Shown here: positions 1-64,000 of the stretch, piece by piece
Layout of the letters: each line of letters starts with the position of its first letter
Position numbering within the stretch: position 1 is the stretch's first letter
NCBI GenBank assembly: GCA_900095095.1
Contig: FMBT01000511.1
Coordinates: forward strand, 1 to 64,000
DNA: 64,000 nt
Direction: 5' to 3'
From: Fragilariopsis cylindrus CCMP1102
Taxonomy: Eukaryota; Bacillariophyta; Bacillariophyceae; Bacillariales; Bacillariaceae
Notes under the pieces: model-generated
Told to the model about the DNA's origin: nothing
The model's input: only the letters and a program-made list of their open reading frames with translations
The model's database searches: none
Program-made: the position numbers and the translations under genes

Positions 1-25
1 TTAGAGATAAAAATCAACACTGTGG

Positions 26-3000
26 ATGATACCAATCAAACATCGTGAGAAAGCAAGAATATTAGCACAACAACTTCCACCACTACCAAGCCATGCAGCA
101 AACAGCGCGTATCATCAACCAACCATCGCGAAACTCATGGCATATCTTAATGCAGCCATTGGATCACTACCGGTCAAAACACTATGCAATGCCATAGACA
201 ATGATTGGTTAACATCGTTTCCAGGTCTAACTAGTGCAGCAATTAGAAAACACCTGCCAAAATCAATATCAACAACAATGGGCCATTTACACATGATTAG
301 AAAAGGAATTAGATCTACTACGAAACCAACAATCAGTGAAATAATGAATGAAGAATTAGAGCCAGAACCAGTGTTACCACCACCCATACGCGTCTCCAAC
401 AGACAGCATACTGTGGCAGTGGATATAATACCATTTGAAGAGTTAAAAGGAATCATAGCAACAGATCTTCCAGGCCGATTTCCCACCACTTCAGCTCAAG
501 GCAACGCTTATGTCCTTGTGATGTATGATTATGATTCAAATACAATCAATGCAGTAGCAATCAAGAATAGAAAAACAGCATCATTAGTCCAAGGTTACAA
601 TGAATTATTTGAAGATCTGAAGAAAGCTGGCATCAATCCGGTACTCCACCGATTAGATAATGAAACCTCAAAGGAATTGATATTAGAAATTGAGAAGAAA
701 GGATTAGACTACCAAATAGCATCCCCAGGAGATCATCGTCTTAACCATGCAGAGAGAGCAATCCAAACATTCAAAAACCACTTCATTGCAGTTCTATATG
801 GATGTGATAGTACGTTCCCAGCAAAGCAATGGGATCGTATCATTAAACAAGCAGTCATGACATTAAATATGTGCAGGCCCTCCCGTATCAATCCAAAACT
901 ATCTGCATACCAACAAGTATGGGGTAATTTCGACTTCAACAAGACGCCACTAGCTCCACCCGGATGCAAAGTAGTGGTACATGAAAGAGCAATGGAGAGA
1001 GGAGCTTGGGCATGTCACGGAGTAGTTGGTTACTACATCGGCCCGGCAATGAAGCACTACAGGAACTACATCAGTTACATCCCTGAAACAAAAGGCATCC
1101 GGACGACCAACACCATTGAATTCTTTCCAGAAAAAGTAGATATGCCAACAACAGCAACAACAGATCGATTAGCAAGAGCAGCTGAAGATCTAGCTGAAAT
1201 ACTACAAGCACCACACCCAGCAACTCCATTCCTACAACAAGGCACAGTCGTCAATGACGCAATGGAGCAATTAAAAAAGATATTTACACCACCAACTAGA
1301 ATTGAAACAGCAATGGCTGCACCAACTCCAAGGGTGTTAGAAACTGCTGTAGCAGCTCCAAGGGTGGATGTAAACAACAACAACAACTATAATCATTCTC
1401 CAAGGGTGGCAGTAACAACAACAACAACAACAACAACAACATATCGATTACAACGAGTACTAAACAGATTAACAACTAAATCTGCTCCAATTAGTGAACG
1501 GTCCAGTAGAAAAAGAACTAAATCAGTGCGATTTCCAGAAAATTGTGAAGGACCCAGTGCATTAAGGACTAAATTATCGCGAATTGCAGAAGAAATATTA
1601 CCACATCCAATCGGTACTAAGATTAGAAGATCATTCAAAAATAACAATCATATCTCCAAAAAGAACAAGCTAAATGGTACTATTACATCGTACGACAATG
1701 GCAGAGAGTACTACATGATAGAATACGATGATGGTGATTCGGAGGAGCTAAGGCACAAGACAGTCGAAAAGTATATCATTACAGCCAATACAGAAATGGA
1801 CCAAATGAAAAGGTTAACACGATCAAGCCTACAAGCCAAGTCTGCGAATCACAAAAGAGAAGCAATGAAGATGGCATTCGACGCGTTCACTGATTCAAAC
1901 CTACCACTACACCATGCAATGCCAGTATTCGATGAAGTAACAAAAAAGATGCTAGAATATCGACACCTAATCAATCACCCAGATCCGGAAATAAGAAAAC
2001 AGTTGCAATTATCTGGTGCTAATGAATTTGGAAGGACCATGCAAGGAGTAGGTAAGACAAGAAAAGAAGAAGACCGAGTCGAAGGAACCGATACAATGCA
2101 CTTGATTCACAAGAAAGATATCCCCAAGAACAAGAAGATCACGTACGCCCGATTTGTCAGTGAGATAAGATTACAGAAAGCAGAGATCCATCGAACAAGA
2201 ATGACAGCTGGTGGAGATAGGTTGAATGATTATGAAGGCAAGACAAGCACTGAAACTGCAGGATTAGAAACAATCAAGATTCACATCAACAGCACCATCT
2301 CAAGAGCGAAACTAGGAGCAAGATACCTAGGTATTGATATTGGAAATATGTACTTGAACACCAAGCTACTATCACCAGAGTATATGAGAATCCACAAAGA
2401 TCTAATCCCTGATGAAATCAAACAAGAATATAACACTGAAGCCTACACCGATGAAAATGGATATGTCTACATGGAGATAACAGGTGCAATATATGGCCTA
2501 GCACAATCAGGATATCTAGCAAATCAAGACCTAATCAAGAACCTAGCCCCTTATGGATACCACCCGGTGAAAAGAACTCCAGGCCTATGGGAGCATAAAA
2601 CAAGAAAGACTACATTCACATTAGTGGTGGATGATTTTGGTGTACAATACTTCAGCAAGGATGATGCAGACCACTTAATCAACGCAATCAAAGCCAATTA
2701 TCCAGTCAAGGTTGATTGGACCGGATCCAAATATATTGGAATTGATTTGGATTGGAATTATGAAAAAGGTGAAGTAATATTATCAATGAAAGGTTACGTA
2801 ATCAAAGCACTCAAAGAATTCCAACACAAGAAACCAACCAAACCATTTGATGCACCAGCCAAGTTCCACCAACCAGAATTTGGACAAAAAGTACAGTATG
2901 AAAGACAAGATATATCAGAAAAACTATCACCAAAGCAAATAGAGATGATACAGAAAGTATGTGGAAAATTTCTATATACATGTAGAGGAATTGATGGAAC

Positions 3001-3805
3001 CATGCATCATACACTTAATGAATTATGCATTGCAGCAACAAAAGGAACACAAGAAACACAAGATGCATTAGAGTACTTCCTAAACTACTGTGCAACACAT
3101 CCAGAAGCACAAATTATCTACAGAGCAAGTGATATGATATTAACAGTCGACAGTGATGCAGCCTACCAAGTAGCACCAAAATCAAGAAGCAGGGCATCAG
3201 GATACCATTATCTAGGAGACATGGATGGATTACTGTTCAATGGAGCAGTTTTCATCTTAGCAAAGGTCATCAAAGCAGTTATGCAATCAGTAGCTGAAGC
3301 AGAATGTGGCGCCTTGTACATGAATGCAAAAGAAGTGATGCCAATGAGGACAACATTAGAAGAATTAAAACATCCACAACCACCAACACCAATGCGAACA
3401 GACAACAGCACAGCAGATGGGATAATGAACAAAACAGTTAAACAGAAAGCATCAAAATCAATGGACATGCGATTTTACTTTGTACAAGACAGAGTAGAAC
3501 AGAAACAACTGAAAGTTTTTTGGGCGCCAGGAGAAATAAATCTAGCAGACTACCAATCAAAAGTACAACCAACATCAGTACACAGAGCACTAAGACCAAT
3601 ATATCTATATGAAGAAGGCAAAAGCCCAGCTACACTGCAAGGGTGTGATGAGATGCTCAAGTCACTAGCAAGTGGGGCGCGCAAACCCGTTACTAGAGAG
3701 TATTCAAATACAACAGCCCAGCCAGCCAGTTGCCACCAGGCGAGCTTGACCCATTCAAACCAACTGAATATCAACCACTCATTAGCTAGAATCGCGTACG
3801 AGTGA
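26..3805 (+). CDS. Copia Pol polyprotein: integrase, reverse transcriptase, RNase H
   Basis: 1,259 residues. An integrase core lies at roughly residues 130-260, with catalytic-type acids at D146 (ATDLPGRF), D211 (LDNETS) and E243 (HAERAIQTF). A low-complexity Thr/Asn/Ala linker is at about 390-480. Reverse transcriptase spans about 690-960, with GIDIGNMYLNTKL near 768 and the VVDD catalytic pair near 865. RNase H spans about 1035-1200 (TVDSDAAY, SVAEAECGAL, RTDNSTADG, WAPGEINLADY). The His/Cys pre-integrase zinc finger is not evident. An in-frame stop at 8-10 precedes the ATG at 26, while the frame starting at base 1 stays open to 48, so the missing gag/protease is probably a separate overlapping ORF. 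The protein would copy and integrate the element. No frame breaks. Confidence 0.9.
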   Translation: MIPIKHREKARILAQQLPPLPSHAANSAYHQPTIAKLMAYLNAAIGSLPVKTLCNAIDNDWLTSFPGLTSAAIRKHLPKSISTTMGHLHMIRKGIRSTTKPTISEIMNEELEPEPVLPPPIRVSNRQHTVAVDIIPFEELKGIIATDLPGRFPTTSAQGNAYVLVMYDYDSNTINAVAIKNRKTASLVQGYNELFEDLKKAGINPVLHRLDNETSKELILEIEKKGLDYQIASPGDHRLNHAERAIQTFKNHFIAVLYGCDSTFPAKQWDRIIKQAVMTLNMCRPSRINPKLSAYQQVWGNFDFNKTPLAPPGCKVVVHERAMERGAWACHGVVGYYIGPAMKHYRNYISYIPETKGIRTTNTIEFFPEKVDMPTTATTDRLARAAEDLAEILQAPHPATPFLQQGTVVNDAMEQLKKIFTPPTRIETAMAAPTPRVLETAVAAPRVDVNNNNNYNHSPRVAVTTTTTTTTTYRLQRVLNRLTTKSAPISERSSRKRTKSVRFPENCEGPSALRTKLSRIAEEILPHPIGTKIRRSFKNNNHISKKNKLNGTITSYDNGREYYMIEYDDGDSEELRHKTVEKYIITANTEMDQMKRLTRSSLQAKSANHKREAMKMAFDAFTDSNLPLHHAMPVFDEVTKKMLEYRHLINHPDPEIRKQLQLSGANEFGRTMQGVGKTRKEEDRVEGTDTMHLIHKKDIPKNKKITYARFVSEIRLQKAEIHRTRMTAGGDRLNDYEGKTSTETAGLETIKIHINSTISRAKLGARYLGIDIGNMYLNTKLLSPEYMRIHKDLIPDEIKQEYNTEAYTDENGYVYMEITGAIYGLAQSGYLANQDLIKNLAPYGYHPVKRTPGLWEHKTRKTTFTLVVDDFGVQYFSKDDADHLINAIKANYPVKVDWTGSKYIGIDLDWNYEKGEVILSMKGYVIKALKEFQHKKPTKPFDAPAKFHQPEFGQKVQYERQDISEKLSPKQIEMIQKVCGKFLYTCRGIDGTMHHTLNELCIAATKGTQETQDALEYFLNYCATHPEAQIIYRASDMILTVDSDAAYQVAPKSRSRASGYHYLGDMDGLLFNGAVFILAKVIKAVMQSVAEAECGALYMNAKEVMPMRTTLEELKHPQPPTPMRTDNSTADGIMNKTVKQKASKSMDMRFYFVQDRVEQKQLKVFWAPGEINLADYQSKVQPTSVHRALRPIYLYEEGKSPATLQGCDEMLKSLASGARKPVTREYSNTTAQPASCHQASLTHSNQLNINHSLARIAYE

Positions 3806-3984
3806 GTGAACCAGTTGTAATAGGATGGATCCAACACCCAGTTGGATGCTAAGATAGATAGCTCATAATAACTTTAGACATTAGTTAATAACCAAAGTAT
3901 ACGCTATATCGTAGCTCAACACACAATTTAAATTCAAATTTGATTTTACTTATTGGTCTCTACTGTACAGTATACTACTATATC

Positions 3985-4635
3985 ATGCTAACAAAAAGCA
4001 AAAATAAAACAGAAGAATTTCATGGTTTCTTTCAGTCAATAGTACCAATAATATTAGAAATGTGGACAGATAGGTGCATCGACAGAAATACACCAGTATT
4101 AGGGGGCAGAATAGCAGCAGAATATGACTCTCTATGCAAGAAAGTAACTCATCTGTATACACTGAGAGAAATGGTACTGCCAGAAGATGAAATTAAGATA
4201 TATGATGAAACACTACTATCAAAACTTGCAGACACCAACCAACAATTGAAAAAGTGGATCAACAGATGGAGACCAGTAATAGATCATAGCATGAAAAGAG
4301 TGAAGGAATTAGCACAAGAAAACAGCAAACCGATATGGCAACACTTCACAGCAAACAAACCAGCAAAGACCAAGGTATCAAGGAAACTACCAAAGCAACT
4401 GAAACCAAAGAAATATTCCAATAACCCATTGACAAATGTGTACACCAGGTTAAAGAAGAAGAGATCATCAAGTAGAGTAATTCCAGTGATAAAGAAAATC
4501 AAACATACGGTTAACCATTTGATATCAACATTGTACAACAAATTGGGAAAGAAGAGATCAACTAGTCGAGAGCAAACAGTATTGGAAATAGGGACGCAGA
4601 TGATTGATGACAGATATGGAGATGAACCTAAGTAA
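3985..4635 (+). CDS. Accessory basic ORF downstream of Copia pol
   Basis: 216 residues from the first ATG; the frame is open from 3940 but begins with TTG. It lies between pol and the putative 3' LTR, on the pol strand, so it is probably part of the element. The N-terminal half is helical-looking with scattered Trp and acidic residues. The C-terminal half is strongly basic and carries two similar patches, KKKRSSSR and KKRSTSRE, about 45 residues apart. I recognise no family. Inference: an RNA- or nucleic-acid-binding or nuclear-localising accessory protein, or a captured host fragment. Copia elements usually have no ORF here. Expression would need a subgenomic or spliced RNA, which the sequence does not show. 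Confidence 0.55.
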   Translation: MLTKSKNKTEEFHGFFQSIVPIILEMWTDRCIDRNTPVLGGRIAAEYDSLCKKVTHLYTLREMVLPEDEIKIYDETLLSKLADTNQQLKKWINRWRPVIDHSMKRVKELAQENSKPIWQHFTANKPAKTKVSRKLPKQLKPKKYSNNPLTNVYTRLKKKRSSSRVIPVIKKIKHTVNHLISTLYNKLGKKRSTSREQTVLEIGTQMIDDRYGDEPK

Positions 4636-4668
4636 TAAATAAATGTAGAATAAATTTGGCGGGTAGAT

Positions 4669-4923
4669 TGTTGACTTTCTGTCTTTCTAAGACCTTAAGG
4701 AGCAAAGCTGCAGCTATTAAATAATAAGTTATATACTATATCATGCTATGCGCTGCTTGGGGGGAAACAAAATCCTACCCACCTCATGCTAATCACAGTG
4801 GGCCAGCGGGGAGTCTCCCCCCTACTACTAGATGAAACACAGTAGATATTATAAAGCTATTTGAGAGTGCATGGACTTGGACAGTAACGTATCTTCTAGT
4901 AGCTAAATACTAGACTTCTAACA
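4669..4923 (+). repeat. Putative 3' LTR of the Copia element
   Basis: A 255-bp interval begins TGTTGAC and ends TCTAACA, giving the usual TG...CA ends with a 4-bp inverted match (TGTT/AACA). It is preceded by GCGGGTAGAT, like the GGGAGAT purine tract that abuts many Copia LTRs. A TATAAA box lies at 4850-4855. The left LTR is not in the window, so the boundaries are inferred from ends and context only. Confidence 0.55.
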
Positions 4924-5039
4924 TTATGTACATGATAATAATATAAAAGAAATGATGAATAAACAGTAATAAAACATTTATAGTATTATGTACATAGGTG
5001 GTTTTATATCTTACTTTTTTGTTATATCCAAAAAAAAGG
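4924..5039. other. Short intergenic stretch, nothing recognised
   Basis: AT-rich sequence between the putative LTR end and the stop codon of the next minus-strand gene. No gene or site is visible. Confidence 0.5.
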
Positions 5040-6385
5040 TTATCCAAACCAATTTGACCAACCATTTGGTGCCCATTTTTCAAGGGGTGGACGATATAAA
5101 TAAACTTGTATTTTCGATTCAAATGAGACAGAGACTGATGAAGTAGAAGTAGATGCTGAAGACGACGACGATGACGATGATAATGTTCGTTGATGTTGAT
5201 GATGATGGTTTTGACTATTATTCCTTCTTCCATCATCTTGATCTTCATTTTTACTGTTGTTGTTATTGTTATTGCGATTACGATTACAATTCTTTGTTTT
5301 TGTGGTTGTTGTCTCCTTGAATGAGTAACGGCTTTTTCGTAAACATGATGATACTGCTCTTGGTGATGATGTCTTCACAAACAAAGCCGTATCGGATTGT
5401 GTTGTTGCTGCAGCTCTTCTTCTTCTATTATTAGTAGTCCCATTAGTAATACCATTATTATTATTTGTGAATGTTGTGAATGATAAATGTGTTGGACTGG
5501 ATGTTAATGCACGCCTTCTAGTTGAGGAATTATAAATTGTAAACAATCATCTGATAATGATGATATACGTCTATTATTATTATTATTATTGTTGTTGGAA
5601 TGATGTTTTCATACTATCAATTTCATTTTGTCGTAACATCCTTTCATATGTATTAACAGAATTATTATCATCATCAACATCGTCATCCATAATCATCATC
5701 CGATAATCATAATAATCCCCAAACTTTTGTTTCTTCTTGTTGTTTTATATGTAGCAAATCATTTTCAATTCCAAAATACTTGTACGGATCCTGATCGTGA
5801 TTGTATACATATGTTTTATTGGGTGTTCGTTGTCTCTGTCTTGATTGTTGTTGTTGTGGCTGCTGTCCAGCAGCAAACATTATACTTCGTCTGCTACCGC
5901 TACTGCTACTGCTACCGCTGCTATTATTACTACCATCCGACGTTTTCCTTGTTGTGGAGGATGATATTTTTCTTCCCGACGGTGGTAATGGTGGTGGTAG
6001 TGGCTTTGGATCTGTCTTCCAATATTGAGAAAAGATCTTTGTTGTGGTGGTTGTTGCTGCGATATCGATGCTGCTGTGCGTGTTTCTATTATGTTGTTGT
6101 TTTACTAGGAACAGCAGCAGCAGCAGGCTGCTGTTGCGAAGAAGAAGTAGAATCACTATCATCGTCAATATCAATGTCATTATCATTGCTATTGCTGCTA
6201 GTGTTGTTATTATTGTTATTAGATATCGTAGATGATACGCTATCTTCATCATCATTATCATCTGTAACAATCTGAATCTGTAATATAGGACGTCGTAATA
6301 TCCTCGGAACAAAATCAATAGTAAGACGTTCACCGATATCGTATCGTTTATATTTAGAATTGGCCATCCTTATTGTTGGTGGCAT
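5040..6385 (-). CDS. Low-complexity protein of unknown function, frame-broken
   Basis: Minus-strand coding pieces in successive frames: start at 6385 (MPPTIRMANSKYKRY...), a middle piece down to about 5707 (contains YWKTDPKPLPPPLPPSG and PYKYFGIENDLLHIKQQ), a short piece with VNTYERMLRQNEIDSMK near 5600-5650, and a final piece ending at 5040 with QVYLYRPPLEKWAPNGWSNW. The conserved-looking islands are separated by Ser, Asn, Asp and Gln runs. The pieces join only if several 1-base indels (for example in GGGG near 5717, read on the minus strand) or small introns are assumed. I recognise no domain. The first ATG is chosen as start; an ATG at 6367 (MANSKYKRY) is also possible. Could be a real gene with sequencing indels or a decaying one. 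Confidence 0.5.
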
Positions 6386-7790
6386 TGTAGAGTTAGTTAG
6401 TTTGTTAGTTCGTTTGTTTCTTTCTTTTTTGTTGTTTGTTTTGTATTGTTATGTTGTTACTTCTTTGGATGCATCCGAGCTTTTTGAGTGTTGCCGTTGC
6501 CTTCGACTGTTGACACAGTATTGTGTATTGGCACTTTCTCGTTACCGTAACTGCCCACTTTGAGTTACGAAGTTTACTTTACTTTGCATTGCATTTGTGA
6601 TGTGTGAATTGTGGATGGTGGTGCATCATGTGTCTTTCGGTTTACCTTCTGCTATGCATTTTTGACAGATTTTGAATTTTTTTTCCAATGACTGACGATC
6701 GAGAAGAATAAAACAGATGTCAAAGGTAAATTCACTAATGAGAAAATATCCAATGAGAAATCAATATGTTCACAAAAGAATTTACGAAAAAAGGAAGTGT
6801 GAAAGAAAAGAAGTAAAAAGTGCTATGTACGTGTTACGCTACAGTGGCTGCTACGTGTTAGTGGTGGGGCTATCGTAAAATGTTGTACTAAGTTACAAAC
6901 TTTACTTAATATTTTTACGTCAGTAGTCGCGGATGGATAAATGTACATTGTAATTGAAGCTGCCATTACAGATGCAACAGTAGTTTACTGTTTACTGAGG
7001 TGGTGTTGACACCTTCCGCAATACCGGTAAAAGAACGAAACAAACAGATCTTGATGTAAAAGGTGTCAAGAGATATATGCTTACGCTCTGTAATGATTAC
7101 AGAGCGTAAGCAATACGGTACTGTATGCGCCAGTTGGAAGGAAAAAAATAAATAATGTGTTGTAATTTCAAACAAAACAAAAAAGTAAGAGATTCTTATT
7201 GGCAGTATTCTTACTATGCTTCGCCAAAAATCAATAATTACGCGTCGTTAAGACGTCACGTGCTTGTCATTTGTTGACAAGCCATCGCTCGTTGTTCGTA
7301 CTGCTGTATTATTTATTTGATGGCATTTGCGTTGAAGCCTACACTATATAGATATAGTACCTCCCCGCCATATGATGCCTACGTATGTGTATATGTATAT
7401 AATTCAAAAAAACTTTTTTTTTGGGGTTGTCGTTGATGCTGTATTAGTATTTTAAAGTTGTAACGAATGACTACTCTCTACAGTATACTACTTGTAAATA
7501 AACTATTGAATAGCTAACAACTATTACGCTCAAAACGCTTCTCGAGGAAGTGTTTGAGAAAAAGCTTATGCAATTATGCCTCTTGGAATTAGGGAATCAA
7601 TCGATTGAAGTCAATGTTGTGGTAACAAAGAGAAGTAAAAATTGGACAAGCGTTTTCTTTCTTTCTTTCTTTCTTTCTTTTTTATGTTTATGTATATATC
7701 ATTTTCGCAATATAATAATAATAGCGCTGTATTATTACTATCAACATAATAAATATAAATAATTACTATTCTTTCTAAATGTGATGCATG
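6386..7790. other. Intergenic region upstream of the 5040-6385 gene
   Basis: About 1.4 kb between two minus-strand genes. It holds a perfect palindrome at 7079-7111, a smaller inverted repeat near 7262-7282 (GCTTGTCA, 5-base loop, TGACAAGC), a G-box/CRE-like GACGTCACGTG at 7252-7262 and a TTTC microsatellite near 7655-7682. No convincing coding region. Confidence 0.6.
7079..7111. repeat. Perfect 16-bp-arm palindrome
   Basis: Left arm GCTTACGCTCTGTAAT, single central G, then the exact reverse complement ATTACAGAGCGTAAGC. All 16 base pairs match. It lies in a non-coding gap 3' of the PPDK regulatory protein gene and about 700 bp upstream of the 5040-6385 gene. Function unknown. Confidence 0.9.
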
Positions 7791-9228
7791 TCAACCAATG
7801 TGTTGGTTGGAAAAACTTTCGTTGTCATCACTACCAAAAAATCGTTGATTGAACATTTCAACAATACTAGTAGCCGTCTCTTCAACTGCCCGTCCAGTTA
7901 CGTCGACTTCTGTCCAATTATACTTAGCACATAATTGTCGTACAGAACTTAAATCCTTTAATATGTAACTCCGGTCGGCATAGTTCGATTTCGGTATAAC
8001 AATATTGGACTTCATATTATTTTGTTCAGATTTTTCTTCCATATCTTTTACACCTCGTCGTTCTAATCGATTAGTACGTATTCTACGTAATTCAGTTGGA
8101 CTGATTGTTAGACAAAAAACGCGTCTCGGATCCACGTCTTTAATTAATTGGATTGGTGGTGGAACCTCCATCACCAATGGCATATTTGCAACCTTTAATG
8201 ACATAGTTTGTGACAGTACAACACTTAATGGTGTCTTTCCCGACCGACTAACACCGACTAAAACAATATCAGCTTCGGGTAATAGCCATGGTGCTTGACC
8301 ATCATCCGCTTTCAAGCAGAATTCAACAGCATCAATTCTTTGATAGTAGGAATCACCCAACTTTGACGATCTTCCACCACCACTTGTAAATAATGCAGGA
8401 ATACCTAATGGTTCTTCATCTAAAAATGCTGATAATACGTTCAGAGTTGGTCCAATCAAATCAACGTATGGTATATTCAATTGTTGACATACTTCACTAG
8501 CATGATCCCGTAATTTTTGTTCCGCTATTGTGTACATAACACACGCATTCTTATCTTTCGCTGTATTGAGTATTTGTGACAGTGTTTGTATCGATCGAAC
8601 AAATGTAAATGTTCGTGTTTGTACATCACATCTTCCCATTGCTGGAGTATCATTATTATTACCCATCATCATCATTGTCATGGTCATTTATGTTTTTCTT
8701 TGTTGCGTACGTTACTCTATCCTCGGAACAAGTATCGAATTGCGCTAATGATTTAAGTAACATCGATCGTGACATAACGCCCGTTGCATCTGAAATAAGA
8801 AATATTCGTTTGATTTCGGGATCTCTTCCGGGTGGTAAACATGAAGCACCATCATTTTCATCTTCAATATTATTATTGATGATTTCTTCATCATTTTCAT
8901 TTCCATTTTCGAAGGAATCACCGACGAGAACGAACGATGAGTTCGTCGTCGATGATGATGACGTCGCTGTTGCTGCCTCGTCGTTTTCATTATTGCTTCG
9001 CCAATGACATTTGATTCGAATAGTCTTGTTATTGCTGTACTTCTTGTTGTTCTCCTTTCTATGGATGTTTTTACTGCCTTTGGTGATAATATCGTTTTCG
9101 TCGAATGAGATTTCGATAGCGATGGCGACGGCGGCGACGATGGGCGACAACCAACAGAAGATTAAAGATGAGCGACAACAAAAAAGAATCACCCAAAAAT
9201 AGATTCTCTTCCAATGGAAGCCTTTCAT
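7791..9228 (-). CDS. PDRP1: Pyruvate phosphate dikinase regulatory protein (DUF299 kinase/pyrophosphorylase)
   Basis: About 478 residues in two frames. The N-terminal piece (9228 to about 8664) has a hydrophobic leader, a Ser/Asn/Asp-rich linker and the opening strand of the family, RIFLISDATGVMSRSML. The rest continues one frame over with the P-loop GVSRSGKTPLS and a typical C-terminus (ADRSYILKDLSSVRQLC, DVTGRAVEETA). The join at the CCC at 8662-8664 needs one base removed (or two added). The family is bifunctional: it inactivates PPDK by ADP-dependent phosphorylation of an active-site Thr and reactivates it by Pi-dependent removal. PPDK itself lies head to head 664 bp away. The leader suggests plastid or ER routing, but no AFAP-type motif is visible. 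Bacterial members are about 270 residues, so the first ~170 are an extension. Confidence 0.9.
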
Positions 9229-9892
9229 TTTTAATTGCTATTTTACCATGTATAATGGTAACGGGTGTTAGTCACTACTAAAAACGATCTGACTTGAATG
9301 AATCCTTTTCACGAACGGTCCTTTCTATGCTACGACGGTTACTGTTTCTTTTTCATTCGGATATTTCCCTATCGGCGATGGCAAATGGCATGGAGATGCG
9401 CTACTACGTCTTGTATTGAAAGAAGTCGGCGTGACACAAATAAGTGCGACTACTGCCGGTATGTGTAGTATGACGCATTCAAAAAATCACGAAAAGAGCG
9501 AAGAACGGCGATAAAACCAATCACATGAGAAAAAGTATGGCTAAAATCTAAAACTTCAATCCTATATTTAACACTAAAACTTAATAATCTTATCGACGAT
9601 ATTCCTTAACGGACAAATCAATGACACAACCACCAAGAAACGAATGAATCTCTGCTTGTCATTTTCCATTTTTTGTATTCGCCACTTGTCCTTCGCCACT
9701 TCCTTCTTTTCTTTGTACAATTTCGAAAATGTATCGTCATTATTTAGTCATCATTGTTTAACTTCTAATTTTATTCGAAAAGCAAAGAAAAGAAAAGAAA
9801 AGAAAAGCCAAGCCAAGCAAAGCAAAGCAAATACGATTCAATTTTAAAAAAAAAAGCAAAGAAAAAGCAAATTCAATTAAAACGAAGCAACC
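9229..9892. promoter_or_regulatory. Shared divergent promoter of PPDK regulator and PPDK
   Basis: 664 bp separate the two start codons. The PPDK-proximal end carries a purine-rich pentamer tract (AAAAG, CCAAG and CAAAG units, about 9781-9831) that is likely 5' UTR, and A-rich sequence up to the ATG. No clear TATA or CRE palindrome was found; a TGACGCAT lies near 9471. Co-regulation of both genes is inferred from the arrangement only. Confidence 0.6.
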
Positions 9893-12800
9893 ATGAAGAT
9901 TTCTTCCCTCGCACTTACCGCTTTCGTCCTGTTGGTGGGCACCACTACGCATGCCTTCGCTCCACGAGGAATCACAACTCTTCCTATTACTTCGACAGGG
10001 TCGTCGTCGTCGTCGTCGTCAGCAAATATCATCAACAGTGATGACAACGCCGTCTTGACGTCGTCTACTAATTCCAAGAACACGGCACTATTCACTGCAA
10101 CATCATCATCGGCTACAACAACAACTACCGCATCCGAGGTTGGTGTTGAACTTGGTTTGAAATATTGTCCAATTGCACCTTTTGGAAAGGGTGCACCTAA
10201 CGCAAATTTAGGAAATGAAGCAAAACATGTATTGGGTGGGAAGGGTGCGAATCTTGCAGAAATGTCAGATTTAGGATTAAGTGTCCCACCAGGATTTACT
10301 ATAACAACTGAATGTTGTAATAAATTTTGTAATGATGCAACATGGGATAATTCATTACCAAAACCATTATGGGATTCAATTATTAAATCACTTGATGCAG
10401 TCCAAGATGATATGTCATCCGTATTTGGTTCACCCGAAAATCCATTGTTATTATCAGTTCGATCCGGTGCTGCTATTTCAATGCCTGGGATGGTACGTAC
10501 AGTACATCGTACCTATTTATGTATTTGTTTTTGTGTGTTGTATTTATTATATTATTCCGTACACGTGATGTCGAAAGATCTTCTTCCTACAGAACTCAAA
10601 AATACCGTCATTACATTTTTCATTTGTCATTACTTCAGATGGATACAGTATTAAATTTAGGGATGAATGATAAAGTTGTTGAGGGGTTAGCAAAGAAAAC
10701 TGATAATCCAAGATTTGCATACGATTCCTATCGGCGATTCTTAGAGATGTTTGGTAATGTTGTATTAGAGATTCCACGTTCTCATTTTGAAGATGAATTA
10801 GATGATATGAAGTATGAGAAGGGTGTTAATGAAGATTCAGATTTGTCTGCAGAAGATCTGCAAGAATTGGTAACACGCTTCAAAGCTGTGTATGAAACAA
10901 TGGATATGCAATTTCCTCAAGATGTATTAGAACAATTATCTCTTTCCAGTACGTATATATAGTAATAAGAAGAAGCTCACTCGTTGTTGCGAAATCCGTC
11001 CTGCTGTGTGTGTTAACGTTATGTCAACAATTTTATTATTCCAACTCATCATAAACCGTTCCGTCATCTATCCATTCTTTTTGTCCTGGCCTTCTTTTAA
11101 ATCGGCCCTCTCAATATGATATAATGATAGTTGGGGCCGTTTTTAAAGGTTGGATGGGACCACGTGCAATCAAATACCGCGAGGTTGAAAACATTCGCAA
11201 TCTCCTTGGGACAGCTGTTAATGTACAAGCGATGGTCTTTGGTAATATGGGTGATACATCTGGTACGGGAGTTTCCTTTAGTCGTGAACCCAATATTGGG
11301 ACACGCGAGTTGTTTGGCGAATTTCTCATTAATGCACAAGGTGAGGATGTGGTTTCAGGTGTCAGAACCCTCGTCCCATCTCTGAATTGGAAGATGAAAT
11401 GCCAGAAGTTTACAAAGAATTTGTAGAGAATAATCGCATCTTAGAAGCCAAATTCTGCGATATGCAAGATATTGAATTCACTATCCAAGAAGGAAAATTA
11501 TATATGCTTCAAACTAGAAATGGTAAACGTGGTGGAGAAGCGCCGTGAAGATTGCCGTTGACTTAGTCAGTGAAGGTCTTATCAGCAAAAACGAGGCAAT
11601 CAAAAAGGTCCTACCTGAACATTTAGATCAATTATTACATCCTCGATTCCCCGATGTGGAACAAAAAGAATATAGAGATGCAGTTATAACTCGTGGTCTA
11701 CCGGCATCGCCTGGTGCAGCTGTTGGGCGTATTGCCATGTCCAACGAAAAGGTAGTGGAAAATAAGAAAAATGGATCCCATCAATTATGGTCCGCGATGA
11801 AACATCTCCCGATGACGTAGAAGGGATGTTCTCAGCGGAAGGAATTTTAACAGCTCGTGGAGGTATGACCAGTCACGCTGCCGTTGTAGCTCGAGGCTGG
11901 GGCAAGCCATGTGTGTGTGGTTGTACCGCCTTGAGCGTCGACGAAGAAAAAGGTGAAATACCTTGACTATGGACGATGGTAGTCAAAAAGCTTTAAGGAA
12001 GGTGATTTCATCAGTCTGAACGGACAAAGTGGCGAGGTGTTGGAAGGAAGTCAAACCGTTGCACCTCCAACAATCACTGGAACCCTGAAGAATTTTATGG
12101 AATGGGTAGATGATGTCCGTGAAATCGATGTATTGGCTAATGCAGACACACCAGCAGACGCTAAGGAAGCAAGAAAAAATGGTGCTAACGGTATCGGATT
12201 GTGTCGTTCGGAACACATGTTTTTCAAGCCAGAACGGATCTCTAAAGTTCGACAACTCATTCTTGGTAGCAATGAGCAAGCTGAAGAAGCCCTAAAGGAT
12301 CTTCTCAAGTTTCAACGAGAAGATTATGAAGGGATCTTTAAGGAAATGGACGGCCTCCCAGTTACTATTCGATTGCTAGATCCCCCCCTTCACGAATTTT
12401 TACCTTCATTGAAGGAAGAAAAATCCTTGCAGATTGCGCCGAACAGCTTGGATTTACCGTTGATGAATTGAAAGAAAAAGTCGAAGCGATGGAAGAGGTG
12501 AATCCGATGTTAGGTCTACGTGGTTGTAGATTGGGTATTACCCGTCCAAGTATCATTAAGATGCAAACTAGAGCTATTCTTGAAGCGGCATTGAACGCAA
12601 TTGATGCTGGCATTGACGCCAAGCCAGATATCATGGTCCCGTTAGTTGGAAAGGTCGAGGAATTCCGTAATCAAAGAGACGTAATCAAATCTGTTGCGGA
12701 TACCGTTTTCGCCGAGCAAGGAAAGTCGTGTGACTACAAGATCGGAACCATGATCGAAATTCCACGCGCTGCTCTTACCGCTCACGAAATCGCTGAAGAG

Positions 12801-13157
12801 GCAGAATTCTTTTCCTTCGGTTCCAACGATCTAACCCAAATGACGTTTGGTTATTCTCGTGATGACGTTGGAAGTTTCCTCCCCGATTACCTGAACAAGG
12901 GTATTTTACAAGACGATCCCTTCGTTACAATCGACACGGAAGGTGTCGGCCAACTCATCAAAATGACTGTCGAGCGTGGTCGTAACGTCCGACCAGATCT
13001 TAAGATTGGTGTCTGCGGTGAGCACGGTGGAGATCCTCGTTCTGTCCGTTTTTTTGCAAACGAAGCCGGTTTATCTTACGTTAGCTGTTCTCCATTCCGT
13101 GTGCCGATCGCTCGTCTCGCTGCGGCACAAGCTTCCGTCGAAAACATGAAAGAGTAA
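9893..13157 (+). CDS. PPDK: Pyruvate, phosphate dikinase, plastid-targeted
   Basis: Three exons: 9893-10492, 10639-10948, 11131-13157, with GTACGT donors at both introns. Exon joins restore [14 protein letters not shown] and QLSLS|IGAVFKGW. With six one-base restorations (near 11368, 11541, 11777, 11961, 11985, 12405) the protein is about 980 residues. It interconverts pyruvate + ATP + Pi and PEP + AMP + PPi. Visible landmarks: nucleotide-binding [10 protein letters not shown]; the swivelling His domain GGMTSHAAV with the regulated Thr (codon 11868-11870) and catalytic His (11874-11876); and the barrel domain with [10 protein letters not shown] and catalytic Cys in GVCGEHGG. The N-terminus ([16 protein letters not shown], then AFAP) is a signal peptide plus diatom plastid cleavage motif. 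A pseudogene is unlikely because all catalytic blocks are intact. Confidence 0.95.
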
Positions 13158-13530
13158 GAAACGGTAATTCGGCCGATCGACCGATCAGCCATTTGTAGTG
13201 TCATTTTTCAGGAATTGTATATAAAACAAAACAAAGAGTTATTGTGGGGGCGCGGCTCGGAAAACATTATAACATATTGAAGCCGAAGGTCTCTGCATTG
13301 CCATTACATAAATAGAAAATATTATATATTTATTAATAAATTTAGTTTCTACTATTTTATATCTTAGGTTTATTCCTTGCTATTTGATGAATGTGTTTGT
13401 TATCTAGGGACTCAGATATTTTTTCTTAGGTCGAAAGTGTGTTGTTAGTTGGTGCCGATATCAAATTGAGCGATAATATATAAAGCTCTTCATTCTTGAC
13501 AAGTTTTTACGTAGATTGATTTTGATTTAG
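13158..13530. other. Convergent intergenic region
   Basis: 373 bp between the 3' ends of PPDK (+) and the membrane protein (-). AT-rich with TATTTATTAATAAAT-type sequence near 13327; probably holds both 3' UTRs. No gene seen. Confidence 0.6.
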
Positions 13531-14614
13531 TTAATTGACGAGATTAGTGGTTTCAGTGGCTTGAGCCTGAGCCCCTTCGTAAATGGGAGTGTTCTGGGTG
13601 AACACGATCGTGATTGGTTCCTCGTTGAGCATGCGAACGTAGGCAATACCAAAAGGAATGACAGCGTTCATGATCATCCAGAGAGTATCAACAAGTTTGC
13701 CGAGGATCATTCCGGGAATGAAAGTGGGATGCCTGTAGAAATCTGGGCCTCTACCGGGCAGCACAATTAGGATGGTTGCATAAATCTTCACGGAGCTAAT
13801 GGCAACATTAAGGATCAGGTAGAATGATGCGATTACAGCGGTCTGACTTTTGGAAATCGGGATGGTTGGGTAGCTCTGTCCAGTCTGCAAGACATACAAG
13901 GTATTGGTGATCGCCACACTAATGAGAGTGATCTGGAGGCCAAGGAATGCACACGTATGAAGCTGGGGTTCATCATAGGCGATAAAGATGAAGATCATAC
14001 GAAACCAAATGCACAAAATAATGTTGATAGGAGTGACGATCTTCATGAGCATCCAATACCACTCCGGGAGCTCGCCCCTCCGATAGGATAGCTTAGTGTT
14101 CACAAAGTCCAAGAGCAAATACATGACGAGCGAGTACTCGAATAGGGGGAAGTACATCCCGACGACTTCGCGGGCGGCGAGTAGTCCCAATATGTGCAAA
14201 TGTTTGGATACCCAAATTCCTCTTCAAGGTGTGTCTCATCGAATGTGAATCCTTCGCCGTAGTTGAGGCCAAACTCCCCACCTTGCTGATGGAGCATAAA
14301 CACGAATCGAAGAAGAAGAAAACACAAGGAGAATCGAACCAAAACGTGTGTGAGTATGTGTATGGTGTATTTGTGAATTGCGAACCACTAATCATAACGA
14401 ATCATCAACAATCACGACTGTCTTGGTTGTTGCTCATTGCTCGGCGGAAAGATAATATATTGTTACTCACGCGATCGAATGGTCCGCATCCCTGCCTTTC
14501 GATGGGCGTGTCTTCTGGTGCTCCTGCTTCGAGGAATGGTTCGACCCAGATTTTCGTAACAGCTTTGGCAAACAAGACCATAGTCCAGAAAAATAAATAG
14601 GCGATGCACCTCAT
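13531..14614 (-). CDS. Multi-pass membrane protein of unknown family
   Basis: Two exons. Exon 1 is 14614-14471 (MRCIAYLFFWTMVLFAKAV..., 48 codons, GTGAGT donor). Exon 2 is 14285-13531, entered after a CAG acceptor at phase 0. One base is missing at GGG 14172-14174, after which the frame runs to the stop; the repaired protein is 299 residues. The N-terminal segment is hydrophobic (signal or first helix). A soluble stretch follows (GGEFGLNYGEGFTFDE, EEEFGYPNICTYWDY), then about five hydrophobic helices between residues 100 and 280 and a short polar tail. I recognise no family. Gene order gives no hint of function. The start is the ATG that begins the hydrophobic segment; an upstream in-frame Met exists. 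Confidence 0.75.
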
Positions 14615-14962
14615 TTTTCCGTCTGAATTGTGATCGAATATGGTCTCTCTCCTCCGGAGCATTCGTACTTCGGGGTTGAGTATAAGATGGCCATATTGAA
14701 TGTTATGTTTTACCCTAGTTTGACGTTTGCGTATTTGATTTTGTGGATTTTGTGTCGTTACACAAATTTGCTGGAAGGGAAGAGCAAGAGTTTCTGGTGC
14801 TACACCACACACCTCTTCATGACACCCGCAGTGCTTCGCGTGTCCAAATTACTACACTTTATGTCAAGATCACATGCTTCGCTTTGGTTAAAGATATATT
14901 ATACTGGGCCTTCCGGCACTGTAAATATTGTGGGGGTTGGTTGCAAATTAATAATCATATTT
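14615..14962. other. Upstream region of the membrane protein gene
   Basis: About 350 bp preceding the minus-strand start at 14614. Plus-strand open frames here overlap the promoter side and look non-coding. No sites recognised. Confidence 0.4.
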
Positions 14963-15320
14963 ATTTTTACAGCGTGGAGTATCCGCTTTGCTTACCCGCT
15001 TGTTCCCTAAAAAGCGGATACCCCTACCTGCTTTGCAAAAAAGCGGGTATACTCCACGCTGTAAAAACACGCTATAAAATAATTTCCATACCCGCTTCCC
15101 TAAAAAGCGGGTTGGGTACCCCCTTACGTAAATAACACTAAGTAAATATGTGGGTAGAGGTACCCACCTTTGATAACCGCTTTGGAAAAAAGTGGGTACC
15201 CCTTAGCGCGTAAAAACACGCTAAAAAATAATTTCCATACCGCTTTCCTAAAAAGCGGGTAGGGGTACCCGCTTTGTATACCCGCTTTGTAAAAAAATAG
15301 GTATGGGGTTCCCACTTCAA
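14963..15320. repeat. Cluster of small palindromes built on a GCGGGTA motif
   Basis: A large foldback pairs 14963-14990 with 15040-15066 (TACAGCGTGGAGTAT against ATACTCCACGCTGTA). Inside and after it lie at least five small hairpins of the form ACCCGCTT...AAAAAGCGGGT. Two roughly 60-bp direct repeats, each with a variant of ACGCTAxAAAATAATTTCC followed by a hairpin, start near 15070 and 15217. GGTACCC/GGGTACC pairs add further symmetry. No coding potential. Origin unknown: a foldback or MITE-like remnant, or a structured RNA. Confidence 0.75.
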
Positions 15321-16091
15321 TATTTCCTGAATCCTACAAATTACTGTATATCATGGCGGTAGTGGTAGTTTGGGATGCAAAATTCAAGCAAAATTCACAT
15401 AAGTCTATTATAGCCAAAGTCCAATTGAAAAGATATCTCTGTTGTATGGCATAGTCTTCCAGTAGTGTGAGGTTACACAACAATATCCTACTGTGTATTT
15501 AACAATAAGCTAGTAGCACATACACATCACACACAACTTTGCACTCTCTTCAGTTGTATGCCTGGTCAAGTTTTCTTCCTATTATAAGACAATACACACA
15601 ACACAATGATTAAGTTTTTAAAGAAAATTTAATACTCACAAGAACCAACTCCTTCTGTAGACAAAAAGATAACTTGCCAAACAAGATGATGAGTTGTGTG
15701 GGCAGTGGAATCTTGATTCCTTCCTTTGTAATGCACATCACAAACCAAATTTATCACTCCTTCTTCTTCTTCTTCTTCTTCTTCTTCTTCTAGGAGAGGG
15801 AAAGGAATTTTTCACCAGACAGAGCTTAATTTGGGCAATTGTTGTATTCTATTTTAGATAAATTGTTTTTCATACCAGTACTATTGTACAGTACTATTGT
15901 ACCGTACCTACTATCTTCCTGGTTACAAAGTGTCGTAGGAATCTATAATTATAATACAATATAATATAATATAATGCATCCATTCTTGTGGCATGATTGG
16001 TCATCACAACAAAGAAGTAGTTACATTCATAATATATACATATATTTATATATATACTATATATATATATATCACATAGTAAATCAATGAG
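15321..16091. other. Intergenic, simple repeats only
   Basis: AT-rich; contains a TTC/CTT microsatellite at about 15757-15791, an ATATA tract near 16030-16073 and short TACTGTAC palindromes near 15880-15905. No gene seen. Confidence 0.6.
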
Positions 16092-16095
16092 TTAA

Positions 16096-16112
16096 CAGGA
16101 TTCCTGTTATGG
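16096..16112 (+). repeat. Left terminal inverted repeat, piggyBac copy 1
   Basis: CAGGATTCCTGTTATGG immediately after the TTAA at 16092-16095. With the flanking AA it makes a near-palindrome (AACAGGA T TCCTGTT). Confidence 0.88.
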
Positions 16113-16128
16113 CGCCAAGGTTGGCGCC
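16111..16128. repeat. Subterminal hairpin, piggyBac copy 1
   Basis: GGCGCCAAGGTTGGCGCC: 8-bp arms GGCGCCAA/TTGGCGCC around GG. The same site in copy 2 has arms GGCGCCCC/GGGGCGCC, so the two inner pairs differ but still pair. Confidence 0.8.
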
Positions 16129-16690
16129 ACTTTTTGGGGTCAATTTTTTGTAGGGGCATATTTCCCTCAAAAAATGGACTTAGACCCCCCTATTGAGACA
16201 CAGTGCATCTCCGTTCAAAGACACGTGCTTTCTTATTAAGTTGAAATAACTCCCGGTCACTATGTATTGGCTGTTACTACTCCGGCAGCTGCAGTCCTAA
16301 ATAAAATTTGGAAGAGCATGTGTTCAAATATAGAGAGTCGAAAAACGTGCCGGGCAACCCTCTTTTTGTTCAATATTATTATGTGACTCACACCCAAGAT
16401 TCAAAATTTGAAAAATTATTCAACTCACACGAAAAAGAGGCAATCAACGCATGGAAAATATGGATGAAATGGTCAGTCTTGTAAACTTTTGAGAAAATAA
16501 CTAGCAAAATTTACTAACAAATCCTTTTTTCAACTAAATATTTCAAATTTTCATACTAACTAACTACTAGCTTCAAATATTTTAGTCACTAGCTGTTTTC
16601 GTAACTTTACCACGCATTTTCCTTGTTATCAAAATATTACAAAACCACACCCAAAACAACCAACTTTTTTAACACTACAATGGCAATAAA

Positions 16691-19151
16691 ATGCCTCCTA
16701 AAAGACGCCCAATCAGTGTCGAATGGGCCAAATCATTAGTAGGACTGTCTATGAAGGTCCCTGATTACTGGTGGGATGGTTGCAAAGGCTATAGGCTACA
16801 TGATGGTGTTATTGATTCATATTGTGAAATCAGTCAACGCTGGAATTTATTATTAGATACTAAAGAAGATGATGCTCTCTACCTCATGGCATATGAGGCT
16901 ATCTATAAGTATGCAGACTTCGATTCCTCCACTTACAACGAGTTCCAACTAACACAACAACCTATTCGAGATGGTGATGATGAAATAGAAACAGAAACAA
17001 AAAAATATTATAGAACCGAGCCAGATGAATGGGATGAGGTTGTTATTGAAGATGGTGATACTGATACTGGTGGACGTCCAATCGAGCCGCTTGAATGGGA
17101 AGGAGATGAAGAGTTCACTGTTAAGATAACTGATGAAGAGTTAGATTCGTTAAGGGATGAAAGGGGTGAGATCAGGTTTGAGAAGGTGTTTCAATGGTGT
17201 TGTCCTAAGTTTGGTGATGATAATGATCAAACTCTATATGAATTCCAGGCTGCTAGGATGAGAAACTATATGAGGAAAAGGGTCCTTGAAAATGGCTACA
17301 AGCCTAGGTATTACAAAGGCGACAAAGTGATAACTGGAGATCATGTGGCTCGTTTCTATGGTGCTTGTCTATGTAGAATGATCCATGGAGGTCGATCGAT
17401 TGATCAGATATTTTCAACAAGAGAGATAATGGACGCTGTACCATCGATTAGAGAAGCAATGACCAAAGCTTGTTTGGAGGATCTTACTACATGCTTGCAC
17501 TACAGCGACGATTGGGATGTAGAGTGTGGTGGTGATTGGGATGACATATATGATGATCCAAAAGTTGTTGGACCACCAGGCACTGCAAAGCATCGATTGA
17601 AACATGGTCTATTGGAAGATGGGTATAATAAGGTATGTACTGTATATGTTGTTGTTGTTGTTGTTGTTTCGAATTGATTACTAACACATACCTTCCTTCT
17701 TCTTCTTCTTCTTCTTACAAGCGATGGCGAGCTATTGTCAACTTTGGCAAGTGGATTACTACAGATGAAAGTAGAGTTGGTGGCTGGTATCATAGCTGTA
17801 TGACAATTGGACCTGAACCAAAACCAATTCGAACTGGAGCTACTATTCATACTGTCTGTATCACTACAGGTCCTCTCAGTACATTCAAGTTGTTTGCTAG
17901 AGTCTATGGTGGTCAATTCGATGAAGATATTCCAGAGATCAATGATTATGGAAAATACAAGATGATCTCTCTCTATGACCTTATGCTTGATCCATTCAAG
18001 CATAAGGGTCATTGTGTTGTCATGGATTCTGCTTACATGAGTGATGCCATGTGTCAAGTTGGAAGAGAAGAATGGAAGATCAACATGGTGGGTACTTGTC
18101 AAACCAATCGTACTGGTGCTGGTAGTCTTGGTAAGGCAACTGTCGCTGCAAGAGGAATCAAGGTTGGTACACATCAATCAGTTATGTATCAACACAAGGA
18201 CAAGCCCATTACCTATGCTATTTGGGCTGATAACAACTATGTCAAGACGCTTCTAACTTTCATGGTCCTAATCTTCTAAGAGGAGGAATTCAGAGAAAGC
18301 TGAGGGATCCAGTAACACACAGGAGGAACAAGGACTTCACTGATGTCGATTGCCCTGAGCAACAGTGGGTGTACTGTCAAACATATCATTTGATTGATAA
18401 AGGGAATGGAAGTGAAGCCAAGTACGACCTATCAACTGAATCACATCTGCATGGTTGGTCGCCCAAGTTAGCATCTAGGTTTTTCAATATGAATCTTAAC
18501 AATGCCTACAACATCTACAAGTACCTTTACACCAAGTACCATCCTGATAGGACCCCAATGATAATGAGATCATGTATCAACGATTTGACTCATTCACTAC
18601 TGCAACAAGGATCCGAAATTCGGACTAGAGGCTTTGGAGATGCACCAAGTGCTACAAAGGATATTACTACTACCTCATCTTCTTTGGATGGAAGAAAACT
18701 TCGATCTGATGCATTTAGACAACATTTTACCTCCCCTACTGCAACAGTTCCTGGTACACCTCAAACACCTGCTTCTGCTATTACTGCAAGGGCGCTCCGG
18801 TATCGACAATCCGATTTTAAACGTCAAAAGGAAATGCAGCCTGGAAGGATTCATCTATCAGTTCCACTGATTGTGCTAGATAAGAAGCTCTCTTATTGCA
18901 AGTACATCAAATGCCCTGGTTTCAATACTGGAGCAAAGAGAGCAAGAGCGTATCCATCAAAGTATGTATGTGAGCAGTGTTCTATGGAGAAGGGATCCGA
19001 TTTTTGGCTATGTAATTCAATCAAAATAGTGGATGGAGTGAAGACAGTGGTTAATTGTCATGCAGCATACCATGTGGAAAAGAAATTATATGAGATAACA
19101 GCACCAGGTAGTGCTAGTGTTAGTACTATTGTATCCGAACTAACAGAGTAG
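16691..19151 (+). CDS. piggyBac-like transposase, copy 1
   Basis: Exons 16691-17632 and 17722-19151 (GTATGT donor, CTTACAAG acceptor, 89-bp intron in the middle of the DDE domain). One T is missing at 18251-18252, as shown by copy 2; repaired length is 790 residues, identical to copy 2. The N-terminal third holds WWDGCKGYRLHDGVID and an acidic stretch. The DDE_Tnp_1_7-type core includes RFYGACLCRMIHGG, ITTDESRVGGWYHS (first catalytic-type Asp), HCVVMDSAYMSD (second) and FFNMNLNNAYNIYK. The C-terminus has a Cys-rich zinc-binding module (CKYIKCPG, CEQCSMEKG, WLCN, C/H AAYH). It would excise and reinsert the element at TTAA. Confidence 0.92.
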
Positions 19152-19445
19152 TAGATACTTAACCAGGTAATATATAACCTCTATTTAATGGAGATCATGT
19201 CCGTTATCTTCTTTTCTACTTTAGTTGAGTATACACACACATACTGTTAGCATGTGTGTGGTTACTCGGAAATTTCCCATTATCAATCTTGATTTCGAAC
19301 GAAAACACCGGTATTTAGCGCGTGTTAATTTAGCGCGCTTCATGGTTTATATACTCAATCCGCTCTACTAACTTCAAGGTAATAAAAACTTCCACAGATT
19401 CCACTGAATTTGGCTAGATTGATATTATTAATAACTGAGGTCGAT

Positions 19446-19456
19446 AGTTCGAGTCC
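19446..19456 (+). other. Pol III B-box-like / tRNA T-arm-like sequence inside piggyBac copy 1
   Basis: AGTTCGAGTCC with flanks GAT and ATC forms a nearly complete T-arm (4 of 5 stem pairs). Copy 2 has GGTTCAAGTC at the equivalent place (minus strand, 46965-46974). No acceptor stem could be found, so this is not a functional tRNA. Confidence 0.35.
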
Positions 19457-19608
19457 ATCTAGGTCAAACTAATAGGCTGAATGATTTTGTCTTTATCTAG
19501 CAATCAACCAGTGAAAATTAGCAATATTCTCTAAGTTAAATTATTTTTTTGGAAAAAATAACACGTGATTTAACTAGCAATTTTTTTAATAAAAAGACGA
19601 AAAAATCC

Positions 19609-19625
19609 TTATAACAGGAATGCTG
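19609..19625 (-). repeat. Right terminal inverted repeat, piggyBac copy 1
   Basis: Read inward on the minus strand it is CAGCATTCCTGTTATAA, followed outward by TTAA at 19626-19629. One mismatch to the left end within 15 bases. Confidence 0.88.
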
Positions 19626-19629
19626 TTAA

Positions 19630-20025
19630 ATTAAAATACACTAGTCGCTCTTTGGCTTCTCCTACAGTCTTTGAATTAATGTGCACGTGTCTATGTGTGT
19701 TTCGCCATAATTTTAATTCCATACACAAACCCAATGCATATATGACGCCATGCGTGAAAAAAATCTTAACGGACGAATGACAAAACAAATCTTCTGTGCT
19801 ACCATACTCTACTTTACTCTTCGTACTTCAGCACCTGTCTCTGCCGGGTCATCGACGATTAAGATTCCATTTGCTTTGCTTTCATTGCTATCATTTCTAG
19901 ACAAAGAATTATCGTTGTAATACGACGACGGCATAGCATAGCTTTTGGACAAGGATGAAGATGTATTATACAGGAGTATTTTTCGTGACGGGTCGTCGTG
20001 GGAAAGTGGACGACGACGACGACCC
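19630..20025. other. Upstream region of the SET-domain gene
   Basis: About 400 bp between the piggyBac right end and the SET start. The minus strand is open here but Ser-rich and without recognisable domains; I treat it as non-coding/5' UTR. Confidence 0.45.
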
Positions 20026-21433
20026 ATGGTTGCTGTTCTCGTTGTTGCGATTTTTGCGTTCCTATCATTGTCTACGTTGGCAACAGCAGCAGCAGCAGCA
20101 GAAGAAGAAGACCAAAAATTAAGCAACCCGAAGAATATCAACAACGATTAGTGGATTGGATTCGTTCTGCACCCAGTGGAAATGGATATTTTCATCCTGC
20201 TGTACAATGGAAACGATTAGGATCGGATGGTAAAACTCTGGTTCGTATGCGATGCATGCACTGACAGATATTAAAAAGGGTACACCATTATTAATTGTAC
20301 CACGTGAATATGTGATTGATTCCTTCCAAAGTTATAGTGAATGTACGACAGTGGCAAGGATGATACATGAATATGAAAATAACAATGCAACAGGATAAAG
20401 CAAGGGAAAACAATCAGAAGAATGAATCATTATTTGCACCATACTTGTCTTATTTATTTGACAGCAACAATGAAGGTGGAACATCCAATGGATTATTACC
20501 ATCATCGTGGTCCGTCCAGGGACAACAAATATTAGAAGATTTATTAGATATTGATGGTGATAATGAGAATGAAATGGGACGTGGATTAGAACCAAGACGA
20601 TATGAACATTCGTCTGTCTTTGAAGTATGCGGACCTAATTTTAGAAGTGATGAACATGGTAAACCATTACAAGACAAACGTCGTCGGCACGTGCAGAGGA
20701 TGCCTATTTATTTTATATATCCAGAAGTTGGCAAGACAAAATGGTACCAGTCTTAGATATGTTTAATCATCGGAACGGGAAATGGTTAAATGTGGAATCC
20801 ACATCCGCACATGACATACATAATGATATAACAGCATTCGCATTACGTGATATAAAGGCTGGTGAACAATTACAGAATACATATAGTGAATGTATGGATA
20901 AAGATTGTGACTATGGTGAACTTAGATATGTATACTTAACACAATCTATATTTAAAGATTATGGTTTTGTGGAATTATATCCACGTCGATGGAGATTAGG
21001 TCTACGACGGTTCGATAAAAACTTAGAATCTATGGATAATAAACAAGGATTGATTGGTGAAGTTGATGAAGAAGTTGACGAAGATGGTGTGACTATAAAA
21101 ACTTTTAAATGGGTCTTTGATACACCCAGTAAAGAAAGTATTCATTGGATAGAAGATAAATTAAATCGATTAACAAAAATTGAATCAACTGTTAGAAATG
21201 ATATTGATAAACATCGTAAACGGAAACAAACTATTGAAAAGGATTATAATACTCGTGATGTTATCTTTAATATCGATCATGAAGCGGATAGCTTATCGGA
21301 ACTATATGAAGGTTATATTGAGGTATTACAATTAGCAATTCAACATCAAAATGATCCAGTTAGTATTACACAAGAAGAGCATTACAAAGAATTACAAGCA
21401 GCGTGGGATTTGATGGATGGTGATGAATTGTAA
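20026..21433 (+). CDS. SET-domain protein methyltransferase (SETD3/Rubisco-LSMT-like)
   Basis: About 469 residues after repairing four 1-base errors: missing bases at AAAAA 20114-20118, GG 20240-20241 and GG 20686-20687, and one extra G at 20393-20394. The start ATG is the first in frame and begins a clean signal peptide (MVAVLVVAIFAFLSLSTLAT). Then come LVDWIRSAPSGNGYFHPAV, YAMHALTDIKKGTPLLIVP (SET N-terminal strand), an insert region with FAPYLSYLF, and the SET core AYLFYISRSWQDKMVPVLDMFNH. This is followed by the AFALRDIKAGEQLQNTYSE strand that binds the cofactor, and a helical C-terminus. Family members methylate Lys or His of specific proteins using S-adenosylmethionine. The substrate cannot be told; the leader suggests the secretory route or plastid. 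Confidence 0.85.
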
Positions 21434-22252
21434 AAATTTAATCTAATCGTTTTTCGAATTTATGATGAAGGAAGAAGGAATGAAGAAAGGTGAATCGAAT
21501 CGAATGAATGAATGAATCAATTAATTTTACATAATATTTATATATTGAATATAAAAGAAGAAGAAAAAAATAGGACCAAGTATCTATTAGGATCACAAAT
21601 AATGTTTGCAGTAGTACCATTGAAACAATTTTTTTCGTTTGATTTGATTGATTTGATTGATTTGACTTGATTGACTTGACTTGCTTGTTTTTTATATAAT
21701 AATATCATATCACATCATATCACAGCCACCAATGAAATGTGACCACCCACCGTACCGTTCCAATACCCCTGCAATCTCTGATATATGATGTACACATTGT
21801 ATCACTTCCTTTCCATGTATGAATGCATGCATGCCTTAATCGCTTTTTGTAATCACACCTCCTGCCATTAGAGGATTTATCTCATCGTCGTCATTCAATT
21901 CGTAATTTCAAATTGAGAAGGGGATGATATGGGGGATATATAGTTTCTTGATAATCGGGAATAAAACTCTCCCCTAATGTATAAGTTAGGGCCTACTGTA
22001 GTACCTTTTATTTTTGTACATTTATTTATTTCTTAATTTTGTGATTTTTCTTCGTTTGTCGTTGTCATTCTCAATTCCCAGATACCTGTACAGGCAGTAA
22101 CAAAGAGATCAGAGACGACGACATCTGCTGTACTGTACTGTACTGTACTGTACTGTACACAAACAGCACTTGCTTATTACACTTTTGTTGTTGTTTCGAC
22201 GAACAAAATAGAAATAGAAATTGAAATTGAAAAAGAAAAAGAAAACAGAGAT
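21434..22252. other. Intergenic between SET and TatD genes
   Basis: Contains a TTGAT/TTGACT-type pentamer tract near 21635-21690 and a TACTG pentamer array at about 22130-22156. No coding region. The last 60 bp before 22253 are A/G-rich like the PPDK leader. Confidence 0.6.
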
Positions 22253-23485
22253 ATGATTATGGTCGCCGCAGCCGCTGTTGCCACTGCCTCATCATTGTTA
22301 GCATTTGATGCTCATAATCATATCCAACTTGGACCATCACCGCCATTGCCATCGTCGCCATCGAAATTGTCATTATCATCGGCACCGTCGTCGAAATTGT
22401 CACTATCATCAGCAACCACCACCACCACCACCACCACCAGTAGCAGTAGCAGCACCCATAATAGTCTTAGTGAATATATGCGAAACGAATTGAATGGATG
22501 TTTATGTGGTATGGCTATAATGTCAACTCATCCTCGAGATTTTCAACCTTTACTTGACCTAGAAAAGGAGATGAACAACGACGCTGATAATGGCAATGGC
22601 AATGGCAATGGCAAGAATAACGTCATGAAAATTATACCTTGTTTGGGTGTCCATCCGTGGTTTTTACATGAATTAGAACAGGACGATTGGGATATGGTTC
22701 CATCATCATCGTCGTCAGTAATAATACAACAACAACAACAAGTAATAACAATGGTACCAAAATGGATTGCAAATCTTGAAGAATATATAATACAAAATCC
22801 ACACGTTCCTGTCGGTGAAATTGGATTAGATGGTTTTCATTTTGATTTTGATACCAAAGAATTAACAACACCTATGGAAAAACAAATGGATGCATTTAAA
22901 TATCAATTGCAGTTAGCAACAACATATCATCGACCGGTGAGTGTACATTGTGTACGTGCAATGGGGAAAATTATGGATGCAATTAATGATGTTGCTACAA
23001 CGAATAATAATAGTCATATGATGGATGATCCAAATGATGATGACGACGATGATAATGATATTGATATTGATAATGATAGTGAACCTCCTCTCCTTCTCTT
23101 ACCACCACGAATTTATTTCCACGCATTTGGAGGGAAGGCAGCAACAGCCATACAACTGATACGAACAATAGAAAAAATAAAACCAATAAAAAGAAAGAAT
23201 AAAAACAACAAAAAGAAAATCAAAAACAATACAAGTAAAGTATATTTTGGATTTGCACCAGTTATTAATTTAAATGTTCATTCCTGTTCAAAAACTATTG
23301 ATGTCATACGTGCTGTGGGAATACATCGATTAGTATTAGAAACGGATCATGAGGATATACAAAATATACAATCTAGTATGGAACGTGGTATTGATATTAT
23401 ATCAAATGCATTAGATTGTACACCTGCGGAATTAATCCGTATAACAAATAACAACATCAATGATTTATACAATATATCAATATAA
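22253..23485 (+). CDS. TatD-like metal-dependent hydrolase/DNase
   Basis: 410 residues, single uninterrupted frame. TatD-family landmarks in order: metal-binding FDAHNH near residue 20; LGVHPWFLHE near 130; the Glu in VGEIGLDG near 188; the His in VSVHCVRAMG near 231; the His in YFHAFGGK near 289; and the Asp in LVLETDHED near 363. The family folds as a TIM barrel binding two divalent metals; many members degrade DNA from the 3' end. Three low-complexity inserts (Ser/Pro/Thr after residue 25, Asn/Gly near 110, Asp/Asn near 260) lengthen it beyond the usual ~270. The C-terminal CTPAELIRITNNNINDLY is the typical end. The start is the first ATG, 3' of an A-rich leader. Confidence 0.87.
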   Translation: MIMVAAAAVATASSLLAFDAHNHIQLGPSPPLPSSPSKLSLSSAPSSKLSLSSATTTTTTTTSSSSSTHNSLSEYMRNELNGCLCGMAIMSTHPRDFQPLLDLEKEMNNDADNGNGNGNGKNNVMKIIPCLGVHPWFLHELEQDDWDMVPSSSSSVIIQQQQQVITMVPKWIANLEEYIIQNPHVPVGEIGLDGFHFDFDTKELTTPMEKQMDAFKYQLQLATTYHRPVSVHCVRAMGKIMDAINDVATTNNNSHMMDDPNDDDDDDNDIDIDNDSEPPLLLLPPRIYFHAFGGKAATAIQLIRTIEKIKPIKRKNKNNKKKIKNNTSKVYFGFAPVINLNVHSCSKTIDVIRAVGIHRLVLETDHEDIQNIQSSMERGIDIISNALDCTPAELIRITNNNINDLYNISI

Positions 23486-23497
23486 AAGAATAAATGC

Positions 23498-23668
23498 ATG
23501 CTTCCACGAATGTACCATATTTGGTACGAAAAGAGATACGGACATCTTCCAGAAGGCTTTTTAACATTAGGAACAGGTCAAACTCACATTAATGGAGTAC
23601 AATCTTCCCTCAGTCGTCTCCAAGAAGGAGGCACTAATAAGGTACCGCTGCCGATGGCAATGATATAG
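23498..23668 (+). CDS. Small ORF, coding-like, unknown
   Basis: 56 residues (MYHIWYEKRYGHLPEGFLTL and GQTHINGVQSSLSR within it), 12 bp after the TatD stop. Composition is more protein-like than its surroundings, and AATAAGGTACCG at 23635-23646 could be a splice donor after Lys. No downstream exon was found and the next genes are on the other strand. It could be a gene fragment or chance. Confidence 0.25.
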   Translation: MLPRMYHIWYEKRYGHLPEGFLTLGTGQTHINGVQSSLSRLQEGGTNKVPLPMAMI

Positions 23669-23802
23669 CATCGTCGTCGTCGGCGGCGGCAATAGAGATG
23701 ATGGGATGGGATGTTAAGGATGGAGGGAGGGAGAGGAGAGGTGCAAAATCAAAGATACCGTTATTTACTTTACTCTATAGTACCTATCTTACTTTATATT
23801 AT

Positions 23803-26378
23803 TTACCAAAATGATATACCATTTTTCACAATTGGTGGACTATTCGTACATGGTATAATACTTGGTTTATCACGATAATGACAGGTAATATTTGGTTGTA
23901 ATAAACAATAACCGTTACCATTATTACCAATGCTATTCGTAGTAGTATCTGTAGTAGTAGTATTAGGACTAGTATCTTCTACTGTATACCATTCACCTAA
24001 TTGTTCGAAGAATAATTTTTTATTATCTTTATTTTCTGTCCAACTAAATATTATATTGCGAGTATGGTATTAAATTAAATTAAATTAAATTAAATTAAAT
24101 TAGGTCGAAGAGTAAAAAAGGTTAGAGAGGAAAGACAGAAAAGTACACGTTAGAATTTGAATTGAATTGAATTGCACTGAACTGGACCGAACGAACAAAC
24201 TGAGCAACTTTGAACTATTGTTACGTTATATCATAATATGTCTCTTATCTGTTTCTTGTATGCATAATAAATATAACGTAACGTCAGCAATAACGTAATA
24301 ACGTAACGTACCTCATATGATGGATATATGGTTTCGATTCTTTACCTGTTATATATATACCTTTCATTAATCCAATATTATTATGATATTCAGATCCACC
24401 CATAAATAAATTGTTATAACCATTATGGAAAATTTTGATTTTTAAACCTTTCCAACTTGAAAATTCAATCAACAAATCATTTAATACAGCTTGATGACTT
24501 TTGGAGACATAGATCATATCAATTCTTCGTAATAATATATCGAAAAAATATTTTGTAATTTGTGTATTCCGTACAAAATAAAAACCACTATTAGGTGAAT
24601 AGGGTGCAAATCTTGATTGACGTGAACCATCATCTTGAAACATCATATCCCATTTAGGTTGTTTATTTTCTTTTGTATCAGATGTTAATTCATCAGGAGA
24701 AGAAGTTGTTATTAAATAGGGTAATGGATTTGTATTCCATATTATATCCACATCTTGATATAAGATATTATAACCTAATGACATAACTAAATGGACACAG
24801 TATACTTTTGCCATCATCATTTTTGAGAATGTTCTATCACCATATTGTTTTGCGGATTGTTCTGGCATATCACCAAAAAGTGCTGCATCGTAATATACAT
24901 GAATATTTAATTCTTTTGATAATTTCATGGTATATTCATCTGTTGCAAACATCACAATTCGACTTAAATCTAAATTTTTAGCACGTGCATTACAGACAAA
25001 ATTACGAAACAGTATGGATTGTCCCTTATTACATGTCATAATAATAAATGTATTTTTGATCATCTTGTCATTGTCATTGTCTTCAGTATTATTAGAAGAT
25101 TTATTGTTATTATTCTTATCATACTCTAGTTTATTATTTAATTTCGTGGTTATTTTATAGAAAAATAATTTTAATTCCGCCAATACACGATTGAAATTTT
25201 GTAAATAATCGGTTAAGACAGTATAACTTTCTCTTACTAATTTATCCGATGGTACACCAAAACTAATTGTTTACGTTACGTCGGCAGTTTGTTAAGGTTG
25301 TGTTGTAGGAAAGAGAAAGAAAGAAAGGTGAGGAAGAAAGTGGTAACGAAAAAGGAAAGGAAGAAGAGTAAAAGGCAGTACCGTATGCTTTCAAGAGAGA
25401 GAGAGAGAGAGAGAGATGTGACGTACCCTAATACAGTCCCATCGGCTTCTCTACTTCTTGGTACATATTTCAAACTTTGTGTTAAATCCACTTTACTGGA
25501 AGTATTATGAATGTTTTCTAATCTCATATATTTATGGATTGTATATGAATCCCATTGAGGTATAATCACTAAACATTGTTTATTTTTTTGATTTTGTTTA
25601 CTTGGACTTTGTAATATAACTTTTACTGTATGACAATTTTCTAATGCATTATTATTATTCTGTTCATCCTCATCATCTGTATTTGTGGACGTAGTTGACG
25701 TAGACTTTGTAGACTTTGAGTTTGTTGGTAAACTTTCTTTACTAGTATAGATAATTAATACATCTTCTGCACCCTTTTGTGTAGAATCTAATGGTACACC
25801 TAAATCACCTACTAACATATTCGTATGATTCAAAAACTTATCTCTTGATATTGTTTTATAATCAAGAAACATTTTACTACTTGTTTTTGGAAATGGACTA
25901 TTATTACTTTGACTACTACGATTATTTTGTTCTTGTTTTAGTTGTTGTTTGTATTTAAAATTACTTGGAGATGATAATATGATTTATCGTTCTTCTTCTT
26001 ATTCTCCTCCTCCTCATCTCGTCGTTGTGCTGCTACTAGTCGATGCTGATTTTGATTTGGTTGTCCCGCCATACTAATTGGTAGTGGTACAACAACAGCA
26101 GGTGATGATGGAACAACACCGTCTTTTACTGCACCACTAATTTGATTACTCATACCAATAAGTATACCAATATGTAAACAAAATATACCAACTAAAGAAT
26201 GACTTATAATACTTTTAATTGTATTCCGACTTACTAGGTTATTGCGGGAACTACGTCGACGTTGTTGACGTTGTTGTCCATTATTATTATTATTGTTACT
26301 ACTACTACTAGTAGATTTCATTACAGCAGCAGCACTACTCATATTACCGTTGTTGTTGTGATTGTGATTGTGAACCAT
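23803..26378 (-). CDS. Type II membrane glycosyltransferase (nucleotide-diphospho-sugar transferase family)
   Basis: Three exons on the minus strand: 26378-25427, 25262-24312, 24043-23803, all with GT-AG introns (164 and 268 bp). One base is missing at TTT 25983-25985; repaired length is 714 residues. The start is the first ATG of the frame. A short Asn/Gln/Arg-rich cytoplasmic tail is followed by a single membrane helix (SLVGIFCLHIGILIGM) and a lumenal domain of the PF03407 type: FIIMTCNKGQSILFRNF, the metal-binding DVDIIW, SPNSGFYFVR and YIHHMSWTENKDNKKLFF. The last exon adds a Cys-containing tail (PNITCHYRDKPSIIPC). It probably adds a sugar to glycoproteins in the Golgi; donor and acceptor unknown. 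Confidence 0.85.
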
Positions 26379-26630
26379 CAGCGTATCGTATCGTGTACGG
26401 TACAGTACTATCTGTAGCGAGTGATATGATGCAGCTATTTTGTTGTTCTGATAGTATCTTCTTTTTGCTGTTCTTTCACAACTAACTTCCGTAAGTAACA
26501 ACTGTTCTCCTTCTACTTCGTACTTTAAGTACTGGTATATCAAGATATTTCACTCTTTCTTTTTTTTTTAAATTAAAAAAAAAATGCGGTTCGCTCGCGC
26601 GCCCGCGCCTCGTCTGTTTGAAAAGAACTT

Positions 26631-26638
26631 TGACGTCA
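26631..26638. promoter_or_regulatory. CRE palindrome TGACGTCA
   Basis: TGACGTCA followed directly by CGTCGA, 253 bp upstream of the glycosyltransferase start (minus strand). In the diatom Phaeodactylum, TGACGT/ACGTCA elements bind bZIP factors in CO2/cAMP responses; a role here is inferred only. Confidence 0.3.
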
Positions 26639-26767
26639 CGTCGACTCAATCGACTAACTGTAATTTATTTATTTTCTTGCTTCAAATCTATCACGACAAA
26701 ACAAGCGATTTTTTTTTGTGCAAAGGTCAGTTAAAAACAAATTTATATATCAATATTATTGTTTCAA

Positions 26768-28906
26768 TCAATCATATCCATTAGGTGGTATAAATTTATA
26801 TCCTAATTCCTTTTCTAATGCTTTTGTAAAAGCAATGGTCGTGAAATCATTCCATTCGGAACCAACAACTTGTAATCCAATTGGCATCATAATATGATGG
26901 TGATTATTGGTTCCTTCTTCTTGAGTAACTTTTGCTTGTCCCGCTGGGAATACTGTGGATGGATTACCACATATATTAGTGACACCACTCCAAAATACTT
27001 GATCATGGTAGGGTGTTGTATGACCATTCGCACCAGGGATTATACGTTGACCAATTTTCCAAAAGTGCTGCACATTCTTCTTGAAATTATTGTTGTCATC
27101 GTCGTCATCGTCGTCGTCATCATCCTCGTCGTCATCCTCGTCCATATGACTACTACCAACTATCAATTCTAGTTGTGTTTTTCTATCAGTCGACCATTCA
27201 TGACAACCAGAAGAAGATTCATCTTTCGGCCAAGCAACGGATGCAGTAATAGGACAAATCAATACATCATATTCTTGAAAGAATTTTTCATATGTTGTTC
27301 TCATTTTTTGTCTTTCATTGTTAGCAACATTCCAACTTTGCGTACTTTGTATTATCCATTCTGTCTGTTGAAGAACTCGATCTCTTAATTTTTGTTGTGT
27401 ACTTTTCTCCGTTGTTAGATGATCATTGTTTTCCTCGTCTTTCTTTTCCTTCTTTCTTTTTCTTAAAATATCTCGTGCAGTTTCTATTAATTCAGGATCT
27501 ATACCTAAACTTTCTTCTGTTGCAAGTAGTTGTTGATAGATTTCAAATGCATATTTCGATCCACCCTTCCAACCATATTTCGATGTTAATGGACGGTCTT
27601 GGTATACATGATGACATTCAGCAACGTCTTTCAACTTATCGACTAAGAGTTTTATTGCAGATTTTATACTCGAATCGACTGGACAACATGTCTGATCATC
27701 ATCCCATATTGCAATACGGAATTGATTTAATTTTGTTTTTGTACATGGTGGTAACTTACAATCTGATTGTACCTGCAGTCGTTTCATTGGTGAATGATCT
27801 GGTATATGAACTAATACCTTTAATGCAAGTTCTAAATCATATGGTGACCGACTCATTGGTCCTTTCACAACAATATCAGGTGTACGAGTACATCCATTAA
27901 AGAATGGTATCTTTTTTGTGTAGTATTTGTATCAATTGATTGAGATAGAGAGTGATTAAGAGAGAGAGAGAGAGAGAATGACAAATGAATGCGAGTGTGA
28001 GAGGAAAAGCTATGACGTTTATATAGAGGGAAGGCGAAAATACAGACGTCCAGATCGTCCGTCTGAGAGTGAATTGGATTGAACACAATACAATACAATA
28101 ATGAAGTGTAACTCACTGCATTTAATGTTGGTTTGTGTCCGTATATACCACATAGTGCTGCTGGTAATCGTATTGAACCACCAATATCACCACCTAATTC
28201 TAATGCTGAAATCCAATACATAGACTTGCAGCTGATCCACCACTAGATCCACCAGGAGTACATTCACATTATATGGATTAGAGTTGTTCCATATATTGGA
28301 TTGTATGTTTGTACATCATTACAATTCAATGGTACATTTGTTTTACCTATAATAATTGCACCAGCATTTAATAATTGTTGTACAGCTGGACTATTTGTTG
28401 TAGCTATGTTATTAATAGAAATCGGATTACCAATTGTTGTTTGTAAACCACACACATCATTATTTTCTTTTACTGTTATCGGTACACCATGAAGTGGTCC
28501 CAAGTGTTCTTTCAATAGTAACAATAACAACGAAGGATAGATTTTTTCGCACCGTCATAATAAAATCATGCTTCTTCTTCTTCTGAGCTTGAATTTGAAT
28601 TTGAATCGATTTTATAGTATCCAACAATACACGATCTAATTCTTTTGCACGTGTTCTTGCTTGATCAAAACATCGAACAACAACAGCATTAATGCTTGTT
28701 TTGTTCTATTTTGTTTTTGGTTTTGCTTCCATCATTATCATTCGAATTGTCGTATCGTAGGATTCGTTGAATAAATAATTCAACAAGTTCCAATGATGTT
28801 ACTTCTCTTCGTCGAATTTTATCAGCTAATGTTGTTGCACTTTCATAATGAAGTGGAAGTGGAAGTGGAAGTTGTTCACGTTCACGCTGTTGCTGTTGTT
28901 AGCCAT
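26768..28906 (-). CDS. Amidase-signature family enzyme
   Basis: Minus-strand gene with one intron (28116-27912) joining PTLNA and [14 protein letters not shown]. Amidase landmarks: [17 protein letters not shown] and [12 protein letters not shown] at the N-terminus; [16 protein letters not shown] with the catalytic Lys; [18 protein letters not shown] with the cis-Ser; [19 protein letters not shown] with the nucleophilic Ser; GPMSRS; and a C-terminal [18 protein letters not shown]. At least six 1-base gaps interrupt the frame between about 28209 and 28720, a higher density than elsewhere. The start at 28906 is tentative because one frame break follows it closely. The family hydrolyses C-N amide bonds; substrate unknown (GatA, fatty-acid amide hydrolase and indole-acetamide hydrolase are all relatives). 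Could be a young pseudogene, but the catalytic triad is intact. Confidence 0.82.
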
Positions 28907-29257
28907 TCTTGTCAATCGTCTTGTCTGTAATCCATTGCATCAGTAGACTTTTTGTGTTTCACATAAGGGCTATGTGATAATGTAGAACAATTGTCGTCGA
29001 TCGTCGTATCGAGTACTTGAAGTATGAGTATGTTGTGTACAAATTCGAATATAAGCAGGTATGATTTAGTCCTAATCTTGATTAAGCGGTAGATGCGCGA
29101 CGACAAGTAAAAAATAAATTCGGAGGGGAAAATCTTCAACGACGACTATGATGACGATGATACGATGATTAATCCAAAGATTTTGTCTGGTGTGATCGTT
29201 ATCCAACAGAGAAGCAATTACACTTGCTGCTCCACTCATACTATTGAATATACAACG
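28907..29257. promoter_or_regulatory. Divergent promoter region, amidase and orphan secreted protein
   Basis: 351 bp between a minus-strand and a plus-strand start. A minus-strand open frame crosses it (28912-29139) but shows no family features. GAT/GAC microsatellite near 29140-29165. No specific site recognised. Confidence 0.4.
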
Positions 29258-30112
29258 ATGAAGCTGATGACGATGACGATGACGATTATGTCGACGATTA
29301 GCACGACAATTTTCCTATCAATAGCAGCAATAGCAATCGTTTCTCTTCCTATGGTCAGTACATGTAATGCATTACTGATAGCACCTTCGACATTATCGCC
29401 ATTATTAGGTATTTCTACTACCGCTGCTGCTCATGCTCTTGGTCTCGTATTTGCTCTTAGTCCTGGTACTATTACGTCCCCAACAGCAGCACCAATACAA
29501 ACACAGACGAATATAATCCAACAGCAACAGCAACGAATAACGTCACCACAAGAGGCAGCAGCAGCAGCAGTAGTTGGAGGAGGTGGTGATGTTAGTCCAA
29601 TTCCTATTTTAGAAATAGTGAAGGTATATGGGAAACTTGCTGGATCAGAATGTTATGGCAAACCATCACCGTCGGGATCATCCTGTCAAATACAACTCAA
29701 GGACATACAACACACGGTATCCGCATTGTCACGGAATGAATTTTCATTAACATTAAATAGTAATGATTATGTCTTTCAATGGCCGTTAAAACCATATGGT
29801 ATTGATAAATCATTATCTAAAACAGCTACCATGAATAAGGGTGCCGAGACGCGTGTCTTTATGGAGGAATTAGAATATAGAGGACAATTACCGACATCAT
29901 TACGGCCTGCATTAAATAATGCATTACAAAAGGAAGGTATACTTGATTCACGTGCAATCGATATAACTTATAATGCATTTACAGCAGAAGCAGAAGCAAA
30001 TACAAATATTGTTACAAATAGCAAGGAGGATGGTGATAATAATGGTGAGTACGTTGACTACTATACCTTTCTGAAAATGATTGGAACGGATTCTATATCA
30101 TGGCCCAAATAG
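29258..30112 (+). CDS. Orphan secreted or organelle-targeted protein
   Basis: 284 residues from the ATG that starts a signal peptide (MKLMTMTMTIMSTISTTIFL, hydrophobic to about residue 35, then CNALLIAPS). The frame is open further upstream to 29165, but that extension would bury the signal. A Gln/Ala/Gly-rich linker spans about residues 75-115. The folded part begins at PILEIVKVYGKLAGSECYG and includes DIQHTVSALSRNEFSLTL, YVFQWPLKPYGIDKSLSK and a C-terminal YVDYYTFLKMIGTDSISWPK. I do not recognise the family. No frame breaks. Sorting to the plastid is possible, but no AFAP motif is present. Confidence 0.7.
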   Translation: MKLMTMTMTIMSTISTTIFLSIAAIAIVSLPMVSTCNALLIAPSTLSPLLGISTTAAAHALGLVFALSPGTITSPTAAPIQTQTNIIQQQQQRITSPQEAAAAAVVGGGGDVSPIPILEIVKVYGKLAGSECYGKPSPSGSSCQIQLKDIQHTVSALSRNEFSLTLNSNDYVFQWPLKPYGIDKSLSKTATMNKGAETRVFMEELEYRGQLPTSLRPALNNALQKEGILDSRAIDITYNAFTAEAEANTNIVTNSKEDGDNNGEYVDYYTFLKMIGTDSISWPK

Positions 30113-30408
30113 GAATAGACCGTATTCGATTGAGTAAAGCATGCTATGTGACAATCCATGTTTGATAACATCATATTGTAGGCAAGGGATAAAAACAACT
30201 GGGGGTTTGATAATGACATATAATACATTGTACCTGATGAGAGAATGAAAGTATAATAATTAAAATACAATTCAAAATAATCGAAATGATGAGGTTTACT
30301 AGCTATATATCCTAGAATCTTATGGACTATTCTTTTTCATCCTTCCTTCGTTAATTTTAAACACTTTCCTTACTATTTGCTTCCATTATTCGATTATTGT
30401 ATACTGTA
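30113..30408. other. Convergent intergenic region
   Basis: About 300 bp of AT-rich sequence between the stops of the orphan protein (+) and the F-box protein (-). Likely 3' UTRs; nothing else seen. Confidence 0.5.
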
Positions 30409-31107
30409 TTATATGACCCCACGACTGACCATCATCACATTTTCATTCACTATTAACCATTCCGCATCCGAACTTTTTCTGGTAATGAAATGTGGTGGGA
30501 AGTTACTGATTGCAAGATATTGTGTTGTTGAAAATGGTTGATCACCTCGTAAATTTTGTCGGATATGATTCCCTGTAGTGGGTGGTGCTTGATTAATAAG
30601 TTGTGTTGGCAATGGTGGATATCCTGGTACTAATAGATAGTCACCGGTAATGGTAAATTGTACAGACAGATGATCTCCGGAGAGACCTTCTCCACGTATA
30701 CCGGATACCACGAAACATAAATACCAGTTTAAATGACGTAAATCATCGGATCGAAGTTCCATCCTGGTGGCATCCTGTTCAATAATAAAATACCGTTCTT
30801 TCCACGATGACGTGTTTGATAATAATCCGACATTATTATTATTATTATTATGATGACTATTATTATCACTATTCTGTTCTATTATCTCATTTCTTTTTTC
30901 TTCTGTTAAACGGTATCGTGGCCATGTGTACCATCGTTTTTCACAAAGTTTTTCCCATAGAGGTTCTGTATAAAGTGTTGATAATTCTTTTGATGTACAT
31001 TGATATCGAAGAAGATCAACAGGTGGAAGATAGGACGCAATATACAACGTCAGTTCTTCTCTCAATTTCAAAAATGGTACTTTAGAATAAGAAGAATCAG
31101 ACACCAT
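30409..31107 (-). CDS. F-box protein
   Basis: 232 residues, one intact frame. The N-terminus has the F-box pattern: LREELTLYIASYLPPVDLLR, QCTSKELSTLYTEPLWEKLC, then RWYTWPRYRLTEEKRNEII. F-box proteins normally recruit substrates to SCF (Skp1-cullin) ubiquitin ligases. After an Asn/His linker comes SWKERYFIIEQ, which often follows F-boxes, and a C-terminal domain of about 130 residues (RHLNWYLCFVVSGIRGEGLS, VQFTITGDYLLVPGYPPLPT) that should select the target but which I do not recognise. Nucleus or cytosol. The start is the first ATG in frame. Confidence 0.8.
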   Translation of the reverse strand: MVSDSSYSKVPFLKLREELTLYIASYLPPVDLLRYQCTSKELSTLYTEPLWEKLCEKRWYTWPRYRLTEEKRNEIIEQNSDNNSHHNNNNNNVGLLSNTSSWKERYFIIEQDATRMELRSDDLRHLNWYLCFVVSGIRGEGLSGDHLSVQFTITGDYLLVPGYPPLPTQLINQAPPTTGNHIRQNLRGDQPFSTTQYLAISNFPPHFITRKSSDAEWLIVNENVMMVSRGVI

Positions 31108-31593
31108 TGTAGACTATTAATATTATATATTGTGTGACTGTGATCGACGGCGATGGGGATTGTTACAAAGATTATTGATGTTGAGTTTCGAATTTCGACT
31201 GCTCAATGCTTTTGTGCTTCAGATATGCTAAAATTCTTATTACTGACGCCGCATGATGGTAAGTTAGTATTATGTATCTAATAGGAATCAATTCATTCAC
31301 ACCACCATCATACTCCTCGCACTGCCTGAGTGGAACTTCAGTCGTGCGTGCATATCCAACCTTGGATTCCTACGGTATGATCGTAAGAACTAGCTAACAG
31401 GAGCGCCCGGCATTAATAAAACTGAATTGGGTAAAGGAGTAACTACAAGCAGAGAAAGAAGAAAAGCAGAAGAATTATCATTATTCATACAACGCAATAA
31501 TGAGCAAAACATTATAGTTTCATATAATATAAAATCTTTACAAATTTTACTCTTTTATTTTAAATATACTACAGTAGTGCGTTTGTTTAAATT
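31108..31593. other. Intergenic, between two minus-strand genes
   Basis: 486 bp. Should contain the F-box promoter and the 3' UTR of the LON-like gene. A plus-strand open frame (31427-31912) runs antisense into the LON-like gene and is probably not coding. Confidence 0.5.
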
Positions 31594-33201
31594 TTATAAT
31601 CGACGTTCACCTTTTAAATTTTGTATGGATCGCATCAATCCTAATTCTAATATCTGTAATTTTTGTTGTATCGTATTTGCTTCTAATATATTACCACGTA
31701 TTTCTAATGAAACACCTAATGCCGGTAATGGATTAATCAAGGCTGCCACCCAAAATATAAATTCTACATTCACCTTTTTACTATTACTATTACTATTACT
31801 ATTACTCTTAGTATTAGTATTGGTTGTTGGTACTGTGGCATTAGGTCGAGGTCCTAATTCTTTTATGACACGACGTAGTAACTTTTCTGGTTCAATCGTT
31901 AAGTACGGTTGATCCCATTGTCTACGTGCTGTTGCTGTTACATTCAAATTTTGATATGTTTTTATATTTGATGCAAGATCATACCATTCATCAACATACG
32001 GAAGAAGTGATTCAACTTTTTCAATATTACTAGCAATAGTGTTGTCGTTGTTATTGCTGTCATTTTCGTGGTTGTCTAAATCCTTATATTCAATTTCGAC
32101 TTTATTCCATTGTTTCGGATCAGTTGGTAGTGGTAGCGACGATGATGGAAGTATTGTTGGTGATGATTGATCGACTACTATCTCGTTATCGTCATTACCG
32201 TTATTGTTGTCGTTGTTGTCGTCATCGACGACGACATCAATATCTTTAAATTGTTCTTCACCCCATCCTAGTTGAGATTCTTCACAATTTTCATCATAAC
32301 ATCTTCTCCATCGGCCTATTCTTAATTTCAGATCTTTATTTTTACTACTATTATCTTTGTTACCAACAGCAACACGACATCGTTTTTTACCAACAATCAC
32401 AAAATTTACCGAAGTTGGTAAGTCATTATTATTGCTGCTACTTGTCATTATTGCCGCAGGCGTAGTAGTAGCAGAAGCAGCAGCAGCATTTAAAAATTCA
32501 ATTTTACATAAGACACCATTCCTGCGTATTTTTCTTGATTTGTATTCTAATGATGTCATCATAAAATAACCTCCTAATCCAATTTCATTTATTAAGAATT
32601 TTATAAATGTGGTATCTTCTGTGGAACCTTCTAATTTTTGTTTTGGTAATAATGCATCAAAAGTTATAACCGGTAATGACAACGTAACATCATTATTATT
32701 ATTATCATTATTATTGTCGTTATCGTTATTGAAAAGTAATTCTTCAATTGCTTTTGACGATTGAAGTTCCTGAACACGTTGTTGCAATCCCGAAGTAAAT
32801 TGATCGTTCATTCTTGATTCAGATTTCTTTACTTCTTTAATACGATTCGAAAGTTGTTCCGCATCGAATGTTGGTTGTTGCTGTTGCTGTTGATTATTAT
32901 CATCATCGTCATCGTCATCGTCATCGTCATTGGTGCTACTGTTACTATCATAATCGCTACTGTTGTCTTCGTCATCTTTAAGCGAAAGGTGGATACGCCA
33001 AAATGACGACGAGGAAGAAGATACATAAGCATCACCAACAGCAGAGATAGAATTGTAATTATTGTTGTCACAGTCACGAGTGATGAAAAGACGGGGATTT
33101 CGAAAAGTAGCGATATGACTACTAAATCCATCACAATTGTTGTATTGTTTTAATGAATAATCCCACATCAGGAGTAATAGTAATAGTATTCGTATCCTCA
33201 T
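31594..33201 (-). CDS. LON-substrate-binding-domain-like protein, secreted or plastid
   Basis: 535 residues, intact frame. It starts with a signal-like segment (MRIRILLLLLLMW). Long Asp/Asn/Gln runs separate two ordered parts. The first reads LPVITFDALLPKQKLEGS, then LINEIGLGGYFMMTSLEY, then RRNGVLCKIEFLN, resembling the LPLFPLxxxLPGxxL...G..G..V.I pattern of the Lon N-terminal (PUA-like) domain. The second (YLTIEPEKLLRRVIKELGPR, FIFWVAALINPLPALGVSLE, KLQILELGLMRSIQNLKG) matches the helical tail seen after such domains in plant and algal LON-only proteins. No AAA+ ATPase or Ser-Lys protease domain is present. The family assignment is by pattern and needs a profile search. Neighbouring WBP11-like gene is divergent. 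Confidence 0.55.
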   Translation of the reverse strand: MRIRILLLLLLMWDYSLKQYNNCDGFSSHIATFRNPRLFITRDCDNNNYNSISAVGDAYVSSSSSSFWRIHLSLKDDEDNSSDYDSNSSTNDDDDDDDDDDNNQQQQQQPTFDAEQLSNRIKEVKKSESRMNDQFTSGLQQRVQELQSSKAIEELLFNNDNDNNNDNNNNDVTLSLPVITFDALLPKQKLEGSTEDTTFIKFLINEIGLGGYFMMTSLEYKSRKIRRNGVLCKIEFLNAAAASATTTPAAIMTSSSNNNDLPTSVNFVIVGKKRCRVAVGNKDNSSKNKDLKLRIGRWRRCYDENCEESQLGWGEEQFKDIDVVVDDDNNDNNNGNDDNEIVVDQSSPTILPSSSLPLPTDPKQWNKVEIEYKDLDNHENDSNNNDNTIASNIEKVESLLPYVDEWYDLASNIKTYQNLNVTATARRQWDQPYLTIEPEKLLRRVIKELGPRPNATVPTTNTNTKSNSNSNSNSKKVNVEFIFWVAALINPLPALGVSLEIRGNILEANTIQQKLQILELGLMRSIQNLKGERRL

Positions 33202-33698
33202 CGTTGTGAGCAGTCAGTAGACAAGATAGGACTACCTCAAGTACCGACATATATTTCCCTTTCGAGTTTTCGACTTGCTTAGCATCCGAAATCCATTACC
33301 TACTACTTTAGTTAGTTATCGCCTTCGATAAATGATTGGTTTGGTTCCTTGATTGCATGGGTGATCTATATAATTGATGATTGATGTTATGATGTGTTGA
33401 TCTAAAGATCATCTCACACAATTAATCGCCATTCACTAATAATGTGAGTCCCGTATCAGTCCACGACCAACTAGGACTGAACTAGTGCTTCAATGCTGCG
33501 ATATATTATAATAATCAAATAAAAAAATATGAAAATCACAACCCATCGTTATTATTATTCCTCCAACATTCAACATTCAGCATGCATCAACCAACATAAA
33601 TCGAATAAACTCGCACATCGTTATCCATTGTATCATTCTATAATAAGGTCGTGAATTCAACAAACTAAAACAAATAAGTATATATATAACTATTAATC
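33202..33698. promoter_or_regulatory. Divergent promoter region, LON-like and WBP11-like genes
   Basis: 497 bp between two divergent start codons. AT-rich near the plus-strand start (TATATATATAAC at about 33679-33690). No specific factor site identified. Confidence 0.45.
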
Positions 33699-34268
33699 AT
33701 GGCGAAGGGTTCTTCTAATCCGATGCAGGAGCATCATCGAAAGGCTCGATCAAAAGAGATGCAAAAAAATAAACAACGACGGACAAAGGAACGTGATGAT
33801 ATCGTATTACAAACTAAGACGATGAAGAAGTACGTGAAGAAATAGATGTATCAGAACGAGAAATGAAACGACATGCCGGTAATCCACAGGGACGTGGAAA
33901 TTCAGAAAGAAAAATTGCAAGATTACAAAAGGAATTGAAAATCCTTCAAGAGGCAGCAGATGAAGCGGCAGCTGCTAAGGCGAAAGCTTTAGCGGATTCG
34001 TCATTCGAAGATTCTTTATTATTGCAACAACAACAACGACAACAGAAACAACGTCCGTTGACAGAATTAGATGATCCACGCAAGTCGGTGTATTATGATG
34101 TACAATTAAATCCATATGGAGCGCCTCCTCCTGGCAAGCCTCGATTGTATCATCGACGTTGGGGTGGTGTAACTTTAAATCCACATGATGCAATCGTTCC
34201 TGGGGAAGAACAAGTACCACCCCCACCACCAACTCGTCCTCCTCCTCCTCCACCACCACCACCTCGTT

Positions 34269-34303
<35 letters not shown>

Positions 34304-36143
34304 AATACTAATAGATTTGGATACGGACAAGGACAAGGACCCCCTCACAACTCACAATCACGATATCAACATCCAGGGCGAGGACCACCACCTCATAACA
34401 ATCATCAACCGCCGAATCAACAACAACGACAACCTTCAGATATGCCACCTCCCAACCAAAAAGAGAATAATAATCAATCTACTAAAGACGAAGTAGAAGA
34501 TATAAATAATACCAGAAAATCAATGGAGTCAGAGTCATCTCCAGCATCATCGTCGTCGCAGCTGCCACCGACTACTGGGGACAAAAATTGTAATAGTACT
34601 ACTGTCAGTAGTAACAGAAATGACAATGACCCGCCAAGAAGAAGTCGGACCAAAAAATGGCAACACCATTGGAGTGTTCCATCCCTACCTCCTCCATCAC
34701 AAGCAGTTCAACGATCCACTCGTGTTCGTCAGAAAAAAGGTGTTGGTGGGATCGCTGCAGATATTTGGGCATCAACAGAAGAAGTGCATTACGAATTAAA
34801 AACTAATCTTATTGACTTAGAAGCGGATGATTTGGGAACATCAAAGAAAAAGAAGAAAAAGAAAAAGAAAAAAAAGAAATCACCATTAGAAATATATTAT
34901 CGTGATACGTCTGAAACCGTACAGGGACCATTTACTAAATCTCAAATAAAGGATTGGGTAACTGCAGGATATTTTCCACCTACTACAATGGCTCGAACGA
35001 ATCGTATGATGGAAAATAATGATGACAAATGGATACCAATGTCAGATCTACCAGCACTTCAGGATGATAATAATAATAATCCTCCACCCACACCAACAAA
35101 AACGACGAATACGACGACGGCGAATGATGAATCCAAAACGAATAATGATGTCCAAGACCGTATTGCTGCATTAAAACAAGTAAAGAATGATGATGACGAT
35201 AATGATAATGATAATGATGGTGATGGTGATAATAACGGTAACGACTCTTCAATTTTGCAGGATCGGATTGCAGCATTGAGGGCAGATTTAGCTTCCTCCT
35301 CCAAGTCCGAACAACAACAACAACAACAAAGCATGATGACGATATTCATGCTGATGTCGACGACTCTCCCAATCCTGGAAATGTTAGTATACAAGATCGT
35401 ATCGCTGCTTTGAGGGGCGATACGAAAGTAGCAAGAACGCTCGAGACTACCACTAATAATGCGCCGCCGCCACCACCACCACCGCCGCCACCTTCATCTC
35501 CAGTAGATAACCAAGCAGACAATGTTGGCCCTGCATATCCGTGGATGCAAATGATGAAGTGGCTGCGTATCCTGCATATCCTTATCCTGCATATCCTGTG
35601 GATGATAATGATGAAGTGGCTGCGTATCCTGTAGATGACGAAGACAACGCTGCTTCGTACCCTGTGAGTGAACATCAAGGAGGAGGGACTGATTATCCAA
35701 TAGGTTATGATAATGAAGAAGAAGATGCTGCTGTCGCACCGTATCCTACAGACGAGCCATACCCCGGAGCTGAGGACTTGACGTATCCAGTTACTGACTC
35801 ATATCCATTAGAAAGAGACAATAACCTCGATGGCGATGTTGCTCATCATGAAGATCCATCATCGTATGCCATATCTGGTGTAATCTATCCTCCTTCGGAA
35901 GATATGACCGTTCATGAACCGAAGAAGGTAGTCCAAGTGGACAAAGAATTAGTTACATTCGTTCCATCAAATCTTCAAACCAAGAAAAGAAAGGCGAATG
36001 TAGAACCTACCAATATCTCGGTACCAAAAAATGCGAAACATAAGAAGACCAAATCGACGACGACAAAATTGAAGGGGAAAAGAACCACAGATGACGATTA
36101 CGAAAAGTTTATGCAAGAAATGGATGGTTGTAGAATGAAATAA
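33699..36143 (+). CDS. WBP11-like splicing protein with a GYF-type domain
   Basis: About 815 residues after restoring one base at each of AA 33816-33817, AAA 35328-35330 and CC 35539-35540. The N-terminus is of the WBP11 type: NPMQEHHRKARSKEMQKNK, then KERDD and a coiled coil (ERKIARLQKELKILQEAAD). Next come Pro-rich stretches (PPPPPPPPP, PPPGKPRLYHRRW), a Lys tract, and a GYF-like domain at about 350-400 (YYRDTSETVQGPF, IKDWVTAGYFPP). Three copies of a QDRIAAL(K/R) motif follow, then AYP repeats and a C-terminal DDDYEKFMQEMDG as in WBP11/FNBP4 relatives. WBP11 acts in pre-mRNA splicing through WW-domain partners; GYF domains bind Pro-rich peptides. Nuclear. The start ATG at 33699 is needed to include the WBP11 box. 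Confidence 0.75.
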
Positions 36144-36420
36144 TAATAGTCGGGATAGTCGTTTAGCTATATCCTCAAAGAATGAAGCAAAGATTTGATT
36201 TAGATCTTGATATTTGCAGTCACTTATTTACTAAAGTCGGTTAAAACTCAGTCAATATAGAACGAATAAGAGCGCACTCGACTAGTTACTATAAAAAAAC
36301 TTTAAATAAATGAGGCATGTAAAATGTATACAATAGACGGACATTTTCATTTCTTCGTTCGTTAACATGAGAATTGATCAGCATTGGAATAATTACTGTA
36401 TTGAACACATTTCTTCCATT
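36144..36420. other. Convergent intergenic region
   Basis: 277 bp between the WBP11-like stop (+) and the MYND protein stop (-). No features seen. Confidence 0.5.
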
Positions 36421-37938
36421 TTATTCCAAAGCAGAAGCCAGCAGCTTGCACGTACGCTTGTGGCTCGCCCAGTCTTTTCTCTGGCATTCACGGGAACAGT
36501 ATTCCTCAAATTTACAACCGGTACTTATTAAAATTAAGCGATTTAAGTAGATTCCGCAGGAGAAAAACAAGGAAGAAGTTATGTAGGTGAGAGATATAAT
36601 AAGAATGATAATGGGAACGAATCAATCAGAAAATTAGGCGCGACAATGAAAATTTCTACACAAATACGGTACTAACCATTTAAGAAATTTGTGTTTTGGA
36701 CAAGGCCGGTAGCAAACATCACAGACCTCATTTCGATCGGAACCTTCTGCATGCATAATACCTCGCAACTCATCAACACAATTGCATGAGATTTTCTTTT
36801 GAAGCAAACGCAAAAAACTCGATACTGTATTCGTCTTGCGCATTTCGATATATAATTCTCTAAGATATGGCTTCATTCGAGGCTTCGGATCTTCCATACA
36901 TTGTAAAGCTTCTATCACTTCGTCAAAGCCATGTTCTGCAAAAACTTCAGCAAGCAGACCTAGGTTAGCAATTCGCTCTGACCATTCATACTTTCTCTGG
37001 TCAACAATTATTGTCGTAGCATAGCTGAACGCGAACGTAGCAAAATCATTGGCATGGTAGACATATAATGGTAAAACATAATCATGGTTGTCATTGAAAA
37101 ATTTCATCAATGATTTGAAGTCTCGATAAGTTGCATCCTCCTGCATGCTCTTGAAAATTGAGAACTTAAGTACTTTTTCTTGCATTATTGCCCCGCACTC
37201 TTCAACTATACAACTCGAATCTGTTGGTACATGGTCACACTTGTGCTCGTCTTTAGTAGCATTTGCAATTGCTTCTTTATCTTCCTTCTTAGCCTTTTCG
37301 ACATATCCATACTTGTCCAACAATTGCATGGGATATGACTGGCTAGGTACAGGACCAATGCACTATCCCTACATCGTATTGCGTCCAATTTCTCCTCCAT
37401 TTCCAACAACCAATCGGGCTTAGATATTGGTCTCATTCCATCATATAATGGATTCGGGAGCACTCGAGAAAATTCCTCCTTTCCGACATCCAGCCAGCAC
37501 TTGGAAACGATACCAATCTCACACTTGAATCTCGCTAATTATGGTCAGGTTCACGATCAATTCCACCATCCATGATTTCTGAGACCGGACTTGCGTGAGC
37601 AATCTTGACAAATTGTTCATCAATTAATCCACTTTGCTCTTGCAAGTGAATCCAAATAACAGAGATATCGGTCAAATTTGGAAGTAATGTAGATTGATAT
37701 GCGTATCTCTGACCGAAGGCGGCGATAGCCGAGCTCTGTTCGAGATATCTTCGCTTCTGCCAGTCTTTCCGTCCTACCAATATATAGGTAGTCATCCCGT
37801 CATGCATGCAATCATTTTTCATTCCTTTCAGCATTGGCCCTTGTGTACCAAATTTATAGAATCAATGGTAACACCATTTTGATTCAACTTTTCTCGGTCC
37901 TCCTTCTTTTCTTTTTGTTTTCGAGACTTCTTTCCCAT
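36421..37938 (-). CDS. MYND zinc-finger protein
   Basis: Exon 1 is 37938-36677 and exon 2 is 36523-36421, with a 153-bp GT-AG intron that splits a zinc-finger Cys codon (TG|T). Splicing builds the full MYND finger: CDVCYRPCPKHKFLK, CTGC, EEYCSRECQRKDWASHKRTC. Single bases are missing at CCC 37838-37840, AA 37537-37538 and GG 37341-37342; repaired length is 455 residues. The start (MGKKSRKQKEKKEDREK) is Lys-rich. The middle is helical (RYAYQSTLLPNLTDISVIWI, EVFAEHGFDEVIEALQCMED), as in many stramenopile MYND proteins. MYND fingers mediate protein contacts, often with Pro-rich ligands; no catalytic domain is visible. Nucleus or cytosol. Confidence 0.82.
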
Positions 37939-38567
37939 GGTGGTTGTGATTACTTGCTTAAGTTTAGTACTGCAAGCAGCGTTTGATGTTGGGTTTTGAC
38001 TATTTGCTTTAGTATAGCGCTGTCAGCAACGGTTGATGATGTTAGGTGTTGACGTGTGTCGTGTTTTTGTTCTTCGTGAAAGATGTTGAACAATAAATAC
38101 CATTCTCATCTCAATGTTACACTTCTCATTTCAGTGTTCTCATTTCTCATTTCATATCGGTCGTGTCCGCGACGCGCACGATATTTCACTCGCGCCAACA
38201 CACTACCTTGATTTGTTATTTAATATGTATTCGTTCCTTTCGTTGTTGCTATATATATATTCATTCCTTTCGTTGTTGTAATATGTATTCGTTCCTTTCG
38301 CTGTTGCTAATCTTATTCATATTCGAATCACCTAATCATCACCTGGGTAACTCATAAACTTTGTCGTTTGTTTCATCCATTGATTTAAATCAGTATTCTT
38401 CGTACTAATGTCTGGAGTGATCTCAGTCCCGGATCTATGTAATACTCTAATGAATTCTTTTTCTTTTAGCTCTCGTTGAGGCGCGCATCATCGCCGTAAT
38501 CGCAATCATCGTCACAATCGCTTGAAATAGCATCACTTGAAATGGCAGAAGATAAAATATATTTCAA
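37939..38567. other. Intergenic with two short degenerate tandem repeats
   Basis: About 630 bp. A roughly 50-bp imperfect duplication (GACTATTTGCTTTAG-type, 37950-38040) lies just upstream of the MYND gene. Three units of about 29 bp containing ATTCGTTCCTTTCGTTGTTG occupy 38224-38309. No gene seen. Confidence 0.6.
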
Positions 38568-40817
38568 TCAGTAGGACTGTTGGACAACGAGGAAAGGAAT
38601 CGAAAGAATAGTAAAGTCAATTAGATGCTTAGCATACCCGGTAAACATGGTAGCATTTTTGGATAGAATCCAATTTAAGCAAAAAATTAATGACGATTCG
38701 ATTTGAACCAGCAAATGGAAGGACCAGTCGTATCTGAATTTTACTATAAAGCATATGATGACCAAACCAACGACTTGAAGTTGCCACGCAACAGAAAAAG
38801 TTTTATCAATAGAATCGATTAAATTCCACCCTCGAAAAAATATTTCCCTTAACAGATACCATCCTATATGAAGTGTAAAGAAGTATGCTTTGGACACAAT
38901 GGTGGTTTGGTCAGATTGAATCAAGTGTATCAAGTGTGACAAACCAATAATGACCGATGATGTAATCCATCCACTACAGGTGACATATCTTCCCACAATA
39001 AAACAGAGGAAGACACAGAAAAGCGGATCAGTATAAGGATGAGCGAAGATATTACCTGCCCATCGTTGTTGGTTTTTGATTGTGCGCTGACGTCTTTCCT
39101 CTAGGATGAATTTGGCTTCCTTTGTCAAGGTAGTCATCAATCCGGGAACGGAATCCCCCGTGCATCCAGCAGTGTATTGACTAGCATTCATACCTCGGGT
39201 GTTTGTATAAGTAACGACTTTAGCGAAACAATGATATCGTTTCGCAACTTGTGCTAGGTAGGAAATCATCTCATGGTCTTCCAAGTATACAGCGTAGTGG
39301 AGAATTGAACTTCTTTCTTCATCGATAGGATTAATGAGCACGTCAAGTATTCGCTTGTAATAACCCTGATCTAAATTAACAGAAAAACCTCGTTTTGACG
39401 TAGATTGGTACACACCCGCATATTTATTGACAGTCGTTGTCGATGTTCTCATCTTTAATCGGAGCCATCCTTCCGAGGCGTTATTAATTTTTTGATGAAT
39501 AATCTCCACCGCTACACCTGTTTGTTTTAGGCGCATTGCGACAACAACATCTTCATTGCAACAATCCATGGTAGGATATTTTATTTTTTCTTGTAACGAA
39601 GTTGGTGTTCTACCACTGTTCTGCGCCAACTCGTTGCGATATACTCGAATCCTTCTCGTGTAGGTGTCGAACGCCTGATCACGTCCCCATACCGTGTCAA
39701 GTTGTTCTTCGATAGATTGGCGTGTATTTTTCCGTCGAAGCTTTCGTTGCTTCTTTTGAAATTCGTTCATCTTTCGTCTATTATCATTCCATTCATTTTT
39801 CATTTCTTCTTCCATACTTTGACGTTCTTTCTCGTGTTCTGTTTTCCGTTGACGTCGTTCTGTACTATTCCGTCGTCTTCGGCGAGGTTGTTTCTTCGGT
39901 TCTTCTACTTTGTCACGTTGATGTTGTTGTTGTTGTTTTTGTTGTCGCCATCGTGGTTGTCGAGAAGAATCACAATTTGGATCTTCCATTCCATCGTTCG
40001 TGTTGCTATTTGGACGACGAGAAGTACTTCGACGACGAAAAGAACGACGGCTACGCCGTGTGTTACTGTTATTGTTGTCTCGATCTCGGTTAGTTTCTCC
40101 GTCAATATCTTCTCCTTCTTTCTTCGAAGTACTACTTCGACGACGAAAAGAACGACGGCTACTCCGTGTGTGGCTGTTTTTGTTGTTGTCTCGATCTCGG
40201 TTATTATCTTCTCCGTCAACATCTTCTTCATCATTATCATTATCATCTTCTTCTTCGCGTCGATCTAACTCTTCCTCTAAAATACTGTAATAGTGATTTA
40301 TCGTTTGCATTTCTCGAATTGATTTTTCCCCGTTCGAATTTCTATCAGGATGATGGATTAAACTCAATCTCTTGTACTTTTTCTTTACGCTTTCTCGTGT
40401 GAACGCCGTTAACGTCGTTTCCCCAGTAATAATCGTCGTTTCTATTTCGAAGTATACAAAGGCACGTTGCAGTTCTGATAATATTGATGATGACTGTAGA
40501 GGTGGTTGTGGTTGTGGCGGCGGCGGCGGCGGCGGCGACGATGATGTTGACGACGATGAGTATCTATATGCGCCATTATCACCATCATTCTCTGTTGTTG
40601 GATTCTCTCCACTACCGCCGCGCGATGATGGTGTGTGGGAGGACGACCTGCGTCGAAATGATGACGCCTTATTATTATTATTATTTCGTCGTATTTTGTC
40701 GGCAGAATCATCGTCGTCAGAAAAAGAAAAGGACGTAAACGATGATGGTAATGGTGATGGAATCTTTACATAAAAGTTGTTGTTGACAAGAAGTCGTTTC
40801 AAGTATTTTTTGATCAT
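38568..40817 (-). CDS. J-domain (DnaJ-like) membrane protein with RS-like repeats
   Basis: 749 residues, intact frame; the start is the ATG at 40817 (a GTG precedes it). The N-terminal ~100 residues are Ser/Pro/Asn-rich. A J domain follows at about 115-185 with helix II and the HPD loop (VKKKYKRLSLIHHPDRNSN) and MQTINHYYSILEEEL, so it should stimulate an Hsp70 partner. Next is an Arg/Ser/Asp-rich region in which a unit ending SRRSFRRRS occurs twice, then a charged coiled coil (TERRQRKTEHEKERQSMEEE). A globular part (ILHYAVYLEDHEMISYLAQV, ankyrin-like) leads to a C-terminal third with about five hydrophobic helices. It probably anchors Hsp70 at a membrane. The combination is unusual. Confidence 0.78.
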   Translation of the reverse strand: MIKKYLKRLLVNNNFYVKIPSPLPSSFTSFSFSDDDDSADKIRRNNNNNKASSFRRRSSSHTPSSRGGSGENPTTENDGDNGAYRYSSSSTSSSPPPPPPPQPQPPLQSSSILSELQRAFVYFEIETTIITGETTLTAFTRESVKKKYKRLSLIHHPDRNSNGEKSIREMQTINHYYSILEEELDRREEEDDNDNDEEDVDGEDNNRDRDNNKNSHTRSSRRSFRRRSSTSKKEGEDIDGETNRDRDNNNSNTRRSRRSFRRRSTSRRPNSNTNDGMEDPNCDSSRQPRWRQQKQQQQHQRDKVEEPKKQPRRRRRNSTERRQRKTEHEKERQSMEEEMKNEWNDNRRKMNEFQKKQRKLRRKNTRQSIEEQLDTVWGRDQAFDTYTRRIRVYRNELAQNSGRTPTSLQEKIKYPTMDCCNEDVVVAMRLKQTGVAVEIIHQKINNASEGWLRLKMRTSTTTVNKYAGVYQSTSKRGFSVNLDQGYYKRILDVLINPIDEERSSILHYAVYLEDHEMISYLAQVAKRYHCFAKVVTYTNTRGMNASQYTAGCTGDSVPGLMTTLTKEAKFILEERRQRTIKNQQRWAGNIFAHPYTDPLFCVFLCFIVGRYVTCSGWITSSVIIGLSHLIHLIQSDQTTIVSKAYFFTLHIGWYLLREIFFRGWNLIDSIDKTFSVAWQLQVVGLVIICFIVKFRYDWSFHLLVQIESSLIFCLNWILSKNATMFTGYAKHLIDFTILSIPFLVVQQSY

Positions 40818-41749
40818 CACGGATATGCGTCTTTTTTGGTTATGCGAATTGTTTTTGGTATATACTATGTCTACTAGTTAGTAATAGTGTGCCTTCCGTT
40901 TTCCGCCTGGCATTTCTGTTTTTTTCGTTGTATTTGTACCCCCGGTATTCAATTCGGTTTTAAATAACAAGAAGAACAGGCCACAACCAAGCTTGATAGT
41001 GCCTATTATAATTCTTGAAACGAAAGATAAAACATTGATACAGCAGTAAGCATGATGTTCAACGTTCAATCTTCAATTTATACGACGAGGCTTGTAACAA
41101 TAGAATTTGTTGTTGTTATGTTTTTGTGTGCTGTTGTGTTTTGTTGTTGTTCTTCGATTTTATTATCATAAAATTAAAGGAAATTAAAAAGCAATGCTAT
41201 TTTTAAAATAATTAATCCCGCGTGAATAACGTAACAGTCTCAGTCAACCTTGTAGCTACAGTACAAGGTACCAGTAAGAGGGTTGCAAGAAAAAGGCTGG
41301 CATCAAGCTGTACTGATACTTTTAGAATATCCTATTAGTTGTCCATGACGGTGCGCAATAATAATATATTTAAATCGAAAGATATCAACGATATAACGGA
41401 CAATATAAAATAACATACTTCAGGAGGAGGAGGAGGAGTCTTTTAAATAGCTAGACCGCTGCAGGTCAGCACCAGCAATTATTTCATATTTCATGAAATC
41501 AAGGATGGTAAAAATAATCCAATAAATAAAACTAATATTAACTACACAAAATGATAAACGGACACGGTCCCCTCGAAATATTATATGAAATATAGAAAGA
41601 TAATGATCATGATAAAACATGTATAATTATTGCTGAGTGATACTCACGGCTGTATCACAACAAAATCGAAAAAAGAGGCTTTAGTATTCATCTCCCAGGG
41701 TGTTTTTGTTTCTTATTCCTAGAACAAAATATATCTACATGCACGATGA
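40818..41749. other. Intergenic, AT-rich
   Basis: 932 bp between the J-domain start and the glycosyltransferase stop. GTT-rich runs near 41110-41155 and a GGA tract near 41423-41436. No coding region recognised. Confidence 0.55.
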
Positions 41750-44700
41750 TTAGATCATTGCGAGTGTGAATCTCTGACTGGCGCCATTCCCATTTTCTTC
41801 TCTCCTCGATCTTTGCTTCTCTGCATGTGTTAGTTGATTGGGACGTGCTCCTTCTGGTCTCTTACGAGGTGCAGTCTTATGATGATTAGTAAACGGAGTT
41901 GCTGTAGTCATGTTGCTTCTACCAAAGTCGTTGGTAGCCAAACTTCCAAGCTCTACGTCAGGTTTATTTCCGGCCCGACCAATCTCTTTGTTTAGCTTGC
42001 TGTCTGTTTGTGCCATGAAGGTTCCGAGATCAACAACCTGCTTTCCTCCCTTGTTGTTCTTCTTCTCGGCTTGGCGTTTCTTACCGCATAAAGGTGGATT
42101 GAAGGGCCAGCCAAGGATGTATGGGTTCAAAATAATAGGAACATAAAAGGCAGCGAGTGCTAGGAAGGCAGCAGGACCGGCAAACAAAAATGTTCCCCAC
42201 ATATCTTTCGGCCACTGGTCGAACTTCCAATCTGCACCCTGCAGAACGGTCAGGTATGAAAGAACCAAAAGATAAAATGCAATCGCCCACGATCCAGTAT
42301 TGAAACGAACCATGTCACAGAACGCAATACAGCGTGTGATCTTGATAGAGTCCTTGTTCGTTGCACCACAGATGTTTGGTCGAGACATCAAGTGATCCAT
42401 TGAACCAAGGAAGAAATAGTTAATCATCACTGAATAGAACAAGATCTGAAAGTACATACAGTATCGTATCAATCGCCAACAAAGGTAGATTACACCGTGG
42501 TCACGGTACTCAGGGAAAAGTAGCTTATTGTTGGAGAACTTCATCTTGATCATTGCGAAGAGGAATGTAGTATATCCGATGACGTAGTAGATAATAAAAC
42601 TGAGTGCCAAAACTCCTGCAGGGCTGAAGGCGGACAGGAATCCAGTTTCTTGTTGTACGTCACATAGTCGGGCAATGGCAGCAATAGAAAAACCAAAATG
42701 TAGCATCCACCACTAGTGTATCCGAACATATACGAAGTTAGATAGATTTTGTAATATGATGGTATATCCGAACGAAGGAATGTGCTGAAAAGTGGAGTGA
42801 AAGGACCTTTTCCAATCCAGTTGTTGAAGGAATTGAACATGAGTTCGTGTGCACCAAGAGCGAATTTACGATGACGGCCAGCTTCTTCGTCGAAAGTTCG
42901 TGTGATACCCTCCTGAAATTCACAGTCGGGATAGTTCACGTATCGACCATTAAAACCAAGGTTATACAAATGAATCATCAATTCAAAATCTTCTGATACG
43001 TGACATTCCGACCAATATTCGGTACTTCCATTGTCTTGAAGGTTGTATGAACCAATTTGGTCCACACTCAAAAACGGCAACCCGATATTGTTCAGCCAAC
43101 GTTGAGCCTTACGGAGGGTACGGATACGACCACATGACTTAATTGCCTCGGAACGTAAAATAATAGAATGCCCAACAAGAGGTGGATGACAACCCAAAAT
43201 TGAACTTAATAAGAAATGGCCCATGTAAAGTGCATCAGTATACGACGACAACATATTGATGTAATACGATTCTCTTCGTTGGTCGTCAAGGGTCTTCGTT
43301 GCGTGTTGGGTAAATCCCAAGTGTTTGTCATTCAAGAATTCGGGAACAGTCTTGATGATAACGGATTCACTCATTCGTGCATCCGCATCATTAATCAGTT
43401 GAAGTTCACCAATTGAAACATCCCCACCAAACATAACAAATCTTGATCCGTCTGAATTGTGAGAATTTTCGATAAGGGCTTCCTCAAAACTAATACCATC
43501 CGCTTTCGACAATTGTTCTGCTCCCCACGACAAACGCAGATGCGAGTTACAGTTCGAAGCCTTTTTAAACTTTCCCCTACGATCAAATGTCGATCTAGCA
43601 ACAAACCCAATATTGTAGTGATAATAATACAACATCCTATGAAAAACTTCGTATACAGCATGACTAGAAAGTCCTTTCAAATGACGACGTGACGGCTTAG
43701 GAATCTTCTGTAGTAGTTGACTAAGTTTGAAGTATTTGCCTTTCGTTGCCTCAATAGTTTCCCACATCATTTCAGCAGCAGCAAAATTATTTTTTAATAA
43801 TACCATCATCCCATCATCGCAAAGGACGATGTTGCATTTTGCACCGGAATTTTTGATGTAATGATCCCGTGCGACCATACAAGATTTAAGTGTTGGCATC
43901 AATACCTCCCGAAGGCTTTCTTTGTAAACAGGAATTTGAATCGTAATGTCCATCCATTCTGCATGCTTTGGTTTGTTTTCAGGAATAACACTACAATACT
44001 TGGTATTGGTTTGAAATGCTTTGGCTGGGATGAAACATTTCATAATCGATGAAATGGAAAAATATACATTCCAAAATAAACCAATGAAAGAAATGAGTGC
44101 TAGTATAATTTCAATGATGATTTGACCAACGGATATGTAGTTCCAAATGGCCATAAATAAAAGGAACACAACAAGACCAATAGTCGCCCAGAATGCAAGC
44201 ATCGACGTATAAAAAGCGATTGCTAACGGTTCAGTTGGTCGATTGGTACCGTTCATGGGAGGTTTTGCCCATGGACTTCCGGCTATTTGATGGACTGTTT
44301 CATGCAAGACACCATCGGCCTATCATAATAGAAAGTAAGTAATATTGATGAATAGAACGGAACGGAATAAAAGATGAGACGATATAACTAAAGCGGAGAA
44401 AGAAATAAGACATATCATTTACAGTAACAGTAACAGTAACAATAACAGTAACAGTAACGAAAATCAATTATAGTGTAATTACATACCTTCCTAGGATCAT
44501 TGAACATATTTGGTTTTTCTAAATCATACGTATCTTCTTGAGATGGATCTTCATCAAAAAATTCACGTACGTCATCCTTGTCACGTTCAAATGGATCAAA
44601 TACATTTTCAAAATCAACATAGTTACCAATCATTCCATTACTACTACCACCACCACCACTGTGATTGCTAGTGTTGTTGTTGGATCGAACACCACCACCA

Positions 44701-44852
44701 CCACCACCGTTGCTGTTGTTGGTGTTATTCCGTCCACCACCTCGATTATCTTTACCCTGCTTTCTGTTGTTACTGTTGTTGTTGTTGTTGTTGAAGTTAG
44801 CAAACGGAACGTCGTAAACGACTTCAACGTCATCTTCGTCCTGATTTACCAT
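41750..44852 (-). CDS. Multi-pass family 2 glycosyltransferase
   Basis: Exon 1 is 44852-44487 and exon 2 is 44319-41750 (167-bp intron with a TGTTAC-type microsatellite). One base is missing at GGG 42670-42672; repaired length is 978 residues. A Gly/Asn-rich cytoplasmic head is followed by membrane helices (FYTSMLAFWATIGLVVFLLF). The GT-A core has ITIQIPVYKESLREVLMPTL, VLCDDGMM, DADARMSESV (metal-binding DxD), VSEDFELMIHLYNLGF and RHRKFALGAHELMF, in place of the QxxRW motif. More helices and a basic, Lys/Arg/Asn-rich tail follow. Family 2 enzymes of this shape synthesise or extend polysaccharides at the Golgi or plasma membrane. Cell-wall or chitin-like products are possible but not shown by sequence. 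Confidence 0.82.
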
Positions 44853-44853
44853 C

Positions 44854-44885
<32 letters not shown>

Positions 44886-46792
44886 TAGGTCCTATACTTG
44901 TACAAGATCTTCTCTATCGTCACTTCTTATGCGATTAGTGTAATTCCTGTTTTCTTTTTGTGCTTTAATTCTTTCCTGCACTTTGTTTTCTATTTCAGAT
45001 GGCTGGCTACCTCAGGGGAATATTTTTGGATGTCGTTTTCTGATACAGTAGGAGTTTGTATGATTTTTCTTTTTTGATAGTAACTACGAGATCCGATATA
45101 TAAGAGTTGCTAGCTTCACGACTCAATTTTCACCAATGAATATATAGAGCCGTTATACTGAACACGTGCGCCGTGCACTCCGTGTCGTTGAACAAAGCAA
45201 GACTAACTTCATTCCCATTTACACAAATAAGCATAAGTAGTAGCTACATACAAACATCAAACGATGGAAGTTTATTCTACTAAAGTTAGAATTTTATCTT
45301 TTAAATAGTTGTGTTGATAAACACAATATTATTACTATTATTATTCATCTTCACCAGTATTATCTGTTAGAGCTATATATAGGACAATACACATAAATTT
45401 TCCTACAAACAAATGAAGAAATATAGGATGGGAAAAGCCTTGAAGATGCAGGGTAGTGAAAGGTTAGGTAGTGATTAGTATTATTTATGTGCATGCAGTA
45501 ACTTAGTTATTTATTATTAACATATTATTGACTACTGACTAAATATTTTCTTTATCAACACTGAGCATACAAGCAAGCCCATTACCTATATCTTACTAAA
45601 GAGTAATAATAGACGTATAATGTTACTAACAACAGTAGAAACTGCCTCCAATGCTTACCTGAGATCCTTTCTATCTATTCTGATAGTATGTAATGTATTA
45701 TCACTACTACTACAATGTGTATGTAGACACTTTTTCCTTTTTAGAATGATTCTCTAGAGGAGGGAACATCATCTTGTTCTTCCTCCTATTTATTGCTGTT
45801 ACAGTAAGTAAGTAGTCTATTTGTATCTGCTGTGCATGGATTATAATAGTGATTCAATCCCATGATAATCAGCAGCTAGTCTTCCTAGTTACTAGAATAT
45901 CGGCCGGCGTGCACAAATAGCAACGGCAAACCAATTCAAATAATAAATCCAAACAATGCATTCTTCCTTTGAAAAAAATGAATGAATCGATTTTCACCCC
46001 AAATCTCCATTTACATTTTACATTTTATACTATGCATTATTTCTACTTTCTATATTGTTTAAAATGTCGCTACTTTGTGAGATGAGGCTTATGTAATTAA
46101 GATGTGAGACAGCCACTCATGCCATCAAATAGGAGTTGTAGTTAGTACCAATTTGTTGCTTTATGATCCATTCAATTTGGAATAATAATGGTTGGTTGGT
46201 TGTTGATTGTATGAGGCATAATATTGCTGAACAGACATCAATTAAACAATTATCTACCACCACAGGACTTCTATCTACAGGCAGGGTGGCATTAGATTTT
46301 GTATCCTCTCTTCTCAAATTATGCCCACAGACTATTTTGTAGAAATACAATCAACCAACTATGTAGATATTCCAATTTACCCATGAAAAACAAAGTCCCT
46401 ATCAAATTGACTATCCTGAGGTCACCAATAATTGATACATAATCTACTTCAACTGATGTTAGCGCATATTTTGACACTATTCATAGAATCTAAATTGATG
46501 ACTACAATTGTCATTGTGATGCAGTGGTTGACATATCCTTTGTTGGCTGTTAGCATCAGTGAGTCCACATTCAACAACAATCTTCTATAGTAGTAGCCTC
46601 CTCCGGCCCATACATCATTCTTCGCATCATTTCTCACATCATCAATTACAACACACACTAGCTAGCAATCATAATTATTATTCAAAACCTTTAGTAACCC
46701 CAATAATAACAGCAATAACAACTAATATATTCAACATACTTTAGAATCTAGTAATTGACATCTTAATACTAGTACTAGCCAAGATAATAGAC
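44853..46792. other. Long intergenic region
   Basis: About 1.9 kb. Starts with a TTAG tetranucleotide array (44854-44886). The remainder is AT-rich without recognisable genes or conserved blocks; a 77-codon minus-strand frame at 46117-46350 has no support. Confidence 0.6.
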
Positions 46793-46796
46793 TTAA

Positions 46797-46811
46797 CAGG
46801 ATTCAGGTTAT
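46797..46811 (+). repeat. Terminal inverted repeat, piggyBac copy 2 (transposase 3' side)
   Basis: CAGGATTCAGGTTAT directly after TTAA 46793-46796. Confidence 0.9.
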
Positions 46812-46964
46812 AAGGATTTTTTTGCCGATTTCTAATTTTTTTTACTAGTTAATTCACGTGTTAATTTTCAAAAAAAAAAATTAACTTAGAAAATATAGCC
46901 AATTTTCAGTGGTAGAAAGCTAGTGAAAGACAAAAACATTCAGCCTGTTAGTTTGCGCTAGATC

Positions 46965-46974
46965 GACTTGAACC
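46965..46974 (-). other. Pol III B-box-like sequence inside piggyBac copy 2
   Basis: On the minus strand GGTTCAAGTC fits the B-box consensus GGTTCRANNC, and an A-box-like TGGTTGAACTG lies about 45 bp upstream of it. The site is at the same place as the T-arm-like sequence of copy 1. Stems are degenerate, so it is not a working tRNA. Confidence 0.35.
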
Positions 46975-47267
46975 AATGACCTCAGTTAATAATATTATCT
47001 TTTGAACCAGTTCAACCAAGAACTGTGGAATATTTTATTACGCTGAAGTTAGAGAAGCGAATTGAGTATATATACCATAAAGCGCGCTAAATTAACACGC
47101 GCTAAATACAGTGATTTTCGTTCGAATCAAGATTGATAATGGGAAATATACGAGTATCAACACACATGCTAATAGTATGTGGTCTTCCTCTCAACTACAG
47201 TAAAAAAGAAGGTAACGGACATGATCTCCATTAAACAGAGGTTATATATTACCTGGTTAAGTATCTA

Positions 47268-49724
47268 CTACTCTGTTAGCTCGGATATAATACTACTTTC
47301 AGCAGTACTCACTGGTGATGGTGCTGTATATAATTTCTTTTCCACATGATATGCTGTGTGACAATCAACGACTACCAAATTTCCATCCACATCCTTGGTT
47401 GAATTACACAGCCAAAAATCCTCACCCTTCTCCAAACTACACTCTTCACATACATACTTTGACCTGTAGGCTCTTTTTCTCTTTGCTCCAGTATTCTTAC
47501 CAGGACAGTTGTGGTACTTGCAATAAGCTGTTGCCCTATTCTTCTTAACAGCCACCGGTACAGATATATGATTCCTTCCAGGCTGGCGTTCCTTTTGTAG
47601 TTTAGAAGCAGCTTTACGATACCGAAGAGCTCTAGCACCAAGAACAGACACTGGTGTTTGAGGAGTTCCAGTGTGTACTGTAGGGGAGGTAAAATGTTGT
47701 CTAACTGCATCAGATCGAAGTTTTCTTCCATCCAAAGAAGATGAGGTAGTAGTAATATCCTTTGTAGCACTTGGGGCATCTCCAAAGCCTCTTGTTCGAA
47801 TTTGGATCCTTGCTGCAGTAGTGAATGAGTCAAATCGTTGATACATGATCTCATTAGCATTGGGGTCCTGTCAGGATGATACTTGTTGTAGAGGGACTTG
47901 TAGATGTTGTAGGCATTGTTAAGATTCATATTGAAAAATCTAGCTGCTAACTTGGGGGACCATCCATGCAGATGCGATTCAGTAGAGAGATCATACTTGG
48001 CTTCAGCACCATTGCCTTTATCAATCAAATGATATGTTTGACAATACACCCATTGTTGCTCAGGGCAATCAACATCAGTGAAGTCCTTGTTCCTTCTGAA
48101 TGTTACTGGATCCCTCAGCTTTCTCTGGATTCCTCCTCTTAGAAGATTAGGACCATGAAAGTTAGAAAGCGTCTTGACATAGTTGTTATCAGCCCAAATA
48201 GCATAGGTAATGGGCTTGTCCTTGTGTTGATACATAACTGATTGATGTGTTCCAACCTTGATCCCTCTTGCAGCCACAGTCGCCTTACCAAGACTACCAG
48301 CACCAGTTCGATTGGTTTGACAAGTACCAACCATGTTGATTTTCCATTCTTCTCTTCCAACTTGACACATGGCATCACTCATGTAAGCAGAATCCATGAC
48401 AACACAATGACCCTTATGCTTGAATGGAGAAAGCATAAGGTCATAGAGAGAGATCATCTTGTATTTTCCATAATCATTGATCTCTGGAATATCTTCATCG
48501 AATTGACCACCATAGACTCTAGCAAACAACTTGTATGTACTGAGACGACCTGTAGTGATACAGACAGTATGAATGGTAGCTCCAGTTCGAATTGGTTTTG
48601 GTTCAGGTCCAATTGTCATGCAACTATGATACCAGCCCCCAACTCGACTCTCATCAGTGGTGATCCACTTGCCAAAGTTGACAATAGCTTGCCACCTCTT
48701 GAAAGAAGAAGAAGAAGAAGGAAGGTAGGTAGGTTAGTAATCGATTCGAAACAACAACAACAACAACATATACAGTACATACCTTATTATATCCATCTTC
48801 CAATAGACCATGTTTCAATCGATGCTTTGCAGTGCCTGGTGGTGCCATAACTTTTGGATCATCATATATATCATCCCAATCACCACCACACTCTGGATCC
48901 CAATCGTCACTGTAGTGCAAGCATGTAGTAAGATCCTCTAAACAAGCTTTAGTCATTGACTCTCTAATCGATGGAACAGCATCCATGATCTCTCTTGTTG
49001 AAAATATTTGTTCAATGGATCGACCTCCATGGATCATTCTGCATAGACAAGCACCATAGAAACGAGCCACATGGTCTCCAGTTATCACTTTGTCGCCTTT
49101 GTAATACCTTGGCTTGAAGCCACTTTCAAGGACCCTTTTCCTCATATAATTTCTCATCCTAGCAGCTTGGAATTCAAACAGAGTTTGATCATCGTCATCT
49201 CCAAATCTGGGAAGGCACCATTGGAAGACCTTCTCAAACCTGATCTCTCCATCAATGTCCCTTAATGAAGCTAACTCTTCATCAGTTATCTTAACAGTGA
49301 ACTCTTCATCTCCTTCCCATGCAAGTGGTTCAATCGGACGACCACCAGTATCAGTATCACCATCTTCAATAACAACCTCATCCCATTCTTCCGGCTCTGT
49401 TCTAAAATATTTTTTTGTTTCTGTTTGTATCTCATCATCACCATCTCGAATAGGTTGTTGTGTTAGTTGGAACTCGTTGTAAGTGGAGGAATTGTAGTCT
49501 GCATACTTATAGATAGCATCATATGCCATGAGGTAGAGAGCATCATCTTCTTTAGTATCTAATAATAAATTCCATCTTTGACTGATAGGACAATATGAAT
49601 CAATAACACCATCATGTAGCCTATAGCCTTTGCAACCATCCCACCAGTAATCAGGGACCTTCATAGACAGTCCTACTAATGATTTGGCCCATTCGACACT
49701 GATTGGGCGTCTTTTAGGAGGCAT
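47268..49724 (-). CDS. piggyBac-like transposase, copy 2
   Basis: Exons 49724-48783 and 48697-47268, with an 85-bp intron at the same codon (K|R) as copy 1. One A is missing at TTT 47801-47803 (plus-strand bases), as shown by alignment to copy 1; repaired length is 790 residues. All core blocks match copy 1: ITTDESRVGGWYHS, HCVVMDSAYMSD, FFNMNLNNAYNIYK, and the Cys-rich tail (CKYHNCPG, CEECSLEKG, WLCN). Differences from copy 1 are scattered substitutions, denser in the C-terminal linker. The retained reading frame and perfect end repeats suggest this copy could be mobile. Its single frame break differs from that in copy 1, which argues for sequencing error in both. Confidence 0.92.
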
Positions 49725-50274
49725 TTTATTGCCATTGTAGTGTTAAAAAAGTTGGTTGTTTCGGGTGTGGTTTTGTAATATTATGAAAATACGTAAAATG
49801 CGTGGTAAAGTTAACGAAAACAGCTAGTGACTAAAATATTTTTACTAGTAGTTAGTGTGTGTGAAAATTTGAAAAAACAAGTTTTGAGAAAGTTTTGTTA
49901 GTAAATTTGCTAGTTATTTTCCAAGACTGACCATTTCATCCATATTTTCCATGCGTTGATTGCCTCTTTTTCGTGTGATTTGAATAATTTTTCAAATTTT
50001 GAATCTTGGGTGTGAGTCACATAATAATATTGAACAAAAAGAGGGTTGCGCGGCACGTTTTTTGACTCTCTATATTTGAACACATGCTCTTCCGAATTTT
50101 ATTTAGGACTGCAGCTGCCGGAGTAGTAATAGCCAATACATAGTGACCGGGAGTTATTTCAACTTAATAAGAAAGCACGTGTCTTTGAACGGAGATGTAC
50201 TGTCTCTCAAGATGGGGCTGTAGGTCCATTTTTTGAGGGAGATATACCCCCACAAAAAATAGACCCCAAAAAGT

Positions 50275-50292
50275 GGCGCCCCGCGGGGCGCC
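50275..50292. repeat. Subterminal hairpin, piggyBac copy 2
   Basis: GGCGCCCCGCGGGGCGCC, a perfect palindrome 15 bp inside the element end, at the position equivalent to 16111-16128 of copy 1. Confidence 0.85.
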
Positions 50293-50307
50293 ATAACCTG
50301 AATCCTG
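50293..50307 (-). repeat. Terminal inverted repeat, piggyBac copy 2 (transposase 5' side)
   Basis: Reads CAGGATTCAGGTTAT inward on the minus strand; TTAA follows at 50308-50311. Confidence 0.9.
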
Positions 50308-50311
50308 TTAA

Positions 50312-52021
50312 GTAGAAGTTATGAGTACAGTACTAGCTAGTGTATTTGGATTGTAGAGACTTCATACAGTATACCACATAAAAAAGTTGTATTCGGTATA
50401 ATGTAGCCGGTATCATGTTTAACATATTATGTATATATATATAATGTATATACTCATACACATACCTCATACAACAGTAACTTATATGGGATCTGTTACT
50501 TCCCTTTATTTCACATATGTATAACTAACAGAAAATTCTCTTTTTTTGGAAAAAGAGAATTCTATCTACCATAACAGATCTTATAATTTTCATGTTTTTC
50601 TAGTCAGATGGTGTGGATATATATATATATATTTTCCTAAAACAATCTTCCATTATTGAAAATGAAAATTGGAGTACCGTGTACGAGAAGTACGCGTAAC
50701 GTTTGCTAAATCTAAATTTTGTTGAACAGTTGAGTCCTGACAAAAATTTACTATATTACTTGCTGTTGGCGTTATATTATATCATTTTAGTTGGGCTTAT
50801 CTATTAATTTAAATGTTTTTTGTTTTATTGGGTGCCTGTCGTGATGACGATTGTCATGCTCCCAAATCGACCCCTGTACGTTGGTGTCTGGTCTCCATAT
50901 TTGGATTGGAACGTGTGGTTTCAACTGCAGTCTGCCTGTGTGGGTGCGTTTGTCTATTGTGCGCTCCTGTGTGTGCAACAAATTAATTTCTGGAATGGTA
51001 CAAGTCTGGTATTGACTGTAAAACTTAGTTGCCTCTTTATGAGAGGCTTTTCGTCACGACCGTGTGTCTCGTCTAGTTTATGCCATTCTGATTACTCTGG
51101 GTTTGGGTAATTGAATTTGTTTTGTTTGTTTCTATGTGGTTGTCTCTGTTGTTTTCTCCATTGAGCGGAGGGTAGTCCAAGAAGAAGCGCTTTCAGTGGT
51201 CACGTCAGCTCCGGAGCTGCGGCACAACAAAGCTCGATGTTTCCAAAAGAATGAGTCCAGAATAGATTTCTTCTGAATTAATTTTCTACTAGCGCGCGTT
51301 GTATAAAATCGATTACCACGCGTTATTACACGTTCAACGTATTAATTCCTTTTTTTCTTCCATCATAAACTTTATTATTATTATTTTAATTTTTTTAATT
51401 AGTCCTAAAGCTTCCACTGAATCAATAGAAACGAAACTATACTCATTCGAACACGCGCCTCAAATAATACTGTTGCTTGCTATCCTTTTCTGGTTCAAAG
51501 TCCTCTTTTTGAAGCCAAAATATCATTTCTTACTAAATTGGGACTGTTACCATCAGTTTGGTCGAAATTTTCGGTGAAAGAGTAGGATTCATACTTGGAC
51601 TGGATGTGGGTATCTGTTTCACCCATTATTTGTGATATGTATCAATCATCTATATAATAATTTGAAAAGATAGACATATACCTACAAGAAGATATTGTAA
51701 ATTGTATTGATTACTTTGTGATTATGTTTATTTTGTTTTTGTTTTTTGTCACAATGGACGGGCTGGGCGACGCAGCCAACGTATCTTTTTGGTCCCATGT
51801 GTAATGCATATTTACTGTATTATAGTATGTAATTTAAATTGAGTGATATTTTAGTGTACTAACGGATTGAATGTGGATGCAAGTGTTGAAGTGTCTATGT
51901 TCTTAGTGTGTGTGTGTGTGTAACCTTACAAACCAACCAGAACTTGTTACATGACACATCTATCCGAGACGTTGGAATGACATGTTTGAGATCATTGTGT
52001 TTTTTACCCACTTTACTAGCT
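50312..52021. other. Intergenic region downstream of the PSxx-repeat gene
   Basis: About 1.7 kb. Contains a 12-bp stem-loop at 50534-50561 (AATTCTCTTTTT, loop TTGG, AAAAAGAGAATT), an ATATAT tract near 50619 and a GT tract near 51908-51920. Plus-strand frames of 92-96 codons at 50820 and 51299 have no family features. Confidence 0.55.
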
Positions 52022-55000
52022 TCATGGTGGTAAGGAGCAGGCTGTTACTTGGCACCATTGACCAGTTGTTGGATTAGGTGAATCCATTGTGTTTGGGCAA
52101 GCAGTGTTTTCCAACATTTCTGTAGTGTTAACATTATTAGATGTTCTAGTCCATGTGGAAAGACATTGATTGAAAGATGTTGCATCTTTAAACATACGAT
52201 ACATTGTTGTTACTTGAAATGTGTTCCAACCAAAAATAGGTCTGTTAAAAGCAGATGCTCCAACAAACATACCCTGCATTGATGTTGCTTTTGACGTAGT
52301 CCAATCACCAATAGGTTGGTTGAAAGTGGATGCATTTTTAAACATAAACTGCATATTAATTACACTTGACGTGTTCCATACTGCAATAGGCTGGTCGAAA
52401 GTAGATGCATCTTTGAACATACCATTCATTTTTTTCACTTTTGACGTATCCCATTCTGCAATAGGTTGGTCGAAAGCGGATGCACCTCTAAACATAAAAC
52501 TCATTGTTTCCACTTTTGACGTATCCCAACACTCTAAGGGTTCGTCAAAATCAGATTTATCACGGAACGCATTAGCCATATTAGTAATACCTGCAGTATT
52601 CCAGCAACTGATGTTGCCGGATGGTACTAGACAATTGGTATTACCGAGACAGAGACTAATCAAATCTTGAAAACTTTCGTTATACTGAGATACATCAAGA
52701 CGTGCAGGACATAATACAGAACAAGAAGTTGGGCCAAGACTTGGTGCGCTACTTGGACCAGTAGTAGGAGTAAAGCTGGGAACACCACTTGGTGTAAGAC
52801 TTGAAGGAGAACTCGGAAGAGAACTTGGTGAAAGACTGGGCCTGAGGCTTGGTCTGGAACTAGGAGCAGTGCTTGGAACAACACTTGGGCCAGAACTTGG
52901 TGCGCCGCTCGGATCTAGACTAGAAACAGAGCTAGGAGAAGCACTAGGATTAGCACTTGGAACAGGAGAAGAGCTGGGTGCACCACTCTCGTTGCAGCCA
53001 TAATAACCGGTTGGAGCAGAAGAAGAGCTGGGTGCACCATAATAGCTCTTCCCACCTTTGCTGCCCTTCCCACCTTTGCTGCCCTTCCCACCTTTGCAGC
53101 CGGATTTGCCATTCCCACCTTTGCTGCCGGATTTGCCCTTCCCACCTTTGCTGCCGGTAGGGTTTGAGGTCACGGTGGGTATGAATGTAGTAGTAGGTAT
53201 GAATGTTGTGGGTTCAAATGTAGGGTTTGAGGTCACGGTGGGTATGAATGTAGTAGTAGGTATGAATGTTGTGGGTTCAAATGTATCAGTTGGAGTACCA
53301 GTTGGAGTACCAGTTGGAACTTTACTTGGGGACACAGATGGATCTGCATTAGGAGACGGACTTGGAACATCACTTGGTCCAGCGCTAGGTGGTTCAGATA
53401 TTGTTTCATCTGTTGGTCTTCCCGAATTTTGTGGCAGTGTTGGTGCAGGTGAAGTATCTTCCTTACCAGATGGATTTGCACTCGGCTTAAAGCTGGGTTC
53501 CAAACTAGGGACAGAACTTGGTGCACCACTCGGATCAGAGCTAGGTGAAAGACTAGGAACAGAACTTGGTGAAAGACTGGGACCTGCACTTGGGTCAAGA
53601 CTTGGAACAGAACTCGGAAGAGAACTTGGTGAAAGACTGGGCCCGAAGCTTGGTCTGGAACTAGGAGCAGTACTTGGGCCAGCACTTGGGACAGAACTCG
53701 GTGCGCCGCTCGGATCCAGACTAGGAGCAGAGCTAGGAGAAGCACTCGGATCAACACTCGGTGCTGCGCTTGGATCCGCACTAGGATCCGAACTAGGAAC
53801 CTCACTGGGAGCAAGGCTAGGGGCAGCGCTCGGATCAAGACTTGGGATGGAACTGGGTGCAGCACTTGGCAATAAGCTTGGTTCCAAACTGGGCAAGCTA
53901 CTTGGTGAAAGACTGGGACCTGCGCTTGGGTCAAGACTTGGAGCAGAACTGGGGTCAAGACTTGGAGCAGAACTAGGACCACCACTTGGAAGACCGCTCG
54001 GATCAGAACTAGGACCACCACTTGGAACTACACTTGGAAGACCGCTCGGATCAGAACTAGGACCACCACTTGGAACTACACTTGGAAGAGAGCTGGGCAA
54101 ATTACTTGGCTCCCCGCTCGGATTAGCACTCGGAATGGCACTCGGAATGGAACTTGGAATGGAGCTGGGGTCCAAACTAGGGACAGAACTTGGTGCACCA
54201 CTCGGATCAGAGCTAGGTGAAAGACTAGGAACAGAACTTGGTGAAAGACTGGGACCTGCACTTGGGTCAAGACTTGGAGCAGAACTCGGAAGAGAACTTG
54301 GTGAAAGACTGGGCCCGAAGCTCGGTCTGGAACTAGGAGCAGTACTTGGGCCAGCACTTGGGACAGAACTCGGTGCGCCGCTCGGATCCAGACTAGGAGC
54401 AGAGCTAGGAGAAGCACTCGGATCAACACTCGGTGCTGCGCTTGGATCCGCACTAGGATCCAAACTAGGAACCTCACTGGGAGCAAGGCTAGGGGCAGCG
54501 CTCGGATCAAGACTTGGGATGGAACTGGGTGCAGCACTTGGCAATAAGCTTGGTTCCAAACTGGGCAAGCTACTTGGTGAAAGACTGGGACCTGCGCTTG
54601 GGTCAAGACTTGGAGCAGAACTGGGGTCAAGACTTGGAGCAGAACTAGGACCACCACTTGGAAGACCGCTCGGATCAGAACTAGGACCACCACTTGGAAC
54701 TACACTTGGAAGACGCTCGGATCAGAACTAGGACCACCACTTGGAACTACACTTGGAAGAGAGCTGGGCAAATTACTTGGCTCCCCGCTCGGATTAGCAC
54801 TCGGAATGGCACTCGGAATGGAACTTGGAATGGAGCTGGGGTCCAAACTAGGGACAGAACTTGGTGCACCACTCGGATCAGAGCTAGGTGAAAGACTAGG
54901 AACAGAACTTGGTGAAAGACTGGGACCTGCACTTGGGTCAAGACTTGGAACAGAACTCGGAAGAGAACTTGGTGAAAGACTGGGCCCGAAGCTCGGTCTG

Positions 55001-58000
55001 GAACTAGGAGCAGTACTTGGGCCAGCACTTGGGACAGAACTCGGTGCGCCGCTCGGATCCAGACTAGGAGCAGAGCTAGGAGAAGCACTCGGATCAACAC
55101 TCGGTGCTGCGCTTGGATCCGCACTAGGATCCAAACTAGGAACCTCACTGGGAGCAAGGCTAGGGGCAGCGCTCGGATCAAGACTTGGGATGGAACTGGG
55201 TGCAGCACTTGGCAATAAGCTTGGTTCCAAACTGGGCAAGCTACTTGGTGAAAGACTGGGACCTGCGCTTGGGTCAAGACTTGGAGCAGAACTGGGGTCA
55301 AGACTTGGAGCAGAACTAGGACCACCACTTGGAAGACCGCTCGGATCAGAACTAGGACCACCACTTGGAACTACACTTGGAAGACCGCTCGGATCAGAAC
55401 TAGGACCACCACTTGGAACTACACTTGGAAGAGAGCTGGGCAAATTACTTGGCTCCCCGCTCGGATTAGCACTCGGAATGGCACTCGGAATGGAACTTGG
55501 AATGGAGCTGGGGTCCAAACTAGGGACAGAACTTGGTGCACCACTCGGATCAGAGCTAGGTGAAAGACTAGGAACAGAACTTGGTGAAAGACTGGGACCT
55601 GCACTTGGGTCAAGACTTGGAACAGAACTCGGAAGAGAACTTGGTGAAAGACTGGGCCCGAAGCTCGGTCTGGAACTAGGAGCAGTACTTGGGCCAGCAC
55701 TTGGGACAGAACTCGGTGCGCCGCTCGGATCCAGACTAGGAGCAGAGCTAGGAGAAGCACTCGGATCAACACTCGGTGCTGCGCTTGGATCCGCACTAGG
55801 ATCCAGAACTAGGAACCTCACTGGGAGCAAGGCTAGGGGCAGCGCTCGGATCAAGACTTGGGATGGAACTGGGTGCAGCACTTGGCAATAAGCTTGGTTC
55901 CAAACTGGGCAAGCTACTTGGTGAAAGACTGGGACCTGCGCTTGGGTCAAGACTTGGAGCAGAACTGGGGTCAAGACTTGGAGCAGAACTAGGACCACCA
56001 CTTGGAAGACCGCTCGGATCAGAACTAGGACCACCACTTGGAACTACACTTGGAAGACCGCTCGGATCAGAACTAGGACCACCACTTGGAACTACACTTG
56101 GAAGAGAGCTGGGCAAATTACTTGGCTCCCCGCTCGGATTAGCACTCGGAATGGCACTCGGAATGGAACTTGGAATGGAGCTGGGGTCCAAACTAGGGAC
56201 AGAACTTGGTGCACCACTCGGATCAGAGCTAGGTGAAAGACTAGGAACAGAACTTGGTGAAAGACTGGGACCTGCACTTGGGTCAAGACTTGGAACAGAA
56301 CTCGGAAGAGAACTTGGTGAAAGACTGGGCCCGAAGCTTGGTCTGGAACTAGGAGCAGTACTTGGGCCAGCACTTGGGACAGAACTCGGTGCGCCGCTCG
56401 GATCCAGACTAGGAGCAGAGCTAGGAGAAGCACTCGGATCAACACTCGGTGCTGCGCTTGGATCCGCACTAGGATCCAAACTAGGAACCTCACTGGGAGC
56501 AAGGCTAGGGGCAGCGCTCGGATCAAGACTTGGGATGGAACTGGGTGCAGCACTTGGCAATAAGCTTGGTTCCAAACTGGGCAAGCTACTTGGTGAAAGA
56601 CTGGGACCTGCGCTTGGGTCAAGACTTGGAGCAGAACTGGGGTCAAGACTTGGAGCAGAACTAGGACCACCACTTGGAAGACCGCTCGGATCAGAACTAG
56701 GACCACCACTTGGAACTACACTTGGAAGAGGCTCGGATCAGAACTAGGACCACCACTTGGAACTACACTTGGAAGAGAGCTGGGCAAATTACTTGGCTCC
56801 CCGCTCGGATTAGCACTCGGAATGGCACTCGGAATGGAACTTGGAATGGAGCTGGGGTCCAAACTAGGGACAGAACTTGGTGCACCACTCGGATCAGAGC
56901 TAGGTGAAAGACTAGGAACAGAACTTGGTGAAAGACTGGGACCTGCACTTGGGTCAAGACTTGGAACAGAACTCGGAAGAGAACTTGGTGAAAGACTGGG
57001 CCCGAAGCTCGGTCTGGAACTAGGAGCAGTACTTGGGCCAGCACTTGGGACAGAACTCGGTGCGCCGCTCGGATCCAGACTAGGAGCAGAGCTAGGAGAA
57101 GCACTCGGATCAACACTCGGTGCTGCGCTTGGATCCGCACTAGGATCCAAACTAGGAACCTCACTGGGAGCAAGGCTAGGGGCAGCGCTCGGATCAAGAC
57201 TTGGGATGGAACTGGGTGCAGCACTTGGCAATAAGCTTGGTTCCAAACTGGGCAAGCTACTTGGTGAAAGACTGGGACCTGCGCTTGGGTCAAGACTTGG
57301 AGCAGAACTGGGGTCAAGACTTGGAGCAGAACTAGGACCACCACTTGGAAGACCGCTCGGATCAGAACTAGGACCACCACTTGGAACTACACTTGGAAGA
57401 GAGCTCGGATCAGAACTAGGACCACCACTTGGAACTACACTTGGAAGAGAGCTGGGCAAATTACTTGGCTCCCCGCTCGGATTAGCACTCGGAATGGCAC
57501 TCGGAATGGAACTTGGAATGGAGCTGGGGTCCAAACTAGGGACAGAACTTGGTGCACCACTCGGATCAGAGCTAGGTGAAAGACTAGGAACAGAACTTGG
57601 TGAAAGACTGGGACCTGCACTTGGGTCAAGACTTGGAACAGAACTCGGAAGAGAACTTGGTGAAAGACTGGGCCCGAAGCTCGGTCTGGAACTAGGAGCA
57701 GTACTTGGGCCAGCACTTGGGACAGAACTCGGTGCGCCGCTCGGATCCAGACTAGGAGCAGAGCTAGGAGAAGCACTCGGATCAACACTCGGTGCTGCGC
57801 TTGGATCCGCACTAGGATCCAAACTAGGAACCTCACTGGGAGCAAGGCTAGGGGCAGCGCTCGGATCAAGACTTGGGATGGAACTGGGTGCAGCACTTGG
57901 CAATAAGCTTGGTTCCAAACTGGGCAAGCTACTTGGTGAAAGACTGGGACCTGCGCTTGGGTCAAGACTTGGAGCAGAACTGGGGTCAAGACTTGGAGCA

Positions 58001-61000
58001 GAACTAGGACCACCACTTGGAAGACCGCTCGGATCAGAACTAGGACCACCACTTGGAACTACACTTGGAAGAGAGCTCGGATCAGAACTAGGACCACCAC
58101 TTGGAACTACACTTGGAAGAGAGCTGGGCAAATTACTTGGCTCCCCGCTCGGATTAGCACTCGGAATGGCACTCGGAATGGAACTTGGAATGGAGCTGGG
58201 GTCCAAACTAGGGACAGAACTTGGTGCACCACTCGGATCAGAGCTAGGTGAAAGACTAGGAACAGAACTTGGTGAAAGACTGGGACCTGCACTTGGGTCA
58301 AGACTTGGAACAGAACTCGGAAGAGAACTTGGTGAAAGACTGGGCCCGAAGCTCGGTCTGGAACTAGGAGCAGTACTTGGGCCAGCACTTGGGACAGAAC
58401 TCGGTGCGCCGCTCGGATCCAGACTAGGAGCAGAGCTAGGAGAAGCACTCGGATCAACACTCGGTGCTGCGCTTGGATCCGCACTAGGATCCAAACTAGG
58501 AACCTCACTGGGAGCAAGGCTAGGGGCAGCGCTCGGATCAAGACTTGGGATGGAACTGGGTGCAGCACTTGGCAATAAGCTTGGTTCCAAACTGGGCAAG
58601 CTACTTGGTGAAAGACTGGGACCTGCGCTTGGGTCAAGACTTGGAGCAGAACTGGGGTCAAGACTTGGAGCAGAACTAGGACCACCACTTGGAAGACCGC
58701 TCGGATCAGAACTAGGACCACCACTTGGAACTACACTTGGAAGACCGCTCGGATCAGAACTAGGACCACCACTTGGAACTACACTTGGAAGAGAGCTGGG
58801 CAAATTACTTGGCTCCCCGCTCGGATTAGCACTCGGAATGGCACTCGGAATGGAACTTGGAATGGAGCTGGGGTCCAAACTAGGGACAGAACTTGGTGCA
58901 CCACTCGGATCAGAGCTAGGTGAAAGACTAGGAACAGAACTTGGTGAAAGACTGGGACCTGCACTTGGGTCAAGACTTGGAACAGAACTCGGAAGAGAAC
59001 TTGGTGAAAGACTGGGCCCGAAGCTCGGTCTGGAACTAGGAGCAGTACTTGGGCCAGCACTTGGGACAGAACTCGGTGCGCCGCTCGGATCCAGACTAGG
59101 AGCAGAGCTAGGAGAAGCACTCGGATCAACACTCGGTGCTGCGCTTGGATCCGCACTAGGATCCAAACTAGGAACCTCACTGGGAGCAAGGCTAGGGGCA
59201 GCGCTCGGATCAAGACTTGGGATGGAACTGGGTGCAGCACTTGGCAATAAGCTTGGTTCCAAACTGGGCAAGCTACTTGGTGAAAGACTGGGACCTGCGC
59301 TTGGGTCAAGACTTGGAGCAGAACTGGGGTCAAGACTTGGAGCAGAACTAGGACCACCACTTGGAAGACCGCTCGGATCAGAACTAGGACCACCACTTGG
59401 AACTACACTTGGAAGAGAGCTCGGATCAGAACTAGGACCACCACTTGGAACTACACTTGGAAGAGAGCTGGGCAAATTACTTGGCTCCCCGCTCGGATTA
59501 GCACTCGGAATGGCACTCGGAATGGAACTTGGAATGGAGCTGGGGTCCAAACTAGGGACAGAACTTGGTGCACCACTCGGATCAGAGCTAGGTGAAAGAC
59601 TAGGAACAGAACTTGGTGAAAGACTGGGACCTGCACTTGGGTCAAGACTTGGAACAGAACTCGGAAGAGAACTTGGTGAAAGACTGGGCCCGAAGCTCGG
59701 TCTGGAACTAGGAGCAGTACTTGGGCCAGCACTTGGGACAGAACTCGGTGCGCCGCTCGGATCCAGACTAGGAGCAGAGCTAGGAGAAGCACTCGGATCA
59801 ACACTCGGTGCTGCGCTTGGATCCGCACTAGGATCCAAACTAGGAACCTCACTGGGAGCAAGGCTAGGGGCAGCGCTCGGATCAAGACTTGGGATGGAAC
59901 TGGGTGCAGCACTTGGCAATAAGCTTGGTTCCAAACTGGGCAAGCTACTTGGTGAAAGACTGGGACCTGCGCTTGGGTCAAGACTTGGAGCAGAACTGGG
60001 GTCAAGACTTGGAGCAGAACTAGGACCACCACTTGGAAGACCGCTCGGATCAGAACTAGGACCACCACTTGGAACTACACTTGGAAGAGAGCTCGGATCA
60101 GAACTAGGACCACCACTTGGAACTACACTTGGAAGAGAGCTGGGCAAATTACTTGGCTCCCCGCTCGGATTAGCACTCGGAATGGCACTCGGAATGGAAC
60201 TTGGAATGGAGCTGGGGTCCAAACTAGGGACAGAACTTGGTGCACCACTCGGATCAGAGCTAGGTGAAAGACTAGGAACAGAACTTGGTGAAAGACTGGG
60301 ACCTGCACTTGGGTCAAGACTTGGAACAGAACTCGGAAGAGAACTTGGTGAAAGACTGGGCCCGAAGCTCGGTCTGGAACTAGGAGCAGTACTTGGGCCA
60401 GCACTTGGGACAGAACTCGGTGCGCCGCTCGGATCCAGACTAGGAGCAGAGCTAGGAGAAGCACTCGGATCAACACTCGGTGCTGCGCTTGGATCCGCAC
60501 TAGGATCCAAACTAGGAACCTCACTGGGAGCAAGGCTAGGGGCAGCGCTCGGATCAAGACTTGGGATGGAACTGGGTGCAGCACTTGGCAATAAGCTTGG
60601 TTCCAAACTGGGCAAGCTACTTGGTGAAAGACTGGGACCTGCGCTTGGGTCAAGACTTGGAGCAGAACTGGGGTCAAGACTTGGAGCAGAACTAGGACCA
60701 CCACTTGGAAGACCGCTCGGATCAGAACTAGGACCACCACTTGGAACTACACTTGGAAGAGCTCGGATCAGAACTAGGACCACCACTTGGAACTACACTT
60801 GGAAGAGAGCTGGGCAAATTACTTGGCTCCCCGCTCGGATTAGCACTCGGAATGGCACTCGGAATGGAACTTGGAATGGAGCTGGGGTCCAAACTAGGGA
60901 CAGAACTTGGTGCACCACTCGGATCAGAGCTAGGTGAAAGACTAGGAACAGAACTTGGTGAAAGACTGGGACCTGCACTTGGGTCAAGACTTGGAACAGA

Positions 61001-64000
61001 ACTCGGAAGAGAACTTGGTGAAAGACTGGGCCCGAAGCTCGGTCTGGAACTAGGAGCAGTACTTGGGCCAGCACTTGGGACAGAACTCGGTGCGCCGCTC
61101 GGATCCAGACTAGGAGCAGAGCTAGGAGAAGCACTCGGATCAACACTCGGTGCTGCGCTTGGATCCGCACTAGGATCCAAACTAGGAACCTCACTGGGAG
61201 CAAGGCTAGGGGCAGCGCTCGGATCAAGACTTGGGATGGAACTGGGTGCAGCACTTGGCAATAAGCTTGGTTCCAAACTGGGCAAGCTACTTGGTGAAAG
61301 ACTGGGACCTGCGCTTGGGTCAAGACTTGGAGCAGAACTGGGGTCAAGACTTGGAGCAGAACTAGGACCACCACTTGGAAGACCGCTCGGATCAGAACTA
61401 GGACCACCACTTGGAACTACACTTGGAAGAGAGCTCGGATCAGAACTAGGACCACCACTTGGAACTACACTTGGAAGAGAGCTGGGCAAATTACTTGGCT
61501 CCCCGCTCGGATTAGCACTCGGAATGGCACTCGGAATGGAACTTGGAATGGAGCTGGGGTCCAAACTAGGGACAGAACTTGGTGCACCACTCGGATCAGA
61601 GCTAGGTGAAAGACTAGGAACAGAACTTGGTGAAAGACTGGGACCTGCACTTGGGTCAAGACTTGGAACAGAACTCGGAAGAGAACTTGGTGAAAGACTG
61701 GGCCCGAAGCTCGGTCTGGAACTAGGAGCAGTACTTGGGCCAGCACTTGGGACAGAACTCGGTGCGCCGCTCGGATCCAGACTAGGAGCAGAGCTAGGAG
61801 AAGCACTCGGATCAACACTCGGTGCTGCGCTTGGATCCGCACTAGGATCCAAACTAGGAACCTCACTGGGAGCAAGGCTAGGGGCAGCGCTCGGATCAAG
61901 ACTTGGGATGGAACTGGGTGCAGCACTTGGCAATAAGCTTGGTTCCAAACTGGGCAAGCTACTTGGTGAAAGACTGGGACCTGCGCTTGGGTCAAGACTT
62001 GGAGCAGAACTGGGGTCAAGACTTGGAGCAGAACTAGGACCACCACTTGGAAGACCGCTCGGATCAGAACTAGGACCACCACTTGGAACTACACTTGGAA
62101 GACCGCTCGGATCAGAACTAGGACCACCACTTGGAACTACACTTGGAAGAGAGCTGGGCAAATTACTTGGCTCCCCGCTCGGATTAGCACTCGGAATGGC
62201 ACTCGGAATGGAACTTGGAATGGAGCTGGGGTCCAAACTAGGGACAGAACTTGGTGCACCACTCGGATCAGAGCTAGGTGAAAGACTAGGAACAGAACTT
62301 GGTGAAAGACTGGGACCTGCACTTGGGTCAAGACTTGGAACAGAACTCGGAAGAGAACTTGGTGAAAGACTGGGCCCGAAGCTCGGTCTGGAACTAGGAG
62401 CAGTACTTGGGCCAGCACTTGGGACAGAACTCGGTGCGCCGCTCGGATCCAGACTAGGAGCAGAGCTAGGAGAAGCACTCGGATCAACACTCGGTGCTGC
62501 GCTTGGATCCGCACTAGGATCCAAACTAGGAACCTCACTGGGAGCAAGGCTAGGGGCAGCGCTCGGATCAAGACTTGGGATGGAACTGGGTGCAGCACTT
62601 GGCAATAACTTGGTTCCAAACTGGGCAAGCTACTTGGTGAAAGACTGGGACCTGCGCTTGGGTCAAGACTTGGAGCAGAACTGGGGTCAAGACTTGGAGC
62701 AGAACTAGGACCACCACTTGGAAGACCGCTCGGATCAGAACTAGGACCACCACTTGGAACTACACTTGGAAGACCGCTCGGATCAGAACTAGGACCACCA
62801 CTTGGAACTACACTTGGAAGAGAGCTGGGCAAATTACTTGGCTCCCCGCTCGGATTAGCACTCGGAATGGCACTCGGAATGGAACTTGGAATGGAGCTGG
62901 GGTCCAAACTAGGGACAGAACTCGGTGCACCACTCGGATCAGAGCTAGGTGAAAGACTAGGAACAGAACTTGGTGAAAGACTGGGACCTGCACTTGGGTC
63001 AAGACTTGGAACAGAACTCGGAAGAGAACTTGGTGAAAGACTGGGCCCGAAGCTCGGTCTGGAACTAGGAGCAGTACTTGGGCCAGCACTTGGGACAGAA
63101 CTCGGTGCGTCGCTCGGATCCAGACTAGGAGCAGAGCTAGGAGAAGCACTCGGATCAACACTCGGTGCTGCGCTTGGATCGCACTAGGATCAGAACTAGG
63201 AACCTCACTGGGAGCAAGGCTAGGGGCAGCGCTCGGATCAAGACTTGGGATGGAACTGGGTGCAGCACTTGGCAATACACTTGGTTCCAAACTGGGCAAG
63301 CTACTTGGTGAAAGACTGGGACCTGCGCTTGGGTCAAGACTTGGAGCAGAACTGGGGTCAAGACTTGGAGCAGAACTAGGACCACCACTTGGAAGACCGC
63401 TCGGATCAGAACTAGGACCACCACTTGGAACTACACTTGGAAGACCGCTCGGATCAGAACTAGGACCACCACTTGGAACTACACTTGGAAGAGAGCTGGG
63501 CAAATTACTTGGCTCCCCGCTCGGATTAGCACTCGGAATGGCACTCGGAATGGAACTTGGAATGGAGCTGGGGTCCAAACTAGGGACAGAACTCGGTGCA
63601 CCACTCGGATCAGAGCTAGGTGAAAGACTAGGAACAGAACTTGGTGAAAGACTGGGACCTGCACTTGGGTCAAGACTTGGAACAGAACTCGGAAGAGAAC
63701 TTGGTGAAAGACTGGGCCCGAAGCTCGGTCTGGAACTAGGAGCAGTACTTGGGCCAGCACTTGGGACAGAACTCGGTGCGTCGCTCGGATCCAGACTAGG
63801 AGCAGAGCTAGGAGAAGCACTCGGATCAACACTCGGTGCTGCGCTTGGATCTGCACTAGGATCAGAACTAGGAACCTCACTGGGAGCAAGGCTAGGGGCA
63901 GCGCTCGGATCAAGACTTGGGATGGAACTGGGTGCAGCACTTGGCAATACACTTGGTTCCAAACTGGGCAAGCTACTTGGTGAAAGACTGGGACCTGCGC
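52022..64000 (-). CDS. Giant PSxx-repeat surface protein with C-terminal BspA/DUF285-type repeats (5' end outside window)
   Basis: At least 3,990 residues, running off the window. From the N-terminal side: tetrapeptides of the form P-S-x-x in a strict 56-tetrapeptide (224-residue) order, repeated about 15.6 times (64000 to about 53500). Then come a divergent Pro/Thr linker with a doubled FEPTTFIPTTTFIPT block, a Gly/Lys/Ser-rich polycationic block, and a short second PSxx block. The C-terminal domain is about 220 residues: six DUF285-like units of about 25 residues (W-D/N-T-S-x-V...M..MF...A..F.QPI), framed by Cys (SCSVLCPARLDVS). The frame breaks at about 54713, 55803, 56730, 60755, 62607 and 63180. 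Likely secreted, heavily O-glycosylated, cell-wall or adhesion-related (inference). No start or signal peptide is in the window. Confidence 0.85.
53163..53283 (-). repeat. Duplicated Pro/Thr linker block
   Basis: A roughly 60-bp unit encoding FEPTTFIPTTTFIPTVTSNP occurs twice in tandem, nearly identical at base level, inside the PSxx-repeat gene. Confidence 0.85.
53500..64000 (-). repeat. 672-bp higher-order tandem repeat (56 x 12 bp)
   Basis: The 12-bp coding unit (CCA AGT x x type) is arranged in a fixed 56-unit order giving a 672-bp period. Equivalent positions recur at 54076, 54747, 55419, 56092, 56763, 57435, 58107, 58779, 59451, 60123, 60793, 61465, 62137, 62808 and 63479; spacing is 672 except 671, 673 or 670 where the frame breaks. 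Copies in the middle are almost identical; the copies nearest the C-terminal domain and those beyond 62.9 kb carry shared variants. Confidence 0.95.

Follow-up and report, generated by a model that had tools for sequence, protein, structure and literature searches.

The contig C599 of the diatom Fragilariopsis cylindrus ends within a long tandem array coding for PSxx tetrapeptides that is joined to a DUF285 domain. This raises the question of what kind of protein is encoded there, how much of the array truly belongs to the locus and which other genes are built from the same parts. The window analysed here is the whole stretch of 64,000 nucleotides formed by positions 1-64000 of this contig, which itself ends at 69,622, and the searches covered a genome of 67.9 Mb in 818 contigs, to which the C-numbers refer. 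The reading favoured here, with rather better than even confidence, is that C599 codes for the C-terminal end of a giant stalked protein located outside the cell, which belongs to a modular family and is most likely adhesive. Each kind of domain was already known, whereas their combination and the sharing of the stalk are new; in the literature covered, which leaves out most subscription papers, no description of either was found.

Anatomy of the array and of its C-terminal domain

A 672-bp unit is arranged in tandem on the minus strand, in an array that begins at the contig end and stops at 53,491. Twenty-three successive units and a partial one, from 69,361 to 53,491, are 97.6-100% identical to the 672-bp reference unit. 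The whole array up to the contig end amounts to about 24 units, a copy number that is unreliable because two blocks of unit types are present, and 15.6 of these units (64,000-53,491) lie in the window. The unit codes for 56 PSxx tetrapeptides in a single unbroken register, 27 of them distinct; it is devoid of lysine and all its serine codons are AGT or AGC. A preliminary description, made from the letters of the window, had proposed a four-residue unit nested in a 56-unit super-repeat and about 15.6 near-identical copies of it, and both points are borne out, except that the array does not stop with the window but runs past it to the contig end. The giant PSxx protein that was also proposed stands in part: a PSxx array followed by DUF285 is present, but its frame is broken six times in the window part, and the longest PS frame listed there has 1,356 codons. 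The 5' end of the gene was looked for as well; it is missing since the array reaches the contig end, and no other contig was found to carry it. The features of the locus are collected in Table 1.

Table 1. Features of the PSxx-DUF285 gene in the window
Feature	Position	Strand	Basis or remark
C-terminal domain: Cys-containing cap, six 25-residue DUF285/PARCEL repeats, Cys-containing tail	52022..52780	minus	PF03382, TIGR02167
Short PSxx linker, lysine tract to DUF285	52781..53044	minus	translation
Lysine/glycine/serine tract, six lysines in KxxK spacing (KGGKGSKGGKGSKGGK)	53045..53155	minus	
PT/PS linker with exact 63-bp tandem duplication at 53157-53285	53156..53490	minus	
Proximal array block, 13.6 x 672-bp units, types absent from C439 and C216	53491..62652	minus	
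Distal array block, start; extends to contig end 69622	62653..64000	minus	unit types and order as C439:67001-62297
Six interior frame shifts	54714..63180	minus	each at a unit-variant position

The stalk matches the PT disordered repeat family PF04886 with 39 bits for a cut-off of 26.2, and a Pfam scan of the readable protein (E up to 1) retrieved only DUF285, PT and Collagen, without ice-binding or fasciclin domains. On the plus strand, long open frames between 53058 and 63999 of the window read LGxx, a mechanical effect of antisense PSxx codons.

The stop codon of the gene is located at 52,022 on the minus strand. The six 25-residue W..S.V..M..MF repeats noticed at the end of the array are visible in the translation, and the suspected DUF285 identity is confirmed by PF03382 (E 1.4e-57, 193 bits for a cut-off of 25, HMM matches at 52199-52615) together with TIGR02167 (42 bits, cut-off 30). 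In the available part of PMC2996958, PARCEL coding repeats are described as palindromic. No membrane segment was seen in the C-terminal domain, whose maximal 19-residue hydropathy is 0.92. A sequence search for a solved DUF285 structure gave none, as the best hits were to designed TPR proteins with E values no lower than 0.12. When the genome was searched with the DUF285 part, the self match at 100% was followed by C354 at 63%, so that no second, nearly identical DUF285 domain is seen. Beyond the diatom, at least 576 prokaryote and at least 566 viral relatives were confirmed, with 109 phage records, and because these are so many no donor is proposed. Two DUF285-PSxx proteins (L029, L032) end with glycine-rich TISGG-type repeats reminiscent, by eye, of the YadA-type heads of bacteria; in L032 this part matched nothing in Pfam.

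Several other elements lie in the window. Two copies of a transposon with a DDE_Tnp_1_7 domain, which we take to be piggyBac-like, are located at 47000-50311 and 16092-19397. The element measures at least 3.3 kb and, if fragments are counted, has 47 matches in the genome; one copy lies downstream of the DUF285 gene and extends beyond the segment used as query. At 7791-10654, a kinase/pyrophosphorylase gene (PF03618) adjoins an exon that codes for a domain of pyruvate phosphate dikinase (PF01326), an enzyme regulated elsewhere by this kinase/pyrophosphorylase. Finally, a 1,259-codon frame at 26-3802 combines a Tudor-type domain (PF21743) with a sub-threshold reverse transcriptase match (RVT_2).

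Integrity of the array and constraint on its units

The six interior frame shifts, of one or two bases each, fall at 63180, 62608, 60761, 56730, 55806 and 54714. Ten of the 672 positions vary recurrently among the units of C599, C439 and C216, and all six breaks lie on such positions. As 3.6% of the unit is within one base of a variant position, six random placements would all fit with a probability of about 2e-9. This coincidence points to consensus errors, the simplest cause being the loss of a base where reads of two unit types conflict. The single-base deletion at 63180 recurs at the same place in a C439 unit, where an insertion follows in the same unit, so the six frame shifts are not all independent. 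Near the contig end, at 68.3-69.3 kb (69622-69362 being outside the test), one of ten indels is on a variant position, and in C216 one of three, which, like the recurrent deletion, speaks against a simple reading of the breaks as consensus errors.

The array itself is composite. Outward of about 62,650, six identical units precede one that has lost a single base, an order found in C439 as well, and the block boundary at 62.65 kb has a unit of mixed type and a frame shift beside it. The distal block could result from a real exchange between two arrays or from a misjoin, and the C439 unit types with their shared deletion make a misjoin likely enough to matter. An assembly artefact, in which the stalk of the DUF285 gene is shorter and the contig was wrongly extended into the array of the C439 locus, is given a chance that falls just short of even: the run of units common to both contigs, the disturbed boundary and a contig end lying within the array among scattered indels all speak for it, whereas the unit orders of C599 and C439 diverge on the 5' side and the 13.6 proximal units are of types found in neither C439 nor C216. 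About 9.2 kb of array thus belongs at C599. Users of the genome should be aware that long-read assemblies break arrays of this kind and possibly misjoin them.

Among the 23 whole units, the mean number of differences rises from 1.0 between neighbours to 7.7 at 13 units apart, part of this rise being due to the two-block structure. The dependence on distance fits local amplification of whole units and lends support to unequal crossover as a way to change stalk length, both of which the preliminary description had favoured. The C599 array in this way shows how the length of a stalk can shift by whole units.

Comparison of the unit with seven paralogous loci gave dN/dS values of 0.44 (C19), 0.67 (C337), 0.16 (C531), 0.52 (C425), 0.77 (C631), 0.68 (C447) and 0.53 (C144). 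Over these loci, with changes shared by descent counted more than once, silent changes account for 32 of the 47 differing P codons (neutral expectation 0.33) and 17 of the 21 differing S codons (0.11), while at the two x positions they reach 7/55 and 7/63 (14/118 in total), below the expected 0.32 and 0.27. An excess of silent changes at P and S and not at x means that the P-S register is kept and that the x positions vary freely or are even under pressure to change. The silent deficit at the x positions could reflect a pressure to diversify or a counting effect. Relative to the unit, no gap occurs in C337, and gaps measure 48 bases in C531, 24 in C425 and 6+6 in C144; those of C19, C631 and C447 are mixed, some of 1-3 bases.

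These data bear on whether the array is a degenerate satellite or pseudogene that makes no protein. The six frame shifts of the window part, one of them common to C439, would agree with such decay, and strong homogeneity of repeats can arise without selection. The constraint on P and S codons found over the seven paralogous loci, the position of the frame shifts at unit-variant sites and paralogue pieces with open PSxx frames of 1,499 to 2,135 codons argue against it and make it most improbable.

Stalk units shared between genes and the ends they carry

Contig C439 (323 kb) spans a full array of 18.3 units at 55,204-67,479. Upstream of it, separate open frames that would be joined as one gene code first for an acidic segment and a single hydrophobic one, predicted to be a membrane anchor, then for K/S/G-rich repeats and a Cys-rich part, and also for two stretches of fasciclin type (PF02469, E 7e-58); downstream, an Ala/Thr-rich part follows in frame (gene region C439:54001-73000, L223, L224). 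C216 is probably the haplotig of C439, with which it shares 99.8% identity over 6.6 kb. It had been considered as the missing 5' end of the C599 gene and was rejected, being the 3' part of another gene that C439 spans. At C216:24800-27900 (L044), Cys-rich IGAGSC-type repeats recur in a PSxx context, one piece corresponding to DUF7640 (E 1.5e-42).

Paralogues listed by unit DNA are a lower bound, 38 of 182 candidates having been scored and the main array of C439 being absent from the list. In the nine loci tabulated, the best unit DNA matches go from 68% up to 98% (C337). The units shared with C19 (97.5% identity) and C337 (97.7%) sit within longer, less similar PSxx chains. What follows the stalk differs from gene to gene: DUF285 in C599 and C354, an ice-binding domain in C19, C425 and C631, and Ala/Thr repeats in C439 and C337. 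Stalk DNA may be common to genes with different ends.

The other extremity was approached through the N-terminal module of C439. Out of 96 rows, 17 places have a match that covers the first part of this module, and 15 of them (all except C303 and C459) have unit-matching PSxx DNA on the same strand no more than 20 kb downstream, none having it on the opposite strand; many of these downstream matches are just 64-75% identical and may reflect a general PSxx likeness. Two sets, C108:731877/C807 and C608/C29, look like allele pairs. The 16 modules other than C439 show 37-54% protein identity to it, in contrast to the closely similar unit DNA of the best stalk matches; for C614, the Cys part is 46% and the N-terminal part 48% identical. 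The four N-termini that were read (C439, C425, C337 and C587), selected for their likeness to C439, each contain an acidic segment and one hydrophobic segment.

In this genome Ice_binding PF11999 has 53 matches, and silicon transporters (PF03842), the mark of a diatom, have 27. A 218-residue stretch of PDB chain 6a8k, presumably the fcIBP11 protein of F. cylindrus, is found with 100% identity at C307:329421-330074. The part of PMC10992025 that is available lists fcIBP11 of F. cylindrus and shows a structure from this species by Kondo 2018. Two genes unite in one open frame a hydrophobic start, DUF285, a PSxx linker and a DUF3494 ice-binding domain, namely C513:42850-45732 (961 codons, L055) and C640:25124-27496 (791 codons, L056), and in both the DUF285 and the ice-binding domain exceed the Pfam cut-off. 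C202 is probably an allele of C513 in which the frame is lost near the end of the ice-binding part. In addition, the ice-binding domain terminates long PSxx chains in C425:69241-75186 (a frame of 1,982 codons, L063), C631:37188-40643 (L062) and C19 (L047). The only source retrieved that brings together diatoms, ice-binding and DUF285 is PMC11992049, the available part of which describes no fusion.

The DUF285 paralogues also suggest another kind of product, a soluble secreted protein of the matrix or with a cryoprotective role in the mucilage of brine channels, in which DUF285 would be an ice- or sugar-contacting solenoid. Their N-termini resemble signal peptides by eye, and in the closest relative, C354, a signal peptide followed by an Ala/Thr exon seems to take the place of the membrane anchor at the start; the lack of a membrane segment in the DUF285 part of C599 agrees with this. 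In the accessible portion of PMC11992049, no domain of unknown function other than DUF285 figures among the 100 diatom Pfam families with the most abundant transcripts; DUF285 is called enigmatic and is notably abundant as transcripts at high latitudes, and antifreeze-like solenoids are remarked upon. Unit-like stalks in the genome nevertheless often follow a single hydrophobic segment, and a soluble protein is judged quite unlikely.

The lysine tract and the silica wall

Between stalk and DUF285, the lysine tract holds 18- and 27-bp tandem repeats, and five or more of its lysines are clustered with KxxK spacing, a pattern of the silaffin/cingulin type. The strict five-lysine pattern also arises in 308 of 20000 shuffles of the tract (1.5%) and is present in 3 of 63 own-genome loci scanned, C599 included. 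By its motif, the tract resembles the silica-targeting pentalysine or lysine-enriched regions described in the available part of PMC9650480 and may bind the silica wall.

The whole protein could then be a structural component of that wall, its lysine tract and acidic PSxx chain being bound to the frustule and shaping or coating silica instead of attaching the cell. The S/G spacing of the KxxK tract, as in the lysine-enriched regions listed in the accessible portion of PMC9650480, and the K/S/G-rich stretches seen by eye in C439, C337 and C144 are in line with this. A stalk unit without lysine, the rarity of the strict pattern among the loci scanned and the ice-binding or fasciclin domains of the relatives are not, and this alternative is considered unlikely.

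A proposed stalked adhesin and its known counterparts

For the favoured adhesive protein, paralogues suggest that the C599 product would be secreted or inserted in the membrane, with an anchor at its N-terminus and the remainder at the cell surface. Its stalk would be a flexible PSxx chain with negative charge, at least 13.6 units long (about 3,050 residues), that leads to the lysine tract and then to an LRR-like DUF285 solenoid. With an assumed rise per residue, the extended stalk would reach 0.95-1.1 micrometre if it has 13.6 units and 1.7-1.9 micrometre if it has 24. The lysine tract could contact the silica wall, as its motif suggests, while DUF285 and the missing N-terminal part would contact ice, matrix or cells, the most likely role being to fix the cell to ice, to matrix or to other cells. 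One kind of stalk would join different ends, among them a membrane anchor, fasciclin, DUF285, DUF3494 ice-binding and Ala/Thr repeats. Unequal crossing-over and gene conversion would keep stalk DNA alike within and between genes, alter its length and possibly swap ends. The shared units of C19 and C337 support such exchange between genes; at C599, a misjoin may account for it. Several observations weigh against the adhesive reading: the assembled frame is interrupted six times, the distal block may be misjoined, C354 seems to lack the membrane anchor at its start, the readable protein contains neither an ice-binding nor a fasciclin domain, many of the downstream unit-like matches are no better than 64-75% identical, and the strict five-lysine pattern is rare among the loci scanned and also arises on shuffling.

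A broader proposal, put forward tentatively and with confidence well below even, is that F. cylindrus possesses a family of membrane-anchored, micrometre-long PSxx stalks with interchangeable ends, among them DUF285, ice-binding and fasciclin, whose near-identical stalk DNA serves as a recombination platform shuffling ends and lengths, a eukaryotic counterpart of the bacterial ice adhesin. If this is true, DUF285 has a role in ice or matrix attachment in polar diatoms. The DUF285-PSxx-DUF3494 open frames of a sea-ice diatom make the attachment of cells to ice directly testable.

The locus can be set beside several known systems. It shares with the DUF285/PARCEL families (PF03382, TIGR02167) the 25-residue W..S.V..M..MF repeats above curated cut-offs and a surface-type context, but here the domain is C-terminal to a higher-order PSxx array of thousands of residues, and the families define no stalk. 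It departs from T. pallidum TpLRR and BspA-type LRR proteins in that LRR_5 had no match in the Pfam scan of the C599 protein (E up to 1); Foldseek returned no hit below E 0.65 and no significant fold match. The silaffins and cingulins of diatoms have similar lysine clusters with S/G spacing, whereas most of the C599 protein is a PSxx stalk that lacks lysine and is combined with DUF285. Yeast flocculins (FLO genes) are surface proteins in which tandem coding repeats change length and recombine between paralogues, much as proposed here; they differ by their Ser/Thr-rich repeats, GPI anchor and PA14 head, and the readable part of C599 matched no domain of this kind.

The last counterpart is MpAFP of Marinomonas primoryensis. 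According to the available part of PMC4083281, each of its repeats is a calcium-bound Ig fold 104 residues long and an RTX solenoid forms the part that binds ice, whereas the C599 stalk is a PSxx chain matching the PT disordered-repeat family and the readable part of the protein has no ice-binding domain of the kind present in C513, C640 and C425. Both proteins are giant and have a long stalk of near-identical tandem repeats (of uncertain true length in C599) that is acidic with almost no basic residues, and the F. cylindrus relatives bear an ice-binding domain after their PSxx chains.
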